The position numbers were made by a program, and so were the translations under genes. Below are positions 1 through 64,000 of a stretch of DNA of 64,000 nucleotides, in pieces. The DNA is taken from positions 62,001 through 126,000 of the forward strand of contig NZ_NGUO01000008.1 in assembly GCF_002206635.1 (NCBI RefSeq), in the 5' to 3' direction. The number at the start of each line of letters is the position of its first letter. The first letter of the stretch is position 1. Origin of the DNA: Polynucleobacter aenigmaticus. Its GTDB lineage: Bacteria; Pseudomonadota; Gammaproteobacteria; Burkholderiales; Burkholderiaceae. The notes under the pieces are model-generated. The model searched no databases. It was given only the letters and a program-made list of their open reading frames with translations, and had not been told where the DNA came from.

Positions 1-659
1 AATTAGGCACTTTAGCCCTCTCAATTGCTGTTGTAGCGATATTGGCCGCATGTAGCAATACAGCTAAGTTGGCTAGCGAGCCTATGCCTAAATCTGGATT
101 CTTACCAAACTATTCACTATTACAACCAGTAGCCACTAGCCAGTCGGATGTGCGCATCTGGAAATATCGCATCGCTGGCGTTAGCCCTAGTGCATACACC
201 GCCGTAATTCTTGACCCAATTTACTTAAATCAAAATGCCACTCAACAAATTACGAGTGATTCCATTAATCAAGCAAAAGTTGCCCTGCAAGCCTCAATGT
301 TGGAGGCGGTACAAGGTCGCGGAAATATCAAGATCGTCACGCAGCCTGGTCCAGGTGTAGCGCGTATTTCTATCGGTATTACAGGCGCTGAAAGTTCTAA
401 TGACTATTTGAAGCCATGGAACTTCACACCAATTGGATTGGCTGCGAATGCAGCAGCCTTTGCGGGCGGCGTGAACTCCAAAACACCCGCAATGGTGGTG
501 GAAAGCAAAATTGTTGATAGCCAATCAAAAGTCTTGTTGGGCGAAGGCTTGGTAACTATTCAAGGGGAGTCCTTTAGGACTGGTAGCGGATCAGTAGAGT
601 CATTTGTTGCTATGGCCAAGAAAGTTGTTCTTGCGGCAATGGAAACTTCTGCTAGGTAA
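1..659 (+). CDS. Lipoprotein, probably DUF3313-like (5' end outside window)
   Basis: The reading frame is open from the first bases, so the true start lies before the window. The first visible codons give a hydrophobic stretch (LALSIAVVAILAAC) that ends in a lipobox with the lipidated Cys at 51-53, so the product is an outer- or inner-membrane lipoprotein. About 200 mature residues follow, in the style of DUF3313 lipoproteins, with a C-terminal part rich in small and beta-forming residues. No catalytic motif is visible. A TTG at 42 falls inside the lipobox and cannot be the start. Function is unknown; the family call rests on overall resemblance only. It is followed by a small secreted EF-hand gene 10 bp away, and the two may be co-transcribed. 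Confidence 0.7.
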   Translation, partial: LGTLALSIAVVAILAACSNTAKLASEPMPKSGFLPNYSLLQPVATSQSDVRIWKYRIAGVSPSAYTAVILDPIYLNQNATQQITSDSINQAKVALQASMLEAVQGRGNIKIVTQPGPGVARISIGITGAESSNDYLKPWNFTPIGLAANAAAFAGGVNSKTPAMVVESKIVDSQSKVLLGEGLVTIQGESFRTGSGSVESFVAMAKKVVLAAMETSAR

Positions 660-669
660 GAGCGAGCAA

Positions 670-933
670 ATGTATTTGTCCCTGAAAAACTTATCTGCTC
701 TTGCTGCATTGGTTATATGCTTTACGCCAATGCTGTCTTTCGCTGACGATACATCACGCAACAAAGAAATCCAAGAGCGATTTACTAAATGCGATGCCAA
801 TCACGATGGCAAGCTAACTCTGAATGAAGCTAAGGGTTGCATGCCTCGGATCTATGACAATTTCAGCAGGATTGATGCACAGAGCAGGGGCTTTGTCACT
901 ATTGCTGAAATTCAGGCAATGGCAGACCGTTAA
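670..933 (+). CDS. Small exported EF-hand protein
   Basis: An 87-residue protein read from the ATG at 670. A longer reading of the frame would start inside the preceding gene and bury the signal peptide, so the internal ATG is preferred. Residues 1-22 form a signal peptide ending in LSFA, which predicts export to the periplasm. A canonical Ca2+-binding EF-hand loop follows (DANHDGKLTLNE, with Asp/Asn/Asp/Lys/Glu at the coordinating positions). A second loop near the C-terminus (DAQSRGFVTIAE) is degenerate. Two Cys flank the first loop. The family (secreted EF-hand proteins of proteobacteria) has no fixed function; calcium sensing or buffering is inference. The gene is convergent with the PPK2 gene, with almost no spacer. 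Confidence 0.75.
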   Translation: MYLSLKNLSALAALVICFTPMLSFADDTSRNKEIQERFTKCDANHDGKLTLNEAKGCMPRIYDNFSRIDAQSRGFVTIAEIQAMADR

Positions 934-934
934 T

Positions 935-1708
935 CTATTTAGAGAGCTTCGGTAACTTTTTAGAATTCGCAGGCCAGCTCAGCACAATCTGCGGGTCGAT
1001 TTTTAAGAGCTTCTTATTTTTGTCTGGGTAATCAACCCGAGACAATAAATCTGCAATCATGTTGAGGTGTGCAAGCTTCTTATCGTTTGCAATAATTACT
1101 GTCCAAGGCGCCTGTGTTGAGTTGGTGTGCTTGAGCATTTTGTCGCGGGCAACCGAGTACTCATTCCACATCTTCTGAGCTTTTTGATCAATCGGGCTAA
1201 TTTTCCACTGCTTTAATGGATCCTTCGCGCGATCCTTCAGTCGAGCAGCTTGCTCATCCTTGGAGATATCTAGGTAGTATTTGATTAATTGAATATCAGA
1301 TCCGACTAGCAGGGATTCGAATTCATTGACGGTAGCCATGAACTGTTTGTATTGCTCGTCAGTACAAAAGCCCATAACCTTCTCTACACCAGCGCGGTTG
1401 TACCAACTTCGGTTGAATAATACAAATTCACCAGCGGTAGGTAGTTCGGCAACATATCTTTGGAAGTACCATTCGCCTTCCTCGCGTAAGGAGGGTTTAT
1501 TTAGAGCAACGATTCTGCTATCTCTAGGGCTTAAATGCTCTGTAATACTTTTGATAGAGCCATCTTTACCTGCGGTATCTCTGCCTTCTAGGATGACTAA
1601 GAGGCGCTTACCTTTTTGAATCGTGTGACGCTGGAGTTTGACTAATTCAATTTGAAGAAGTCTTAAGTCTGCCTCGTAAGTATTTTCAGAAACAATCGAT
1701 TTACTCAC
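935..1708 (-). CDS. ppk2: Polyphosphate kinase 2 (PPK2)
   Basis: PPK2-family kinases transfer phosphate between polyphosphate and nucleotides (ADP/GDP or AMP depending on class) in the cytoplasm. The 257-residue length fits single-domain PPK2. A Walker A motif (GRDTAGKDG) sits at residues 42-50, and the conserved FNRSWYNRAGVE segment at about 98-109 carries the catalytic and lid-region residues. A conserved arginine/lysine-rich region follows (DRAKDPLKQWKISPID). Subclass (I, II or III) cannot be fixed without alignment. The start at 1708 gives a short N-terminal helix before the P-loop, as is usual. The upstream neighbour on the same strand is the histone-like protein, about 30 bp away, so the two could share a transcript. 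Polyphosphate metabolism and the stringent response (relA in this window) are linked in other bacteria, but nothing here shows a direct connection. Confidence 0.93.
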   Translation of the reverse strand: MSKSIVSENTYEADLRLLQIELVKLQRHTIQKGKRLLVILEGRDTAGKDGSIKSITEHLSPRDSRIVALNKPSLREEGEWYFQRYVAELPTAGEFVLFNRSWYNRAGVEKVMGFCTDEQYKQFMATVNEFESLLVGSDIQLIKYYLDISKDEQAARLKDRAKDPLKQWKISPIDQKAQKMWNEYSVARDKMLKHTNSTQAPWTVIIANDKKLAHLNMIADLLSRVDYPDKNKKLLKIDPQIVLSWPANSKKLPKLSK

Positions 1709-1738
1709 GGGCAGTCCTTATAGAACGCTCAATATTTA

Positions 1739-2044
1739 TTAAGCGGGTGTTACTGGAGTTGCTACTTTTTTAGCTGGAGTTTTTTTGGCAACAGCTTTCT
1801 TCGCAGGAGCTTTCTTAGCTACTACTTTTTTAGCTGGAGTTTTTTTAGCAGGAGCTTTCTTAGCTACTACTTTTTTAGCTGGAGCTTTTTTAGCAGGAGC
1901 TTTCTTAGCTGCTACTTTTTTAACTGGAGTGTTTTTCTCCATCTTGTCCAAAGCCTTGGCAAGTTTGTCGATTAATTTTTCTCTTTCGGCTTCCAACTTA
2001 TCCAATTTTTTCAATAATTGTTTTACTAATTTCTTCTGACTCAT
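1739..2044 (-). CDS. Histone H1-like Lys/Ala/Pro-repeat DNA-binding protein
   Basis: A 101-residue basic protein. Residues 1-38 form a charged, coiled-coil-like helix. Residues 42-93 are ten tandem KKxxA pentapeptides ([15 protein letters not shown] and similar), as in AlgP/PhaF-type and eukaryotic H1-tail-like bacterial proteins. Such tails bind DNA nonspecifically and compact the nucleoid or coat polyhydroxyalkanoate granules; which applies here is unknown. The start at 2044 is chosen because a Shine-Dalgarno sequence (AAAGGAA) lies 7-8 bases upstream; a longer reading to 2152 would have no such site and adds a non-conserved leader. The repeated DNA makes copy number prone to change between strains. 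Confidence 0.85.
1766..1921 (-). repeat. 15-bp tandem coding repeat (KKxxA units)
   Basis: Ten degenerate 15-bp units encode the KKxxA pentapeptides of the histone-like protein. Unit sequences differ mainly in the two variable codons. The opposite strand gives a spurious hydrophobic frame through the same repeats. Confidence 0.85.
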
Positions 2045-2190
2045 GATGTATTCCTTTAAAGAAAGTGCTATTGGTTGAAACTTTAAAAAATGGGCTAATG
2101 CCAACCCCCAATCGTACGTTTTATTACGATTACTTTCAAGCGATTGTGACACTTATGGTCACTTTTAATTTGATGCTACATTGACTCATT

Positions 2191-3375
2191 ATGTTCAAGA
2201 TTTTATTTTCTCTTCCTCGAACCGTATGGCTTATTGGCCTAATTAGCTTTGTGAATGATGCGGCTAGCGAAATGCTTTACCCATTGATGCCTTTATATCT
2301 TGCAACTGTTCTCATGGCGGGACCTAAGGCCCTGGGATTAATCGAGGGTATTGCAGAGGCAACCTCCAGCATCTTTAAGTTGGTTTCTGGCGTGATTGTT
2401 GATCGCACTAAAAAAACCAAGCCTTGGATTGTGATTGGCTATTTCTTAGCTGGTATTGGTAGGCCGCTTATCGCAATTGCTAATTCTTGGACATGGGTAC
2501 TGTGCATTCGCTTTACGGATCGACTTGGTAAAGGCTTAAGAACTTCACCGCGCGATGCATTATTGGCGGATAGCATTCCCTCAAATCAACGAGGGCTGAC
2601 ATTTGGGTTGCACCGATCGATGGATAATGCTGGCGCTGTATTTGGTCCGCTGATAGCGGCCCTCTTACTCTCCATGGATATACCTTTGCGTGATATTTTT
2701 TTATGGGCGGTAGTTCCAGGAATTATTACTGTCGCACTGGCTTTATGTCTAAAGGAGGTGCCTAGAGAACAGCAGGTTGTACAGCCATTCTCTTGGTCGC
2801 TTGAGGGTCTGTCACCTCAATTCAAGCGTTATATTTTGGCTGCTGGAATCTTTGCTCTAGCCAATTCATCAGATATGTTTTTATTGTTAAGGGCCCGAGA
2901 GCTTGGCGTTCCGCAAGAGCAGATTCCATTGTTATGGGCTGCTATCTCTTTGATCACCACCTTATTTGGAACGCCACTATCAGCGCTTTCAGATAGATTT
3001 AGCCGCAAGAATTTCATTCTGATCGCGTGGTGTGCTTTTGCCTTTTTTTATATCGCAATGAGTTTTTCGGGCATCACGATTTGGATGCTCTGCGCTTTAT
3101 TTGGAATTTACGGTTTATTTAAAGCGGCTACTGAGGGGGTGGAGAAGGCGCTGGTAGCTGACTTGGCCCCAAAGGGAATGACGGGTACAGCTTTCGGATG
3201 GTTCAATCTGATTTCTGGTTTTATGCTGTTGCCGGCATCACTCATTTTTGGATGGCTTTATGAATCCTTTAGCCCCCAATATGCCTTTTTGTTCTCTGGC
3301 TCATGCGCCATGCTGGCATTTCTATTGCTCGCTGTTTGGGTCTTTGGGGCCCAAGAAACACAAAACCCCAAATAA
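2191..3375 (+). CDS. MFS transporter
   Basis: A 394-residue membrane protein with about 12 hydrophobic segments, the usual major facilitator superfamily length. Residues 15-40 contain a FVNDAASEMLYPLMPLYL segment, and the loop after helix 2 (GVIVDRTKKTKPWIVIG) matches the MFS signature with D-R-x-K/R. RFTDRLGKGLRTSPRDAL is typical of a subgroup of proteobacterial transporters annotated only as MFS. The substrate cannot be told from sequence. The gene stands alone, divergent from the histone-like gene, with 147 bp between their starts for promoters in both directions. A 7-bp inverted repeat (AACCCCA/TGGGGTT) lies just past the stop, with no T-run. Confidence 0.88.
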   Translation: MFKILFSLPRTVWLIGLISFVNDAASEMLYPLMPLYLATVLMAGPKALGLIEGIAEATSSIFKLVSGVIVDRTKKTKPWIVIGYFLAGIGRPLIAIANSWTWVLCIRFTDRLGKGLRTSPRDALLADSIPSNQRGLTFGLHRSMDNAGAVFGPLIAALLLSMDIPLRDIFLWAVVPGIITVALALCLKEVPREQQVVQPFSWSLEGLSPQFKRYILAAGIFALANSSDMFLLLRARELGVPQEQIPLLWAAISLITTLFGTPLSALSDRFSRKNFILIAWCAFAFFYIAMSFSGITIWMLCALFGIYGLFKAATEGVEKALVADLAPKGMTGTAFGWFNLISGFMLLPASLIFGWLYESFSPQYAFLFSGSCAMLAFLLLAVWVFGAQETQNPK

Positions 3376-3413
3376 ATACCGCATCTGGGGTTGTTGGTTG
3401 GGATTAAGGCTAC

Positions 3414-3599
3414 TTATTCCGGATGGAAGTTGTTACTAGCCATGAAGCTAATTGTGCGCTCAAAACCCAGGATTCGGATGTAACGCCAGGCGATATCGCG
3501 GTATTTGCTATCTAAATAGCCAATTGCGACCTCAGGCGTCCTTTTGGACAAGTCGATCTGTTCAATTGCACGGGCCCAACGTTTAAGTCTTGTTGACAT
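3414..3599 (-). CDS. Small conserved-looking protein of unknown function
   Basis: A 61-residue basic protein read from the ATG at 3599. This start is chosen because GGAGGTG lies six bases upstream; the frame stays open for ten further codons without a better signal. The product has no signal peptide or membrane segment; it is rich in Arg/Tyr/Ile and predicted to be helical. No family is recognised. The strong ribosome binding site is the main argument that it is a real gene. It is convergent with the MFS gene. Confidence 0.6.
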   Translation of the reverse strand: MSTRLKRWARAIEQIDLSKRTPEVAIGYLDSKYRDIAWRYIRILGFERTISFMASNNFHPE

Positions 3600-3712
3600 A
3601 TTTGCCACCTCCATGAGCATACAACGCATGGAAAAGTGACTGAGATGACAGGAATCAGCAATATTTTTTAAAGAAATTAGCTAAATCTGACCAAACTCAT
3701 CAATTTTTACCT

Positions 3713-4111
3713 TTAATCCCGTATTTCGGCGGCAGCACGCTCTTTTTTAGCAGCCTTAGCGCGTGCTTTGATGGGTTTTAGGAAGATTAGCAGGCAAACA
3801 AAGGCCAATGTGCCCAAGGCAGTTTCTAGGGCAGCCAGCCAAAAATTAGCCCCGGTTTCGAGGATGCGAACTAAACCCTCAGTGATGTAAAGCAAGATCA
3901 ACATAGATGCCCACTGCATGGTGTAAACCTTGCCTTTCCAGAGTCCCGGAATAGCAAATAGCAGGGGAATGCCTTTGAGGATGAGCCAGGATCCGCCCGG
4001 CCTTAGCGGGGAGATAAACCATTCCCAGGAAACGCATAGGATGAATAAGTCTACGAAGGCTGCTGTTGCAATCAGCTGGTATGGGTTTTTATTGAGCCAG
4101 TCTTTGAACAT
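3713..4111 (-). CDS. DUF2069 family inner-membrane protein
   Basis: A 132-residue protein with four hydrophobic segments (roughly residues 12-32, 43-58, 63-83 and 91-111) and a very basic C-terminal tail (KPIKARAKAAKKERAA). The QWASMLILLYITEGLVR segment is characteristic of DUF2069. No biochemical role is established for the family. It lies 9 bp downstream of wrbA on the same strand, a pairing common in betaproteobacteria, so the two are probably co-transcribed. Confidence 0.85.
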   Translation of the reverse strand: MFKDWLNKNPYQLIATAAFVDLFILCVSWEWFISPLRPGGSWLILKGIPLLFAIPGLWKGKVYTMQWASMLILLYITEGLVRILETGANFWLAALETALGTLAFVCLLIFLKPIKARAKAAKKERAAAEIRD

Positions 4112-4120
4112 GAATTGCCC

Positions 4121-4726
<606 letters not shown>

Positions 4727-4728
4727 TT

Positions 4729-5589
4729 ATGATATGGGCGATGCGCCTCATTCGGAATCCTCAATTATGGCTCTCTCTTGGAAAAGAGATCTGGGAGCGC
4801 AATCGCGGCCAAAATTTGAAGCAGGTGGCCGCTAGCCTTGCTTTTACAACTACCCTGGCCTTAGTTCCGATGCTAACTGTTGCTTCTATTTTGATTGGGT
4901 ATTTACCCAGCGTGGTGCGTATTAAATATGCCTTTCAGGCTTGGTTGCTCGATACCTATATGCCTGGGGGATTAAACCAGCAAGTCTTTAATTACCTGGA
5001 TCAATTTTCAGCCCAGGCCAAAGGTTTAACTTTGATTGGCCTAATTGGCCTGGTGGTCACCACAATTATGACGCTGGCAGTGATCGAGAACGCCTTTAAT
5101 CAAATCTTTCGAGTGACCCAGCGCCGGCCTATCTTGAAGAAAATTGCGATCTATTCGGCTGCAACGGTATTGGGTCCCATATTGCTGGGAGTGGGCACCT
5201 ACCTGAGCGGCCTATTATTTAGTGCGTCAGAAGGGTGGACGGAGGCACTTAGCTTTGGATTGGGTTTCATTGCAACGGTTGTGCCGGTGCTCTTGGCTAT
5301 ATCGGTATTTTCGGTGGCCTACAAAATTCTTCCTTATGCGCAAATTCAGTGGCGCGATGCATTGAGCGGGGCATTTTTTGCCGCACTCACTTTCGAGCTC
5401 ATGAAGTTTGGGTTTGGGCTATTTTTGACGAATGTCGCCTTTTATAAAACCGTCTATGGCGCCTTTGCCATCTTCCCTTTGGCGCTGATTTGGATTTACC
5501 TTACTTGGTGGATTACCTTGGCTGGTGCAGTCCTGGTTGCCAATCTCCCTAGCATTCGGAGTGGGGTTGTTAGGGTTATTCGTTACTGA
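4729..5589 (+). CDS. YihY/BrkB (UPF0761) family membrane protein
   Basis: A protein of about 286 residues with six hydrophobic segments and the family hallmark NLKQVAASLAFTTTLALVPM near the N-terminus, followed by LWIYLTWWITLAGA-type C-terminal membrane helices. Once called ribonuclease BN, the family is now treated as a membrane protein of unclear function. The ATG at 4729 is taken as start; the ATG at 4741 is equally possible and neither has a clear ribosome binding site. Longer readings would run into the divergent wrbA gene. The basic C-terminal end lacks the long tail seen in some relatives. Confidence 0.85.
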   Translation: MIWAMRLIRNPQLWLSLGKEIWERNRGQNLKQVAASLAFTTTLALVPMLTVASILIGYLPSVVRIKYAFQAWLLDTYMPGGLNQQVFNYLDQFSAQAKGLTLIGLIGLVVTTIMTLAVIENAFNQIFRVTQRRPILKKIAIYSAATVLGPILLGVGTYLSGLLFSASEGWTEALSFGLGFIATVVPVLLAISVFSVAYKILPYAQIQWRDALSGAFFAALTFELMKFGFGLFLTNVAFYKTVYGAFAIFPLALIWIYLTWWITLAGAVLVANLPSIRSGVVRVIRY

Positions 5590-5666
5590 AATACTACATT
5601 TGACCCTTGATTCTATGGGGGCTTGAGAATATATTGTCTTAATAAGAACTCATTGCTGGAGACTAA

Positions 5667-6122
5667 ATGAAGGTTTGTGACATATTGCGTGTAAAGGGGA
5701 GCACACTATTTACGGTGGCTCCAGAGACAGCTTTGCAAACTGCTGTCTTGGTAATGAGCGAGCACGACATCGGCTCATTGGTGGTGATGGAGTACGACAA
5801 GTTGGTCGGCATTCTGACATTCCGTGAAGTGATTGCGGCTTTGGCTAAACACCACGGCAAGTTGGATGACCTTAAAGTTAAGAGTGTCATGAACGCCAAG
5901 CCGCTGACATGCAATATGGAAACTGAGATTGATGAAGTTCGCCGCATGATGCTGGTTGACCATGCCCGCTACTTACCCGTGATTGATCACAAGATGTTGA
6001 TGGGCGTAATTTCTTTCTATGACGTGGCTAAATCGGTTGTCGAAGCGCAAGATTTTGAGAACACCATGCTCAAGGCCTACATTCGCGATTGGCCGGAAGA
6101 GACTGAAAAAGCCTCCTCCTAG
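5667..6122 (+). CDS. Tandem CBS-domain protein
   Basis: A 151-residue soluble protein made of two CBS domains (about residues 8-62 and 72-130), each with the typical sheet-helix pattern and a terminal hydrophobic-x-D/T segment (SLVVMEYDKLVGILTFREV; MGVISFYDVAKSVV). CBS pairs bind adenosyl ligands such as AMP, ATP or SAM. With no attached enzyme or channel domain its target is unknown. It is preceded by a ribosome binding site (GGAGA) and followed after 43 bp by aroC on the same strand. Confidence 0.88.
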   Translation: MKVCDILRVKGSTLFTVAPETALQTAVLVMSEHDIGSLVVMEYDKLVGILTFREVIAALAKHHGKLDDLKVKSVMNAKPLTCNMETEIDEVRRMMLVDHARYLPVIDHKMLMGVISFYDVAKSVVEAQDFENTMLKAYIRDWPEETEKASS

Positions 6123-6165
6123 TCTTGCTCTAGCCCAAGCCCCTGACAGATGACATAATGTGGGT

Positions 6166-7281
6166 ATGTCAGGAAATACTTTAGGCCTTCTCTTTACTGT
6201 CACCACTTTTGGTGAATCCCATGGTCCCGCGATTGGCGCTGTTGTTGATGGCTGCCCTCCGGGAATGTCATTATGTGAAGCAGATTTGCAGATGGATTTA
6301 GATCGTCGCAAACCTGGTACTTCACGTCACGTCACCCAGCGTAAAGAAGAGGACAAAGTAGAGATTTTGTCCGGTGTTTACGAAGGTAAAACGACTGGTG
6401 CGCCAATTGGTCTATTGATTCGTAATACGGATCAACGCAGCCAAGATTACGGCGACATCCTGCAAACATTTAGACCTGGTCATGCTGATTATGCTTATCA
6501 CTACAAGTATGGTTTGCGCGATCCTCGTGGTGGTGGTCGTTCATCAGCACGATTGACTGCGCCAGTAGTAGCGGCAGCGGCGATTGCCAAGAAGTGGCTT
6601 AAAGAACAATATGGCACCGAGTTCTATGGCTATATGAGTCAGCTTGGTGAGATTGAGATTCCCTTTAAAGATGCTGCGCTTATTGAGACCAATCCTTTCT
6701 TTGTCGCAAATACTGAGATCGTTCCTCAATTGGAAGCTTATATGGATGCACTTCGCAAAGCGGGGGATTCTTGCGGTGCCAAGATTGAGGTGCGGGCACG
6801 CAATGTGCCTATCGGTTTGGGTGAGCCCTTATTTGACAAGTTAGATGCCGATATTGCGCATGCCATGATGGGCATCAATGCCGTTAAGGGTGTAGAAATC
6901 GGCGCTGGCTTTAAGTCAGTAGCGCAACGCGGCAGCGAGCATGGTGATGAACTTCATCCGGATGGTTTTGCTAGCAACAATGCTGGCGGTACTCTCGGTG
7001 GTATTAGTAGCGGTCAAGATTTGCGTGTTTCGATTGCAATCAAGCCAACATCTAGCATCTTGAGCCCAAAACAATCGATTGATTTGTATGGCAAGCCTAT
7101 TACAGTCCAAACTAAAGGTCGCCACGATCCTTGCGTTGGTATTCGGGCTACGCCGATTGCTGAAGCGATGCTTGCCTTGGTATTGATGGATCATGCCTTA
7201 CGTCATCGCGCTCAGTGCGGTGATGTGAAGCATTCAGTTCCACCGATTCCAGCAGCTCGTCCTGGTTCTGTAACCGACTAA
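6166..7281 (+). CDS. aroC: Chorismate synthase
   Basis: Converts 5-enolpyruvylshikimate-3-phosphate to chorismate, the last common step of aromatic amino acid synthesis, using reduced FMN. The 371-residue protein begins [19 protein letters not shown], matching the conserved AroC N-terminus, which is why the ATG at 6166 is preferred to the GTG two codons earlier. Other signatures are [60 protein letters not shown] and the C-terminal [18 protein letters not shown]. All catalytic regions appear intact. An MFS gene follows after 26 bp. Confidence 0.97.
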
Positions 7282-7307
7282 TTCAATAAATTAAGCCAAG
7301 AAAAAAA

Positions 7308-8465
7308 ATGACACCTTCCGTGCGTTGGGCCTTCGGGTCCTTTTTCTTTTTATATTTTGCCTATGTTGGTTTAGTTTCTCCATTTGCTAGTCTATTTTTC
7401 TTAGATCGCGGTTTTAGCGTCATTGAGATTGCGGTCTTGATGTCCATGCTGCAAATCACCCGAATTGTTGGGCCATTCTCTTGGGGCTGGTTATCGGACT
7501 ATCTCTCCAATCGTATTAGCATTATTCGTTTCTGCGCTTGCTTGGCCGCAGTAGTTTTTCTTTCGATCTTTTTCCTGCAAAGTTATGCCGCATTCTTTGT
7601 TTGGATGTTTGTGCTCCACACTATTTTGAGTAGCCTGATGCCATTAGGTGAATCGGCTACTGTGCATGCCTTATTTAAAGACAACTCTTTTGATAAGCGG
7701 TATGGGCGTTTGCGCTTATGGGGCTCCATTGGTTTTATTGCCATGGTACTTTTTGCAGGGGAATTATTTCAGCGCGAAGGTATTGAACTTTACCCAATAG
7801 TGGGTGCGGTGATATTAACCTTCTTAGCATTCGTCACCTTTCGTTTGTACGAACCTAAGATGGAGCGTCGAAAAATGGTGAAGGGCGAGCTCTTAGTCGT
7901 TTTATTTAATCCTGATGTGCGCTGGTTTTTGCTGTCAGGATTCTTCATGATCTTTGCGCATGCTGCTTTGTATGTTTTTTATTCACTTTATTTAGCTGAT
8001 TTGGGGTACGACAAATTCCAAATCGGTTTGTTCTGGGCTCTTGGCGTTGCCGCTGAAGTTATTTTCTTTTACTACCAAAGCAAGGTGCTCAGTCGCCTCG
8101 ATGCAGAAGTAGTGCTCCAAATCGCTTTTGGTATTGGCGTATTTCGATTTATCTTGATTGCTTTCTTCCCGGTCACCTGGGTTTTAATCGCCGCGCAACT
8201 CATGCACGCGGGCACTTTTGGTGCGCACCATAGTGCCGCGACCAAGTTACTGCAACGCTGGTTTACCGGACCATTACAAGCGCGTGGACAGGCGTTGATG
8301 GCAACAGTGTCTTATGGATTGGGTGGAACATTAGGCGGTTTAGTTGCGGGTTGGTTATGGGATGCAACTCAGCCACGCAATGTGTTTGTGATGTCAGCCT
8401 TAGCCTGTGGTCTAGCGGGTATGGCGATTCAGAAGATGCGTCCTCGCCACCGCCAAGCTCAGTAA
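7308..8465 (+). CDS. MFS transporter, HcaT / 3-phenylpropionate-transporter-like
   Basis: A 385-residue membrane protein with about 12 hydrophobic segments. The first helix region (WAFGSFFFLYFAYVGLVSP) and the GPFSWGWLSDYLSNR loop are typical of the PPP-family MFS group that includes E. coli HcaT and nucleoside-type permeases. The substrate cannot be assigned. It sits just after aroC and is probably on the same transcript. It is convergent with the ETF-QO gene, 23 bp apart. Confidence 0.85.
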   Translation: MTPSVRWAFGSFFFLYFAYVGLVSPFASLFFLDRGFSVIEIAVLMSMLQITRIVGPFSWGWLSDYLSNRISIIRFCACLAAVVFLSIFFLQSYAAFFVWMFVLHTILSSLMPLGESATVHALFKDNSFDKRYGRLRLWGSIGFIAMVLFAGELFQREGIELYPIVGAVILTFLAFVTFRLYEPKMERRKMVKGELLVVLFNPDVRWFLLSGFFMIFAHAALYVFYSLYLADLGYDKFQIGLFWALGVAAEVIFFYYQSKVLSRLDAEVVLQIAFGIGVFRFILIAFFPVTWVLIAAQLMHAGTFGAHHSAATKLLQRWFTGPLQARGQALMATVSYGLGGTLGGLVAGWLWDATQPRNVFVMSALACGLAGMAIQKMRPRHRQAQ

Positions 8466-8488
8466 CTAAATAATCACAGCGGTAATTT

Positions 8489-10159
8489 TTACATTGACCC
8501 ATAGTTAGGGCCGCCACCGCCCTCGGGCGTTATCCAAACAATATTTTGGCTTGGATCTTTGATATCGCAAGTTTTGCAATGGACGCAATTTTGCGAATTA
8601 ATCTGCAGTTGCGACTGACCATCCTTTTCTACATATTCATAAACACCAGCAGGGCAGTAACGTTGCTCTGGGCCTGCGTAAGTTTTGAGATTGAGATTCA
8701 CTGGAGCCGATGCGTCTTTGAGTGTTAAATGAATCGGTTGATTCTCTGCATGATTGGTATTGGAGATAAATACCGATGAGAGGCGATCAAAGGTGATCTT
8801 GCCATCGGGCTTGGGATAGTCGATAGGCTGGTGCTGCGCTGCTGGTTCAAGGCACTCATGGTCTGCATGCTTCAGATGAATCGTCCAAGGCATATTTCCA
8901 CCCAAGATTTTTTGCTCCAAACCAACCATCAGGGTGCCAAGGTAAAGTCCTTTAGACATCCAGGGCTTGAAGTTGCGCGCTTGATTGAGTTCGGTGTGAA
9001 GCCAGCTATTTTTGAAGGCGCTTGGATAAGCCGTCAATACATCGGCGGAACGATTTTCTGCCAGTGCGGCAACTGCTGCTTGGGCAGCAAGCATGCCAGT
9101 CTTAATTGCTGCATGACTGCCCTTAATACGGGACGCATTTAAAAAGCCGGCATCACAACCGATCAATGCGCCGCCTGGGAATACTGTTTTAGGTAGGCTA
9201 TTTAAACCCCCGGCCGTGAGTGCGCGCGCACCATAGGCAAGCCGCTTTCCACCTTCAAAAGTTTCCCGAATTGTTGGATGCAGCTTATAGCGTTGGAATT
9301 CTTCAAAAGGTGAGAGGTAAGGATTCTTATAAGACAAGCCAACTACTAAGCCAACAGCAACTTTGTTATCACCCAAGTGATATAGGAATGAACCTCCATA
9401 GGTATCACTTTCTAATGGCCAGCCGGCAGTGTGAACTACTAGACCAGGCTTGCTCTTAGATGGTTCTACTTCCCAAAGTTCTTTAATGCCAATGCCATAG
9501 CTTTGTGGGTCAGCACTTTGATCAAGGGCATATTGGGAAATGAGTTGTTTGCCTAAGTGACCGCGTGAGCCTTCTGCAAATAAAGTGTACTTAGCGCGCA
9601 ATTCCATGCCGAGCTGGAATTGATCGGTAGGCTGACCTTCTTTGTTCAGGCCCATTGCACCAGTAATGACGCCACAGACTGCACCTTGCTCGTTATAGAG
9701 AATTTCTGCGGCAGGAAAGCCGGGAAAAATCTCCACACCAAGATTTTCAGCTTGCTGGCCAAGCCAGCGGGTGACATTAGCTAGGCTAACGATGTAGTTA
9801 CCTTCATTCTTAAAGCAGTGGGGTAGCATCCAATTAGGCACTTGGAAGGAGCTGTCTTTTGTGAGAAACAAAAATTGATCTTGAGTCACTTCGGTATCGA
9901 GCGGCGCACCCAGCTCTTTCCAGTTGGGGAAGAGTTCTGTAAGCGCCCTGGGATCCATGACCGCGCCGGACAAAATATGCGCCCCAATTTCTGAACCCTT
10001 TTCCAGTACGCAGACACTAATCTCTTTGCCAGCCTCGCTAGCAAGCTGTTTGGCCTTGATTGCTGCAGAAAGACCTGCCGGACCACCACCCACAATTACG
10101 AGGTCATAGTCCATGGATTCTCTAGGTCCAAACTGTGCGAGTATTTCCTGGGCATTCAT
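8489..10159 (-). CDS. Electron-transfer flavoprotein:ubiquinone oxidoreductase
   Basis: Membrane-bound ETF-QO passes electrons from reduced ETF (from acyl-CoA and other dehydrogenases) to ubiquinone. The 556-residue length is normal. An FAD dinucleotide-binding motif (IVGGGPAGLSAAI) starts at about residue 22. The [4Fe-4S] ligands are Cys502, Cys525, Cys528 and Cys531 in CPAG...CVHCKTC. The C-terminal ITPEGGGGPNY matches the family. The start at 10159 has GGAGA a few bases upstream. The divergent scoAB operon degrades ketone bodies or 3-oxoacids, a fitting metabolic neighbour. Confidence 0.96.
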   Translation of the reverse strand: MNAQEILAQFGPRESMDYDLVIVGGGPAGLSAAIKAKQLASEAGKEISVCVLEKGSEIGAHILSGAVMDPRALTELFPNWKELGAPLDTEVTQDQFLFLTKDSSFQVPNWMLPHCFKNEGNYIVSLANVTRWLGQQAENLGVEIFPGFPAAEILYNEQGAVCGVITGAMGLNKEGQPTDQFQLGMELRAKYTLFAEGSRGHLGKQLISQYALDQSADPQSYGIGIKELWEVEPSKSKPGLVVHTAGWPLESDTYGGSFLYHLGDNKVAVGLVVGLSYKNPYLSPFEEFQRYKLHPTIRETFEGGKRLAYGARALTAGGLNSLPKTVFPGGALIGCDAGFLNASRIKGSHAAIKTGMLAAQAAVAALAENRSADVLTAYPSAFKNSWLHTELNQARNFKPWMSKGLYLGTLMVGLEQKILGGNMPWTIHLKHADHECLEPAAQHQPIDYPKPDGKITFDRLSSVFISNTNHAENQPIHLTLKDASAPVNLNLKTYAGPEQRYCPAGVYEYVEKDGQSQLQINSQNCVHCKTCDIKDPSQNIVWITPEGGGGPNYGSM

Positions 10160-10358
10160 TCAATTTCTCCGACATTGCTTAAAAAGTAGGGCTGCTAAGG
10201 CGATTTTCAGTATTTTTGCCATTTATTCGGCTTTAAACCGCAACTATAGTGTAGTTCCAAGCGGGGAAAACTGGCTTAGTGCCTATTGCCAACGGGCTAG
10301 AGAATCTAAAGCGTTATGATTGCTTTTTTACCCTTTTTGGCAATATTAGGACGAATTT

Positions 10359-11057
10359 ATGAATAAAACTTACCCATCGGCTGTTGACGCCCTAAGGGAT
10401 ATCTTGAAGGATGGCCAGAAGCTGGCTTTTGGTGGCTTTGGTCTTTGCGGTATTCCAGAGGCCTTGATTCAGGCAGTAAAGGATTTGGGCGCACAAAATC
10501 TGACGGCGATTGCGAATAACGCTGGGGTCGATGGCTTTGGCTTGGGTTTGCTGTTGAACTCAAGACAAGTGAAAAAAATGGTTGCCTCTTACGTGGGTGA
10601 GAACAAAGAATTTGAGCGTCAATTCTTGGCTGGTGAGTTGGAGTTGGAATTTACTCCACAAGGTACCTTGGCAGAGAAGTTGCGCGCCGGTGGTTGCGGT
10701 ATTCCGGCCTTCTATACCAAAACGGGTGTCGGTACTCTAGTTGCCGAAGGTAAAGAAGAAAAAGAATTCGATGGTGAGAGGTACATCATGGAGCGCGCCA
10801 TTGTTTCTGATATCTCTCTAGTAAAAGCATGGAAGGCTGATAAGTCTGGCAATTTGGTTTATCGCTACACAGCACGCAACTTTAATCCAGTGGTGGCAAT
10901 GGCTGGCAAGATCACCGTTGCTGAGGTGGAAGAGATTGTTGAGAATGGCGAGTTGGATCCAGATCAGATTCATACGCCAGGTATTTATGTTCATCGCCTA
11001 GTGCTCAACACTTCGCCTGAGAAGCGTATTGAGCAACGCACTTTGTCTGCAGCTTAA
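10359..11057 (+). CDS. scoA: 3-oxoacid CoA-transferase subunit A
   Basis: Subunit A of succinyl-CoA:3-ketoacid (or acetoacetate) CoA-transferase, which activates 3-oxoacids to their CoA esters. The 232-residue protein has the family glycine-rich segment [13 protein letters not shown] at residues 24-36 and the [10 protein letters not shown] segment. It begins at an ATG preceded by AGGA. Subunit B starts 50 bp downstream, so the pair forms an operon. The exact acid substrate cannot be read from sequence. Confidence 0.94.
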
Positions 11058-11107
11058 TATCCATAGACACTATATAAAAAAAATACAGAATATTTAGGAA
11101 GATTGAT

Positions 11108-11758
11108 ATGCCTTGGAATAGAGATGAAATGGCAGCACGTGCTGCTAAAGAGCTGAAGGATGGTTACTACGTGAACCTGGGTATTGGTATGCCAACCCTG
11201 GTAGCCAATCACGTGCCAGAAGGAATGGAAGTTTGGCTCCAATCTGAAAATGGTTTATTGGGTATTGGCCCATTTCCAACTGAAGCAACGATCGATGCAG
11301 ATTTGATCAACGCGGGTAAGCAAACCATTACCACCATGCCTGGCTCCTCAATTTTTTCTTCTGCAGATTCTTTTGGAATGATCCGTGGCGGCAAAATCAA
11401 CATCGCTATTTTGGGTGCAATGCAGGTAAGCGAGCATGGTGATCTAGCGAACTGGATGATCCCAGGTAAGATGGTTAAAGGTATGGGCGGCGCTATGGAC
11501 TTGGTCGCTGGTGTGAAGCATGTAGTTGTCTTGATGGAGCACGTTGCCAAGAAAAAAGATGGCACTGAAGAAATCAAAATTTTGCCGAAATGCACTTTGC
11601 CACTGACTGGTGTGGCGGTTATTAGTCGCATCATTACAGACCTCTGTGTACTCGACATCACACCGAAGGGCTTAAAGCTGGTGGAATTAGCTCCTGGTGT
11701 TACTAAGGACGAAGTAGTATCTAAAACAGGCGCCCCAGTAGATACAACAGGTTTCTAA
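11108..11758 (+). CDS. scoB: 3-oxoacid CoA-transferase subunit B
   Basis: Catalytic partner of subunit A. The 216-residue protein carries the SENG motif, with Glu47 as the active-site carboxylate that forms the glutamyl-CoA thioester, plus [13 protein letters not shown] at residues 25-37 and the [10 protein letters not shown] region. Length is normal. A ribosome binding site (AGGAAG) precedes the ATG. A strong terminator follows the stop, so the operon ends here. Confidence 0.95.
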
Positions 11759-11781
11759 CAACTGTCATTAGTTAGTGAAAT

Positions 11782-11813
11782 AATGGGGTCTTAATGACCC
11801 CATTTCTTTTTTT
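11782..11813 (+). terminator. Rho-independent terminator of scoAB
   Basis: A perfect 9-bp stem (AATGGGGTC / GACCCCATT) with a 5-base loop (TTAAT) is followed by a T-rich run interrupted by one C. It lies 24 bp after scoB and directly before the next gene. Confidence 0.92.
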
Positions 11814-11825
11814 ATGGAATCTTTT

Positions 11826-13646
11826 ATGAGCGCTGTAGATCATTCACTTCATGCCCATAAGCAGGGCGATGCCAAGCATTCCCATAGCAAAGAAGTGTCG
11901 AATCAAAATCTCTTGCTGATTGCTTTAGTTCTCACTCTCGGTTTTTCGGGTGTTGAAGCTGCAGCAGCCTATTTTGCTGGGTCCTTAGCACTGATCTCGG
12001 ATGCTGCTCATATGGTGACCGATGCTGCAGCATTGGGTCTGGCTCTAGTGGCACAAATCATCGCTAAAAGACCGCCATCACCAAAGCATTCCTTTGGTTT
12101 TGGTCGAGCGGAGGCGCTAGCTGCATTCGTTAATGGTATTGCCATGTTGGCCTTAGTTGCTTGGATCGTTGGCGAAGCGTTAACGCGTTTCTTCACCCCC
12201 CATCAAGTGGATGGTCTGACAGTGAGCATAGTTGCAGCTATTGGCCTATTGATGAATGTCATCGTTGCTTGGGTGTTATCGCACGATAAAAAGAGTGTGA
12301 ACACTCGCGCGGCTTTGGTACATGTTATGGGCGATCTCTTGGGTTCTGTAGGCGCATTAATTGCCGGCTTAGTGATTCAATTTACTGGTTGGATGCCAGC
12401 GGATGCCTTGCTCTCTATTTTTGTTTCTCTACTAATTTTGAAGTCGACTTTTTCCATCTTGCGTGAGTCCTATCACTTTTTGATGGAGGGGGTACCTTTA
12501 CATATCGACTATTTAGAAGTTGGTAGTGATCTAAAAAATATCCCAGGTGTATTAGCGGTTCATGATCTCCATGTTTGGGAAATGACACCGAGTTTTCCTG
12601 CGCTCATTGGGCATATTGAAATAGCCCAAATGTCTGAGTGGCCAGACATCATGGGGCGCATTAATTTAATGCTATTGAATAAGCATGGCATTGATCACGT
12701 GACCCTACAGCCCGAAGTGGCAGGCATGGTGGACGAGCACACGCATGATGAGCAGCTTCAAGTTGAGATTAAAAAATCCACCATTATTCATCAGGGCGAA
12801 ACCTTTTACGTGACTTGCGCGAGTGGTGACGGCCCTCATCGCATGGCTTATCACGCCTGGGGAAATCCCATCAACCCAAAAGTATTGGTTTGTGTTCATG
12901 GCCTCACTCGCAGGGGTAGTGATTTCAAAACCGTAGCGGAGGCGATGAGTCAGGAGTACTACGTTGTTTGTCCGGATATCGTGGGGCGAGGTGATTCTGA
13001 TCGCTTAAAGAACCCTATGCTTTATGCGGTCCCGCAATACGTATCCGACATGGCCACGCTAATCAAGCAACTAGGCGTGACTCAAGTAGATTGGTTTGGA
13101 ACTTCGATGGGAGGCCTGATTGGTATGGTTTATGCCTCAATGCCAAAGAGCCCAATTCGTCGCATGTTGATTAATGATGTGGGCCCACGAATTGAGCCAG
13201 AGGCAATTCAGCGCTTAGGCTCTTATGTGGGGCAGCCTTTTGCTTTCACTAATCGAGCCGATGCTTTACAACGCTTAAATGAGATCTGCGCTTCCTTTGG
13301 CTTGCATACACCAGAAGAGTGGGAAATCTATAACGGCCCAATGCTGGTGCAAAAAGATGGCTTTTGGGTAATGCACTATGACCCAGATATTTCTGTGCCG
13401 TTTGCATCAGTCAATCCGATCATGGCAAAAGCAGGAGAGATGGCGATGTGGCATGCTTTTAAACAGATCCATATTCCAATGCTGATTGTGCGCGGTGGAG
13501 TCTCTGACTTATTATCTGCAAAAACGGTGGCCGAGATGTGTAAGGTCAACCCTCATATTCGTAGTATTGAAATTCCAGGAGTAGGGCATGCGCCTGCTTT
13601 TGTGAAGCCAGAGCAAATCGCTTTAGTAAAAGAATTTTTTAGTTAA
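11826..13646 (+). CDS. Fusion of cation diffusion facilitator (CDF) and alpha/beta hydrolase
   Basis: A 606-residue two-part protein. Residues 1-22 are His-rich. Residues 25-300 form a six-helix CDF exporter of the ZitB/CzcD type, with metal-site motifs H62xxxD66 and H166xxxD170 and a cytoplasmic domain (HDLHVWEMTPSFPALIGHIEI). These proteins export Zn2+, Co2+ or similar ions in exchange for protons. Residues 315-606 form a complete alpha/beta hydrolase: oxyanion-region HGLTRRG, nucleophile elbow GTSMGG (Ser427), acid Asp561 and His588 in GVGHAP. A short linker with His residues (DEHTHDEQ) joins them. No stop or frameshift is visible at the junction. The ATG at 11826 is preferred because the ATG at 11814 follows directly on the terminator T-run. 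The hydrolase would face the cytoplasm; its substrate is unknown. Confidence 0.88.
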   Translation: MSAVDHSLHAHKQGDAKHSHSKEVSNQNLLLIALVLTLGFSGVEAAAAYFAGSLALISDAAHMVTDAAALGLALVAQIIAKRPPSPKHSFGFGRAEALAAFVNGIAMLALVAWIVGEALTRFFTPHQVDGLTVSIVAAIGLLMNVIVAWVLSHDKKSVNTRAALVHVMGDLLGSVGALIAGLVIQFTGWMPADALLSIFVSLLILKSTFSILRESYHFLMEGVPLHIDYLEVGSDLKNIPGVLAVHDLHVWEMTPSFPALIGHIEIAQMSEWPDIMGRINLMLLNKHGIDHVTLQPEVAGMVDEHTHDEQLQVEIKKSTIIHQGETFYVTCASGDGPHRMAYHAWGNPINPKVLVCVHGLTRRGSDFKTVAEAMSQEYYVVCPDIVGRGDSDRLKNPMLYAVPQYVSDMATLIKQLGVTQVDWFGTSMGGLIGMVYASMPKSPIRRMLINDVGPRIEPEAIQRLGSYVGQPFAFTNRADALQRLNEICASFGLHTPEEWEIYNGPMLVQKDGFWVMHYDPDISVPFASVNPIMAKAGEMAMWHAFKQIHIPMLIVRGGVSDLLSAKTVAEMCKVNPHIRSIEIPGVGHAPAFVKPEQIALVKEFFS

Positions 13647-13661
13647 GTATTCCCTCCTCCA

Positions 13662-15707
13662 ATGTCACGTGCCGGCAATGCATCTGAGAACTTCGAAATA
13701 GTTGATGGCTGGTATGGCGAGCCCTCTGAAGAGCATGCTGCCGGCGTACTAAGCATTCTCAAGCTTCTTCATCTTGATGAGGCAACCTTAACTGCTGCAA
13801 GCAATATTGCGCGTACTCATAGCAAAGAAGCGCTCATTAAGTTAATTGGTGAAGAGTCAGCCAAGCTATTGATTGGATACCGAGGCCTTAGACAGGCACA
13901 AGCCAAGCTCGTTCGCAATGATGGCGGTCTAGGTATTTCTGGTCAGGAAGAAATGCTCAGGAAGATGCTGCTCGCCTTTGGTGATGACTTGCGTGTGGTA
14001 CTGATCTATCTGGCCTCCCGTTTGCAAACACTGCGCTGGATTACCCATGAAAAGATCGAGATGCCAAAGGCATGGGCGCAAGAAATTCTCAATATTGATG
14101 CAAGCTTGGCAAATCGTTTAGGTATCTGGCAGATGAAGTGGGAGATGGAGGATCTGGCATTTCGTGTCCTTTCTCCAATGGTCTATCGTGACATTGCAAA
14201 GATGCTGGCTGGGAAGCGCATTGAGCGTGAATCGTTTATTGAGCACATCGTCAGAAGGCTCAAGCAAGAGTTAAATGCAGCTCATATCGACGGTGAGGTC
14301 CAGGGTCGCCCAAAACATATCTACAGTATCTGGAAAAAGATGGAGGGCAAGTCATTGGACTTTGCTAACCTCTATGACGTGAGAGCCTTTAGAGTTTTGG
14401 TCGATGACGTTAAATCTTGTTACGCCATTTTGGGTTTAGTCCATAACGTCTGGCAACCAGTTCCACGTGAGTTCGACGATTACATTGCCAGACCCAAGCC
14501 CAATGGCTATCAATCACTTCACACTGTGGTGATGGATGAGGATGGGACTGCATTTGAGATTCAGGTGCGTACTCATGAAATGCATCAGCAGGCTGAGTAC
14601 GGTTTAGCTGCACATTGGCGCTATAAGGAAGGCGCCTATGTTGGTATTGCAACTCCGCCAAAAAATAGGCCCGCCAACCCCCAGCCCTCTAGCACTCCAA
14701 TGTCAAGCCAACAAACCGGTACGCATAGTGCAGCAGTTGCTTATGAGCGGCAAATTGCTTGGGCAAGACAGCTGATCTCCTGGAAAGAAGATGCTTGGGA
14801 GCAGCTCAAGCATCACGAGATTGATGATCATATTTATGTGCTCACCCCTTTAGGTAAAGTGATCTCCCTAGAGAAGGGTTCTTCCCCAATTGATTTTGCT
14901 TATGCAGTCCATACCGACTTGGGCCATCGTTGTAGAGGGGCCAAGTTAGATGGCGCTATGGTTCCTTTGGATACCCCCTTACAAAATGGCCAAACTGTAG
15001 AGATCATCGCTGTTAAGCATGGGGGGCCATCTCGCGATTGGATTAGCCCAGATCGTCACTACTTAAGATCTCAAAGAGCCCGTACGCGAGTACGTGCTTG
15101 GTTTAATGCTCTGGATGATGAGGAGACAGGTCAACAGGGCAAGACGGCCGATATCAAGCCAGATCAAAAGACTGAAGGAAAAGTACCGGTGCCACCGCCT
15201 GAGATCGTTCTCAGGCAAAGTAGCCGTAAGCAGGGTCACAGTAGCGATGTCTTGGTTGTGGGGGTTGATTCCCTCTTAACTCAATTAGCACGATGCTGCC
15301 GACCAGTACCCCCTGATGCGATTGCAGGATTTGTTACGCAGGGTCGCGGGGTATCCATTCATCGACGCTCTTGTAAAACCTTTCGTGGTCTTTTGGAAAG
15401 AGCGCCTGAGCGGGTGATACAAACGGCTTGGAACCACTCAGACACTAGCCATGCGTTAGCAAGTGATTCTAAAAAGGTATTTCCTGCAGACTTGGCAGTG
15501 AGTGGTTTAGATCGCCCCGAATTAATGCGTGAACTCTTTGAGATTCTGACAAGGCAAGGTGTGCATGTGATTGATTTGCGTAAATCTGCTAAAAGAGGTT
15601 TAGCCCAAATCCTATTAACTGTGGAAATTAAAGACTCTGAAGCGCTACGACTGGTGCAAAACAGCCTGGAAGAGGTCAAAGGTGTGACTCATGTGCGCCG
15701 CCGGTAA
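13662..15707 (+). CDS. relA: RelA-type (p)ppGpp synthetase
   Basis: Makes the alarmone (p)ppGpp from ATP and GTP/GDP, normally when uncharged tRNA stalls ribosomes. The 681-residue protein has an N-terminal HD region without the HD metal ligands, so hydrolase activity is probably lost. The synthetase carries the acidic EFDD sequence at about residues 268-271, which is the EXDD signature of monofunctional RelA rather than the RXKD of bifunctional SpoT/Rel, followed by KPNGYQSLHT. A TGS domain (about 389-450), a Cys-rich zinc region (RCCRP...HRRSC, about 545-570) and a C-terminal ACT domain (about 605-681) follow. Length is a little shorter than E. coli RelA. It begins 15 bp after the preceding gene. 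Confidence 0.94.
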   Translation: MSRAGNASENFEIVDGWYGEPSEEHAAGVLSILKLLHLDEATLTAASNIARTHSKEALIKLIGEESAKLLIGYRGLRQAQAKLVRNDGGLGISGQEEMLRKMLLAFGDDLRVVLIYLASRLQTLRWITHEKIEMPKAWAQEILNIDASLANRLGIWQMKWEMEDLAFRVLSPMVYRDIAKMLAGKRIERESFIEHIVRRLKQELNAAHIDGEVQGRPKHIYSIWKKMEGKSLDFANLYDVRAFRVLVDDVKSCYAILGLVHNVWQPVPREFDDYIARPKPNGYQSLHTVVMDEDGTAFEIQVRTHEMHQQAEYGLAAHWRYKEGAYVGIATPPKNRPANPQPSSTPMSSQQTGTHSAAVAYERQIAWARQLISWKEDAWEQLKHHEIDDHIYVLTPLGKVISLEKGSSPIDFAYAVHTDLGHRCRGAKLDGAMVPLDTPLQNGQTVEIIAVKHGGPSRDWISPDRHYLRSQRARTRVRAWFNALDDEETGQQGKTADIKPDQKTEGKVPVPPPEIVLRQSSRKQGHSSDVLVVGVDSLLTQLARCCRPVPPDAIAGFVTQGRGVSIHRRSCKTFRGLLERAPERVIQTAWNHSDTSHALASDSKKVFPADLAVSGLDRPELMRELFEILTRQGVHVIDLRKSAKRGLAQILLTVEIKDSEALRLVQNSLEEVKGVTHVRRR

Positions 15708-15726
15708 TATTCTATGGCTATATATA

Positions 15727-15750
15727 GGCTCGTAGCTTAGTTGGTTGGAC
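15727..15750 (+). pseudogene. Possible tRNA 5'-half remnant
   Basis: GGCTCGTAGCTTAGTTGGTT at 15727-15746 closely resembles the acceptor and D-arm start of an elongator tRNA-Met or Ile. The sequence after it has no anticodon arm, T-arm or CCA that would complete a tRNA. It may be a decayed tRNA or the scar of a tRNA-targeted integration. It lies 20 bp after relA and about 200 bp before an intact tRNA-Gln. Confidence 0.4.
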
Positions 15751-15946
15751 GTTATTAAAAGAGTCTGCCTGCCTACTTAACATTCAATAGTGGTTTATTA
15801 AGACTTTTTTGGTACTTGTTGTTTGTCTTTAGCATTTAAACAAACACTTAATATTCTTGGTTTGAAAAGCACCTAATACTAGGCGCTAATCCATAGATAG
15901 CCAATAAAAATTCCGCTTACAATTTGATTTCTTCAGATTGACCTGT

Positions 15947-16023
15947 AGGGGAATCGCCAAGCTGGTTAAGGCACTGGATTTTGATTCCAGCATGCGAAGG
16001 TTCGAATCCTTCTTCCCCTGCCA
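15947..16023 (+). tRNA. tRNA-Gln (anticodon UUG)
   Basis: A complete 77-base cloverleaf with an encoded CCA end. The 7-bp acceptor stem is AGGGGAA/TTCCCCT with discriminator G. The anticodon stem CTGGA/TCCAG encloses the loop TTTTGAT, giving anticodon TTG (UUG in RNA). The T-arm is GAAGG-TTCGAAT-CCTTC. The first acceptor pair is A1-U72, whereas E. coli tRNA-Gln has U1-A72. The weakness of the pair (important for GlnRS) is kept. Confidence 0.96.
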
Positions 16024-16230
16024 GAAATAATGCCCCGGCTCGATTTCTAAGCACCTGTTTATGCGAGCAGTAGATTGGCAACTCATTTGCTCGAATTAGG
16101 GCATATTTTCGTCTTAAATCTACGTTAGAAATTTAAAACAAACGCTTATGATTTGCAGGTAAGTGGTACCCGTATACACGCATTTCGCGTGACCCATGTG
16201 GCTGGGAGTGTCATAACTTAGATATTAAAC

Positions 16231-16530
16231 ATGAATCTTAAATTAGACAGTCAAAAAATTATCATATTGGTAGCGTTCAGTCTATGTGCCGCTTTAGGTA
16301 CTGGACTTGGTTTAACTATCATGAAAAATAAGGAGTTAGAGAGCAAGATTTCTATCGCCCGTGAAGAGGTTCTCGCCAATGAGGTGACCATAGCCACTTT
16401 AACGAAAGACGGCAAAGAGCTTGAAGAAAAACTGAAGACTTCTGAAGAGACTCTGGTTGAAATGGAGGCGGAATTAACTGCAACTAAGGCCGCTTTAGAG
16501 CTTGCAACTTATAAAAAGAAATCCAAGTAG
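16231..16530 (+). CDS. Small membrane-anchored coiled-coil protein
   Basis: A 99-residue protein. Residues 10-30 form one membrane helix (IIILVAFSLCAALGTGLGLTI), followed by a charged heptad-like stretch (residues 33-90, rich in Glu/Lys/Leu) predicted to be a coiled coil. It ends in a Lys-rich tail. No family is recognised and no upstream ribosome binding site stands out. Codon use looks normal. A structural or scaffolding role is possible but unproven. Confidence 0.6.
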   Translation: MNLKLDSQKIIILVAFSLCAALGTGLGLTIMKNKELESKISIAREEVLANEVTIATLTKDGKELEEKLKTSEETLVEMEAELTATKAALELATYKKKSK

Positions 16531-16897
16531 TAGGAGATGCCACTACGCAGCTCGACCTTTTAGCAGTATGAAGCTGGCGCTGGAGCTAGTGCGCAGAATG
16601 GTAACTAGCAGTGCGCCTATTTTAAAAAATACTGATTAAAACCCAAGAAATAGGGTGGTAGCAACTGTAATCAGCATAGCCCCAAGCATTACCTTATCTC
16701 CAAGAGGTGCATTGGGATCATTTTAAATAGATTTACCTGTCCTTTTATTGGATTGAAAATTGAAGATTGCTAATCCCAACTTTCAGAGCAAAGATTAAGC
16801 AGTTAGAATTAATGATATTGATATCAATATTGCTTGTTTATTTCAGGGGCCTCCCATTTATGTTTAATGCTTTATTGAATTTAAATTGATTTAAACA
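16531..16897 (+). other. Intergenic stretch without a recognisable gene
   Basis: This 367-bp stretch has scattered stops in every frame and no convincing small gene or terminator. The only structured element seen is the AT-rich palindrome listed separately at 16815-16830, which suggests regulation of the downstream kinase. Confidence 0.6.
16815..16830. promoter_or_regulatory. 16-bp perfect palindrome, possible operator
   Basis: ATATTGATATCAATAT is identical to its reverse complement and lies 67 bp before the histidine kinase start. Such a site suits a dimeric repressor or activator, but AT-rich palindromes also occur by chance. No matching copy was noticed elsewhere. Confidence 0.3.
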
Positions 16898-17656
16898 ATG
16901 CCTACTTTTGAGCAAAATCCTAATCTTGAAACGTATCTACGGAATGATGACCAGCTATTTAAGGTTCTATTAGCCGTCTATCGCGGGAACCAGGTTGGAT
17001 TGATGTCTAGCCTGCTGATGCATGATGTAAATCAACCTTTAGTGGCTATTCGACTGAATGCTGAACTACTCATACACCGATTGCATCAAGAGGGCGCTTC
17101 AGATTTAACTCAAAAGATTGCCAAAAATATTCTCACAATAAGTGACGGCGCGATTGATTTACTTGCACGCTTAAGAGGTTTTTTATCTTTCAAAAAGGAT
17201 GTGATTAAGCGCATTGATCTAGGCGTCCTGCTCGAAGATATCGGCGCTATCGCAATGATCGAGTGTCAAGCCAATCAAATTCAATTGCAGTTCAATATCG
17301 CGCCTAATTTAATAATGGTTGGCGACACCGATCAATTAAGAATGGCAGTGTCGGCTATTTTGAGCAATGCGGTCGACGCTTTGCGAGGCGCGCAGGGGCC
17401 GCGCAATATTTTTGTGCAATTAGAAGGTGATGGTCAACTCATTCGTCTTCGTATTTGTGATAGTGGCGCCGGTTTATCTGCTTCTGATAATGGACATCTT
17501 TATGAGATGCTATACACCACCAAATCAGGTCATTTCGGTCTGGGCTTATGGTTATGTAAGAGCATTTTAGATAATCATCAAGCTACAGTTACCGCATCTA
17601 ACGCAGAGGGTTCGGGTGCTTGCTTTATGCTCACATTCCCGCGTTGTCTGGATTAA
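16898..17656 (+). CDS. Soluble sensor histidine kinase (NtrB/FixL-like core)
   Basis: A 252-residue cytoplasmic kinase without membrane segments or a recognisable sensor domain beyond about 35 N-terminal residues. The phospho-acceptor is His42 in MHDVNQPLVAIRL, an H-box variant (H-D-x-N-Q-P-L) typical of the HPK4 group. The ATPase has N-box Asn157 (LSNAVDAL), G1 box DSGAGL (188-193) and G2 box GLGLWLCKS (214-222). No response regulator is adjacent. The NarL-type regulator 5 kb away, or the receivers in the chemotaxis operon, are possible partners only by proximity. Confidence 0.88.
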   Translation: MPTFEQNPNLETYLRNDDQLFKVLLAVYRGNQVGLMSSLLMHDVNQPLVAIRLNAELLIHRLHQEGASDLTQKIAKNILTISDGAIDLLARLRGFLSFKKDVIKRIDLGVLLEDIGAIAMIECQANQIQLQFNIAPNLIMVGDTDQLRMAVSAILSNAVDALRGAQGPRNIFVQLEGDGQLIRLRICDSGAGLSASDNGHLYEMLYTTKSGHFGLGLWLCKSILDNHQATVTASNAEGSGACFMLTFPRCLD

Positions 17657-17814
17657 TTCAGCCGACATCAAAGTGGCTGAACTTTTATGTCGCGCCGTAT
17701 TCATGCATCAAGCCTATACGGCACTTGTAATCGACGGGGTGGTACTGTCAAACTGAGGGATTTAGATATTGCTGGATGTACTTAGATTTTTAGATGGGCG
17801 CTTAGCTGTAGCGA

Positions 17815-20196
17815 TTAAAGCCAGCGCTGCAAAATTTCAATCAATGCGTTTGGATTAATAGGCTTCGCCATGAAATCATTCATGCCGACCTCAGCACAAT
17901 CAGCACGCTCTTCATCGCTTGCGCCAGCACTGATTGCAATAATAGGGAGGCTATCGTATTGCGCCGCTTCTCGTATTATCTTGGTTGCTTCTAGGCCATC
18001 CATCTCTGGCATTTGAGCATCCATCAAGACGGCATCATATTTATTGGAGGCAATAAGCTCTAATACCTCAAAGCCATTGACGGCGGTATCGACCTCGGCA
18101 CCCGCTCTTTTGAGAAACTCTTTGATTACCTGTAGATTTATACGGTTGTCTTCAGCTACGAGAATACGTTTACCAAGCAGTGTATTTTCTGTGGGGTTGG
18201 TAGTTGTTGTGATTTTTTTACTCTTTTGGGAGGATGGGGATTCATTCTCCGAGAGGGCCTTGCCTGGAATTTTGAAATTGAGCTCGAAACTTACGCAGGC
18301 TCCGCCTTGTGGATTATTCGCGATCCCTAGCTGACTACCCATGAGTGCAAGCAGTTGACTGCTGATAGTAAGCCCTAGGCCAATGCCTCCATGGCGGCGT
18401 GTAGGGGAGCCATCACCTTGATTAAATGCCAGTTTTAATTTATTGAGATCTTTGGGGCTAAAGCCCGAGCCTGAATCTTTAATCTCAAAACGAATGCGTG
18501 CAGAATTTTCGAGTAAGTTCACTGTAATGAGGTTAATGCTAACCTTGCCAGACGAAGTGAATTTAAGAGCATTACCCACTAGATTTAATAATATTTGTTT
18601 AATTCTGAGAGAATCACCAAGTAGTTTTTTTGGAATGTGTTGGTCAAGATTGATGCAAAGATCTAAATTCTTTTCTGTGAGACTAGGGAATAGAAGGTCG
18701 TAGATGTCACTGAGTAACTCTTGCGGATTTAATGGATTATTTTCAATTTGAACCGCATTGGATTCGAGTTTGGAAAAATCAAGAATATCATTCAAGATCC
18801 GGAGCAGTCCATTTGAGGCAGCTTCGATATTGGTAAGATAATCCCTCACTTCACTGCTCATGGGGTAGTTGAGAGCAAGCGTGGATAGCCCAATAATGCC
18901 GTTCATGGGTGTGCGAATTTCATGTGACATGTTCGCAATGAAGTCATTTTTGAGTTGGGAAAGCGCCTCAGATTTTAGTTTGGCTGTTTCGAGCACTAAT
19001 TCAGTGGCTTTACGCTTCTCAATATTTCTTTGAATGGATAGCCAGTGCGTTGTTTCTCCAGCACCATTCATGATGGGGGATATATCTAATTCAGTCCAAA
19101 ATACTTCACCATTTTTACGATAATTGAGAACCTCTTCTCTTATGGCCTTTTTTAATTTAATGGCTAAGTTAATTCGGTCAAATGTAGCGGGGTTAGATTC
19201 AGGGCCTCTCAAAATCCTGAGAGATTTTCCGACCACCTCTTCTAATTGATATCCCGTTTCTTCTTCAAACGCCTGATTAACGTAGATGACCTCTAGTTTT
19301 TTATGTTCAGAGGTGGAAGGGTCTTTTGCGATCATGATGCAGTCATTGGCTCTTGACATGGCAAAGTTGAGCATATTTAATTCAGTCTGTTTTTTCGCAG
19401 TATCTGCTTCAGCTAATTTACGTTGAGTAATATCGCGCTGAATCGAGATCCAGTGAGTAACCCAGCCCAACTCATTTGCAACTGGTGTGATATCAATTTC
19501 ACACCAAAATTCTTCTCCATTTTTTTTGTAATAAAGTATCTCTTCTCGAATGGGCTGCCATGTTTTTAGGGCAGTGCGCACACGATGCATGGTTGTGGGG
19601 TCTGATTTTGATCCTTGTAATAAGCGGGGCGTAAGTCCAATCACCTCTTGAGCGCTATATCCAGTAACCCTACTAAAGGCTTCATTTACATAAACAATTC
19701 TGGGGCCTGGCAGACTAATCGGTTCCGCTTCGCAAACAATGACGAAGTCATTTGCACGAGCAAGCACCTTGCTTGCTAAATTCAGAGCTTCCTGTATCTT
19801 GGCCTGTTCAGAATGATTTTGAACAAAGCAAAATATTTGGCTATCTTTGTGACTATAAAATGCACTGATATTGATGGGGAATACAGATGTATTTTGATGG
19901 CAATGCTGATCTTCAAAGCGAGCGCTACCTAGGGACATAATTTGCCGCAAATAGGTGTCCCGTTTTTCAGGGGAACTTGATGCTTGCACATCTAAAATAT
20001 TCAGGTGTACTAATTCAGCCTCGGTAAATCCGAGCAGATCACAATAAATCTGATTTGCCTGAGTAAAATTCCCCTTCTCGTCAATCGCAAAAAAACCATT
20101 CGCTGATCCTTCTGTAATCAATTCAGTATTGGCTAATTCGGTAGAAGTAATGCATCCATCAGAATTATTTGAGGCGTTTTCAAGTATGGTATTCAT
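17815..20196 (-). CDS. Hybrid histidine kinase with three PAS domains and a receiver
   Basis: A 793-residue soluble protein: PAS1 (about 24-130), PAS2 (145-260), PAS3 (278-395), dimerisation/phospho-acceptor domain with His425 in MSHEIRTPMNG, HATPase domain (about 520-640), and a receiver with Asp726 (VLMDAQMPEMDG) and Lys778 (MAKPI). PAS2 and PAS3 resemble LOV domains (GLTPRLLQG, GKSLRILRG) but lack the flavin-reactive Cys of the GRNCRFLQG motif, so they are probably not LOV photoreceptors. The receiver can act as an intermediate in a phosphorelay. There is no Hpt domain, so an external one is needed. CGGAGA precedes the start. Confidence 0.93.
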   Translation of the reverse strand: MNTILENASNNSDGCITSTELANTELITEGSANGFFAIDEKGNFTQANQIYCDLLGFTEAELVHLNILDVQASSSPEKRDTYLRQIMSLGSARFEDQHCHQNTSVFPINISAFYSHKDSQIFCFVQNHSEQAKIQEALNLASKVLARANDFVIVCEAEPISLPGPRIVYVNEAFSRVTGYSAQEVIGLTPRLLQGSKSDPTTMHRVRTALKTWQPIREEILYYKKNGEEFWCEIDITPVANELGWVTHWISIQRDITQRKLAEADTAKKQTELNMLNFAMSRANDCIMIAKDPSTSEHKKLEVIYVNQAFEEETGYQLEEVVGKSLRILRGPESNPATFDRINLAIKLKKAIREEVLNYRKNGEVFWTELDISPIMNGAGETTHWLSIQRNIEKRKATELVLETAKLKSEALSQLKNDFIANMSHEIRTPMNGIIGLSTLALNYPMSSEVRDYLTNIEAASNGLLRILNDILDFSKLESNAVQIENNPLNPQELLSDIYDLLFPSLTEKNLDLCINLDQHIPKKLLGDSLRIKQILLNLVGNALKFTSSGKVSINLITVNLLENSARIRFEIKDSGSGFSPKDLNKLKLAFNQGDGSPTRRHGGIGLGLTISSQLLALMGSQLGIANNPQGGACVSFELNFKIPGKALSENESPSSQKSKKITTTTNPTENTLLGKRILVAEDNRINLQVIKEFLKRAGAEVDTAVNGFEVLELIASNKYDAVLMDAQMPEMDGLEATKIIREAAQYDSLPIIAISAGASDEERADCAEVGMNDFMAKPINPNALIEILQRWL

Positions 20197-20558
20197 GATT
20201 GAAGTCTCCGTAAACTTAGCGGGATTATAAGTTCATTGTACTCAGTAACAATATTCGTTATTGATTCTTAAGCTATTTTAATTTCAATTTGATTGAGGTC
20301 ATTTTTCATATTAGACAATTTTTAGCTGCTATTCATGCGTTTTAACTATCCTTGTCATCCTTCGTCTTACAAATTAAAAATCTTTTGTCCTACAAATCAA
20401 AAATTAGAGGTTAGATGTCGCTACAGATTTCTATAAATTAGCCGTTAATGGTTGTGTAAGGAGTTTTTGTAATGAGCAATTTTATTCAGGCGGATCTCGT
20501 TTGAATAATTTGACTTCAGGTTCAATGACTTTGATGTTTTAGATTATGGATAATCACT
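20197..20558. other. Intergenic regulatory stretch with a 23-bp-spaced direct repeat
   Basis: No gene is seen. Two copies of GTCYTACAAATYAAAAATY begin at 20364 and 20387, 23 bp apart, about two helical turns. They lie just upstream of a weak sigma-28-like sequence (20422-20448) and the start of the 119-residue protein gene. Their spacing suits side-by-side binding of an activator, but this is inference. Confidence 0.4.
20422..20448 (+). promoter_or_regulatory. Possible sigma-28 (FliA) promoter
   Basis: TACAGATT, 11 bases, GCCGTTAA compares with the consensus TAAAGTTT-N11-GCCGATAA at 13 of 16 positions with exact spacing. One mismatch falls in the important TAAA core. It would transcribe the 119-residue protein gene about 100 bp downstream. 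Confidence 0.35.
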
Positions 20559-20918
20559 ATGGAAATTAATTCGACAACCCCCTATGTACCCTTCACGATT
20601 GCTGAGAATATTCAGCAACGTCAAGAGTATTCCAGCGCATTATCAGCGGCTTTGAAAACGGGCAATCTAGGTGCTGCGCAAGAGGCAATTTTCGGGCTTA
20701 AAGGGGCGGGAGGCCTAAGCCCAGCTAGCTTATTTAGCAAAATTGAGCAGGCAATTAAGTCCGGCAATCTAGATGGCGCTAAAAATGTCCTTGATGAGTT
20801 ACAGGGCTTACGCAAGAACCTAGATCTACAGCCCTCCGAGTTAAGGGGTGAGCAAGTTCAAGAGCTTGAGCGCGGCCATTTTCCAGGGATAGGTGCCTTA
20901 GTGAGTACCAAGGCTTAG
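20559..20918 (+). CDS. Protein of unknown function with internal repeat
   Basis: A 119-residue soluble protein. Two similar helical repeats are visible: LKTGNLGAAQEAIFGLKG (about residues 31-48) and IKSGNLDGAKNVLDELQG (about 67-84). Both share the sequence K-x-G-N-L-x-x-A, reminiscent of short TPR- or HEAT-like helix pairs. There is no signal peptide or membrane segment. It is followed by an 11-G run and a terminator, so it is monocistronic. No family is recognised; its possible FliA promoter suggests a link to motility. Confidence 0.6.
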   Translation: MEINSTTPYVPFTIAENIQQRQEYSSALSAALKTGNLGAAQEAIFGLKGAGGLSPASLFSKIEQAIKSGNLDGAKNVLDELQGLRKNLDLQPSELRGEQVQELERGHFPGIGALVSTKA

Positions 20919-20928
20919 GGGGGGGGGG
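20918..20928 (+). repeat. Homopolymer run of 11 G
   Basis: Eleven consecutive G, the first being the last base of the TAG stop of the preceding gene. G-runs of this length slip easily in replication and often mark phase-variable sites, but here the run lies after the stop, so length changes would not alter the protein. Confidence 0.9.
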
Positions 20929-20997
20929 CTCAAACTAACACACAAAAATCAGATTGCATGGTGGTATTTGACTGCTTAAAGAATTAAGCTAAAAAAT

Positions 20998-21031
20998 GAG
21001 TTCTATTCGGGGAAATGAATAGAGCTCTTTT
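20998..21031 (+). terminator. Rho-independent terminator
   Basis: An 11-bp stem (GAGTTCTATTC / GAATAGAGCTC, one G-T pair) with an 8-base loop (GGGGAAAT) is followed by TTTT. It ends transcription of the 119-residue protein gene. Confidence 0.75.
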
Positions 21032-21166
21032 ATCTTACATTGCATTCATCCCAATGTATTTCTGGATCATCTTGCTAAATGAATAATGCAGTACTTATCT
21101 ACAGCCCCCATTTTTTCTTAGCTTTAGCAATTACTCAGGGAAATGTCACTCCAACTTTAATGGTGA

Positions 21167-22465
21167 GTGGTGATGCCCTCAATTTGCACTCAATGGAATG
21201 GTGGGCCAAAGGATCGGGTGCTTGATATAGTGGATGAAGAGATTTTCCTCGGGCGTCAGCCCATTCTTAATGCCAAGCGTGAGACTGTGGCATATGAAAT
21301 TCTTTTTCGCTCAAAAAATAGCCTTACTAGCGCGGATATTACAGATGATCTCGCATCCAGTACGCATGTGATTGTCAGCGCAATGAGCCACTTTGGTTTG
21401 GAGTCCGTCTTAGGTCAATGTGATGGCTTTATTAATGTCAACGCCGACCTACTCATGAGTGACGCGATGGAGTTGCTTCCACCGGAGCGCATTGTTTTGG
21501 AGCTCCTTGAGCATGTACAAATTAATCAAGCTTTAGTAGATCGTTGTAATGACTTAAAGAGTAGAGGCTTTCGTCTAGCCTTAGATGATTTCTCCTATCG
21601 ATCTGAATATGATGCCATCTTGCCTTTGGTGGACTTTATCAAGGTGGATCTGAGGGCTACTCCTTGTAAAGATGTTTTTTCGGTGCTCAGCCATATCCGC
21701 AGAACAACGTCAGCCATCTTCCTAGCCGAAAAAGTAGAAACCGAGGAAGAGTTCGAGGCCTGTAAAGACCATGGCTACACGCTCTTTCAGGGATATTTCT
21801 TTTCAAGACCCACCGTATTACGTAGTAAAAAACTGAACTCACAAAAACACAGTCTCATGCATATTATTGGCATCTTATTTGGTGATGCCAGCGTCAATGA
21901 TTTAGAGCCAATTTTTAAAGATAATCCTGAGCTTATTTTGGGTTTATTGAGGCTGGTTAATTCAGTCGGAATCGGTGGTGGGCGCTTGCATATTACGACT
22001 GTACGTCAGGCCTTAGTGATCCTTGGTCAAAAGCAATTGCTGCGTTGGATGCTGTTATTGGTTTATGCCGAACCGGGGTGTAGGGCAAATAGTGAGTTAA
22101 TCCAACGCGTGATTAATCGTGCCAGTTTTATGGAGTTGCTGACTCAGCATGCCCATTTTTTACATTCCGGATTAAGTGACCAAGCGCATATGGTGGGCAT
22201 GCTGTCATTGGCCCATACAGTGATACAGGACCCCCTTGAAGAGTTGCTCGATCAAATTGGTTTAGCCGATCACCTAAAAAGTGCTCTATTGCGCAAAGAG
22301 GGTGCGTTGTGGCAGGCCTTGCTATTGACTGAGGCTATTGAAGCCGCTGATTTTATTAAGGTAGATTCCGTCAGACACGGTTTGGGCTTGTCTGTACAGG
22401 ATATTACCGAGATTCAATTGCAGGCCATTTCAAGGGCAAATGAATTTAGTAGGCAACTTCCCTAG
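21167..22465 (+). CDS. EAL-HDOD signalling protein (YuxH/CdgJ-like)
   Basis: A 432-residue cytoplasmic protein with an EAL domain (about 22-210) and an HDOD domain (about 220-400). The EAL signature is replaced by YEILFRSK, and the FINVNADLL and LALDDFSY segments keep only part of the metal and substrate ligands (IKVDLR is present). Cyclic-di-GMP hydrolysis is therefore doubtful; several proteins of this architecture regulate motility without enzymatic activity. Start choice is uncertain: GTG 21167 or ATG 21173, neither with a clear ribosome binding site. It lies next to flagellar and regulatory genes, which fits a motility role. Confidence 0.88.
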   Translation: MVMPSICTQWNGGPKDRVLDIVDEEIFLGRQPILNAKRETVAYEILFRSKNSLTSADITDDLASSTHVIVSAMSHFGLESVLGQCDGFINVNADLLMSDAMELLPPERIVLELLEHVQINQALVDRCNDLKSRGFRLALDDFSYRSEYDAILPLVDFIKVDLRATPCKDVFSVLSHIRRTTSAIFLAEKVETEEEFEACKDHGYTLFQGYFFSRPTVLRSKKLNSQKHSLMHIIGILFGDASVNDLEPIFKDNPELILGLLRLVNSVGIGGGRLHITTVRQALVILGQKQLLRWMLLLVYAEPGCRANSELIQRVINRASFMELLTQHAHFLHSGLSDQAHMVGMLSLAHTVIQDPLEELLDQIGLADHLKSALLRKEGALWQALLLTEAIEAADFIKVDSVRHGLGLSVQDITEIQLQAISRANEFSRQLP

Positions 22466-22521
22466 GCTCCACTCAAAAGGGACGATTTTTTATATTTATA
22501 CGAAAAAAATCAACAAAAAAT

Positions 22522-22548
22522 TAAAGTTTTATATAAATTTGCCGAAAA
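22522..22548 (+). promoter_or_regulatory. Near-consensus sigma-28 (FliA) promoter
   Basis: TAAAGTTT, 11 bases, GCCGAAAA. Compared with the consensus TAAAGTTT-N11-GCCGATAA it has a perfect -35, perfect spacing and one mismatch in the -10 (15 of 16). Transcription should start about 75 bp before the 37-codon ORF at 22629. Confidence 0.82.
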
Positions 22549-22628
22549 AATCATTAAGAACATAGTTTTAGATGAAACGTAATGGCGAGATGCATCCTTT
22601 TATGAAAGTAAATTGAAGGGGAGTGGTC

Positions 22629-22742
22629 ATGAGTAAGGCAAAAGAGTGTTTTAAATCACTAATAGTTAAAATCATTTTTGGTGAAAATTTACGGCAGTGG
22701 CAATGCAAAGAATGGGTCTGTACCGCCCCCAAGGGGAATTAA
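22629..22742 (+). CDS. Candidate 37-residue small protein under FliA control
   Basis: ATG-to-TAA frame of 37 codons with the ribosome binding site AAGGGGAG seven bases upstream. The product starts MSKAKECFKSLIVKIIFGEN and has a central hydrophobic patch, three Cys (residues 7, 26 and 31) and two Trp, ending TAPKGN. It is too short for a membrane protein of known type and no family is recognised. The case for a real gene is the combination of a near-consensus sigma-28 promoter and a good ribosome binding site; without conservation data it could also be part of a regulatory leader RNA. Confidence 0.45.
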   Translation: MSKAKECFKSLIVKIIFGENLRQWQCKEWVCTAPKGN

Positions 22743-22935
22743 AGACTTATAGCATTGCTTTAATGTGCACCCTGCAAAGTGGAGCATGAGATGACCTAGA
22801 GGAAATTCTCCTTCTACTTTCTAGTATGATAGGAGGTTCACCCTTCGTCAGTTTGCGTGAAGCGTTGATTAATCGCGACTTTATCTCACTTTCGGCTATT
22901 TTTAGCCTGTGGAAGGAGGATATGGGAGCGTATTA

Positions 22936-23583
22936 ATGGCATTAATGAAACCAATACGCATTGCAGTAGCTGATGATCACGCTATTTTGAGGGATGGCCT
23001 TTGCCAAATCCTGATGACAAACCCTGGGATTGAAGTTATTGCTCAAGTAGAGACGGGGGCGGAGGCCATTAGGCTGGCTGAAGATCCTACTCTGGACTGC
23101 CTTCTTTTGGACATTAGCCTCCCTGATCGCAGTGGCATTGATGTGATTAAGGCGATTCGTCGTGACAATAAGAAGTTACCCATCTTAATCCTCTCTATGC
23201 ACCCTGAAGATCAGTATGCTATTCGGGCCTTAAAAGCGGGCGCCTCTGGATACGTTAATAAAGCGGCTTCAACAAAGGAGCTGTTAACTGCCATTCGACA
23301 GGTTGCGTCAAATATTAAATTCATTAGTCCTGTAGTGGCGGAGTTGTTAGCCGATCGCATTGGTGAGGTGGATCACGAGGAGCCACACACCCTTTTATCT
23401 GATCGTGAGTATCAGTTTCTAGTGAAGGTCGCCTCGGGTATGACGGTTACCGAGATTGCCGATGAAATGGCTTTATCCGTAAAGACGGTTAGCATGTATC
23501 GTACGCGCGCTTTAAAAAAGATGAATATGAAAACCAATGCGGAATTAACCCATTACGCCATAAAAAATAGTTTAGTCGGCTAA
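22936..23583 (+). CDS. NarL/FixJ-family response regulator
   Basis: A 215-residue regulator: receiver domain (residues 5-120) with acidic pocket DD13-14 and phospho-acceptor Asp59 (LLLDISLPDRSG), then a LuxR-type helix-turn-helix (about 150-210; LSDREYQFLVKVASGMTVTEIADEMALSVKTV, split here by the usual turn). It binds DNA as a dimer when phosphorylated. The ATG at 22936 is preferred because the stop of a four-codon upstream ORF overlaps it (TAATG); the ATG at 22945 is an alternative. No cognate kinase is adjacent; the soluble kinase at 16.9 kb is a candidate. The flagellar gene fliT follows on the same strand. Confidence 0.9.
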   Translation: MALMKPIRIAVADDHAILRDGLCQILMTNPGIEVIAQVETGAEAIRLAEDPTLDCLLLDISLPDRSGIDVIKAIRRDNKKLPILILSMHPEDQYAIRALKAGASGYVNKAASTKELLTAIRQVASNIKFISPVVAELLADRIGEVDHEEPHTLLSDREYQFLVKVASGMTVTEIADEMALSVKTVSMYRTRALKKMNMKTNAELTHYAIKNSLVG

Positions 23584-23759
23584 ATATCGCCACCTTGAGG
23601 GCTGGCTAAGTGCATTAACTGTGCCCCTGCGCGTAAGGCAATTCTCAGAGTTACATGGTTTTTCTTGGTTTTATATCTCCTTTGGCTGGGCATGAGATTG
23701 ACTAAGATACCTCTCTTCTGACATTCATTGCATTCACACCAATAGATAATTCATAAAAC

Positions 23760-24083
23760 GTGCACAACCAAGAAATGATCTCTCTTTATGAATCAATGGT
23801 GGAGATTAGTCGCCAAATGTTGGAAGCTGCACGTCGTCAGGATTGGGATGGTTTGGGTAGATTGGAGGTGTTATGTCAGGGCTATATCCATCAAATACCA
23901 GTGTATGACGAGCGTGCACCCCTAAGCCCCCAGGTACTCGAAAAAAAAGTGGCGATGCTAAAAAAAATTTTATCAAACGATAAAGAGATTCGGGAGTTGA
24001 TGGAGCCTTGGATGGCAAGACTTAATCAGATTATGGGTGCCAGAATTGCCGGAAGCTCTAAATCTGCAGATAAGGAAGGCTAG
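23760..24083 (+). CDS. fliT: FliT-like flagellar export chaperone
   Basis: A 107-residue helical protein. The N-terminal pattern (LYESMVEISRQMLEAARRQDWDGL) matches FliT, the cytoplasmic chaperone that binds the filament cap FliD and, in enterics, FlhDC. Sequence conservation in FliT is low, so position is part of the evidence: it lies directly before a fliK-like gene, an flhB-C-like gene and fliE, as in several betaproteobacteria. Start is either GTG 23760 or ATG 23775; neither has a strong ribosome binding site. Confidence 0.7.
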   Translation: MHNQEMISLYESMVEISRQMLEAARRQDWDGLGRLEVLCQGYIHQIPVYDERAPLSPQVLEKKVAMLKKILSNDKEIRELMEPWMARLNQIMGARIAGSSKSADKEG

Positions 24084-24105
24084 GTCTTTTTGATCTAAGG
24101 CATAC

Positions 24106-25050
24106 ATGATCAGTGGGCCATCAAAACTAGATCTCATTACTCCAGTGGATAGGGTTGCTCTCACCCAAGCTAGCAATCATGGGACACGTTTTATTGCTGG
24201 TACTCTTATCCTTGGCGAAGTCATTGCCCAATTAGATGAACATATGGTGGCTGTTCGCTTAGGTGGTGATATTTTCTCCATGAAATTGGGTAAGGACATG
24301 ACGCCTGGACAGATGCTTACTTTTAAGTATCTTAGTGCTGACCCTAGGCCGAGCTTTTTATTGTTAAAACAAGCCTCAGTAGGATCCCGGGTAGATCAGC
24401 AGGTGGACATAAGTACTGCAAGTGCTTTAATCAATCAATATCAACACGAATCTGACCTACATTTAACGTTAAACCATGCTACTGGGGTTGAAGTGATGCA
24501 TTCATATCTAGTGAACGCACCCAACAACCCCCTAGATACAGCGCAGGAGTTGAAAAATGCCATCTCCTTAAGTGGCTTGTTTTATGAATCCCACTTAGCA
24601 GATTTTGCTGAGGGCAAGCGCTCTGTCGATTTGATATTTCAAGAGCCGCAAAACCAGACTCAATTTGATGTCTCTCAGGGAGTGGCTAAGCAGTTAGATG
24701 TATTGGAGCGTCAGGCTTTACGGTGGAGCGGCTTGATTTGGCCTGGTCAGGTCATGGACTGGACTATTGCAGCAGATGAAGCCAGTAGGGAGGATTCGCA
24801 ATGGATTTCTACCCACTCTCAAGGATTGGCAGAAGATGTGGGCATCACAAGCACTGTAGAGTTAGATTTTCCAAGTCTTCATAAAGTGGTAGCCAGGTTT
24901 AATGTGCGTAATTCTATTTTGCGAATTCAGATTGAGGCGGCCGATCCAGATGTAGAGGCCTTATTAAAAGGCGAACTTAGAGTCTTAAATGATGCACTGA
25001 AAAATAGCGGTCAAAATCTAGAATCGCTTTCGGTGAGACCTTATGAGTGA
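24106..25050 (+). CDS. FliK-like hook-length-control-domain protein (second copy)
   Basis: A 314-residue protein. The C-terminal third (about 235-310; VELDFPSLHKVVARFNVRNS... then LRVLNDALKNSGQNLESLSV) resembles the FliK C-terminal domain, which contacts FlhB and switches export from hook to filament substrates. The N-terminal part is unlike the Gln/Pro-rich ruler of the main fliK in this window (32.4 kb). It overlaps the next gene by 8 bp. A role with the adjacent FlhB-C-like protein is inferred; the main hook-length ruler is probably the other fliK. Confidence 0.7.
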   Translation: MISGPSKLDLITPVDRVALTQASNHGTRFIAGTLILGEVIAQLDEHMVAVRLGGDIFSMKLGKDMTPGQMLTFKYLSADPRPSFLLLKQASVGSRVDQQVDISTASALINQYQHESDLHLTLNHATGVEVMHSYLVNAPNNPLDTAQELKNAISLSGLFYESHLADFAEGKRSVDLIFQEPQNQTQFDVSQGVAKQLDVLERQALRWSGLIWPGQVMDWTIAADEASREDSQWISTHSQGLAEDVGITSTVELDFPSLHKVVARFNVRNSILRIQIEAADPDVEALLKGELRVLNDALKNSGQNLESLSVRPYE

Positions 25051-25336
25051 ACCTAAATTTGTTCAGCAGGCGGTAGCATTGGCCTATGTGCAGGGGGAGT
25101 TTGCCCCTAAAGTGGTTGCGAGTGGACGCGGAGTTGTCGCTGAGCAAATTATTGCCAGGGCAAATGAACATCAAGTGTATGTGCACCAGTCCAAGGAGTT
25201 GGTTGGATTATTAATGCAAGTTGACCTAGATGATCACATTCCACCTGAGCTCTATACGGCGATTGCCGAAGTCTTGGCGTGGCTGTATCGTTTGGAGCAG
25301 GAAAAACTTGACATCCTCCCCTCCCTAAGACCCTGA
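25043..25336 (+). CDS. FlhB C-terminal-domain homologue, 3' end altered by an insertion element
   Basis: A 97-residue protein matching the cytoplasmic domain of FlhB/YscU (VALAYVQGEFAPKVVASGRG, then HQSKELVGLLMQVDLDDHIPPELYTAIAEVLAWLY), the family called FlhB2 or YlqH. The membrane part and the NPTH autocleavage motif are absent. The last nine residues (LDILPSLRP) are read from the end of the adjoining insertion element, so the original C-terminus was lost. The core fold looks complete, so function may survive. Confidence 0.85.
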   Translation: MSEPKFVQQAVALAYVQGEFAPKVVASGRGVVAEQIIARANEHQVYVHQSKELVGLLMQVDLDDHIPPELYTAIAEVLAWLYRLEQEKLDILPSLRP

Positions 25337-25450
25337 AGGTCTTCGCCAGCAATCTAAGTGCTAAAGCACGATATTACTGCGAAAGGGAAGGGGATTCCTA
25401 AAGCTAGACGCGAATGTCCTCGCGCAAGAATATTCCTGGCCGCATTGAGG
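25299..25450 (-). ncRNA. Putative omega (guide) RNA of the tnpB element
   Basis: In tnpB elements the guide RNA comes from the 3' end of tnpB and the adjoining right end, and its guide extends into flanking DNA. Here that region contains two short hairpins (GTGCT-AA-AGCAC near 25358-25369 and AAGACC/GGTCTT at 25327-25343). The guide would read into the flhB2-like gene. The extent is inferred from the family, not seen as a discrete signal. Confidence 0.35.
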
Positions 25451-26457
25451 TCACGGTCATTGACCGAACCACAATCTGAACAAGTCCATTCTCTTATTCC
25501 AAGTCCTGCTCTACCTTTCGGACTACTGACGGCTATAGAGCCACAGCACGAACAAGTCTGGGTTGTAAAAGCCTCATCAATCACCTCATAGACTACGCCA
25601 GCGTGATCGCTTTTATATTCCAACATGGTTTTGAGTGATGACCAACCCGCATCGAGCGTGGATTTAGCCATCTTGGTTTTGATGAGTTTGCTACTGGATA
25701 CATTTCCAACAAATATTGCCCCATAGTGCTGCGTCAGCATGGTCGAGAACTTGTGGAGCTCGTCTTTACGACGATTCTTGATCTTGGCATGAAGCGCTTT
25801 AACTAAGGACTTCTTATTGGCTCTTTGTGCCATGCCCAGTGATTGCTCTAGCTTTCGGTAATGACGCCCAACAAGACGCTGGCCGTCACTGGTTACGGCG
25901 CATTCTTTGAGCCCGAGATCAATCCCGATGGACTGAGTAGCGGTATTGGGCTTCTTCTCTACTTTGACCGTGGTGTTGAAATACCAGTGTCCACGGGAGT
26001 CTTCCGAGAAGGTACCAGAACCCAGTTCATAATCCGCTAGGCCGTAACTGTCCCAAATATTGAACTTGTAGCCAGCATAGCGAATTTGTCCTCCGCGATA
26101 ACTAATGCAGTCATGACGAAAGGGTATCCAGCCAAGCGATCTTCGTGATCCATTGCTTTTGCGCCAGGATAATTTGACCTTTTTGAATTGTTTTCGCCTG
26201 GTGGCTAGTTCATGACCAATCATTTGGACGGTGGCGCTATTAAGCAATAAACCTTCTTTGCAGGCGCCAGCAGTATATTTTTGCAAATCATAGCCACTCA
26301 TGAACTTTCCCGTTCTTTGCGTATGACGCAAAGAGAGTTCATTGCAAAAGTTCCAAACAAAGTTCGTCTCACGCGCAAGGGTATTCAACACTTTGGCATG
26401 CTTATCTTTGATGCGAAGGCGCAGCGTTCTAGTAACGATCGGAGTACTCCCTGACAT
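25354..26457 (-). CDS. tnpB: TnpB RNA-guided nuclease (IS605 OrfB family)
   Basis: A 367-residue TnpB, the small ancestor-type of Cas12 that cuts DNA guided by an RNA from the element end. An N-terminal helix-turn-helix and wedge region (1-170) is followed by the RuvC nuclease: Asp180 in GIDLGLKECAV, a zinc ribbon (C302/C305, C326/C329) and DRDLNAARNIL (Asp334/336). The position where canonical TnpB has the second catalytic Glu reads FVGNVSSSKL (residues 249-258) and lacks Glu; Glu295 in VIDEAFTTQ is a likely substitute. The frame is intact. The element orientation is opposite to the flagellar genes. Confidence 0.93.
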   Translation of the reverse strand: MSGSTPIVTRTLRLRIKDKHAKVLNTLARETNFVWNFCNELSLRHTQRTGKFMSGYDLQKYTAGACKEGLLLNSATVQMIGHELATRRKQFKKVKLSWRKSNGSRRSLGWIPFRHDCISYRGGQIRYAGYKFNIWDSYGLADYELGSGTFSEDSRGHWYFNTTVKVEKKPNTATQSIGIDLGLKECAVTSDGQRLVGRHYRKLEQSLGMAQRANKKSLVKALHAKIKNRRKDELHKFSTMLTQHYGAIFVGNVSSSKLIKTKMAKSTLDAGWSSLKTMLEYKSDHAGVVYEVIDEAFTTQTCSCCGSIAVSSPKGRAGLGIREWTCSDCGSVNDRDLNAARNILARGHSRLALGIPFPFAVISCFST

Positions 26458-26563
26458 ACTGTAATTATATACAGTAGTAAGCAGTAGGCAATTTTATTTT
26501 TGGTAAGCAAATCGAAAATTCATCACCCGCCAGAACGCGGGGGATTTCTTTTTGGAATTTTTG

Positions 26564-26944
26564 TTAAACCTGCATATTCATAATGTCGTGATAGGCCGAA
26601 ACTAACTTATTTCTTACTTGCACGGTAGCTTGAAATGAGATGCTAGCCTTTTGTCCGGCAATCATGACATCGGAGAGGCCCACGCTATCGTCACCTAAAG
26701 CAAAACTTTTGCCCATTTCCTCGGCTTTGGATTGAGAGGAGTTAACTGAGTCTAGCGAAGACCTCAGTGCCGCAGCAAAGTCCACAGTAGGGGCGGACTT
26801 ACTCTTTTGGGTTTTAGTGATTAAGTCATGATCGCCAATTTTGCTGATGGCTTGACTTGGTATTGCAGGGCGATCGGCCGCAGCAGCTTTTAGTTGAGTA
26901 AGCATGGACTGGATACGACCAGAATCAATAGCCCCAATATTCAT
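26564..26944 (-). CDS. fliE: Flagellar hook-basal body protein FliE
   Basis: FliE joins the MS ring to the proximal rod and is the first rod-type export substrate. The 126-residue protein has the conserved C-terminal half (FAAALRSSLDSVNSSQ, then GQKASISFQATVQVRNKLVSAYHDIMNMQV, cut here at the turn) typical of FliE. Length is slightly longer than E. coli FliE because of the N-terminal part. AGAGGAAG precedes the start. It is divergent from fliF with a 231-bp shared regulatory region. Downstream lies the insertion element. Confidence 0.95.
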   Translation of the reverse strand: MNIGAIDSGRIQSMLTQLKAAAADRPAIPSQAISKIGDHDLITKTQKSKSAPTVDFAAALRSSLDSVNSSQSKAEEMGKSFALGDDSVGLSDVMIAGQKASISFQATVQVRNKLVSAYHDIMNMQV

Positions 26945-27175
26945 GATGTTCTTCCTCTGCCTTTGAAATCTCTATAAAAGGTAATGTAACAGCAGCAAAT
27001 GGATTGGGATGAGGTAATAAGAAGGAAAAAAAGGGCTTATTCCTGCAATTGAAACAAGTTGGCCCTACTGATAATTACGTCAAATAATCTAATTACTTAA
27101 GGGTCGGTCAAATTTATTTATGTGGATAAACCGCTCATATTGTTTTAAATCAGACTCTTTGTATATGGTGCCGAC
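26945..27175. promoter_or_regulatory. Divergent fliE / fliF control region
   Basis: A 231-bp AT-rich stretch that must hold promoters for both fliE and the fliF operon. No sigma-54 or sigma-28 consensus was found on either strand, so early flagellar control by FlhDC and sigma-70, as known in other betaproteobacteria, is likelier. No clear operator was seen. Confidence 0.45.
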
Positions 27176-28789
27176 ATGTTAGATCTAATAAAAGGCATCA
27201 ATAGCAAAATTCTTCTGGGTATCGGTAGTGCCGCAGTAATAGCTGTCATGGCAGCATTTTGGATGTGGTCCCAAGAGCCAAAGTACCGCGTAGTCTTTTC
27301 AAACTTTAGCGATAAAGACGGGGGCGCTATTGTCGCCGTATTGGAGCAGATGAATGTACCTTATAAAGTTGCTGATGGGGGTGGCGCCATTATGATTCCC
27401 TCTGACCAAGTTCACCAAGCGCGCCTCAAATTAGCATCAATGGGCCTTCCTAAGGGCGGCAATGTTGGCTTTGAGCTCTTAGAAAATCAAAAGTTTGGCG
27501 TATCTCAGTTTGTTGAGCAGGTAAATTTTCAGCGTGCGCTAGAAGGGGAGATTGAAAAAAGTATACAAGCCATCTCAGTAGTTGAGAATGCGCGCGTTCA
27601 TCTGGCCATTCCCAAATCAACTGTATTTGTAAGGGACATGCAAAAGGCTACAGCATCAGTATTAATCAAATTACAACCTGGGCGCTCTATGGATCCGCGT
27701 CAAGTCAGTGCCGTGGTGCACTTGGTATCGAGCAGCGTTCCCAATCTGGATATTTCCAATGTAAATGTCGTTGATCAGAATGGCAACTTACTATCGGACC
27801 CAAGCAAAAAAGGCGATGCGGAAATGCTTGATCCTAGTCGTCTTAAATACATTGAAGAGATGCAAAAGGGGATTGTTGCGCGAGTCGAGGCAATCATTGC
27901 GCCGATTGTGGGTGAGAAAAATGTCCATGCTGAGGCGAATGCAGAAATTGACTTTTCACGCAGTGAGCAAGCTGATGAAATATTTAAACCCAACCAAAAT
28001 CCTGAAACTGCTGTCATTCGCAGCCTACAAAAAAATGAGTCAATTGTTTCTGGTGCGGGTTCTGCCGGTTCTGGGGCTGCATCTGGCGTCCCTGGCGCTT
28101 TAAGCAATCAACCTCCAGCAAATGCGACCGCTCCACTTAGTACGGACCCAAAGGCTACTGCTAGCGCAGAAGCAGCCGGAAACTCTCAAAAGCACACTAC
28201 TACCAATTTTGAAGTGGATAAGACCGTGCGCTTCTCCCAAAAATCGATGGGCGGAATTAAGCGCCTATCAGTAGCGGTGGTAGTGAATCATAAGGACGAG
28301 GTAGACAAGGATGGGAAGGTGACATCGCGTCCGCTGAACGAGGATGAAAAAAAACAAATTAACGAGTTGGCTAAACAGGCAATGGGCTACAGCGAAGAGC
28401 GTGGAGATTCGCTTAGCGTAGTGAACTCCCGTTTCTCCCCCGTGAAAACGGAAGAGGTTCCTGACTTACCGATCTGGAAAAATCCCGCCTATATTGAAAT
28501 GGCTAAAGATGCTGCTAAGTTGCTCTTGGGTATTGCAGCAATGTTCTTGCTGTATAAAAAAGCACTCAGTCCAATGATCACCAAGCTTTTGACTCATGAA
28601 CCCAAGGCGCGGACTTTGACCCAGAGTCTAGGAAGTGCAAATGATGACCCAAGCAACTACCAGGCGGGCTCAGCACAATTATCGGGACAAGGGTATCAGC
28701 AAGACTTGCAAAATGCCAAGTTACTGGCAAAAGACAATCCCAAAATGGTTGCTAACGTAGTGACATCATGGGTGAGTGGTAATGGCTGA
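27176..28789 (+). CDS. fliF: Flagellar MS-ring protein FliF
   Basis: FliF builds the inner-membrane MS ring that mounts rotor and export gate. The 537-residue protein has two membrane helices (about 14-32 and 445-463) flanking a large periplasmic region. The YscJ-like ring motif (LAIPKSTVFVRDMQKATASV) starts near residue 142. The cytoplasmic C-terminus (LAKDNPKMVANVVTSWV) is the FliG-binding tail. Length is normal. It heads the fliFGHIJK run; its end overlaps fliG by 8 bp. Confidence 0.97.
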   Translation: MLDLIKGINSKILLGIGSAAVIAVMAAFWMWSQEPKYRVVFSNFSDKDGGAIVAVLEQMNVPYKVADGGGAIMIPSDQVHQARLKLASMGLPKGGNVGFELLENQKFGVSQFVEQVNFQRALEGEIEKSIQAISVVENARVHLAIPKSTVFVRDMQKATASVLIKLQPGRSMDPRQVSAVVHLVSSSVPNLDISNVNVVDQNGNLLSDPSKKGDAEMLDPSRLKYIEEMQKGIVARVEAIIAPIVGEKNVHAEANAEIDFSRSEQADEIFKPNQNPETAVIRSLQKNESIVSGAGSAGSGAASGVPGALSNQPPANATAPLSTDPKATASAEAAGNSQKHTTTNFEVDKTVRFSQKSMGGIKRLSVAVVVNHKDEVDKDGKVTSRPLNEDEKKQINELAKQAMGYSEERGDSLSVVNSRFSPVKTEEVPDLPIWKNPAYIEMAKDAAKLLLGIAAMFLLYKKALSPMITKLLTHEPKARTLTQSLGSANDDPSNYQAGSAQLSGQGYQQDLQNAKLLAKDNPKMVANVVTSWVSGNG

Positions 28790-29780
28790 AGAGGGGATTA
28801 TGCGGGCCGCGATTTTGATGCTAGCGTTGGGTGAAGACGAGGCTTCTGAGGTAATGAAGCATCTTGGCCAGCGAGAGGTACAAAAACTCGGCGCTGCCAT
28901 GGCTACACTGAAAAGTGTAGAGCATGCACAGGTTCAAGAGGCCTTAGGTGAATTTAGGTCGGCTACCAGCGAGACTTCGACATTTGGACAAGACTCTGAT
29001 GAGTTTATTCGGTCGGTATTAACTAAAGCCTTGGGCGATGATATTGCTTCGGGCTTATTAAATCGCATTTTACAAAGTAGGGATGCGAGCGGCATTGAGA
29101 GTTTGAAATGGATAGATGCCCAAACAGTAGCAGATTTAATTCGCAACGAGCACCCGCAGATCATTGCAACAATTTTGGTGCATCTTGAGCCCGATCAGGC
29201 TTCTGAAATTCTTGGCTTCTTTACCGATCGTCTACGTCAGGACGCTATGCTGCGGATTGCCACTTTAGATGGGGTAAAGCCGACAGCACTCAAAGAATTA
29301 AATGACGTACTCACGAAATTGCTTTCGGGTAATGAAAGTCTCAATAAGAAACAAATTGGGGGTATACGTGCCGCTGCCGAGATCATGAATTTTATGGGCG
29401 GCGGTAACGAAGTGACGGTGATGGACGGATTAAAAGAGTACGACAGTGAGATGGCTCAAAAAATATTGGATGAGATGTTCATCTTTGACGACATTATTAA
29501 TATTGACGATAAAGGGATTCAGGTCCTGTTGCGCGAAGTGTCTTCAGAGATATTAATTGTCGCCCTTAAGGGGTCAACAGAAGAACTCCGTGAGAAGATA
29601 TTCAAGAATATGTCTACACGTGCAGCTGAGATGATGAAAGAAGATTTAGAAACCAAGGGCCCCGTTAAGCTTTCGGAAGTTGAGACTCAGCAAAAGGCAA
29701 TCTTGCAGATTGTACGTAAGTTAGCTGAGGAAGATCAGATTATGCTGGGTGGAAAAGGTGGGGATGACCAGTATGTCTAG
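28782..29780 (+). CDS. fliG: Flagellar motor switch protein FliG
   Basis: FliG is the rotor component that contacts MotA and generates torque. The protein of about 332 residues shows the N-terminal FliF-binding helices, the EHPQIIATILVHLEPDQA middle-domain motif near residues 127-144 and a C-terminal domain with the charged torque helix (DDIINIDDKGIQVLLREV). The ATG at 28782 is chosen because it is followed by the MAEEGIMRAAILMLALGE start typical of the family; it overlaps fliF (ATGGCTGA). Confidence 0.97.
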   Translation: MAEEGIMRAAILMLALGEDEASEVMKHLGQREVQKLGAAMATLKSVEHAQVQEALGEFRSATSETSTFGQDSDEFIRSVLTKALGDDIASGLLNRILQSRDASGIESLKWIDAQTVADLIRNEHPQIIATILVHLEPDQASEILGFFTDRLRQDAMLRIATLDGVKPTALKELNDVLTKLLSGNESLNKKQIGGIRAAAEIMNFMGGGNEVTVMDGLKEYDSEMAQKILDEMFIFDDIINIDDKGIQVLLREVSSEILIVALKGSTEELREKIFKNMSTRAAEMMKEDLETKGPVKLSEVETQQKAILQIVRKLAEEDQIMLGGKGGDDQYV

Positions 29781-30438
29781 TGGTGCAACGCCCAAAGAGC
29801 AGCAGCGCGCTGCCGGACAATCAATTTTTGCTGACCTCAATCCCAAGCGCACTTCCAGTTCTGATGGCCAAAAAAAACCGGCTCCAGACCCCATATTTTC
29901 TCCTGAAAAAGTTAAGGTTATATTGGAGAAATCGTATCGCGACGGCTATGAACGCGGCATGAAAGAGGGCTATGCTAACGGTATGGATTTAGCCAGGCAA
30001 AGTGTGACTAATGATAAAAAATCTTTGCTTGAAATGACGTCGCACTTTAGTGGCGCATTGGGCCTTAAGGCAGAGCAAATATCTGAAGAGGTTCTTAGTT
30101 TATCGCTCGATATTGCCAAGGCCATGCTAAGGGCCCAGTTAAAAGTAAAGCCAGAGGCCATTCTGTCGCTTATTCAAGAGGTGCTTAGCAAAACACCGAT
30201 TGTTGCAAAGCCTTTGCAGCTGTTTTTACATCCGCACGATGCGACTATTATCCGCACGCATATGCAAGAGGACTTAGCCCAGAGTGGCTGGGTTGTGTTT
30301 GATGACATCAAAATCGAACGCGGGGGCTGCCGAGTTGAAACATCAGCCAATACTATTGATGCTAGCAACAAAAACCGTTGGCAATATATTTGTCATGCCC
30401 TCGGCACCCAAAATGATTGGCTTGAAAGTATCTCATGA
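29764..30438 (+). CDS. fliH: Flagellar assembly protein FliH
   Basis: FliH is the stator-like regulator of the export ATPase FliI. The protein of about 224 residues has the glycine-zipper-like segment typical of FliH ([20 protein letters not shown]) and a C-terminal V-ATPase-E-like domain ([15 protein letters not shown], then [15 protein letters not shown]). Start is uncertain: ATG 29764 or 29773, both overlapping the end of fliG, with AAGGTGGGG just upstream. It ends in an ATGA overlap with fliI. Confidence 0.94.
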
Positions 30439-31907
30439 GCGCAATTGATAGCTTATTGCCTATCGAGGGAACTGATGGGCTGATGAGCGAGTATTCCGAG
30501 CCATCTCACGAGAGCTTCTGGAAATACTTTTTAACTAATTGCAAAGACGTCTTGGGCTCTGTTGACGCGTTTGAGATTGCTGGGCGGGTAACCAAAGTGA
30601 CAGGTTTGGTGATTGAGGTATCTGGCCTATTTTTACCCATTGGCAGTGTGTGTTCCATTCCGATGCAAGATGGGCGTCAACTTGAGGCAGAGGTAGTGGG
30701 GTTTGATGATGGACGCTTATTTTTAATGCCCCAAAGTGGTATTGAGGGGATCGGACCTAAAACACAAGTATTCGTTAAGTCAATCTCTGGGGCCATGAAT
30801 TTGCATCAAGAAAAAAAGTCTAGTTCTAAACCTGCGGCAGGTGGTATCAGTCAATTACCAGTGGGCATTGCTTTACTAGGTCGAGTCCTTGATGCCGCTG
30901 GAGCCCCTTTGGATGGACTTGGTCCTATAGGCACCAGTGAGTATGCCCCTTTAAACTCAAGTCCACTTAATCCCCTCAATCGTGCACCGATTGAGAAAAT
31001 ATTAGATGTGGGTGTACGCGCTATTAATAGTATGTTGACCGTGGGTCGAGGTCAGCGCATGGGATTATTTGCCGGATCAGGTGTTGGTAAAAGTGTATTA
31101 CTGGGCATGATGGCGCGCTATACCGATGCCGATGTTATTGTGGTCGGGCTTATCGGCGAGCGTGGTCGTGAGGTAAAAGAATTTATTGAAAATATTCTTG
31201 GTAAAGAAGGTTTGGCGCGATCAGTAGTGATAGCCGCTCCAGCTGATGCTTCTCCGCTGATGCGCTTACAGGGCGCCAACTATACCTCTGCCATCGCTGA
31301 ATATTTCCGAGATCAGGGTAAACATGTTTTGCTCATCATGGATTCGCTCACACGTTTTGCCATGGCGCAACGTGAGATTGGTTTAGCAGTGGGTGAACCC
31401 CCTGCTACAAAAGGATATCCACCTTCAGTATTTGCAAAACTCCCGGTCCTGGTAGAGCGTGCCGGTAATAGTGAGGAGGGCGGCGGTTCTATTACCGCCT
31501 TTTATACCGTGTTAACGGAAGGGGATGATCAACAAGATCCGATTGCGGATGCTGCTCGCGCTATTTTAGATGGCCATATTGTGCTTAATAGATCATTAGC
31601 TGAGGCTGGCCATTATCCTGCGATTGATATTGAGCAGTCCATTAGCCGTGTTATGCATAGCATTGTTGGTGTAAAACATCAGCAATTAGCGCGTAAATTA
31701 AAGCAACTCAATTCTCGCTTTAGTCGAAGCAGAGATTTAATCAATGTAGGTGCATATATTTCTGGCACTGACTTGGTGTTAGATGAGGCAATCCGTAAAA
31801 ATGCTGCTATTGATATGTTCTTACAGCAAGATTTTCATGAGAAGTCTAGCGTTCAAGAGAGCTTAGAGGAGCTTGCTGTCATCATGAGCGAGGGGGTTAC
31901 CACATGA
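30435..31907 (+). CDS. fliI: Flagellum-specific export ATPase FliI
   Basis: FliI is the hexameric ATPase of flagellar type III export, related to F1-beta. The 490-residue protein has Walker [16 protein letters not shown] at about residues 209-223, Walker B in [16 protein letters not shown], and the [14 protein letters not shown] motif of the family. A rather long N-terminal region precedes the ATPase core. It overlaps fliH and fliJ by ATGA at both ends. Confidence 0.97.
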
Positions 31908-32350
31908 GCCGCAACTTAACTAGCATGACAACCTTATTGGAGCTAGCAGAACGCGAGTTAACTGAAGCTGGCGAACGCTTAGCTAAAACCAATCAGCTCA
32001 TTACAGAAGCAAAAGCCCAGCGGGAACAGCTTGGCACCTACCGAGATGAGTACGTCACGCGTAATCAATTGATTCTGACATCCGGCATGGAGGTGATGGA
32101 CCTGTTAAATTACCGGGCTTTTCTAAAAAATCTTGATCGGGCTATTATCGGTCAAGAACAGATAGTAGAGGGCTATAGCAATCTGGCTAAAAACCATCTT
32201 GCATTATGGCAGGCCAGTCAAAGCAAAAAACGCTCGTATGAAGTTCTGATTGAGCGTGAGAAACTAAAAATGCACCATCAGGAGCTCAAAAGAGAGCAAA
32301 AGATGATGGATGAATTTTCCAGCAATCAAAAACGTTTTTTCCCTACTTAA
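31904..32350 (+). CDS. fliJ: Flagellar export protein FliJ
   Basis: FliJ is the coiled-coil stalk of the export ATPase, like the gamma subunit of F1. The 148-residue protein is almost wholly charged helix without Pro/Gly breaks, as expected, and lies between fliI and fliK in the usual order with an ATGA overlap. Sequence conservation in FliJ is weak, so position and composition carry the call. Confidence 0.9.
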
Positions 32351-32364
32351 GCGGGTGAGCAATC

Positions 32365-33594
32365 ATGTTAAATATGGCAACAGTTTCAATTAAGCCGATC
32401 AAGGAGGATAGGGATTTAATCGGCCCCAATCAGACCCCTCGAAATCTGGATAGATCACATTTTTCAACGTTTGGCCGTCTACTTTTAAAAAAAATGAGCG
32501 ACACAAATGAAGCTACGGCGGATCAGAAGCTGGCTACTCACGTTAATGCAATAAGAGCGAGGCCCAATGAGGAGAAGTTGGACGATGAGGAATCCAAAAA
32601 CACTTTAGCGATAGTTGATGAGGCCAATCTGGATCCAGCGGCACGCCAGTTATTCAATGCATCTGAGGGCATTACACCTACTGCGCAAGAGACTGCTACG
32701 CTTGATCCCAATGGGAAGTACGACCCGATCACTCAAGCTTTACTGGCATCATTGACTCAGGGCTTAAATATAGATCAAATCCCAGTGGCCAATTCCTTAT
32801 CCCCAGTTCATGCGGCATCGAAGGTGGCCGGAATGCTCAATACATCCATTCAGTTTGCCCCTGATGAGGTGATGCATGATGTTGCTGGCTCTCAGGAGTT
32901 ACCCGTAAACAACATGGCGATGCCACTGCCTACTTCATCTGCCGCTAATAACTTCACCCTGAATGTAAAAGGCAGCTTGCAAACCGATATGGATATGGGT
33001 GCACAAGGCAGCGCAGCGATCTCGGTAGACATGAATGTCTCAGCGCAGGCTTTACAAGTAGCATCAGCCTTGGCAGAACTGCAACCCAAGTTATTTACTA
33101 TGGGCGATATACAAGCGCAAGCTAGTACTGTGCTAGCTCATGAGGCAATCAACGCCCCCTTAGGGTCTAGTGCCTGGCCTAAGGAGGTCGGTCAGAAAAT
33201 CGTGTGGATGCTGGGTGGGGCGGAGCAGTCTGCCACTCTAACCCTAAACCCCCCTGATTTAGGTCCGCTTCAGGTGATTATTCAGGTGAATAATGACATG
33301 GTAAACACGGCCTTTATATCTAATAATTCTGACGTACGCCAAGCCCTCCAGGACGGCCTTGAGCATCTACGTCAATCTATGTCGCAATCCGGAATGACTT
33401 TGGGGCAGATTCATGTAAGCTCAGGAAATGCACAAGGTCAAAATGCATCTGAACAAAAGCCCACTTCAGGTGGTAGGGCTGATTTAGGCACGGCTTCTGA
33501 CTTAGGCATTCAGTTGATTGGGGATAAATCAGCATCTGTTTCGATGCAAAGACAAATCCGAATCTCAGATGGCCTGGTCAATACATTTGCATAG
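32365..33594 (+). CDS. fliK: Flagellar hook-length control protein FliK
   Basis: FliK measures hook length and triggers the switch in export specificity. The 409-residue protein has a low-complexity N-terminal ruler (about 1-265) and the conserved C-terminal domain (about 275-360: LTLNPPDLGPLQVIIQVNND, then VRQALQDGLEHLRQSM and GMTLGQIHVSSG). It lies in the usual place after fliJ. A second fliK-like gene lies at 24.1 kb; this one has the classic form. Confidence 0.94.
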   Translation: MLNMATVSIKPIKEDRDLIGPNQTPRNLDRSHFSTFGRLLLKKMSDTNEATADQKLATHVNAIRARPNEEKLDDEESKNTLAIVDEANLDPAARQLFNASEGITPTAQETATLDPNGKYDPITQALLASLTQGLNIDQIPVANSLSPVHAASKVAGMLNTSIQFAPDEVMHDVAGSQELPVNNMAMPLPTSSAANNFTLNVKGSLQTDMDMGAQGSAAISVDMNVSAQALQVASALAELQPKLFTMGDIQAQASTVLAHEAINAPLGSSAWPKEVGQKIVWMLGGAEQSATLTLNPPDLGPLQVIIQVNNDMVNTAFISNNSDVRQALQDGLEHLRQSMSQSGMTLGQIHVSSGNAQGQNASEQKPTSGGRADLGTASDLGIQLIGDKSASVSMQRQIRISDGLVNTFA

Positions 33595-33608
33595 GGATCT
33601 AGTAGCTT

Positions 33609-33944
33609 ATGTACCAACTCATCTACGTTAGTTCAGCAGTGATGAATTTTGCTAGACCAGAATTTATGGAGTTGGCACTTCATACTGGTGCTAGAAATGT
33701 AAAGTTTGGTATTACGGGCATGCTCGTATTTAAAGACGGATCGTTCATGCAAGTGCTTGAGGGTAATGAAGAAATTATAAAAACACTCTATGCGAAGATT
33801 GAAGTAGACCCAAGGCATACTCTCGTCAGTGTGATTCATGAAGGCGAAATTAGTATGCGCGAGTATGGTAGCTGGGCAATGACCTACTTTAATCACGATA
33901 CAGAGCAATACGATCACATTGCCTACCCCACTCAGGTTTTATAA
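33609..33944 (+). CDS. BLUF blue-light photoreceptor protein
   Basis: A 111-residue single-domain BLUF protein that binds FAD and senses blue light. All key residues are present at typical spacing: Tyr6 (IYVSSA), Asn30 (GARNVKFGITGML), Gln48 (FMQVLEG), Trp89 and Met91 (SWAM). The spacing matches that of short cyanobacterial BLUF proteins such as PixD, two residues offset. There is no output domain, so it must act through a partner protein. It lies 14 bp after fliK and 141 bp before fliL on the same strand, inside the flagellar operon, which suggests light control of motility. Confidence 0.95.
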   Translation: MYQLIYVSSAVMNFARPEFMELALHTGARNVKFGITGMLVFKDGSFMQVLEGNEEIIKTLYAKIEVDPRHTLVSVIHEGEISMREYGSWAMTYFNHDTEQYDHIAYPTQVL

Positions 33945-34085
33945 GGCCGAACCTAGAATTGCATAGTTAATTATTTTGCACGCCATCTAAGCCTGTATTA
34001 AGGGTAAATTCCCCCGTCTTTTCTTCGTTTTTGCGGCACCGTTTGCAACCCATAATCACTCTGTAAATCAATATTGGGTATTACT

Positions 34086-34595
34086 ATGGCGCAAGCACCA
34101 GCGGTAGCAACGGCAGAATCGGTAGAAGTCCCACCCAAATCAAGCAAGAAAATCTTGTTCATCATTATTGCTGTTGTGGTGCTGGCAATTGGTGGTGGCG
34201 CTGCTTATTACTTTTTGGGTGGTAAGCATGCTGAGGAGGCTGATCAGGCCGTGGCAAAAGAAAAAGAGGCAAAACCAGAGGTGTATTTGCCGATGGAGGT
34301 TTTTACAGTTAATTTACATTCAGACGTAGATATGCAGCAACAATTTTTGCAAGTTTCAATGACCTTGCAAATGCCTACCGACAAAGACGTTGAAAAAATT
34401 AAAGAGCGCATGCCAGAAGTGAGAAATCGCATTTTGTATGTACTTTCGACTAAAAAAGCATCTGAAATTAATACCGTAGAGGGTAAAGATCGATTGGTAA
34501 AGGAAATTATCGATCAAATTAATCTACCCTTTTACGGTAGCGAAAAATCGCAAGCCGTCACTACACTTTTCTTTACTTCATTCATTATTCAGTGA
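34086..34595 (+). CDS. fliL: Flagellar basal-body-associated protein FliL
   Basis: FliL is a single-pass inner-membrane protein that surrounds or supports the stators. The 169-residue protein has a membrane helix at about residues 20-42 (ILFIIIAVVVLAIGGGAAYY) and a periplasmic stomatin-like domain. The ATG at 34086 is preferred over the TTG four codons earlier. It is followed by fliM after 17 bp. Confidence 0.92.
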   Translation: MAQAPAVATAESVEVPPKSSKKILFIIIAVVVLAIGGGAAYYFLGGKHAEEADQAVAKEKEAKPEVYLPMEVFTVNLHSDVDMQQQFLQVSMTLQMPTDKDVEKIKERMPEVRNRILYVLSTKKASEINTVEGKDRLVKEIIDQINLPFYGSEKSQAVTTLFFTSFIIQ

Positions 34596-34612
34596 GCTCA
34601 GAATAGATAATC

Positions 34613-35620
34613 ATGGCCGAAGGATTTTTATCGCAAGATGAAGCGGATGCCCTTTTAAAGGGTTTGGATGGTGATCAAGATGAATCCACCTCTTCACAGT
34701 ACACAGATCAAGGAATTCGCTCGTATAACCTAGCAACACAAGAGCGCATTGTGCGGGGGCGGATGCCCACGCTGGAGATTATCAATGAACGTTTTGCACG
34801 TTTATTTCGAATTGGATTATTTAATTTTTTAAGGCGCACTGCCGAGGTATCGGTTGGGCCCTTGCGCACATGTAAGTACAGCGAATTCGTGCGTAATTTA
34901 GTGGTGCCAGCTAATCTCAATTTGGTTCAATTAAAGCCATTACGTGGAACTAGCTTATTCGTTTTTGATCCTAGCTTAGTGTTTTTAATTGTTGACAATA
35001 TGTTTGGGGGGGATGGGCGTTTTCATTCGCGTGTCGAGGGGAGGGACTTTACTCTCACAGAGCAACGCATTATTCAGCGCACTCTCGAGATTTTATTTGA
35101 TGCCTACTCTCAATCCTGGGAGCCTGTGTATCCAATAGAATTTGAATACATTCGCTCAGAAATGAATACCCAGTTTGCCAATATTGCCACGCCAAATGAG
35201 GTAGTCGTTGCTACAACATTTACCGTTGAGTTGGGAGGTGTGAGCGGTGAAATCCATGTTTGCATGCCTTACGCCACGATTGAGCCTATCCGGGACTTGC
35301 TGACCTCTCCACTGCAAGGGGAAGCCCTTGGTGTCGATAAGCGTTGGGTCAGACTCATGACCCAACAAATCCAAAGTGCTGAAGTCGAGTTAGTGGCAAA
35401 CCTGAGCTCCAAGACAGTAACTTTAGAAGATATTTTGGCGATGGAAGTGGGCGATATGATTCCCCTGTCTATTGCCCAAGAGGTAGAGGTAAAGGTCGAT
35501 AGCGTACCAGTCCTGTCTTGTCGATATGGAACCTTCAATGGGCAGTACGCCTTGAGAGTGGATAAATTTTTGAAATCGAATTCGAGTGAGTACATTAAGG
35601 GAGAAAAAAATGGCGAATGA
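34613..35620 (+). CDS. fliM: Flagellar motor switch protein FliM
   Basis: FliM binds CheY-P and forms the C ring with FliG and FliN. The 335-residue protein begins with the CheY-binding motif variant MAEGFLSQDEADALLKG, has the middle domain (LKPLRGTSLFVFDPSLVFLI, then the GGDG FliG-contact motif) and a C-terminal SpoA domain (about 255-325). Normal length. It overlaps fliN by 11 bp. Confidence 0.97.
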   Translation: MAEGFLSQDEADALLKGLDGDQDESTSSQYTDQGIRSYNLATQERIVRGRMPTLEIINERFARLFRIGLFNFLRRTAEVSVGPLRTCKYSEFVRNLVVPANLNLVQLKPLRGTSLFVFDPSLVFLIVDNMFGGDGRFHSRVEGRDFTLTEQRIIQRTLEILFDAYSQSWEPVYPIEFEYIRSEMNTQFANIATPNEVVVATTFTVELGGVSGEIHVCMPYATIEPIRDLLTSPLQGEALGVDKRWVRLMTQQIQSAEVELVANLSSKTVTLEDILAMEVGDMIPLSIAQEVEVKVDSVPVLSCRYGTFNGQYALRVDKFLKSNSSEYIKGEKNGE

Positions 35621-36044
35621 GACTGATCCAATTGAAGAAAAAAAAGAAACGATTGGCGAAGAGGATTGGGGTGCCGCCATGAATGAGCAAATGGAGTCTG
35701 AAGGTAGCGCTGTCGGTGAAGCGCAAAAAACACCAGAAGTATTTAATGAATTTGTTGGCAACAATAAAGCGAGTAAACCGACGAATGATATTGAGTTCAT
35801 TCTAGATATTCCAGTACAACTTACTGTTGAGCTAGGTCGCACCAAAATTGCCATCAAAAATCTCCTGCAATTGGCACAGGGTTCAGTTGTTGAGTTGGAT
35901 GGTATGGCTGGAGAGCCTATGGATGTTTTAGTCAATGGCTGCATCGTTGCTCAAGGCGAGGTTGTAGTGGTTAATGAAAAGTTTGGTATACGCCTAACAG
36001 ACATCATTACGCCTTCAGAACGCATTCGAAAACTCAATAAGTAA
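35610..36044 (+). CDS. fliN: Flagellar motor switch protein FliN
   Basis: C-ring component with one SpoA domain. The 144-residue protein has an acidic N-terminal extension and the conserved C-terminal core (DIPVQLTVELGRTKIAIKN, then LAQGSVVELD and VLVNGCIVAQGEVVVVNEKF). The ATG at 35610 is chosen because AGGGAG lies eight bases upstream; a GTG eight codons earlier is less likely. Confidence 0.97.
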   Translation: MANETDPIEEKKETIGEEDWGAAMNEQMESEGSAVGEAQKTPEVFNEFVGNNKASKPTNDIEFILDIPVQLTVELGRTKIAIKNLLQLAQGSVVELDGMAGEPMDVLVNGCIVAQGEVVVVNEKFGIRLTDIITPSERIRKLNK

Positions 36045-36052
36045 TCAATCAA

Positions 36053-36571
36053 ATGAGCTATTTTTCTATAAATAGGGGTACGAGCTTTTTATTGGCCTCT
36101 ATCGCGATGGTGCCAGGCGCGTCGTTTGCTCAAGCCACTAAAGTTCCTGTGAGTGATGGCAGCCCCCTTAAGGTGCTGTTTGGTTTACTGGTGGTACTTG
36201 CCACGATTGCTGCGTTAGCTTGGGTAATGAAAAAGATGGGCCATACCAAGTTAGGCGGCCAATCGGTTGCCCGAATTGTTGGTGGGGTAAGTGTGGGTTC
36301 TCGTGAGCGTGTTGTGGTTGTTGAGATAGCCGGGCGCTGGATTGTGCTTGGCGTAGCGTCTGGACGTGTCAACGGTATAGCGAATTTGGATATTCCAAGT
36401 CGTTTTCCAGAATTGGAAGGAGGGCGTCAATCGCAAGCAGATGACTCTACCGACTTCAAGAAAAACTTAAGCCAATATGAATATAAAGAGGGAGATGAGT
36501 CTAGTGCGCTAGCAAACCCAGCGCTCACCTCATTGCTTAAAAAAAATATTAAAAAAAAATTGAGAAATTGA
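36053..36571 (+). CDS. fliO: Flagellar protein FliO
   Basis: FliO is a small membrane protein that assists assembly of the FliPQR export gate. The 172-residue protein has an N-terminal signal-like segment, a membrane helix (about 41-61, VLFGLLVVLATIAALAWVM) and the VGSRERVVVVEIAGRWIVLGV motif of the family near residues 81-101, partitioned by turns. It sits in the usual order between fliN and fliP. Confidence 0.92.
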   Translation: MSYFSINRGTSFLLASIAMVPGASFAQATKVPVSDGSPLKVLFGLLVVLATIAALAWVMKKMGHTKLGGQSVARIVGGVSVGSRERVVVVEIAGRWIVLGVASGRVNGIANLDIPSRFPELEGGRQSQADDSTDFKKNLSQYEYKEGDESSALANPALTSLLKKNIKKKLRN

Positions 36572-36600
36572 ATGAAGACTTTGGCTTTTAGGGGAAATAA

Positions 36601-37365
36601 ATGCAGCTAAAAAATAGCAATTGGACTGTATTGGGTATAACAGCTGCACTAGCATTACTCGCTTTTCCTGCTATTGCTGCGGATAGTGCTGCTTTAAGCT
36701 TCATTTCTAGTAAGGCGACTGCCGGCGGCGGTCAAAACTACAGTTTGAGTTTGCAGACATTAATCCTGCTGACTTCACTCTCATTTTTACCAGCCGTTTT
36801 GTTGATGATGACCAGCTTTACTCGAATCATCATTGTGCTATCTCTATTACGTCAGGCCATTGGGGCACAGTCCTCACCTCCGAATCAGGTGCTCTTAGGG
36901 CTAGCCTTATTCCTCACTTTTTTTGTGATGGGACCTGTATTTGACCGTATTTATGCAGACGCTTATCAGCCCTTAAGTGAAAACAAAATCACAATGCAGC
37001 AAGCGCTTGAAAAAGGGGCTGTACCTTTGAAGGAATTCATGCTCAAGCAAACCCGAGAAGCTGACCTCGCTTTGTTTGTCAACATGTCGGGCAATAGCAC
37101 TAAGCTAGACAAGCCGGAGGATGTGCCTATGGCTGTTTTGGTCCCAAGTTTCATGACCAGTGAGCTGAAAACTGCCTTTCAGATTGGATTTAGCATCTTC
37201 ATCCCATTTTTAATTGTGGATATGGTTGTTGCGAGCGTCTTGATGGCAATGGGCATGATGATGGTGTCGCCCTCGATTGTTTCCCTGCCATTTAAATTAA
37301 TGCTCTTTGTATTGGTTGATGGCTGGCAGCTATTGCTTGGCTCATTAGCCTCGAGCTTTGCTTAG
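36601..37365 (+). CDS. fliP: Flagellar export gate protein FliP
   Basis: Core of the export gate. The 254-residue protein has a cleavable signal peptide (to about residue 22, IAA), then four membrane helices. The [20 protein letters not shown] and [17 protein letters not shown] segments are diagnostic of FliP. Normal length and order. Confidence 0.97.
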
Positions 37366-37377
37366 GTTCAGTAGAGC

Positions 37378-37647
37378 ATGAGTCCGGAATCCGTTATGAA
37401 TATCGGCCGTTCTGCCATGGAAACTACCTTGATGGTGGCAGGACCTCTGTTGCTTGTTGCATTAGTAGTGGGATTGGTGATCAGTATTTTTCAGGCGGCC
37501 ACCCAAATTAACGAAGCTACTTTGTCGTTTATCCCTAAGCTCTTGGGAATCATGCTCACCTTATTATTGGCCGGTCCCTGGATGCTCTCTGTCTTAGTAG
37601 ATTACATGCGCCAGATGCTGAGCAATTTTTCTGTATTGATGGGATAG
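37378..37647 (+). CDS. fliQ: Flagellar export gate protein FliQ
   Basis: An 89-residue protein with two membrane helices (about 16-38 and 53-73) separated by ISIFQAATQINEATLSFIPK, the FliQ signature. It lies 12 bp after fliP, and fliR follows. Confidence 0.97.
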   Translation: MSPESVMNIGRSAMETTLMVAGPLLLVALVVGLVISIFQAATQINEATLSFIPKLLGIMLTLLLAGPWMLSVLVDYMRQMLSNFSVLMG

Positions 37648-37671
37648 GGCGGACAAGCTAGATCATTACTC

Positions 37672-38448
37672 ATGATTGATATCAATACCGATTTACTCCA
37701 AGCATGGGTTACGGGTTTATTAATTCCATTAACCAGAATATTGGCATTTATTAGTATTGCGCCATTCTTTGGGAATAAATCTATTTCTTTGCCCATGAAG
37801 GTGGCTATGGGGTTTATGTTGGCTGTTGCAATTGCTCCCGCGATTCCAGGTATGCCAACTGTCGACTTGCTTTCACTGCAAGGCGTTCTCACCATTACCC
37901 AACAAATGATTATAGGGTTGGCAATGGGGTTGATGGTGCAGATCATTTTTACCGCTATAGAGATGGCTGGTCAAATTAGTGGATTGACTATGGGGTTTGG
38001 ATTTGCCACCTTTTTTGATCATCAGTCACAGGGCAGTACTGCCGTCATTAGCCAGTTTCTTAATGTATTGGCGATGCTGGTATTTCTGAGTATGGATGGT
38101 CACCTCATGATGATTTCAGCCTTGTTAGAGAGCTTTTATTCTTTCCCGGTCTCCGATATTCCGGGCAGTATTGATGGCATGCGCATTGCCTTATGGGGTG
38201 AAAATATTTTTAGCATTGGCTTGCAGTTAGCGCTGCCTGTAGTTGCCACGCTGTTAATCACTAATATGGCGCTAGGAGTGTTAACTCGCTCGGCACCCCA
38301 GCTCAATATCTTTGGCATTGGTTTTCCGCTGACGCTCTGCGTGGGATTTATCGTGATTGCCTTGATGCTTCCCTCTATGGCCTTGCCTTACAGCTACTTT
38401 ATTGAAAAGGGTATTACGGCCAGCAAGTCAGTACTGAAGTTAAGGTAA
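37672..38448 (+). CDS. fliR: Flagellar export gate protein FliR
   Basis: A 258-residue protein with six hydrophobic segments. LTRILAFISIAPFFGNKSI and GQISGLTMGFGFATFFD are typical FliR segments. It ends the fliLMNOPQR run; a weak bidirectional terminator follows before the convergent fliS gene. Confidence 0.96.
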   Translation: MIDINTDLLQAWVTGLLIPLTRILAFISIAPFFGNKSISLPMKVAMGFMLAVAIAPAIPGMPTVDLLSLQGVLTITQQMIIGLAMGLMVQIIFTAIEMAGQISGLTMGFGFATFFDHQSQGSTAVISQFLNVLAMLVFLSMDGHLMMISALLESFYSFPVSDIPGSIDGMRIALWGENIFSIGLQLALPVVATLLITNMALGVLTRSAPQLNIFGIGFPLTLCVGFIVIALMLPSMALPYSYFIEKGITASKSVLKLR

Positions 38449-38520
38449 TTTATTAATTTGCGATCCCGAAAAGCAAGATCAAGGCAAAAGGTCAAGCCGA
38501 TTAAGCAATCACTACATCAA

Positions 38521-38547
38521 AAAAAGTTGGTTTATGCTCAGCTTTTT
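38521..38547. terminator. Possible bidirectional terminator between fliR and fliS
   Basis: AAAAAGTTG / CAGCTTTTT pair with one G-T over a 9-base loop, giving A- and T-rich flanks on both strands. It lies between convergent genes. The stem is weak, so confidence is modest. Confidence 0.4.
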
Positions 38548-38619
38548 CTACACACCCATTACTACCTGAAAGTATCGGAACAGAATTAAGGCCGCTTGTG
38601 TAGCGACATCTTTTTGGTA

Positions 38620-38991
38620 TTAAGCGACTGCTTCGGCCTTCTTATAGTAGGGCTGAGTGATGGTTTCAATCGAGGCAATCACAATGGTTAAGAAATCCAT
38701 ATTTTTAGTCTGAATGGCCCCATTGAGAATCTGAATATTGGTGCTGTAGATATTTTTTAGCATAGTGCGATGTTGAGAGTTTAATTTCTCATTGAGGTTC
38801 TCTTGAACCCATTGCAAACCCTCGCAAACCTCAAGTAATTTTTTATGCGTCACAACTGCATCAAATTCACCACCTTGAATTCGCTTTAGAATGATCACAA
38901 CCGATTCAAACCAGCGTTGCTCAAAGCTAGCTCCAGACAGGTTATCGTCAATGCTAACGTAGGATTTGAGAGCGTTTTGAGTTCCAAACAT
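38620..38991 (-). CDS. fliS: FliS-like flagellin export chaperone
   Basis: FliS binds the flagellin C-terminus and prevents early polymerisation. The 123-residue helical protein begins MFGTQNALKSYVSID, close to the FliS start, but the usual PHKLI segment is replaced by SFEQRWFESVV and overall similarity is low. The adjacent flagellin genes and the AAGGAAG ribosome binding site support the call. The divergence may match the divergent flagellins. Confidence 0.75.
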   Translation of the reverse strand: MFGTQNALKSYVSIDDNLSGASFEQRWFESVVIILKRIQGGEFDAVVTHKKLLEVCEGLQWVQENLNEKLNSQHRTMLKNIYSTNIQILNGAIQTKNMDFLTIVIASIETITQPYYKKAEAVA

Positions 38992-39074
38992 AGTGCTTCC
39001 TTAGGTATCGAGGGAATGAAAAAAAACTTGTATAGATCTATGCTATTCCTAGGTCACAATTTTCAATCCATAAA

Positions 39075-39099
39075 AAAAGCCGGGATATACCCAGCTTTT
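39075..39099 (-). terminator. Terminator of flagellin gene 1
   Basis: On the minus strand a 10-bp stem (AAAAGCTGGG / CCCGGCTTTT, one T-G) with loop TATAT is followed by T7. It is a near copy of the terminator after flagellin gene 2, differing in the stem by one base. Confidence 0.85.
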
Positions 39100-39126
39100 C
39101 TCTAAGACGGAAAAATTAACCGACAA

Positions 39127-39900
39127 TCAGCGGAAGATAGTTTGCACGGCAGCAGCAGCTGTATTCATCTGGCTAACCAAGTAGTAGTCAATGGACTGTT
39201 GGTTATTCAATTGTTGTAATTCAGCTTGCATTGCTGTTTGATCTACGTTTTGAATAGAATCAATGGTGTTTTGCAGGTTAGTACCCAATGCAGCTGCATT
39301 TGTACCTTGAGCGTTCAATGTTGCAAGTGAAGCGTTAACACCAGATTGACCTGTGGAAATAGCGTCAAGAGCAAGTTTAACGGCGGCGATGGCAGCAGTA
39401 GCGCCTGTGGATACGTCCTCTCCGGTTACATCAAGAGCTGTTACAACTGTGGCAGCAATCGTAGTTGTATTTGAGGATACAGGACCTGTTTGTACTGTCA
39501 TAGCGGCAAATACATCAATATTATTTAACATGGTATTTATGGATATTGCATTCACTTGGCTAGCCAGAGAGCTAAAAGTCGCTTGCAATGCAGTTTTATC
39601 TGAAGCTTGCAAACCAGCATTGCTTGCTTGAGTAGCAATTTGACTCATTTGTTGCAAGAGGTTAGCCATTGAGTTCAGTGCTGTGTTGGCAACATCTAAA
39701 GTATTCGAAGCTTGACCAATGTTTTGGCCAGCCTGCGTGTAACCTGTTACTTGGGTTGTCAAACGGGTTACTTGGCCACTTTCAGCTGAGTTCAAATTCT
39801 TTTTGCCGGTAGCTAATTGGTTTTGTACATCAGCAATTTTTGACTGGACGTCATTGATGCTGCTTGAAAGTGTTGATGCTAATGCTGTAATTGCGCTCAT
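39127..39900 (-). CDS. fliC: Flagellin 1
   Basis: A short 257-residue flagellin. The N-terminal D0/D1 region (about 1-130) has ALASTLSSSINDVQSKIADV, QLATGKKNLNSAESGQVTRL and NTALNSMANLLQQMSQIATQ. The C-terminal D1/D0 region (about 200-257) ends AAAAVQTIFR. The central variable part is only about 50 residues, so surface domains D2/D3 are nearly absent. Lengths of 270-500 residues are usual, so this is a minimal flagellin. GAGGAAC precedes the start. No sigma-28 site of its own was seen; it may be read from the flagellin 2 promoter or from an undetected one. Confidence 0.9.
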   Translation of the reverse strand: MSAITALASTLSSSINDVQSKIADVQNQLATGKKNLNSAESGQVTRLTTQVTGYTQAGQNIGQASNTLDVANTALNSMANLLQQMSQIATQASNAGLQASDKTALQATFSSLASQVNAISINTMLNNIDVFAAMTVQTGPVSSNTTTIAATVVTALDVTGEDVSTGATAAIAAVKLALDAISTGQSGVNASLATLNAQGTNAAALGTNLQNTIDSIQNVDQTAMQAELQQLNNQQSIDYYLVSQMNTAAAAVQTIFR

Positions 39901-39987
39901 GATAGTTCCTCTATAGGTAAATATTAAGCAGTCAATTTCAGACTGCGAAACCTATTTTGATGTTAGAAACTCTATTTCAATCCATAA

Positions 39988-40014
39988 AAAAAGCCGGGAT
40001 ATACCCGGCTTTTT
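39988..40014 (-). terminator. Terminator of flagellin gene 2
   Basis: A perfect 11-bp stem (AAAAAGCCGGG / CCCGGCTTTTT) with loop ATATA/TATAT and A/T flanks. It lies 28 bp after the stop of flagellin 2 and would separate it from flagellin 1 unless read-through occurs. Confidence 0.92.
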
Positions 40015-40042
40015 TAGCCTACATTACTTAACTGTTTAGGGA

Positions 40043-40822
40043 TTAACGGAAAATCGTCAAAACTGCAGCTGCAGCCGTATTCATCTGGCTAATCAAGTAG
40101 TAGTCAATAGACTGTTGATTATTCAATTGTTGTAACTCGGCTTGCATTGCTGTTTGATCAATATCTTGAATAGAGTCAATCGTTTTTTGCAAGTTACTAC
40201 CCAATGCAGCTGCATTTGTACCCTGAGCGTTCAATGTTGCAAGTGAAGCGTTAACACCAGATTGACCTGTGGAAATGGCGTCAAGAGCAAGCTTAACGAA
40301 GGCGATGGCAGCAGTAGCGCCCGCAGTAGTGGCTACGGTCTGTGCGGTTGCATCAAGAGCTGTTACATCTGTGGCAGCAATCGTAGTTGTATTTGTGGAT
40401 ACAGGACCTGTTTGTACTGTCATAGCGGCAAATACATCGGCGCCATTTAGCTCGGTTGCAGTGGAAAGGCTCTCCACTTGCGTCGCTAATGAGCTAAAAG
40501 TCGCTTGCAATGCAGTTTTATCTGAAGCTTGCAAACCAGCATTGCTTGCTTGAGTAGCAATTTGACTCATTTGTTGCAAGAGGTTAGCCATTGAGTTCAG
40601 TGCTGTGTTGGCAACATCTAAAGTATTTGAAGCTTGACCAATATTTTGGCCAGCCTGCGCGTAACCTGTTACTTGGGTTGACAAACGTGTTACTTGACCA
40701 CTTTCAGCTGAGTTCAAATTCTTTTTGCCGGTAGCCAATTGGTTTTGTACATCAGCAATTTTTGACTGGACGTCATTGATGCCGCTTGAAAGTGTTGATG
40801 CTAATGCTGTAATTGCGCTCAT
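40043..40822 (-). CDS. fliC: Flagellin 2
   Basis: A 259-residue flagellin, almost identical to flagellin 1 over the first 115 and last 60 residues; the differences cluster in residues 115-185 (for example SLSTATELNGADVFAA against ISINTMLNNIDVFAA). This is the surface-exposed central part. It has AAGGAAC as ribosome binding site and a clear FliA promoter about 200 bp upstream, so it is probably the main filament subunit. Tandem duplication with flagellin 1 includes the terminators. Confidence 0.92.
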   Translation of the reverse strand: MSAITALASTLSSGINDVQSKIADVQNQLATGKKNLNSAESGQVTRLSTQVTGYAQAGQNIGQASNTLDVANTALNSMANLLQQMSQIATQASNAGLQASDKTALQATFSSLATQVESLSTATELNGADVFAAMTVQTGPVSTNTTTIAATDVTALDATAQTVATTAGATAAIAFVKLALDAISTGQSGVNASLATLNAQGTNAAALGSNLQKTIDSIQDIDQTAMQAELQQLNNQQSIDYYLISQMNTAAAAVLTIFR

Positions 40823-41133
40823 GATAGTTCCTTAAGTTTAAGTAAAGCAAACCACTATTGGTCTGCAATAAAAATAAAGCATGGTCATACCCAATGTATA
40901 AACATACCAACCTACTACAAGGACATCAGTGCGTGATACGTAGACCACATCAACAGTGCCATTTGCCAGTCTTACGACTAACTTGTTTCTAACTTCTAGT
41001 GAAGTTAAGTTCTATATACTCTTTATCGGCGGTGCTCTTAAGAACTTTAGGGTTCATTTGAATATTTATTAGATCTTTCACAACTTTTTTCTTTTTTAAG
41101 ATTTAAGGAGAAAGATTTCGAATGATTGTCCAC
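40823..41133 (-). other. Flagellin 2 leader region
   Basis: About 310 bp with no gene. It holds the FliA promoter (41023-41049) and then roughly 190 bp of untranslated leader, long for a flagellin mRNA. The leader has no obvious strong hairpin. Confidence 0.6.
41023..41049 (-). promoter_or_regulatory. Sigma-28 (FliA) promoter of flagellin 2
   Basis: On the minus strand TAAAGTTC, 11 bases, GCCGATAA: 15 of 16 positions match the consensus, with exact spacing and a perfect -10. It drives the flagellin 2 gene. Confidence 0.93.
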
Positions 41134-41907
41134 TTACCCCAGCTTGCTAAGTAGGGTGTAGACCTCTAGCTTATTGTTTAGCATCTGCAGTTGTGATTGC
41201 AGTGCAGGCTTATCTAGATTTTGCAATATGGTAAGTTGCTTTTGTGAGCTAGTGGCCATGTTATTAATGCTATCTGCCTTAGCGTTCAACTTATTGACGC
41301 TCGATCTAAGCATCATCTGGCCATTGCTAACGGTAGCAATGGCGCTAGAAATAGATGCTACCGCCATATTCGCATCAGAAACAGATTCGAGTCTAATTCC
41401 CCCCAAAGCGCCCATAGTGATCATTCCATAAATATTTACTGGCTGTATATGGGTGCGAGAGCTGGGGGTATTATCAGAACCCGTTTTGACATTGACGCCA
41501 GCAGTTCCGCTCAACAGGTTTGAGCCATTGACGCCAGCCGATGTAGCTATTTTTCCTATCTCAGTCACTAGCTTTTGGAAGCGATTATTTAAATAAATCG
41601 CATCTAAATTTGAAAGGCTTGGATTGGTAGCTTGATTGGCTAACATCTGCATTTGCCTGAGTAAACTCTCAATTGAGGTTAAGCCCTTTTGAGCACTTTT
41701 AATAACGCCTTGGGCGTTTGTAATGCTTTGAAGTGTTGCCGTTTGAGTAGTGGCGTTATTAGATAGGCGAGTAATTGTGCTTTGATCGCTTGGGCTAATA
41801 ATCTTTTTGCCGGTATTTAATTGTGTTTGAACGAGGTTGATTTTCGACTGAGTATCTGTCAAATAGCTTGAATAGATAGAAAAAGAGAAGTTATTGAAAG
41901 TGCGCAT
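41134..41907 (-). CDS. Divergent flagellin / FlgL-like protein
   Basis: A 257-residue protein with a flagellin-type N-terminal coiled region (LVQTQLNTGKKIISPSDQST, then LTSIESLLRQMQMLANQATN) and a C-terminal helix (LQSQLQMLNNKLEVYTLLSK) that lacks the terminal hydrophobic end of the two flagellins. TGKKIISPSDQ is closer to hook-filament junction protein FlgL (TGKRILTPSDD) than to the flagellins. It is shorter than typical FlgL. It follows flgM by 30 bp, so it is probably in the flgA-flgM transcript. It may be a minor filament, junction or anchoring subunit. Confidence 0.65.
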   Translation of the reverse strand: MRTFNNFSFSIYSSYLTDTQSKINLVQTQLNTGKKIISPSDQSTITRLSNNATTQTATLQSITNAQGVIKSAQKGLTSIESLLRQMQMLANQATNPSLSNLDAIYLNNRFQKLVTEIGKIATSAGVNGSNLLSGTAGVNVKTGSDNTPSSRTHIQPVNIYGMITMGALGGIRLESVSDANMAVASISSAIATVSNGQMMLRSSVNKLNAKADSINNMATSSQKQLTILQNLDKPALQSQLQMLNNKLEVYTLLSKLG

Positions 41908-41937
41908 TCATCCTATCCTTTTCTATTGATGACCTAT

Positions 41938-42246
41938 TTAGGGCTTAAGTAAGCCAACTGCATTTGCAATCAGGCCATCTGCAACTTTGGCTGTATCGAC
42001 AGTAAAGCTGCCGTCTTGAATCGCCATCTTGATTGAATCAACTTTTGTAGCATCAAATGCTGGGCTAGCTGCAATAGCGGATTCCAGGGCTTTTAATGAG
42101 TCCGATTTGCTTATGGCAGTCTGGCTGACAGCAGAATTTTTTGTATCAGCTTTAGTAGTAGGGGCTGAATTTGCGTTATTCGTTACTGCATCAGTTTTAT
42201 CGATGCCAGCATTCATAATACTTTTTAGGGAGTTATTGATATTCAT
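41938..42246 (-). CDS. flgM: Anti-sigma-28 factor FlgM
   Basis: FlgM binds and blocks FliA until it is exported through the finished hook. The 102-residue protein is small, low in aromatic residues, with a disordered N-terminal half and a C-terminal helical region (ALESAIAASPAFDATKVDSI, then MAIQDGSFTVDTAKVADGLI) that matches the sigma-binding domain. Position downstream of flgA is usual. It is followed by the divergent flagellin-like gene instead of flgN. Confidence 0.9.
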   Translation of the reverse strand: MNINNSLKSIMNAGIDKTDAVTNNANSAPTTKADTKNSAVSQTAISKSDSLKALESAIAASPAFDATKVDSIKMAIQDGSFTVDTAKVADGLIANAVGLLKP

Positions 42247-42358
42247 AAGGTTCGCTTTGCGTGATGGTCGATTACCTATCCTTTAACGGTATGGATATGG
42301 AATTCTTTAATGGCTAATTCGTATCTACGCTCTAAGTCCCTGTTTTCAATGTATAAAT

Positions 42359-43120
42359 CTATTTTGAATTGACAATCACTTGCCCGCTAGCATTGGCCGT
42401 GCCGGTAATGACTTGTCCGCTTACCATTCTGACTTGGACTGCTTGGTCCTCTGTGGCTGAGCTTAAAGCTTGACCTTCAGTGCTAATACTAAAGCCCTGG
42501 CCAATGCTCAGAACTCTCACGGTCTGATTTTGCTGGACTACAGACTGTAATTTAATCATATCTTGCCTAATGACCGACCCAGCAGCAAGAGACATCTTGA
42601 CGCTTTTACCAATGACTTGAGCCGGGTTGGTAAAGATGCCGGCGGGCAGAATAGTTAAATCACCTTTTTGCATCTGCAAGTCATTGTTTTTTAATACTTG
42701 GCCCTGAGCAAGTGGTGCTGCAGCAACACTATATTCTGCGTAAATACTGACATTGGCTTGAATGTAAATGGTCCAGGCGCTAGGGGCGCTACAACGAATT
42801 CCTACCGAGGTTTTCCCCCAGGCACGACTACCAACCGGAAAAAAGGCCTCTGGGGCAGGGCAAAAGTTGAGTCTGAGGTTGGGGTCAATGGGGGTTGTGC
42901 TCACCTCGACCTTACCCGGAGATCCCGCACTCTGAGTCATTAAGAATTCTTTTACTTTTTGATTGAGAGCCCCTAAGTCTTGTTGGACCTCCTGAGTAGC
43001 CTGCCCAGCGGATGCTTCTACTTTGGATTGTGCCTGGGCATTAGAAAGAAGAGTAGTCATGCCGGCTAGCAAATACACGGTTAGCAAATGGAGCGGGGTG
43101 GACTTCAGGTGGCGGTTCAT
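42359..43120 (-). CDS. flgA: Flagellar P-ring chaperone FlgA
   Basis: FlgA is a periplasmic chaperone for assembly of the FlgI P ring. The 253-residue protein has a signal peptide to about residue 31 and the C-terminal SAF domain (VLKNNDLQMQKGDLTILPAG, then VIGKSVKMSLAAGSVIRQDM). It is divergent from flgB. FlgM follows after about 110 bp. Confidence 0.95.
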   Translation of the reverse strand: MNRHLKSTPLHLLTVYLLAGMTTLLSNAQAQSKVEASAGQATQEVQQDLGALNQKVKEFLMTQSAGSPGKVEVSTTPIDPNLRLNFCPAPEAFFPVGSRAWGKTSVGIRCSAPSAWTIYIQANVSIYAEYSVAAAPLAQGQVLKNNDLQMQKGDLTILPAGIFTNPAQVIGKSVKMSLAAGSVIRQDMIKLQSVVQQNQTVRVLSIGQGFSISTEGQALSSATEDQAVQVRMVSGQVITGTANASGQVIVNSK

Positions 43121-43253
43121 ATGAAGATTTTACGAACGCCCTATGGGATCAATAGGCAAATTAGCCCAGCAATTCCCTCTTTAATCCTCAGATTGCCATA
43201 AGCGCATACCTTATACATTACTTCACATAGAAGTAAGCGCGCTCATGAACTCT

Positions 43254-43280
43254 TTATCGGTAGTAAATAGGTTTTCTTTA
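43254..43280 (-). promoter_or_regulatory. Possible sigma-28 promoter of flgA-flgM
   Basis: On the minus strand TAAAGAAA, 11 bases, ACCGATAA. The TAAAG core and 7 of 8 bases of the -10 match; the right side of the -35 does not. The surrounding CTCTTTATCGG is shared with the flagellin 2 promoter. It would place flgM under its own target, a known feedback arrangement. Confidence 0.5.
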
Positions 43281-43300
43281 GATCTAAAGGAAAAAAATGT

Positions 43301-43726
43301 ATGAATAATTTAGATACACTTTTTGGTTTTCATCAAACTGCCCTAAAGGTAAGGGAGCAGCGTCAAGAATTATTGGCTGCCAACATTGCCAATTCTGACA
43401 CACCCAATTATAAAGCGCGTGACATTGACTTTGCTAAGGCATTGCAGGTTGCCCTAGCCAGCAATGGTCAGGCTGCTGGTACTAAAGGTGCGATTGCTAC
43501 AAGTTCCCCTTTGCATTTAACCCCAGATAGTTCAAAAGCGGGGGCGGTCGGTGATTTTGGAGAGGTTTTATATCGATCATCGATACAAGGCAGCGTAGAC
43601 GGAAACACCGTAGACGGTGATGTGGAGCGCAACGCCTTTACTGACAACGCAATCCGTTACGAGGCTAGCTTAACAATGCTCAAGTTAGAGATCCGAGATA
43701 TGTTGGCGGCCATTCAGAATCAGTAA
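43301..43726 (+). CDS. flgB: Flagellar rod protein FlgB
   Basis: Proximal rod subunit exported without signal peptide. The 141-residue protein has the rod/hook signature LLAANIANSDTPNYKARDID near residues 27-46. Normal length. AAAGGAAA lies upstream of the start. It heads the flgBCDEFGHIJ operon. Confidence 0.96.
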   Translation: MNNLDTLFGFHQTALKVREQRQELLAANIANSDTPNYKARDIDFAKALQVALASNGQAAGTKGAIATSSPLHLTPDSSKAGAVGDFGEVLYRSSIQGSVDGNTVDGDVERNAFTDNAIRYEASLTMLKLEIRDMLAAIQNQ

Positions 43727-43743
43727 TTTAAAAGGAGATCAAT

Positions 43744-44154
43744 ATGTCATCCCTATTTAATGTATTTAATATTTCCGGTTCGGCAATGAGTGCGCAATCA
43801 CAGCGACTTAATACTGTGGCTAGTAATTTGGCCAACGTGGATAGCGCTACCAGTGCAAATGGCCAGCCATATAAGGCAAAGCAGGTCGTTTTTAGTTCTA
43901 CGCCAACTGGGCCTGGCCAATCGCATGGTGTGAAGGTGGAAAAAATTATTGAAGATAGCTCTCCGGCAAAGCTAGTTCATGATCCCCATCATCCTATGGC
44001 CAATGCAGACGGTTTTGTCTCGATGCCAAACGTCAACGTCACGCAAGAAATGGTCAACATGATTTCGACATCGCGTGCCTACCAAAACAACGTAGAAACC
44101 ATGAATGCTGCAAAAACCATGCTGCAAAAAACATTGGCCATCGGCCAGCCTTAA
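43744..44154 (+). CDS. flgC: Flagellar rod protein FlgC
   Basis: Proximal rod subunit. The 136-residue protein has the N-terminal SGSAMSAQSQRLNTVASNLA and the C-terminal VNVTQEMVNMISTSRAYQNN coiled segment shared by the rod/hook family. AAAGGAGA precedes the start. Confidence 0.97.
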   Translation: MSSLFNVFNISGSAMSAQSQRLNTVASNLANVDSATSANGQPYKAKQVVFSSTPTGPGQSHGVKVEKIIEDSSPAKLVHDPHHPMANADGFVSMPNVNVTQEMVNMISTSRAYQNNVETMNAAKTMLQKTLAIGQP

Positions 44155-44168
44155 CAAGGAGAGTGTAA

Positions 44169-44882
44169 ATGACGACAATTCAAAATCAATCCATGCCTAG
44201 CAGTTTGATGAGCTCCATGAATGGAACCAAGGTTCCGGCAGGATCGGCTAGTGCAACTAGCGCCGCTGCAGCTGCAGCATCAGCCAATTCCACTCAGGGA
44301 ATTAAAGATAATTTTATGAAGATGTTGGTTGCGCAGATGCAATACCAAGATCCCACTCAGCCGGTGGATAGTGCGCAGATGACCAGTCAGTTGGCGCAGC
44401 TATCTAGCGTTGATGGCATCAATAAATTGAATGACTCAATGGCATCTATGGTTGCAAGCTTGCAATCGAGCCAAGCTTATCAAGCATCGACCATGATAGG
44501 TCATACCGTGATGGTGTCTGGTTCATCTTTACAGCTTACAAAAGGGCAGGGTTCATTTAGCGTGCAACTGCCATCATCTGCCGATAAGGTGAGTGTAAAT
44601 GTGCTCAATGCATCTGGACAGACTGTGAAAACCATCAACCTGGGCTCTAATTCTAGCGGCACAATTCCGGTAGCTTGGAATGGTAAAGATGCTGGTGGCA
44701 ACGTCTTACCCGATGGCGCATACACCTTGCAAGTCATGGCCTCGTCTGGTGGTAAGTCTATTAGTGCAAGTGCTGCAACTTATGCAACGGTTAACAGCGT
44801 TTCAAACGCTGGTGGCAGTGTCATGCTCAACCTCAATAACAACACATCTGTTGGCGCTGCCAATGTGATACAAATTCTGTAA
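44169..44882 (+). CDS. flgD: Hook capping protein FlgD
   Basis: FlgD caps the growing hook and is lost on completion. The 237-residue protein has the conserved N-terminal segment DNFMKMLVAQMQYQDPTQPV, then two beta domains (Tudor-like and Fn3-like; GKDAGGNVLPDGAYTLQV is typical). AAGGAGAG precedes the start. Confidence 0.97.
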   Translation: MTTIQNQSMPSSLMSSMNGTKVPAGSASATSAAAAAASANSTQGIKDNFMKMLVAQMQYQDPTQPVDSAQMTSQLAQLSSVDGINKLNDSMASMVASLQSSQAYQASTMIGHTVMVSGSSLQLTKGQGSFSVQLPSSADKVSVNVLNASGQTVKTINLGSNSSGTIPVAWNGKDAGGNVLPDGAYTLQVMASSGGKSISASAATYATVNSVSNAGGSVMLNLNNNTSVGAANVIQIL

Positions 44883-44899
44883 ATCATTAGGAGATCACT

Positions 44900-46243
44900 A
44901 TGTTTTTTGAACAAGGATTAAGCGGATTAAATGCGGCAGCACAAAGTCTGAGCGTGGTTGGCAAGAATATTGCTAATGCAAATACGGTTGGATATAAATC
45001 GGCGAGCATTAACTTTAGCGATGTGATGTCAAACTCATTAGGTGCGAATAGTTCTGGCCTAAGCCTTCAAACTGGAGCTGGCCCTACAAACTCCCATATT
45101 CAGCAGTCATTCTCACAAGGTACCATTAGTGCATCCACCAATCCGCTGGATGTGGCGATTAATGGCAACGGCTTTTTTCGCATGGTTGACGGGACTACTA
45201 GCGATATTTCATATACACGTGCAGGCCAATTTCAACTAGATGCTACTGGTGGAATTGTCAATGCCATCGGGCAGAAATTATCGGGCTATATGGCCACTAA
45301 TGGCGTTATTAATACTGGTGCATTAACGCCATTAAATCTCTCTGAGTTTCAGACGATGGCGCAAAGTATTACTTCGGAAGTAAGGGCGGATTTGAATTTA
45401 CACGCAGGAACCACTGGTATTGACGCAACCACTAGTACAACAGTTAGTGGCGTTACAAGTTTTGCAAGTACATTTGATCCTACTGACTCTACTAAGTACA
45501 ATTTTTCTGCTCCAACAACCGTCTATGATTCATTGGGTGTAAGTCATAATCTGCAACTCTATTTCACAAAAAATTCAACTACAAATACTGGCGCAGATAG
45601 CACTTGGAACGTCTATAGCACTCCTGCAACAACCACCTCTGGAAGTGATTTTAGTACCTTGGGACAGGTCAATTTTGATGCTGATGGTGTAGTTACTTCT
45701 GCCAATACTATTGGGGTTGATTCTGCAAAGGGTATAGCTTCGAGTGCAGGTGTGGCTTTTGGCATAAATACTTTTACAGGCGTGCCTATTGATGGTAGTG
45801 GCGATCTCGCCACTATTGATCTATCCGCACTTACGCAACAGGGTGCACAGTCCTATACCAATAACATGACCCAAAATGGATATCCAGCTGGGATTATGAG
45901 TAAATTTCACATTGGTAATGATGGTCAAATTATTGGAACCTATACCAATGGAGAAAGCCAAACGCTTGGTCAGGTAGCACTAGCAACTTTTGCGAGTACT
46001 GCTGGTTTGCAAGCGCTGGGCAACAATTCTTGGCTGCAAACTTCTTATTCAGGTATAGCAACTACAGGTGCGCCTGGTGCTGGTGGCCTGGGTGCACTGC
46101 AATCATCCGCCTTAGAGATGTCCAACGTTGATCAAACGGCTGATATGGTTGCATTACTTGCGGCGCAGCGGGCTTTTCAAGCAAATGCACAGACCATTAA
46201 GGCAGAGGATCAAATCGCACAAACCTTAGTCAATATGGCTTAA
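44900..46243 (+). CDS. flgE: Flagellar hook protein FlgE
   Basis: The 447-residue hook subunit with N-terminal GLSGLNAAAQSLSVVGKNIA and NANTVGYKSASINFSDVM, a variable central region rich in Thr/Ser, and the C-terminal LEMSNVDQTADMVALLAAQR motif. Slightly longer than E. coli FlgE because of the central part. Confidence 0.97.
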   Translation: MFFEQGLSGLNAAAQSLSVVGKNIANANTVGYKSASINFSDVMSNSLGANSSGLSLQTGAGPTNSHIQQSFSQGTISASTNPLDVAINGNGFFRMVDGTTSDISYTRAGQFQLDATGGIVNAIGQKLSGYMATNGVINTGALTPLNLSEFQTMAQSITSEVRADLNLHAGTTGIDATTSTTVSGVTSFASTFDPTDSTKYNFSAPTTVYDSLGVSHNLQLYFTKNSTTNTGADSTWNVYSTPATTTSGSDFSTLGQVNFDADGVVTSANTIGVDSAKGIASSAGVAFGINTFTGVPIDGSGDLATIDLSALTQQGAQSYTNNMTQNGYPAGIMSKFHIGNDGQIIGTYTNGESQTLGQVALATFASTAGLQALGNNSWLQTSYSGIATTGAPGAGGLGALQSSALEMSNVDQTADMVALLAAQRAFQANAQTIKAEDQIAQTLVNMA

Positions 46244-46297
46244 AGCCTAATTTACTTGGTTAATGATAAATAGCTAAAAGCACGAAAAGGAACTGAT

Positions 46298-47038
46298 ATG
46301 GATCGCATGATTTACACGGCTATGACGGGCGCTCAGCACATCCTAGATCAGCAGGCGACTAATTCTCATAATTTAGCAAATGCTACATCTACAGGATTTA
46401 AGGCGCAGATTGATTCTTTCCGGGCGGTTCCTGTAGTTGGAGGGGACTTAGATACCCGCACCTTTGCTGTCAGCACAACATCTGGCGCCGACTTTACTCC
46501 CGGGGCAATTCAGCAGACTGGTCGTAGTTTAGATGTTGCGGTGGAGGGCAAGGGCTGGTTTTGTGTACAGCGTGCCAATGGTACTGAGGGCTATACACGC
46601 AATGGATCATTTAAGGTAAACGCAAACGGTGTGCTGCAAACTGCTACCGGATTGAGTGTACTGGGCGATGGTGGCCCAATCAGTATTCCACCAAATGCAT
46701 TAATTACGGTAGCTGGTGATGGCTCTATATCTAGTGTGAATGATGGCGTCCTTCCTGGGCCATCCACACCCATGGATAGATTAAAGCTCGTCAACCCAAA
46801 CGAAAAGAATTTAGTGCGTGGTGATGACGGTTTATTTAATGTCCGAAGTGGTGGCCCAGCGCAAGCGGATGCTACTGTCAAAGTCGTACACGGGGCCTTG
46901 GAAAGTTCGAACGTCAATGTAGTGCAAGGCATGGTCAATATGATTTCACTGGCACGTCAATTTGATATTCAAATGAAGCTTTTGCAAAACGCTGAGAATA
47001 ATGATAGCAAAGCAGCTCAGTTCTATAGTTTGGCTTGA
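46298..47038 (+). CDS. flgF: Flagellar rod protein FlgF
   Basis: Proximal rod subunit of 246 residues. MTGAQHILDQQATNSHNLAN and the C-terminal LESSNVNVVQGMVNMISLAR match FlgF. AAAAGGAA lies upstream. Order and length are normal. Confidence 0.96.
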   Translation: MDRMIYTAMTGAQHILDQQATNSHNLANATSTGFKAQIDSFRAVPVVGGDLDTRTFAVSTTSGADFTPGAIQQTGRSLDVAVEGKGWFCVQRANGTEGYTRNGSFKVNANGVLQTATGLSVLGDGGPISIPPNALITVAGDGSISSVNDGVLPGPSTPMDRLKLVNPNEKNLVRGDDGLFNVRSGGPAQADATVKVVHGALESSNVNVVQGMVNMISLARQFDIQMKLLQNAENNDSKAAQFYSLA

Positions 47039-47102
47039 GTGCACGTGTGACAAGATAAGAATAATTGCTGAGAAGTCGTTAGCTTAAATAAAAGGAAACA
47101 AA

Positions 47103-47891
47103 ATGATTAGGTCCTTGTGGATTTCAAAAACAGGTTTAGATGCGCAACAAACGCAAATGGATGTGATTACCAACAACTTGGCAAACGTCAGCACTAATGG
47201 TTTTAAGCGTTCACGTGCTGTTTTTGAGGATTTGCTCTATCAAAATATGCGTCAAGCGGGAGCCCAATCATCACAGCAAACCCAATTACCATCAGGTATG
47301 CAATTGGGTACGGGTGTAAGGCCAGTGGCTACAGAGCGTATTTTTTCACAAGGTAATTTGCAGCAAACAAGTAATAACACGGATATTGCGATTAATGGTG
47401 GCGGATTCTTTCAAGTGCTCATGCCAGATGGTAGTGCTGCCTATACACGTGATGGCAGTTTTCAAGTGAACTCCACTGGGCAGTTGGTTACTGCTAGTGG
47501 CTATACCGTGCAACCAGCTATTACCATTCCCGCCAATACACAAAGTGTTACTGTAGGTCGTGATGGTGTGGTTTCAGTCACCTTACCAAACTCTACGGCA
47601 ATTACCCAGGTAGGCACTATTCAGTTATCCACGTTTATGAATCCCGCTGGTTTGAGTGCCAAAGGTGAAAACCTGTACGTAGAAACATCTGCCTCCGGTA
47701 ATCCGAATACGACAACACCAGGATTAAATGGATCTGGTGTCTTACAGCAAGGTTACGTTGAAACATCCAATGTGAACGTTGTTGAGGAAATGGTCAACAT
47801 GATTCAAACGCAGCGTGCCTATGAGATCAATAGTAAAGCGGTAACAGCGTCTGATCAAATGCTCCAAAAACTATCGCAACTTGGCGGTTAA
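47103..47891 (+). CDS. flgG: Flagellar distal rod protein FlgG
   Basis: The 262-residue distal rod subunit. [20 protein letters not shown] and [20 protein letters not shown] at the N-terminus and [20 protein letters not shown] at the C-terminus are diagnostic. Normal length. Confidence 0.98.
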
Positions 47892-47923
47892 TTTTTAAAG
47901 AATATTTAAATTCTCAGTTGAAA

Positions 47924-48607
47924 ATGACGCTTCTAAAAAATTACACGGTATCAAGATGTGGATTCTTTGCATTGTCAGCATATTTAATATGCGGGTTAAG
48001 TGCGTGCTCCATTACGCCAAGCACGATTACACAGAATCCAGGTACCTCGAAGGTAACCAATTACGAATTACCACCACCAAACCCTGGCTCCATTTATAGC
48101 TCTGCCTCCTATCGACCGATGTTTGAGGGTAGGCGTGCACGAATGGTCGGTGATGTTTTGACGATTACCATCAATGAAAATACAGCGGCAAGCAAAGATG
48201 GTGGCGGCTCGGCAAGTAAAAAAGGCGCAGCTAATAGTGCCTTTAGCAATATGTTTGGTACAACTATAGAGCCTACATTTAAAACTAGTAATGACAGTGG
48301 ATACGAGGCAAAAGCCGCTAACAATACTAGCAATACCTTTAATGGGTACATTACAGCTACCGTCATCGATGTCAGACCTAATGGCCATTTAGTGGTTACG
48401 GGTGAGAAACAGGTTGCATTTGACCAGGGGATTGAGTTCGTCCGATTCTCCGGAGTGGTAAATCCGGACATGATCACTACTGGTAATTCGGTGTCATCCA
48501 ATACGATTGCTGACGCCCGTTTTGAATATCGCACCAATACCACTTTAGATCTGGCCAATATCGGCAGCATGCTCAATCGCTTTTTCTTAAGCATAGTCCC
48601 TTTTTAA
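47924..48607 (+). CDS. flgH: Flagellar L-ring lipoprotein FlgH
   Basis: Outer-membrane L-ring subunit. Signal peptide with lipobox (LSAC, Cys28) read from the ATG at 47924. GDVLTITINENTAASKDGGG and the C-terminal DARFEYRTNTTLDLANIGSM match the family. Total about 227 residues, normal length. Confidence 0.96.
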   Translation: MTLLKNYTVSRCGFFALSAYLICGLSACSITPSTITQNPGTSKVTNYELPPPNPGSIYSSASYRPMFEGRRARMVGDVLTITINENTAASKDGGGSASKKGAANSAFSNMFGTTIEPTFKTSNDSGYEAKAANNTSNTFNGYITATVIDVRPNGHLVVTGEKQVAFDQGIEFVRFSGVVNPDMITTGNSVSSNTIADARFEYRTNTTLDLANIGSMLNRFFLSIVPF

Positions 48608-48619
48608 ATTGATGTGCGC

Positions 48620-49744
48620 ATGAATCGTTTGTTCAAATTGGTTTCTCATTTCGGGTTAATAATCTTGACCGCCATGATCGTTGTGGGGCCCGTATATGCT
48701 GAGCGTTTAAAGGATTTGGCAACCATACAGGGTGTTCGAAGTAACCAATTAATTGGCTATGGTTTGGTAGTGGGTTTAGAGGGTACAGGCGACCAAACTA
48801 CGCAAACACCATTTACACTGCAGACAACTATCAGTATGTTGCAGTCAATGGGGATTACATTACCGCCAGGCACCAATATGATGATGCAATTAAAGAATAT
48901 TGCTGCTGTGATGGTAACTACTACATTACCGCCATTTGCGCAGATAGGACAAACGCTTGATGTCACGGTCTCATCGATGGCTAATGCTAAAAGTATTAAA
49001 GGCGGCACTCTATTGATGACGCCCTTGAAGGGTGCAGATGGTCAAAATTACGCTATTGCGCAGGGTAATTTAGTGGTGGCGGGTGCTGGAGCTTCGGCTA
49101 ATGGCAGTTCAACAACGATTAATCAATTAAGTGTGGGCCGAATTTCAGCGGGCGCTACCGTTGAGAGAGTGATTCCCAATAATTTGACACAGCTTTCGAC
49201 CATTAGCCTGGAGCTAAAGGATTCCGATTTTTCAACTGCCAGTTTGGTAGCTAAAGAAATTAATCGATCCTTTGGGCAGGATATTGCATTTGCTCAAGAT
49301 GGCCGCGTGATTCATGTTCGTCCGAATAACGCTGATGGTAATCGTGTAGCTTTTTTAGCGGCGCTTGAGTCGATTAATGTGAACCCAGGTAAGGGGGCCG
49401 CAAAGGTAATACTTAATGCACGCACCGGATCTATCGTCTTAAATCAAACAGTTACACTCGAAAACTGTGCAGTAGCACACGGGAACTTAAGTGTAGTCAT
49501 TGGTACCGCACCAGTGGTTAGTCAGCCTAATGCATTTGCTTCTGGTAGAACTGTAGAGTCCAAGGTCTCTCAAATTTCTATCAATCAAGATCCAGGCAAC
49601 GTAATTCAATTGGGTGCCGGCACTTCCTTATCTGATGTGGTTAGGGGTCTCAATGCTATTGGAGCAACACCACAAGATTTATTGGCAATCTTGCAAGCAA
49701 TTAAAGCAGCTGGATCCTTACGAGCTGATCTTGAAATTATTTAA
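48620..49744 (+). CDS. flgI: Flagellar P-ring protein FlgI
   Basis: Periplasmic P-ring subunit of about 374 residues with a signal peptide ending VYA, followed by ERLKDLATIQGVRSNQLIGY and GLVVGLEGTGDQT, the FlgI start. The ATG at 48620 is chosen; a GTG two codons earlier is possible. The C-terminal LNAIGATPQDLLAILQAIKA is conserved. Confidence 0.98.
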   Translation: MNRLFKLVSHFGLIILTAMIVVGPVYAERLKDLATIQGVRSNQLIGYGLVVGLEGTGDQTTQTPFTLQTTISMLQSMGITLPPGTNMMMQLKNIAAVMVTTTLPPFAQIGQTLDVTVSSMANAKSIKGGTLLMTPLKGADGQNYAIAQGNLVVAGAGASANGSSTTINQLSVGRISAGATVERVIPNNLTQLSTISLELKDSDFSTASLVAKEINRSFGQDIAFAQDGRVIHVRPNNADGNRVAFLAALESINVNPGKGAAKVILNARTGSIVLNQTVTLENCAVAHGNLSVVIGTAPVVSQPNAFASGRTVESKVSQISINQDPGNVIQLGAGTSLSDVVRGLNAIGATPQDLLAILQAIKAAGSLRADLEII

Positions 49745-49758
49745 TCCCATTTAATTTG

Positions 49759-50826
49759 ATGAGCTCAATACTGAATACTTCTGGACTTGCCGATTTGAGC
49801 GGTCAATTGGCAATGGATGCTAATGGATTAGGCGCTTTAAAGCGGTCGGCAAAAGAAAACTCTCCGCAAGCAATTAAGGAAGTGGCAAAGCAGTTTGAAG
49901 CGATATTTATGAATATGATGCTCAAAAGCATGCGTGATGCATCACCGCAAGATGGCTTATTTGATAGTGAGCAGAGTAAAACATTTACCTCGATGCTAGA
50001 TCAGCAGTTAAGTCAGAAATTGGCATCCAAGGGGATTGGTTTGGCCAATGTATTGGTTCGTCAATTGACTAAGTCTGACATTTCACCTGAAAAGGCACTC
50101 GGCACTGATTTAACTAAGCAATTAAATAATCACTTTAATCATCATAGCCCGATTGTAGGGGGTGGAGCATTGCCGACACCAGTGCCTTCCTTGCAACATG
50201 ATGGCTATTCAACAGTGCATCAGTTAGTCGGCATGGATAAGACAGGGCTGAATAGGGCCAACGGTGTTGCTGGAGTGATTGAAAATACTGGTCCAGTAGA
50301 AAATGGTCTTGTTGATGAGCTTAAAAAAGTAGTTAGTAAAGCTGTTGCTAAAGATCAAGTCTCTTTACGCAGCATTAGCGATGAGTTCACTAGCAAAATG
50401 GCTTCTTATGCAAAGATCGCTAGCTTAGCTACAGGATTGCCCATGAATTTTATGATGGGTCAAGCGGCCCTAGAGACTGGTTGGGGTAAAAAAGAAATCA
50501 AAGGCCTTGATGGCGCAGTAAGTAATAACCTATTTGCTATTAAGGCCTCGGCCAATTGGACGGGGAAGGTTGTTTCGACCATCACTAGTGAGTATATTCA
50601 TGGAGTAAAACAGCAGCGCATTGAAAGATTCCGCGCCTACGACTCTTATGCAGACTCTTTTAAGGATTTTGCCAATATGATTAAAAATAGCCCGCGCTAT
50701 CAACAGGTCATGAATAATTTACATAGCGCTACTGACTATGCTCAGGCGCTCCAGAGTGCAGGTTACGCTACAGATCCCCAATATGCTCTAAAGTTGGCCG
50801 GTACAATTAAGCAAATTCGGCCTTAA
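49759..50826 (+). CDS. flgJ: Rod-cap and muramidase FlgJ
   Basis: FlgJ scaffolds the rod (N-terminal domain, about 1-115; VAKQFEAIFMNMMLKSMRDA) and cuts peptidoglycan with its C-terminal glucosaminidase-type domain (about 215-355; GQAALETGWGKKEI with catalytic Glu, NNLFAIKASANWTGKVV, YDSYADSFKDFANMI). Read from the ATG at 49759, about 355 residues. It ends the flgB operon in this window; flgK and flgL do not follow. Confidence 0.96.
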   Translation: MSSILNTSGLADLSGQLAMDANGLGALKRSAKENSPQAIKEVAKQFEAIFMNMMLKSMRDASPQDGLFDSEQSKTFTSMLDQQLSQKLASKGIGLANVLVRQLTKSDISPEKALGTDLTKQLNNHFNHHSPIVGGGALPTPVPSLQHDGYSTVHQLVGMDKTGLNRANGVAGVIENTGPVENGLVDELKKVVSKAVAKDQVSLRSISDEFTSKMASYAKIASLATGLPMNFMMGQAALETGWGKKEIKGLDGAVSNNLFAIKASANWTGKVVSTITSEYIHGVKQQRIERFRAYDSYADSFKDFANMIKNSPRYQQVMNNLHSATDYAQALQSAGYATDPQYALKLAGTIKQIRP

Positions 50827-51327
50827 AAAACTGTTTAGACTTAGTAGACTATCTTAGCCAGTCCTATACAAAATAGTAAATCCAAATTTAAAGTGCTGCA
50901 AATGATCTTCAGAGCAGATCACTCCTTTGTAACCCACATCAATACGAACATCCCAAGTAAGCGACCTTACTAGAGCAGACCATGTTGTCTTAATTGAGCT
51001 ATGTGACGGAGCTGGCTCTTGATCATGTAGGGCCTTGTCTTACGCTTTGTTCAGTAGCTGACCTTCATTCACATTTATTAAAACATTTCAACGTAAACCT
51101 ATGAGATAGCTGGGTTTCCTCGCTCTTATTCGCTAATTCAATTTGTCATTCAAATAGTAAAGTCATCCCTAAATCTCGGTGAAGGCGTATGAAATCTGGA
51201 GGCAAAGGGGATTTGGTGGTGAGGAAAAATACGGAAGCTTAATCATTTCAATTTTTATATTAAGAAGTCATAAACACAGCATTATTTTTAAACTTATTTA
51301 ACGAATAAACCTCTTTAGGAGAAATAC
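50827..51327 (+). other. 501-bp intergenic region before the chemosensory operon
   Basis: No gene of reasonable length, RNA or clear terminator was found. It must contain the promoter of the chemosensory operon. No good sigma-28 site was found on the plus strand; TAAAGTCA at 51161 has no matching -10. A long leader or an unrecognised small RNA cannot be excluded. Confidence 0.5.
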
Positions 51328-53244
51328 ATGGCACTAGTTAAAAAACCAACCGCATCAACTGCAAGTTTAGGCGCAGATATTAAGGGTAATGCAGCTTCCA
51401 ATCGCGAGGCTGATGCCGCGCGTAAAAAAGCAAGAACCCTGGGCAAGCAACAACAGGCTGCTGAGCGTATTGCCGCTGCAACTGCCGAATTGGCTTCGGG
51501 TATTGCTGAAGCTGCCGCTGCAACCGAAGAGTTAAAGCGTATATCAGATCAAATTGCCACGGTCGCAGAAGAAGCGTCTGGCGCGGCCCAGGAATCATTA
51601 GCTGGGTTTACGCAGGTAGCGGGCGCTATTGATCGCCAGCTACAAAATGCTGACATTAGCCAGTCTAAATTAGAGGCAACTCAAGGTTTGATCGTTTCAA
51701 CTAGCAATGATATTGCTGAGCTTATTACTAATGTAGGTATTGCCGCTCAACGTCAAGCAGCTTCAGTAACAATGGTTATCGAGCTGGAAAAGCAAGCGGC
51801 TAACATCGGAGATATCGTTAAAGCTGTTGCCCGTATTGCTGATCAAACTAATCTATTGGCATTGAACGCTGCAATCGAAGCAGCTCGGGCTGGGCAGCAT
51901 GGCAAGGGATTTGCTGTTGTTGCTGATGAAGTCAGAACTTTGGCAGAAACTTCAGAAAAGAGCGCCAAACAGATTCAAGAGTTAGTCGGTCAAATTCAAG
52001 ATGATGTGAAGAATATTGCAACGGGTATTAATACTTCTGCAGAAACTATGGAATCTGAGGCAGTTAAAGCTCAAGTAATCACAGTTCAGAATGAACAAAT
52101 TCGTTTAGATACAATCGCTTGCGTTGTCGGTATTCAGGAAATTGCAACGGGCGCAACCCAATCTAACGCTGCCGCTGAACAGGCATTGAAGGGCTCACAG
52201 GATATAGCTGCTGCTGCAGAAGAGCAATCTGCTGCTGCCGAAGAGGGTGCTAAAACCGTTGATGAGCAAGGCTCAGCATTAGCCCAAGCAGAACAAGCAG
52301 CTCAGTCTTTAGCTGAATTGAGTGAAGATCTTAAAAACTCTACCGATGTGGCTAAGAGCGCTGAAGAGGTAGCTTCTTCTGCCGAACAATTATCTTCTGC
52401 AGTACAAGAAATTAATCGTGCTGCTGCGCAAGTAATGACTGCCATAGAGCAAATTAGTAGAGCTGCTGGAACACAGTCTGCAGCCGCTGATCAATCTGCC
52501 GCTGCCATTACCCAAATTGAAACTGGTTTAGAGGTTTCACAGGCTCGTGCAACAGACATTGGCTCAAAAATTACAACCATTCAATCTCTCTTGGGAGTTA
52601 ATAAGACAAGTGTTGATGCTTTGATCGTTGGAATTACTACCTCTGTAGAGGCAACTATTGAAAGTGTTAAGAAGGTCAAAGATTTAGAGCTGGTATCCCG
52701 TCGTATTGATAAGATCGTTGAAGCAATTTCAACTGTATCCATTCAAACCAATATGTTAGCTGTTAACGGTGCTATTGAAGCGGCTCGTGCCGGTGAGTTC
52801 GGTAAGGGTTTTGTAGTAGTTGCCACTGACATTCGTAATCTGGCACATGATTCCTCTGAAAATGCTGATCGCATTAAAGATTTGGTTAAGGCAGTTCAGG
52901 ATCAAATTACAGTCGTGGGACGTGATTTAGAGGAGATTGCAGTAACTGCAAATACTGAGATTGAAAGAGCAAAAGCAAGCACTACCAACTTAGTCATTAT
53001 TGAATCTGACATGGGTATTGTAGATAAAGGTACTCAGGAAATCTTAGCTGCCTCTAATGAAATAGCCACTACTATTGGCCAGGTCAAAAAAGGTATTGAG
53101 CAAATTGCGAATGCGGCTACTGAAGCCTCTACAGCAGCTGCTCAAGCAGCGAGCGCTGCTAAGCAACAATCTGATGGTGCCGAAGAATTAGCCTCCGCGA
53201 TCGAGGAAATTGCTTCTTTGGCTGATGAATTACAAAGCGCTTAA
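51328..53244 (+). CDS. Soluble methyl-accepting chemotaxis-type protein with two signalling tips
   Basis: A 638-residue, almost fully helical cytoplasmic protein with no membrane helix and no recognisable sensor domain. It carries two separate kinase-control tips: [20 protein letters not shown] with [14 protein letters not shown] (about 175-207) and [20 protein letters not shown] with [14 protein letters not shown] (about 476-508). A normal receptor subunit has one. The region between and around is heptad-rich (Ala/Glu/Gln). The last 30 residues are not a typical CheR/CheB pentapeptide tail. It begins the operon, with AGGAGA before the start and the triple-CheW gene following. Confidence 0.92.
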
Positions 53245-53265
53245 TAGCTTAAGGAAATCCATAAC

Positions 53266-54849
53266 ATGACAAACGATACCCAAATGAATGGGATTGATGA
53301 GTCGATGGTGCTGGAGGGGGCGGCTGAAGTTAGCCGCACCGATACCCGTCAATTTGTTACTTTCATAGCTGGTAATGAAGTATTTGCAGTAGATATGGCG
53401 CCTGTGCAAGAAATTATTCGTGTACCGGATGTTGTACGCGTGCCATTGGCGCCTAGCACTTTAAACGGGCTTGCCAACTTACGTGGCAAGGTACTCCCAA
53501 TCATTTCTTTGCGCCGGATGTTTGGTTTTGAAGATTTAGCGCATGATGACTCTACCCGTGCTGTTGTGGTTGATTTAGGCCAGCCACTGGGTTTCGTGGT
53601 GGATCGCGTGGCTAGCGTGGTTGGAGTGGACGTGAGCAAGATCGAGGGCGTTGGTGGTATTAGCAGTGCGATTAATACCGAATTGCTTTCCGGCATGATC
53701 AAAGACGTAGGCGGTCATGCCATGATTATGATTCTCAACTTTGAGAAATTGATCGAGCATGAATTTTCCCAAATTGCCTTGATTGCTAAAACAGCTAATC
53801 TAGGCGATGCGCATGCAAGCGGGATGAATGCTGAAGCTGAGATTGCAGAGTCTAATGATGAATTGCAATTAGTCAGCTTTGATGTGGCTGATCAAGAGTA
53901 TGCAATTGACATTAATGATGTGCAGGAAATCGTTCAGGTTCCTGACAATATTATTCATGTGCCACGTTCACAAGCCCATGTAATTGGTGTAATGACTTTA
54001 CGTAATCGTCTTTTGCCACTAGTCTCTTTGCGCAAAATGTTTGCATTGCCTGATAAGCAGCTTGATGAAACTAGCCGTATTGTCATTTTGACCTTAGGCG
54101 GTGTTTCTGTTGGTATTGCAGTTGATGGCGTTAGTGAAGTCTTGCGTGTGGCCAAGGCTCACGTAGATGCGATGCCTGCCATGTTAGCGCGCGAAGGCAA
54201 TCTCTCAGATATTTCAGAAATCTGCCGATTGGATGACGGTAAGCGTTTGGTATCCATTATTACTGCGCGCAATCTTTTCGACCACTCTGCAATTAAAGAG
54301 GCATTGAATGCCGTGAATAATATGGATCAAGATAATACTCAAGAAGTCCTTACGCACGAAGAGGGCATTGACGATGACGAACAAGTAGTCATTTTCTTAC
54401 TCGATAAAGAAGAGTTTGGCGCAGCTATCACTAGCGTGCAAGAAATCGTTCGCGTTCCAGAGGATTTAGTTCGTGTGCCACATGCAGCAGACTTTGTTGA
54501 GGGCGTTATTAATTTGCGCGGTAGTGTATTGCCCGTGATTGATTTAAGAACTCGTTTAGGTTTGGAAGTAGTGGAGCGTTCTGATGGTCAGCGCATTATG
54601 GTGTTCTTAATTAACGGAATGCGTACAGGGTTCATTGTTGATCATGTCGCAGAAGTTCTTAGAATACCTAAAGCAGCGATTGAGCAGTCTCCAAAATTGT
54701 CAGTAGAACATGGCAAGCTCTTGTCTCGTATGGCTAATCTTGAGAAGCAAAAACGCATGATTCAGTTAATTGACACTGAGCATTTGATTGCCGGTGATGA
54801 TTTACTGAAGTTGGCAGCGGTGACCAAGACTCAAGCGAGTGTGGAGTAA
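53266..54849 (+). CDS. Protein with three tandem CheW domains
   Basis: CheW couples receptors to CheA. This 527-residue protein has three CheW domains with no other domain: about 28-170 (VFAVDMAPVQEIIRVPDVVR, then LANLRGKVLPIISLRRMFGF), 200-345 (YAIDINDVQEIVQVPDNIIH, then MTLRNRLLPLVSLRKMFALP) and 370-510 (FGAAITSVQEIVRVPEDLVR, then INLRGSVLPVIDLRTRLGLE). The NLRG motif is intact in domains 1 and 3 and changed to TLRN in domain 2, so the domains may differ in partner. It may link several receptor tips at once. Confidence 0.95.
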   Translation: MTNDTQMNGIDESMVLEGAAEVSRTDTRQFVTFIAGNEVFAVDMAPVQEIIRVPDVVRVPLAPSTLNGLANLRGKVLPIISLRRMFGFEDLAHDDSTRAVVVDLGQPLGFVVDRVASVVGVDVSKIEGVGGISSAINTELLSGMIKDVGGHAMIMILNFEKLIEHEFSQIALIAKTANLGDAHASGMNAEAEIAESNDELQLVSFDVADQEYAIDINDVQEIVQVPDNIIHVPRSQAHVIGVMTLRNRLLPLVSLRKMFALPDKQLDETSRIVILTLGGVSVGIAVDGVSEVLRVAKAHVDAMPAMLAREGNLSDISEICRLDDGKRLVSIITARNLFDHSAIKEALNAVNNMDQDNTQEVLTHEEGIDDDEQVVIFLLDKEEFGAAITSVQEIVRVPEDLVRVPHAADFVEGVINLRGSVLPVIDLRTRLGLEVVERSDGQRIMVFLINGMRTGFIVDHVAEVLRIPKAAIEQSPKLSVEHGKLLSRMANLEKQKRMIQLIDTEHLIAGDDLLKLAAVTKTQASVE

Positions 54850-54854
54850 TAAAG

Positions 54855-55925
54855 GTGATTCGATTATTGATCGTTGATGATTCGGCGCTGATGCGCCGTC
54901 AATTAACAACCTTATTTGAGGCTGAAGGGGATTTTGATATCCGCCATGCCAGAAATGGGCGTGAGGCTGTCGAACTCAATCGCGAGTTTGAGCCTCACGT
55001 GATCAGTTTAGATATAAATATGCCCGATATGGATGGCTTAACGGCCTTATCCCTGATTATGGCCCAACGTCCTGTTGGGGTGGTGATGGTGTCATCCCTT
55101 ACTGAAAAGGGCGCATTAGCTACTTTTGAAGCCTTACATTTAGGTGCGATTGATTATGTCGCTAAACCTGGCGGTACGATTTCATTGTCGATTGATGTCA
55201 TTAAAGACGATCTGATCTCGAAAATTCGGGCCGCTTCGCGTGCTCGCCTCAAGGGTAAGACTTCTGTAAAGACTTTATCTGAGCGCATGCGCGATGATCG
55301 GGCTAGAACTATTAGCAATGCCAAGAAGATGCGACCTAAAAGTCAGCATGGTGATGGCTTGGTATTAATTGGCGTATCGACAGGCGGACCACGAACCTTA
55401 GAAGAAATTTTGCCGCAGTTACCAGCGGATTTTCCGTGGCCCATTTTAGTAGCACAACATATGCCAGCTGCATTTACTAAGTCTTTTGCAGATCGCTTAA
55501 ATAACGTTTGCCCATTGAGGGTATCAGAGTTATCGCAGCCCACTGTCATTGAGCCTGGCCATATTTATATCGGTAAGGGCGGTGCGGACATGCTGGTAGC
55601 CAATAGGGTTGGTCGATTGATGGCAATACCTAAGCCAGAAAATACGGATTTCTTGTGGCACCCTTCGGTTGAGTTATTGGGGCGTTCAGCACTTGAGCAC
55701 GTTAATCCTGAGGCCATCATTGGAGTGATGTTGACGGGTATGGGCTATGACGGAGCGGATGCATTTTCTGAAATTAAGAGTCGAGGTGGCAAGACGATTG
55801 CTGAATCAGAAGAGTCGGCAGTGGTATTTGGTATGCCAGCCGAATTAATCGAACGCAAAGGCGCGAGCGTCATTTGTACATCGGACAAAGTAGCATCGCA
55901 GCTCAATCGTTGGGCTGGGTTTTAA
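54855..55925 (+). CDS. cheB: Chemotaxis methylesterase CheB
   Basis: A 356-residue response regulator-esterase. Receiver (1-125) with Asp53 (SLDINMPDMDG), then the methylesterase/deamidase domain (about 165-356) with catalytic Ser in GVSTGGPRT, His in AQHMPAAFT and Asp in MGYDGADAF. It removes methyl groups from receptor Glu residues. It starts at GTG 54855, five bases after the CheW gene. HEAT gene and cheR follow. Confidence 0.96.
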   Translation: MIRLLIVDDSALMRRQLTTLFEAEGDFDIRHARNGREAVELNREFEPHVISLDINMPDMDGLTALSLIMAQRPVGVVMVSSLTEKGALATFEALHLGAIDYVAKPGGTISLSIDVIKDDLISKIRAASRARLKGKTSVKTLSERMRDDRARTISNAKKMRPKSQHGDGLVLIGVSTGGPRTLEEILPQLPADFPWPILVAQHMPAAFTKSFADRLNNVCPLRVSELSQPTVIEPGHIYIGKGGADMLVANRVGRLMAIPKPENTDFLWHPSVELLGRSALEHVNPEAIIGVMLTGMGYDGADAFSEIKSRGGKTIAESEESAVVFGMPAELIERKGASVICTSDKVASQLNRWAGF

Positions 55926-55937
55926 AAGGAAATTATT

Positions 55938-56561
55938 GTGGCATTAATTAAAAGTAAAGCCTTGCCCCAAGCTGTTGAGTTAACTGCTGAAGAAAAACCT
56001 AGCTGTGAAAGTTTGCTTGCACAACTGTCAGATGAAAATCCGGAAACACGTCGCTGGGCAGCACGCGATATGTTGCATTGCGAAGATGCCAGCGAAGCAT
56101 TGGTATCGCGCCTAAAAATAGAGTCTGAACTTTCTGTCCGAGAAGTCATTTTGACAGCCTTAATTCACTTAAAGAGCCCCAACTCGATTGCTGGACTGGT
56201 TGAATGTTTACGCAGCGAGGACCCATCCTTGAGGAACGAAGCTCTGGAAGCGATGAAGCAGCTTCCTGACTTGGTTGCCCCAATTATGGTCGATCTTCTC
56301 AATGATGAGGATCCTGATGTCAGAATTTTCTCAGTCAATATTTTGGAGTCCTTACGTCATTCCGATGTTGAATCGTGGTTAATCGGCGTAGTTGAAGAGG
56401 ATCCCCATGTCAATGTCTGCGCTACAGCTTTGGATTTACTCAGTGAAGTGGGTACTGAGGCTGCGATGGTAGCAATTCCAAAAATAAAGGCTCGTTTTGC
56501 TGATGAACCTTATATCCAATTTGCTGCCGATTTGGCTTTCAAACGCATAACAGAATGCTAA
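55938..56561 (+). CDS. HEAT-repeat protein of the chemosensory operon
   Basis: A 207-residue soluble protein built of about five HEAT-like helix pairs (for example SVREVILTALIHLKSPNSIA, DPSLRNEALEAMKQLPDLVA, DPDVRIFSVNILESLRHSDV). Such repeats are protein-binding scaffolds; no enzymatic motif is seen. The start is GTG 55938 with AGGAAA upstream. Its end overlaps cheR by 7 bp, so expression is coupled. HEAT proteins occur beside che genes in some proteobacteria, with no established role here. Confidence 0.85.
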   Translation: MALIKSKALPQAVELTAEEKPSCESLLAQLSDENPETRRWAARDMLHCEDASEALVSRLKIESELSVREVILTALIHLKSPNSIAGLVECLRSEDPSLRNEALEAMKQLPDLVAPIMVDLLNDEDPDVRIFSVNILESLRHSDVESWLIGVVEEDPHVNVCATALDLLSEVGTEAAMVAIPKIKARFADEPYIQFAADLAFKRITEC

Positions 56562-57442
56562 AAAATACGATGTCTAGGACCGCCTTACGTAAGACGGGCG
56601 AAATTACTATTAGCGAAGAGGACTTTAATAAGTTTCGGGAATTCTTCTATCGCAAAACAGGAATTAGTTTTGAGTCAAGCAAACGTTATTTTGTTGATAA
56701 ACGCTTGATTGACCGTGTCAATGCTACTGGTAGTGAAAATTTCCGTAGTTATTTCATTATGCTGCGCTTTCAAGCCTCTGGCGAAGAGCTGCAATTTTTA
56801 ACCAATGCAATGACTGTGAATGAAACCTATTTCATGCGTGAGGAAGATCAATTTAAGTGCTTAGTTGATTCTATCTTGCCGGAAATTATGAAGCGTAAAG
56901 CTGCCACTAGAAACAGGCTCATTCGAATTTGGAGTATTCCTTCATCCTCCGGAGAGGAGCCATATTCAATTGCAATGTGTCTACTAGAGCGATGGGCTGA
57001 TATTCACGAGTGGGATATTGAAATCATCTCCTCAGATATTGATACGGGTATTTTGCATAAGGCGAAGATTGGGCGCTATTCCGAGCGCTCAATTCAAAAA
57101 TTACCCAAGGCATGGCTCAATAAATACTTCCGCCGCGTTGGTGAGGGGTATCAGATTAATGATGACTTGAGGGAGGCGGTTGAGTTCACCCGTGTAAACC
57201 TTACTGAACCTGCCGATACACGTCCTTACCGGAACTTCGATGTTATTTTCTGTCGTAATTTACTTATTTACTTTGATGACGTTTCACGCAAAACAGCGGC
57301 TGAATGTTTCTATGATGCGCTAACACCTGGCGGCTTTATATGTTTAGGACATTCTGAATCCATGAGTCGCATCTCCCCGCTATTTAAACCGCGTAAATTC
57401 CCTGAAGCCGTCATTTACCAAAGACCCCTGGAGGCAAGATGA
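56555..57442 (+). CDS. cheR: Chemotaxis methyltransferase CheR
   Basis: Transfers methyl groups from S-adenosylmethionine to receptor Glu residues. The 295-residue protein has the N-terminal helical domain (about 1-85), the conserved TVNETYFMREEDQF segment, SAM-binding region (IWSIPSSSGEEPYSIAMCLL) and the catalytic-domain motif VIFCRNLLIYFDD. Length is normal. It overlaps the HEAT gene and cheY (ATGA). Confidence 0.97.
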   Translation: MLKNTMSRTALRKTGEITISEEDFNKFREFFYRKTGISFESSKRYFVDKRLIDRVNATGSENFRSYFIMLRFQASGEELQFLTNAMTVNETYFMREEDQFKCLVDSILPEIMKRKAATRNRLIRIWSIPSSSGEEPYSIAMCLLERWADIHEWDIEIISSDIDTGILHKAKIGRYSERSIQKLPKAWLNKYFRRVGEGYQINDDLREAVEFTRVNLTEPADTRPYRNFDVIFCRNLLIYFDDVSRKTAAECFYDALTPGGFICLGHSESMSRISPLFKPRKFPEAVIYQRPLEAR

Positions 57443-57807
57443 AGCGCATCCTAATTGTGGACGATGCTGCCACTGTACGTATGTACCACCGAAATATTCT
57501 CGAATCCGCCGGCTTTGTAGTTGAAGAAGCGGTGAATGGATTAGAGGCACTCGAAAAAGCATTACAAACACCATTTGATTTGTACTTGGTAGATATTAAT
57601 ATGCCGAAATTGGATGGATTTGGTTTCTTGCGCGAGCTGCGTAGTGAAGCAATTCCTCAAGCCCCGGCGATTATGGTTTCAACTGAATCTGAGGCGAATG
57701 ATCGGTTAAATGCTTATAAAGCTGGTGCTAATGTGTATTTAGTGAAGCCAGTGAAGCCGGTGCAACTCCTAACGCATGCCCACTTATTATTAGGGGAGTC
57801 ACGCTAA
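57439..57807 (+). CDS. cheY: CheY-like single-domain response regulator
   Basis: A 122-residue receiver with acidic pair DD8-9, phospho-acceptor Asp52 (LVDINMPKLDG), Thr/Ser in MVSTES and Lys in LVKPV. It overlaps cheR (ATGA) and cheA (TAATG). Whether it binds FliM or acts as a phosphate sink cannot be told. Confidence 0.94.
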   Translation: MKRILIVDDAATVRMYHRNILESAGFVVEEAVNGLEALEKALQTPFDLYLVDINMPKLDGFGFLRELRSEAIPQAPAIMVSTESEANDRLNAYKAGANVYLVKPVKPVQLLTHAHLLLGESR

Positions 57808-60551
57808 TGAATCCGCTTCTAGAGCAATTTCTAGCTGAGGCACGTGAATTTCTCCAGGGAATTGGAGAGAAGCTCATAGAGTTGGAGCGCACTCCAGATG
57901 ATGCTGATTTAGTAAATGAATTATTCCGACTGGTGCACACACTGAAGGGAAATAGCGGTTTATTTGATTTTCCGGAAATGATTCGCGTATTACATGCCGG
58001 TGAAGATTTAATGGATGTTGTGCGAAATGGTAAGACCCTGTATTCACAAGAGCTAGCGGATCGATTGCTAGATGCAATGGATTTTGTCGGTTTGCTGTGT
58101 GACGAGATTGAGAGTGGCGGCGTAATCGCACCATCAAGAGCGACGGATTCTGTCAAGTTGGTGGAATCTTTGCGCGCCTTGATTACATTTCACCCATCAG
58201 ATCATGATTCCGCCCCAAAAGATGCTGCAATAGGCGCTTCAGAAGTAGTGGAACTACCATCCGCACAATTGTTGAGCAGTATTCCGGAATCTGCACGTAT
58301 GTCAGCCTACGTAGATGGAGGATCGCTTTATTGGATTCGCTACACTCCGATTTCTGAATGCTTCTTCCAGGGTGAAGATCCTTTTTACACCTCTAGAAGA
58401 GTGCCGGGATTATTGTGGGGAAGAGGTAGTTCACGTGCGGATTGGCCTGCGATGGCAGATTTCAATGCCTATGAATGCGCGCTTGATTTTTATGTACTTA
58501 GCAATGCATCAAAAGAAGAATTGCTAGCCCATTATCGCTATGTCCCTGATCAAATTCAGATCTGCGCAATCGACCCACTCTTTTTGGTTATCCCCCAGGG
58601 GGACCCAAACGGCGGTCCAGTATACGAGGACTTCGTAATCGAGGCATTGCAGCTCTTAGACGCAGATGATTTTGAGGGTTTAAACCAAGCTGCTCAAACT
58701 ATGATTGAGCTCAGTAGCCCAGATTTATGGTTTTCTTCTGCTTTACGTTGGTTAATTGTTCTACTTCAATCTGAACCAAAGAATTGTTCTGCCATTTGCG
58801 CATTGATTTTCTCTTTACGCACTTTGGATACGCCAAATTGGTGCGATATAAAGATGGAGTCTACCGATCTTGCAATAAATAATGATGCTTCATCAGCGTC
58901 CAATGTGATTGAATTGGTGACCAACCCAACACCAGCCAACATTATTTTTGATGACCTTTCAGAGGAAGAAGTTGAGGCCTTAGAGGACATCCTGGTTGAT
59001 CAACGGCAAATTTTACTCTTAGAAGATCGCCCAAATTGGGTTGCTGGGCGATGGACATCTGTTGCCGGCACCTTAGTTAATTGTTTTGTGGCTAGTGGAA
59101 ACGCAGATGCAAAAGGGGAGATTGAGGATGCACTAGCGCAATCTATCGCCACAATGAATCCGACCCCTTTATTGTATTGGCTCGACTCCCGCCTAGGTCT
59201 CATTGGCAAAGAGAGCTCTGGGCAAACCCCGGACTCAGCGTTATCCACGGAGGATGATGCTTTGTATGCGGCAATGATGGAGGACTCCGGTACTGCTATA
59301 GAAGGCACTATTCCTGTGGCCACAAAGAGTCAGGATACGCAGAAATTTGGTAAGCGTACAGATGAAACTATAGCTGCTCCGAAGAGTCTTAAGGTTGATC
59401 AAGTCAAGATTGATCGTTTGATGAATCTCATTGGCGAGATGGTTGTCTCTAAGAATGCATTGCCATATTTAGCGCAACGTGCTGAAGATCAATTTGGTGT
59501 TCGTGAGTTATCGCGTGAAATCAAAACACAATATGCGGTAATCAACCGTATTGCTGAAGAGATGCAAGATGCCATCATGCAGGTTCGTATGATGCCCGTA
59601 TCGTTTGTATTTCAGAGATTCCCGCGGCTAGTACGTGATATATCGCGCAAGCTAGGAAAAGAGGTTAACCTGGTTTTAGAGGGTGAAGATACCGAGGCAG
59701 ATAAAAATATTATCGAATCTTTAGCAGACCCATTAATTCATATTCTTCGCAATAGTTTGGACCATGGCCTAGAGACACCTGATATTCGTAAGGCTGCCAA
59801 AAAACCCACTACGGGCACCTTAACTATCCGCGCTGCACAAGAGGCCGATCAAGTCATTATTGAGATCCAGGATGATGGCAAAGGAATTGACCCGGTTGCA
59901 ATTAAGCGCAAGGCTTATGAAAAGGGGATCATTGACGAGGCAACTTTCGAACGCATTACCGATGCTCAAGCCGTCAACTTAGTATTCACAGCAGGCTTTT
60001 CAACTGCTGAAACCATTTCAGATCTTTCTGGTCGTGGCGTTGGGATGGATGTAGTGAGATCTGCTGTAGAAGGAGTGAATGGCACTATTGTTTTGGACAG
60101 TGAAGTGGGTAAGGGTACTCGTATCCGCATCTCATTACCCCTCTCTATGGCCGTTACCAAGGTGATGATTGTGGAGTCTGACCAACAGATATTTGGTGTA
60201 CCAATGGATCATGTGGTGGAAACTGTGCGCGTACCACGTCATGCCATTCGCGCCATTAAAAATAATCTGACAACTCTATTAAGGGGGCGACTCATTCCCT
60301 TGAAAAATCTTAATGCACTTTTAGATATTCCCGCCAATCAATTATCTAATGAACATGATGAGTTGGCGGTACTGGTTGTTCGAATAGGGTCTGAGTCAGT
60401 AGGTCTTGTGGTGGATAACTTTAATGAAACGATAGACGTGATTCAAAAGCCGCTGGATGGTGTGTTGGGTGGCTTATCGGCTTACTCTGGTTCCGCCTTG
60501 ATGGGCAATGGATCCGTTTTGATGGTGTTGAATGTGAAGGAGATTGTGTAA
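57807..60551 (+). CDS. cheA: Chemotaxis histidine kinase CheA, enlarged
   Basis: A 914-residue CheA, against about 650 in E. coli. P1 (1-105) has the phospho-acceptor His44 in LVHTLKGNSGLF. P3 dimerisation starts at about 532 (VKIDRLMNLIGEMVVSKN), P4 ATPase (about 590-775: NSLDHGLE, DDGKGID, FSTAETISDLSGRGVGMDVV) and P5 CheW-like coupling (about 777-914). The 105-530 segment is not a recognisable P2; it contains Trp-rich and acidic parts (GLLWGRGSSRADW, LSEEEVEALEDI) and looks like a separate folded domain plus linkers. All catalytic motifs appear intact. Confidence 0.95.
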   Translation: MNPLLEQFLAEAREFLQGIGEKLIELERTPDDADLVNELFRLVHTLKGNSGLFDFPEMIRVLHAGEDLMDVVRNGKTLYSQELADRLLDAMDFVGLLCDEIESGGVIAPSRATDSVKLVESLRALITFHPSDHDSAPKDAAIGASEVVELPSAQLLSSIPESARMSAYVDGGSLYWIRYTPISECFFQGEDPFYTSRRVPGLLWGRGSSRADWPAMADFNAYECALDFYVLSNASKEELLAHYRYVPDQIQICAIDPLFLVIPQGDPNGGPVYEDFVIEALQLLDADDFEGLNQAAQTMIELSSPDLWFSSALRWLIVLLQSEPKNCSAICALIFSLRTLDTPNWCDIKMESTDLAINNDASSASNVIELVTNPTPANIIFDDLSEEEVEALEDILVDQRQILLLEDRPNWVAGRWTSVAGTLVNCFVASGNADAKGEIEDALAQSIATMNPTPLLYWLDSRLGLIGKESSGQTPDSALSTEDDALYAAMMEDSGTAIEGTIPVATKSQDTQKFGKRTDETIAAPKSLKVDQVKIDRLMNLIGEMVVSKNALPYLAQRAEDQFGVRELSREIKTQYAVINRIAEEMQDAIMQVRMMPVSFVFQRFPRLVRDISRKLGKEVNLVLEGEDTEADKNIIESLADPLIHILRNSLDHGLETPDIRKAAKKPTTGTLTIRAAQEADQVIIEIQDDGKGIDPVAIKRKAYEKGIIDEATFERITDAQAVNLVFTAGFSTAETISDLSGRGVGMDVVRSAVEGVNGTIVLDSEVGKGTRIRISLPLSMAVTKVMIVESDQQIFGVPMDHVVETVRVPRHAIRAIKNNLTTLLRGRLIPLKNLNALLDIPANQLSNEHDELAVLVVRIGSESVGLVVDNFNETIDVIQKPLDGVLGGLSAYSGSALMGNGSVLMVLNVKEIV

Positions 60552-60790
60552 TGTCAATTGAATTCAAGAAAAAAAAGGCCTTCTTTAAGGAAGTGGTTGG
60601 GGTTGAGGAGGCCGAGAGTCTATTGCAGTGGATTTCAGATAACCCTAGCGGCAAGATTGATTTGAATTCCTGTACCCATCTGCATTCAGCAAATCTACAA
60701 GTGCTCGTTGCTTGTAAACCCTTTATTTCTGCCTGGCCACAGGATGCATCTCTACGTGTGTGGCTAGAAAACTCTTTAATTAATAAGTAA
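60551..60790 (+). CDS. STAS-like small protein of the chemosensory operon
   Basis: A 79-residue soluble protein resembling a minimal STAS domain (KIDLNSCTHLHSANLQVLVA central strand-helix). It overlaps cheA by TAATG. STAS domains act as phosphorylatable or nucleotide-binding switches; the usual Asp-Ser site is not clear here. A role in CheA control is only inferred from position. Confidence 0.7.
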   Translation: MSIEFKKKKAFFKEVVGVEEAESLLQWISDNPSGKIDLNSCTHLHSANLQVLVACKPFISAWPQDASLRVWLENSLINK

Positions 60791-60802
60791 GGACTGATTT
60801 CC

Positions 60803-61180
60803 ATGTCAAAAAAAATATTCCTAGTAGATGACTCAGCGACTATGCTGAGCACTCTTAAAACATCCCTCATGATGAATGGGTTTGAAGTTGATACTGCCTG
60901 CGATGGTGTTGATGCCTTGAGCAAACTAAAGGCAGGCGCATTCAAACCAGACTTGATCATTACGGATGTCAATATGCCCAATATGGATGGCTTAGAACTA
61001 ATTAAAAACCTACGGTCTTTACCAGCCTTTCGTTTTATGCCAATACTCATTTTTACTACAGAGAGTCAATCTGCTAAACGTGAAGAGGGTAAAAAATTAG
61101 GTGCCACTGGCTGGTTGGTGAAGCCAACTTCCGCTCCAACTCTCGTGGGAATTATTAAGGAAGTGCTTCCTGGGGCTTAA
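60803..61180 (+). CDS. cheY: CheY-like response regulator (second)
   Basis: A 125-residue receiver with DD9-10, phospho-acceptor Asp55 (IITDVNMPNMDG), Thr/Ser in FTTES and Lys in LVKPTSAP. It is the second free receiver in the operon. One of the two may be the output and the other a phosphate sink or adaptor. Confidence 0.94.
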   Translation: MSKKIFLVDDSATMLSTLKTSLMMNGFEVDTACDGVDALSKLKAGAFKPDLIITDVNMPNMDGLELIKNLRSLPAFRFMPILIFTTESQSAKREEGKKLGATGWLVKPTSAPTLVGIIKEVLPGA

Positions 61181-61184
61181 TTTT

Positions 61185-61967
61185 ATGGAAATTCAAAAAA
61201 AACTCCATTTCGGCGCACTTCCCAGCTACACCATTTCCCTCGGTGTAGGGATTGTTTTGTCTGTACTTGCTTTTAAGTTGGCGCAAAACTTGCCTGAGAA
61301 TTCGATTTTGCCCTATGCAACTGGAGCGATTGTCTTGGTTGGTTTGGCTGTTTATCACATCCTATTTACCCGCTCAATTAATCGGCATATCGAAGAGGCT
61401 ATTAAGACTCAGCAGATATGGGATAAAAGTCGTCAGTTAAACGATGAGAACTACAGACGCTTACAAGTTTTTTTAGGCTCTATTCCTGAGTTAAATAAGT
61501 TGTTAGAGGCTCACTTGGCATTTATTAATGAATCCACTGAAAAAGCTTCTTTAGCCATTATTTCTAAACTTTTCTTGATGGAGGAGCGGGTTGCGCAAAT
61601 TTTGAAGGAGTTAGATGGCCAGAAATTGCAGATCCCATCGGCGATCCTGTCACATGAATCTTTTATTGAAATGCGACATGCCATTATTGATATTCTTTCA
61701 CATACCCAATTTCAGGATATTAGTAGACAGCAAATTGAAGTAGTGACAAAGGGTCTCGCTCTATGCGCGCAGTACTCTGATGAGGTGGCTCATATTCTGG
61801 ACTCAAATAATCCTGAACCTTTGACTACTCCGAATTTACAGAGTGAGTCGATGAAGGCCTTACGTGAGAGCTACACCATGGAAGCGCAGCGTATTGTGCA
61901 CTTTAATGCTACGGGTGATGACTCTGCATTAGATGTGGCAGGACGCCCGGCGATCGAATTATTTTAA
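61185..61967 (+). CDS. Membrane-anchored CheZ-like protein
   Basis: A 260-residue protein with two N-terminal membrane helices (about 14-32 and 42-62) followed by a long helical region. The segment HTQFQDISRQQIEVVTKGLA (about 167-186) resembles the catalytic motif of CheZ phosphatases (DFQDLTGQ), in which Gln enters the CheY active site. Normal CheZ is soluble and lacks membrane helices. A CheY-P phosphatase tied to the inner membrane is therefore suggested but needs proof. It lies 4 bp after the second receiver. Confidence 0.7.
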   Translation: MEIQKKLHFGALPSYTISLGVGIVLSVLAFKLAQNLPENSILPYATGAIVLVGLAVYHILFTRSINRHIEEAIKTQQIWDKSRQLNDENYRRLQVFLGSIPELNKLLEAHLAFINESTEKASLAIISKLFLMEERVAQILKELDGQKLQIPSAILSHESFIEMRHAIIDILSHTQFQDISRQQIEVVTKGLALCAQYSDEVAHILDSNNPEPLTTPNLQSESMKALRESYTMEAQRIVHFNATGDDSALDVAGRPAIELF

Positions 61968-61976
61968 GAGTGGTTT

Positions 61977-62765
61977 GTGTTTAAGCTCGTCATATCGAAT
62001 CGCAAAGGCGGTACAGGAAAGACAACTGTATCGGTCAATTTAGCCGCAGAGCTTGCGGCTATTGGTAAGAGGGTGCTTCTGATTGACTTGGACTCTCAAG
62101 GACATTGCGCGGTAGGTTTAGGTTTGAAATTGACTTCAGATTCACCGACCATTCATGATCTTTTTTCTAAGCCTGGAACACCTCTATCAAAAACCATTCA
62201 TATTACTAATTTTGCTAATTTAAGTATCGCCCCAGCAGATACCTTATTTGAGCATGGTAGTGGACTGCGAGACCCTCGCTTATTGGTTAATAGCTTCGCC
62301 GAACTGGAGCTAGCCTCTAGTTATGATGTGGTGATTATGGATACACCGCCGTCGCATGACGTTCTCTTATTAAACGCATTGACAGCAGCTAATTTCATTC
62401 TGGTTCCGTTTGTCCCTCACCCACTGTCATACGAAGGATTGCGACAGCTGATGCGAGTACTATTTAAGGTAATTTCTCGAGAAAATCGAACATTAAAGAT
62501 TGCCGGTTTTTTACCGATTATGAGCTCTCAGAAAGTTCGTCAACATCATGCCACTAAGGGGGATGTCAGTAGGCAATTCGGAGCCTCGAGGGTCTTACGG
62601 GGTATTCGCAATGACATTGCTCTTGCTGAGGCATTTGCTGTAGGAAAGCCGATCCGCTATCATTCGCCTAAAAGTCGTGGCGCAAAAGATTTTGCTGATT
62701 TGGCTCAAGGCATATTAGACTTAATCGAAGCTAGACAAGCCATCTCCATTAACCAAATCCTTTAG
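61977..62765 (+). CDS. ParA/MinD-type ATPase of the chemosensory operon
   Basis: A 262-residue ParA-like ATPase with the deviant Walker A KGGTGKTTVSV (about 9-19), Walker A' and switch region (LLIDLDSQGHCAVGLG), and Walker B VVIMDTPPSHD. No DNA-binding N-terminal domain is present, as in PpfA, ParC and other ParA homologues that place protein clusters. No parB gene is next to it. Since the operon's receptor is soluble, it probably distributes the chemosensory cluster between daughter cells, as PpfA does in Rhodobacter. Start GTG 61977. Confidence 0.9.
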   Translation: MFKLVISNRKGGTGKTTVSVNLAAELAAIGKRVLLIDLDSQGHCAVGLGLKLTSDSPTIHDLFSKPGTPLSKTIHITNFANLSIAPADTLFEHGSGLRDPRLLVNSFAELELASSYDVVIMDTPPSHDVLLLNALTAANFILVPFVPHPLSYEGLRQLMRVLFKVISRENRTLKIAGFLPIMSSQKVRQHHATKGDVSRQFGASRVLRGIRNDIALAEAFAVGKPIRYHSPKSRGAKDFADLAQGILDLIEARQAISINQIL

Positions 62766-62859
62766 GGAAAAAATCTGCTCCCATTTTTTTTGGGGTTGGT
62801 TGAGGGATAGAGCGCCAAAAAGAGGTCCCTAAACTTGAAGAGGGGGTGGGCTCTTAGAT

Positions 62860-63660
62860 CTACTCCCCCTTTGTTTGCAGCAAATCCGACCCTGGCTGCT
62901 CAGCTTTATCTCGCAAAATCATGATGGAAACTCTGCGATTGCTCGCCTTGCTCTCAGCGGTATCGTTTGAGGCGATTGGCCGAGATGCCCCAAAGCCGCT
63001 TGCGCTTAGGCGGTCTTCGCTAATACCTTTTTGAGAAAAGACATTGAGAACGGTTGTGGCACGAATTGCAGAAAGCTCCCAGTTGGATGGAAATGATTTG
63101 TTTTTAATTGGAGCATTGTCTGTATGCCCTTCAATTGCAATAGATTGGCCACTATTTAGGAGTATGGGTGCGATTTGCTCTAAGGTGTCCAAGCCTTCTG
63201 TATTGGCGATTTTGGTGGACCCAGGATTAAAGAGGTAGCTGTCTTTAATGTCGATACGGATCCCTCTCGGGGTTTGTGATACTCCAATTTTCCCGGCAAG
63301 AATGAGAGGCTTTAGAGCCTTAGTTAGGTCTTTTTCCATCTTGATCAATGCGAGATTGTTTTTTGATTTAGAGGAGAGGATGGGATCGATTATTGCGGGA
63401 ATTTTACTGATTTGCTTATCTTTAAACTCTGAATTCTCGGTCGAACCCCCAGGTTCTTTATTGTCAAGTGATTTACTTTTAGTAGGATTGAAGGCGCTAT
63501 TCATGGAGCTAGATAATTGACTATATTTGCTTTGATTGACCGAAGAGCTCGAGTACATCACCACAAAAAAGGCAAACAATAAGGTAATAAAGTCGGAATA
63601 CGATACAAGCCACCGATCATGGTGCTCTATCTCTTCTGGTTGCCGAACTCTTCGCTTCAT
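62860..63660 (-). CDS. motB: Flagellar motor stator protein MotB
   Basis: The 266-residue stator subunit: one N-terminal membrane helix with the proton-path Asp (SYSDFITLLFAFFVVMYSSS), a plug/linker region and a C-terminal OmpA-like peptidoglycan-binding domain (IAIEGHTDNAPIKNKSFPSN). The short linker and sequence resemble the MotD/MotB2-type subfamily. It ends near the convergent ParA gene. Confidence 0.95.
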   Translation of the reverse strand: MKRRVRQPEEIEHHDRWLVSYSDFITLLFAFFVVMYSSSSVNQSKYSQLSSSMNSAFNPTKSKSLDNKEPGGSTENSEFKDKQISKIPAIIDPILSSKSKNNLALIKMEKDLTKALKPLILAGKIGVSQTPRGIRIDIKDSYLFNPGSTKIANTEGLDTLEQIAPILLNSGQSIAIEGHTDNAPIKNKSFPSNWELSAIRATTVLNVFSQKGISEDRLSASGFGASRPIASNDTAESKASNRRVSIMILRDKAEQPGSDLLQTKGE

Positions 63661-63667
63661 TGCCGAC

Positions 63668-64000
63668 TTAGATTAAGTATCCAGAAAGACGCTCATCAAT
63701 AATGATAGTGTGTTCGCCATTAGCTATCGATGAGAGGGAATCGATAATCATTTCATATCTTGAAACCTCAGTTTGGGTAATCCCTTTTAACTTATTGGCA
63801 ATTGGTATAAAAACAAGATTAGCTAAACCTACACCGTAGATAGTTGCTACAAAAGCAACTGCAATACCGCTACCAAGCATCGCTGGATCAGCTAGATTTT
63901 CCATGACGTGAATGAGCCCAATGACCGCCGCCAAGATGCCAATGGTAGGGGCATAGCTTCCTGCAGAATCCCATACTTTAATTGCGCTACGCTGATTCAC
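63668..64000 (-). CDS. motA: Flagellar motor stator protein MotA (C-terminal part; cut by window end)
   Basis: The visible 110 residues are the C-terminal part of MotA: the APTIGILAAVIGLIHVMENL membrane helix and AVAFVATIYGVGLANLVFIP, with the conserved Pro and cytoplasmic tail. The start and the torque-loop lie beyond the window. It is 7 bp upstream of motB on the same strand, so the pair is one operon. Confidence 0.95.
   Translation of the reverse strand: MNQRSAIKVWDSAGSYAPTIGILAAVIGLIHVMENLADPAMLGSGIAVAFVATIYGVGLANLVFIPIANKLKGITQTEVSRYEMIIDSLSSIANGEHTIIIDERLSGYLI

Follow-up and report, generated by a model that had tools for sequence, protein, structure and literature searches.

What kind of chemosensory system is encoded by the compact eleven-gene operon of Polynucleobacter aenigmaticus at positions 51328-62765 of the window (the whole stretch of DNA analysed, 64,000 nucleotides), and has such a gene set been described before? 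The original prediction read it as a cytoplasmic, ParA-positioned array with an undescribed combination of genes; as a whole, this reading is partly supported.

Gene content and class of the operon

All eleven genes lie on the + strand with intergenic gaps of -7 to +21 bp. Open reading frames and Pfam matches confirm the predicted, tightly packed gene set, each gene being present at the coordinates below.

51328..53244, +, DosM-type receptor, 638 aa (Pfam MCPsignal twice; hairpin tips EAARAG at residues 184 and 484)
53266..54849, +, CheW3, three concatenated CheW domains, 527 aa (Pfam CheW, three stretches, 308 bits)
54855..55925, +, CheB, receiver and methylesterase (Pfam; NF001965 above cut-off)
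55938..56561, +, HEAT-repeat protein, 207 aa, N-terminus MALIKS (Pfam HEAT_2, 78.5 bits)
56555..57442, +, CheR methyltransferase (Pfam CheR and CheR_N)
57439..57807, +, CheY-like receiver 1 (CheY1), single-domain (Pfam Response_reg)
57807..60551, +, CheA, 914 aa, with Hpt, dimerisation, ATPase and CheW domains (Pfam)
60551..60790, +, STAS-like small protein, 79 aa, divergent (orthologs in relatives, weak STAS_2 in two; alignment)
60803..61180, +, CheY-like receiver 2 (CheY2), single-domain (Pfam; gene order)
61185..61967, +, CheZ-like protein, 260 aa (alignments, AlphaFold model, motif statistics)
61977..62765, +, ParA-family ATPase of an F9-associated group (Pfam AAA_31, 122.6 bits; KGGTGKTT)

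CheA contains a long middle region (residues about 93-525) with no Pfam match at E <= 0.001. The best sigma-28-type promoter site before DosM has three mismatches to the consensus, with better matches elsewhere in the window, and the + strand from flgJ to DosM showed no sigma-70-type site. The assignment of the 79-residue protein to the STAS family is weak: the window protein has no Pfam STAS match, and STAS_2 is sub-threshold in two of seven orthologs (E of 0.012 and 0.02). A CxHxH motif occurs in 67 of 76 homologs of this protein; a metal site is not claimed, because several Desulfobacterota, one Methylococcaceae and the divergent loci do not have the motif.

Judged from its genes, the operon is almost certainly a complete class-F9 chemosensory operon, since its two-tip receptor and triple CheW match the signature (DosM plus CheW3) published for that class (PMC9321776). 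The cluster encodes a tandem receptor with two signalling domains and no sensor, the triple CheW and, alongside them, CheA, CheB, CheR and CheY. The published descriptions of class F9 (PMC9321776, PMC7534058) thus rule out an undescribed set, and the prediction was wrong on this point. Vibrio cholerae cluster I belongs to the same class; its double-layer array has been imaged, and the DosM/CheW3 assembly is described as purely cytoplasmic and membrane-free (PMC7534058). Because the present set is F9, its kinship lends good support to a cytoplasmic array. As described, the V. cholerae F9 cluster (DosM VC1403, CheW3 VC1402, CheA VC1397) shares with the window DosM, the triple CheW and CheA, as well as CheB, CheR and two CheY, and it includes the gene for the membrane receptor VC1394. 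By comparison with that published description, the window adds ParA, its VC1394-type protein is without the receptor hairpin, the operon lies in a flagellar locus, and DosM is the one cytoplasmic receptor that the genome was found to encode.

Gene content was counted in the 55 loci whose CheA is complete and followed by 3.8 kb or more of sequence. DosM was present in 52, CheW3, CheB and CheR in 54 each, HEAT in 48, CheY1 in 48, the STAS-like protein in 47, CheY2 in 51, the McpA/CheZ-like protein in 49 and ParA in 30. CheW3 is 50-53% identical to three orthologs and matches the CheW3 of P. finlandensis MWH-Mekk-B1 at 100% identity. The functions of the operon proteins are those suggested by sequence resemblance. 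What looks new is the insertion into a flagellar locus, the single other receptor, the CheZ-like protein, the linkage to ParA and an N-terminal tag common to DosM and HEAT; the consulted portions of the mainly open-access literature hold no account of this operon, of ParA in F9, of the HEAT/DosM tag or of a CheZ-like motif in McpA-like receptors.

DosM and the proposed architecture of the array

DosM matches no Pfam family besides its two MCPsignal stretches, no sensor domain was found, and its highest 19-residue Kyte-Doolittle mean (KD19) is 1.22, in support of the predicted soluble receptor without a membrane helix. Of 80 DosM sequences, 79 have their tips exactly 300 residues apart; the 80th (L179) shows one recognised tip. 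DosM dimers, their length fixed by this invariant spacing, would bridge a pair of CheA/CheW3 baseplates to give a sandwich array in the cytoplasm, an arrangement that we infer with considerable confidence.

The N-terminal tag reads MALVKK in DosM and MALIKS in HEAT, and its pattern recurs in 58 of 67 HEAT and 67 of 76 long-receptor open reading frames at 80 loci. The HEAT protein might dock in the array through this DosM-type peptide, or compete for the same partner, a tentative proposal that we consider unlikely on balance. The N-terminus of DosM is alike in loci with and without a nearby ParA, so it shows no ParA-specific partner, and the idea of reading a ParA partner from it found no support.

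A probable McpA/VC1394-type protein with a CheZ-type motif

The CheZ-like protein carries the motif QFQDISRQ (D178 and Q182) on a long helical hairpin and ends in PAIELF, a tail also found in L090, L097 and others. The AlphaFold model (mean pLDDT 79.7, pTM 0.56) predicts helices at residues 14-34, from 42 onward and at 157-206. Alignment and model place D178 and Q182 in helix 157-206 with the spacing DxxxQ, which we take to be that of the catalytic Asp and Gln of CheZ. The predicted membrane anchor agrees with these helices and with two hydrophobic N-terminal peaks (KD19 of 1.84 and 1.79), but the measure does not single out this protein, because CheW3 (1.92) and ParA (1.91), both presumed soluble, reach similar maxima.

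The likeness to CheZ stands on the motif and the relatives and falls short in the family models. A CheZ-style motif occurs in 54 of 58 McpA/CheZ-like open reading frames versus one of 3,540 others, the 15 best matches to a CheZ model among 3,598 open reading frames all belong to this group, and hhalign places FQD-x-x-x-Q opposite FQDLTGQ of E. coli CheZ. The Pfam family CheZ (PF04344) is matched at E <= 0.1 by four of 40 aligned relatives (best E 5e-6), as is Apolipoprotein (also four of 40). The window protein shares with CheZ the FQD-x-x-x-Q on a long helix and differs in its hydrophobic N-terminus, its tail and the lack of a PF04344 match at E <= 0.1. A model of the CheZ motif helix alone failed to separate the McpA/CheZ-like family from DosM. 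Profile-profile comparison of the family with CheZ failed as proof of homology, scoring 18.6, within the range of 30 shuffles (up to 20.2), and a fold search returned generic, unspecific helical hairpins, with CheZ not among the matches listed.

The protein also resembles McpA-like receptors (PA0180/CttP of F7 and VC1394 of F9), which have a membrane anchor and a C-terminus whose conservation is unexplained (PMC7184735). These carry an MCP hairpin, whereas the window protein has no MCPsignal match in Pfam and, aligned with L090, L097 and L111, has a gap that falls roughly between residues 148 and 157; DxxxQ goes unmentioned in the part of the description available to us. Since Pfam recognises the hairpin in 35 of the 40 relatives aligned, its retention is the rule, and the decay in many relatives that a strict tip pattern had indicated was dropped. 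The receptor-bearing form is represented by the F9 locus L159 in the genome of the methanotroph Methylotuvimicrobium buryatense 5G. The DxxxQ and the tail are retained where the hairpin is gone (the window, L095, L105, L117 and L127), and in L095, L105 and L117 a separate receptor comes after ParA, as if two parts had split. From these alignments, the protein appears to be a receptor of McpA/VC1394 type that has kept DxxxQ and the -ELF tail without the signalling hairpin. McpA-like relatives in L024-L026 lie in clusters with F7-like gene content, the class being a reading from that content.

We favour, with moderate confidence, a putative membrane-anchored CheZ-like protein that removes phosphate from a CheY, probably CheY2, whose gene adjoins its own here and in most relatives. 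A less probable though serious alternative is a reduced, non-enzymatic receptor whose DxxxQ and tail form a region for array docking or for tethering CheR or CheB. The non-significant profile-profile result and the prevalence of the hairpin among relatives are in keeping with it, as is the published classing of McpA/VC1394-type proteins as receptors, and the tail could serve as a general tether, because the Tar-like receptor and a CheD-like protein of this genome also end in -ELF. It is countered by the survival of DxxxQ and tail after hairpin loss, by the separate receptor at three of those loci and by the report that deletion of McpA-like receptors left the F7 array unaffected (PMC7184735).

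ParA, genomic setting and proposed signal path

The Walker A sequence of the window ParA fits KGGxGK[ST], presumably the deviant motif of ParA/Soj-type partition ATPases; in the stretch RNVRLAEA of the genome's own chromosomal ParA, the second arginine is replaced by alanine in the window protein. The gene starts 9 bp after the CheZ-like gene and adjoins a soluble-receptor chemosensory operon, as that of a PpfA-type array-positioning ParA would. The protein is 52-65% identical (252-354 bits) to ParAs of nine other F9-bearing genomes, with all remaining matches at or below 127 bits.

By analogy with PpfA of Rhodobacter, the window ParA would place or segregate the array on the nucleoid, which we rate slightly better than even; the predicted ParA positioning is plausible. 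That the operon is a plain F9 operon with ParA as an incidental neighbour making no contact with the array seems unlikely. Such a neighbour would be in line with the occurrence of F9-type ParA at E <= 1e-45 in one of 11 CheW3 genomes of a 399-genome order sample (absent from the other ten), with its presence without CheW3 in G094 and with the absence of ParA from the genes, all of them che genes, that PMC11940527 names for V. cholerae cluster I. Against it, parA lies within the inserted stretch, 34 of 80 loci have a ParA no more than 6 kb from CheA (two of these loci being from the window's own species or a near-identical one), and the ten ParAs above 250 bits sit in the F9 locus or, by coordinates, just beyond it. 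ParA further co-varies with CheW3, CheA, CheB and CheR over 30 loci (r of 0.48-0.69, reached in 0 of 500 permutations), and in the divergent F9 clusters L177 and L178 it is inside the operon, between CheA and CheY2; its presence in 30 of the 55 counted loci makes it common and not universal.

Two known systems offer parallels to the favoured ParA-placed array. R. sphaeroides CheOp3 (PpfA, TlpT) likewise has a soluble receptor cluster beside a ParA homologue, but with TlpT as a classical MCP, a split CheA3/CheA4 and CheW4; DosM and CheW3 are not mentioned in the description at hand. In polar Vibrio F6 arrays a ParA-like ATPase also serves chemosensory arrays (ParC/ParP), which, unlike the expected F9 array, are described as membrane-bound and polar.

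The operon sits between flgJ and motB among flagellar genes. It probably arrived there as a cassette, because five of eight congeners fetched have nothing of F9 between these two genes. Its CheA is present in three of 186 congeners; the CheAs of 36 other matching congeners were rejected as orthologs (32-40% identity over the C-terminal part, or weaker). Among 20 annotated congener loci, the F9 set was seen only in L065 and L066, within the stretch fetched.

In the proposed scheme, CheA would phosphorylate both CheY proteins and CheR and CheB would adapt the array. Input to an array without its own sensory domain must come from elsewhere, and in the published view F9 arrays require additional receptors, since DosM has no sensor (PMC9321776). 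Only one other receptor gene, Tar-like and part of the flagellar cluster, was found in three genomes. The input might be this receptor, the internal state of proteins such as the STAS-like and HEAT proteins, or the phosphatase side. Co-assembly of the F9 array with the Tar-like receptor, giving a second input to the flagellar motor in place of an independent cytoplasmic system, appears rather improbable. The solitary receptor gene and the insertion point towards it, as do flagellar genes in 97% of F9 species (PMC9321776) and FlgI in all three F9 congeners; yet the Tar-like receptor, with TarH and HAMP domains, has its own CheA, CheW, CheR, CheB, CheY and CheZ alongside, and the published F9 array is membrane-free (PMC7534058). 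An output other than motility, such as control of stress responses or gene expression, is a fair contender that we place somewhat below even: in V. cholerae, loss of the F9 CheA is reported to be without phenotype in standard conditions, and the array to appear when oxygen is low or cells are starved (PMC7534058, PMC9321776), but the operon is inserted inside a flagellar locus.

Overall, the best explanation, and a likely one, is an F9 cassette encoding a sandwich array with a CheZ-like phosphatase and placement by ParA. A bolder version, to which we give little credence, is that in F9 and F7 systems the McpA/VC1394-type 'receptors' act as tethered phosphatases for response regulators and bear a receptor hairpin in addition, with this Polynucleobacter having the stripped form; its array would consist of DosM only, with no sensory receptor, be segregated by ParA, be held at its mid-plane by HEAT through the DosM-type peptide and sense through internal state or the phosphatase.

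F9 arrays are a known class whose sensing and role are poorly understood. With a small genome that has a single DosM, a single further receptor as far as found and a single chemotaxis system for its flagella, this organism is a simple case in which the question of what F9 arrays sense becomes tractable. If McpA/VC1394-type proteins are tethered phosphatases, their conserved C-terminus (PMC7184735) would gain a mechanistic explanation, and those F9 and F7 clusters that encode one would have a built-in off-switch. The link to ParA, if true, would add another class of cytoplasmic array placed by partition ATPases.

Operon content and class

The chemosensory genes of the window and their database support are as follows.

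51328-62765 (+), eleven consecutive genes with spacings of -7 to +21 bp, among them:
a receptor (DosM) of 638 aa, with two MCPsignal stretches by Pfam
a protein (CheW3) of 527 aa, with three CheW domains by Pfam
CheB, HEAT, CheR, two CheY, CheA and ParA, each supported by Pfam
57807-60551 (+), the CheA
60551-60790 (+), a STAS-like protein of 79 aa
61185-61967 (+), a CheZ-like protein of 260 aa

All eleven genes of the original prediction are thus present, consecutive and on the same strand, with Pfam in agreement for most parts; its interpretation as a whole is partly supported. By hydrophobicity, no segment of the receptor qualifies as a membrane helix. The 79-aa protein has no Pfam STAS match of its own, STAS_2 appears below threshold in two of seven orthologs, and its sequence allows us to call it only STAS-like. 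It carries HLHSAN in place of the DSAG of an F7-type STAS neighbour (locus L025), and its C-x-H-x-H is found in 67 of 76 homologs; several Desulfobacterota, a single Methylococcaceae member and divergent loci have lost it. Residues 93–525 (approximately) of CheA, between the Hpt and dimerisation domains, form a stretch of more than 400 residues with no Pfam match at E <= 0.001.

The consulted parts of PMC9321776 define class F9 by DosM, with double signalling domains, and by a concatenated triple CheW, and report full F9 clusters in 64 of 2,781 species. Publication of both signatures settles the earlier doubt whether such a set had been described. In V. cholerae cluster I the counterparts are VC1403 (DosM), VC1402 (triple CheW) and VC1397 (CheA), together with VC1394, a receptor of the 24H class that has a membrane region (PMC7534058, in excerpt). 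Because both signature features are present, the window operon is, as judged from sequence, a full F9 operon. HEAT, STAS and ParA were not found named as F9 components in the portions of the F9 literature consulted.

The CheZ-like protein

Relatives at the same position (McpA/VC1394-type receptors) are mostly of 358–536 aa and consist of an MCP hairpin followed by a QFQDxxRQ helix and an -ELF tail. The window protein aligns with them at both ends and lacks the hairpin, which Pfam recognizes in 35 of 40 aligned proteins. The hairpin is also missing from the protein of locus L127 (276 aa) and from three Methylococcales proteins of 188–194 aa (L095, L105 and L117), whose loci have a separate 599–732-aa receptor after ParA, that of L117 with PAS and HAMP domains. 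Two hydrophobic segments are found at the N-terminus of the window protein by a measure that is unselective, as CheW3 and ParA peak equally high.

The motif QDxxx[QE] lies close to the C-terminus in 63 of 69 collected sequences; five of the others have HDxxxQ and the sixth is the PAS receptor of L117. When ORFs were sampled blind to the motif (180–800 aa, on the operon's strand, ending in [EQ]LF), [FY][QH]D[ILVT]xxQ was present in 54 of 58, versus one of 3,540 other ORFs. A model built from 18 CheZ proteins and run against 3,598 ORFs placed the CheZ-like group in all of the top 15 positions and in 28 of 36 matches, with weak scores (18.9 bits at best; 5.7 for the copies in L088 and L089, which represent the window's species or a near-identical one). 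There is no Pfam CheZ match to the window protein, and the F7-type relative of L025 matches PF04344 (E 4e-4) and NF041271 (E 2.4e-4) below the cut-offs. By hhalign, D178/Q182 fall over FQDLTGQ of E. coli CheZ, but scores as high were also reached among 30 shuffles. The AlphaFold model (mean pLDDT 79.7, pTM 0.56) has an N-terminal helix (residues 14–34) and a long helical hairpin, and its PDB matches are unspecific. The D and Q of DxxxQ are the catalytic pair of CheZ; DxxxQ occurs in other phosphatases also. We read the protein, by motif and position, as a putative response-regulator phosphatase and not as a CheZ family member.

Distribution, genomic site and ParA

A profile search of genome contigs with the CheW3 alignment gave 253 relatives, of which the best 80 loci were analysed. 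Judged from their record titles, these belong to Beta- and Gammaproteobacteria, Desulfobacterota, Acidobacteriota and Verrucomicrobiota (Spartobacteria, where DosM and CheW3 alone were seen), and mostly keep the F9 gene order. CheW3 was found in 9 of 398 sampled genomes of the phylum (E <= 1e-40) and, at E <= 1e-60, in 11 of the 399 sampled from the order. Counts cover the 55 loci whose CheA is complete and is followed by at least 3.8 kb of sequence, some absences reflecting cut contigs or split or masked ORFs: CheW3, CheB and CheR each occur in 54, DosM in 52, CheY2 in 51, McpA/CheZ-like in 49, HEAT and CheY1 in 48, STAS-like in 47 and ParA in 30. The single F9 operon of a Giesbergeria MAG (L128:10001-20920) has two McpA-like/CheY pairs, and in L124, L137, L141, L155, L156, L159 and L166 the McpA-like gene is followed by one of ~290–330 aa, often then by one of 130–140 aa.

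F9 CheA is found in three of 186 congeneric genomes, including the window's, and the other two match at 100%; all three are among the 63 congeners with FlgI. The FlgI region was compared in eight flagellated congeners. In five (L228–L232) motB-motA lies convergently downstream of flgJ, and F9 genes are missing from between flgJ and motB: the two are adjacent in L228, separated by small ORFs in L230 and L231, and by small ORFs and a 431-aa ORF in L229 and L232. The remaining three are arranged differently. Because those five have no F9 genes there, the F9 operon with ParA is a block between flgJ and motB, and we infer that it arrived as one cassette. Among 30 ParA-bearing loci, the nearest by CheA identity are Polaromonas (66%), Janthinobacterium (64%) and a Gallionellaceae genome (63%). 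Elsewhere in the window, a perfect match to the sigma-28 consensus lies at 41049 (-), upstream of a 259-aa ORF (40043-40822, minus strand) that is one of four of like size at 39127-43120.

The Walker motifs of the window ParA are intact. Searched against 34 genomes, it retrieved ten ParAs at 252–563 bits (its own included); the next match, at 127 bits, lies within a divergent F9 operon (genome G496), and all others score at most 113. ParA is within 6 kb of CheA in 34 of the 80 loci, absent there in 25, and unjudgeable in 21. When all 25 loci (24 genomes) were searched, four genomes had an F9-type ParA 1.7–4.5 kb past the fetched F9 locus on what we infer to be the same contig. Across 30 loci, the distances for ParA and those for CheW3, CheB, CheR and CheA are correlated (r = 0.48–0.69; core pairs 0.66–0.87), and none of 500 permutations reaches any of these values. 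Speaking against a close tie, F9-type ParA occurs in the order sample (E <= 1e-45) only in the window's genome and in G094, and the latter has no CheW3 match. The F9-type ParA seen in a genome without a CheW3 match (L204:9371-10156, minus strand) lies beside what are presumably glycyl-tRNA synthetase genes. Because ParA co-varies with the core and yet occurs patchily, it is an optional, often co-inherited module; by analogy with PpfA/TlpT of Rhodobacter sphaeroides, its likely job is array placement.

Shared N-terminal tag and receptor set

DosM (MALVKK) and HEAT (MALIKS) of the window begin with peptides of one kind. The pattern M[AGPS][LFIM][IVL][KRT][KRSTQNPG], written after these were seen and sought in the first 135 ORF residues, matches 67 of 76 long-receptor and 58 of 67 HEAT ORFs, four of the 60 shorter receptor ORFs (truncated DosM in two cases), none of 464 unnamed ORFs and at most one per other gene class. 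In the divergent loci L177 and L178 both peptides are one residue shorter (MALKK, MGLKK), if HEAT begins at an inner Met. The two forms do not always change together, since L155 pairs MGLKK of HEAT with MALVKK of DosM. The tag is present with or without a nearby ParA, and its partner is therefore more likely to be a core array protein.

The window's genome has three MCPsignal matches, namely the two DosM tips and a 679-aa receptor with TarH and HAMP domains, and so do both F9-bearing congeners. The 679-aa receptor belongs to a cluster separate from the F9 operon, with CheA, CheW, CheR, CheB, CheY, a true CheZ and, by our reading, CheD. Within the sensitivity of the MCPsignal search, no other cytoplasmic receptor was found in this genome; F9 arrays have been argued to need additional receptors for input (PMC9321776). 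In the separate flagellar chemotaxis cluster (contig C8, about 135–139 kb), the protein that we read as CheD-like (L032:11310-11939, minus strand) ends in DIELF and the Tar-like receptor (L032:12818-14857, minus strand) in DWELF; three distinct chemotaxis proteins encoded in this genome therefore have -ELF tails.

The tips of DosM are exactly 300 residues apart in 79 of 80 proteins, a single tip being recognised in the other (L179). If the chain between them is one straight helix, the calculated span is ~45 nm, longer than the 35 nm between the two baseplates of the membrane-free cytoplasmic array of V. cholerae (PMC3964821, in excerpt). The value of the operon lies in its reduced receptor set, stripped CheZ-like protein, optional ParA module and shared tag, all of which are testable.
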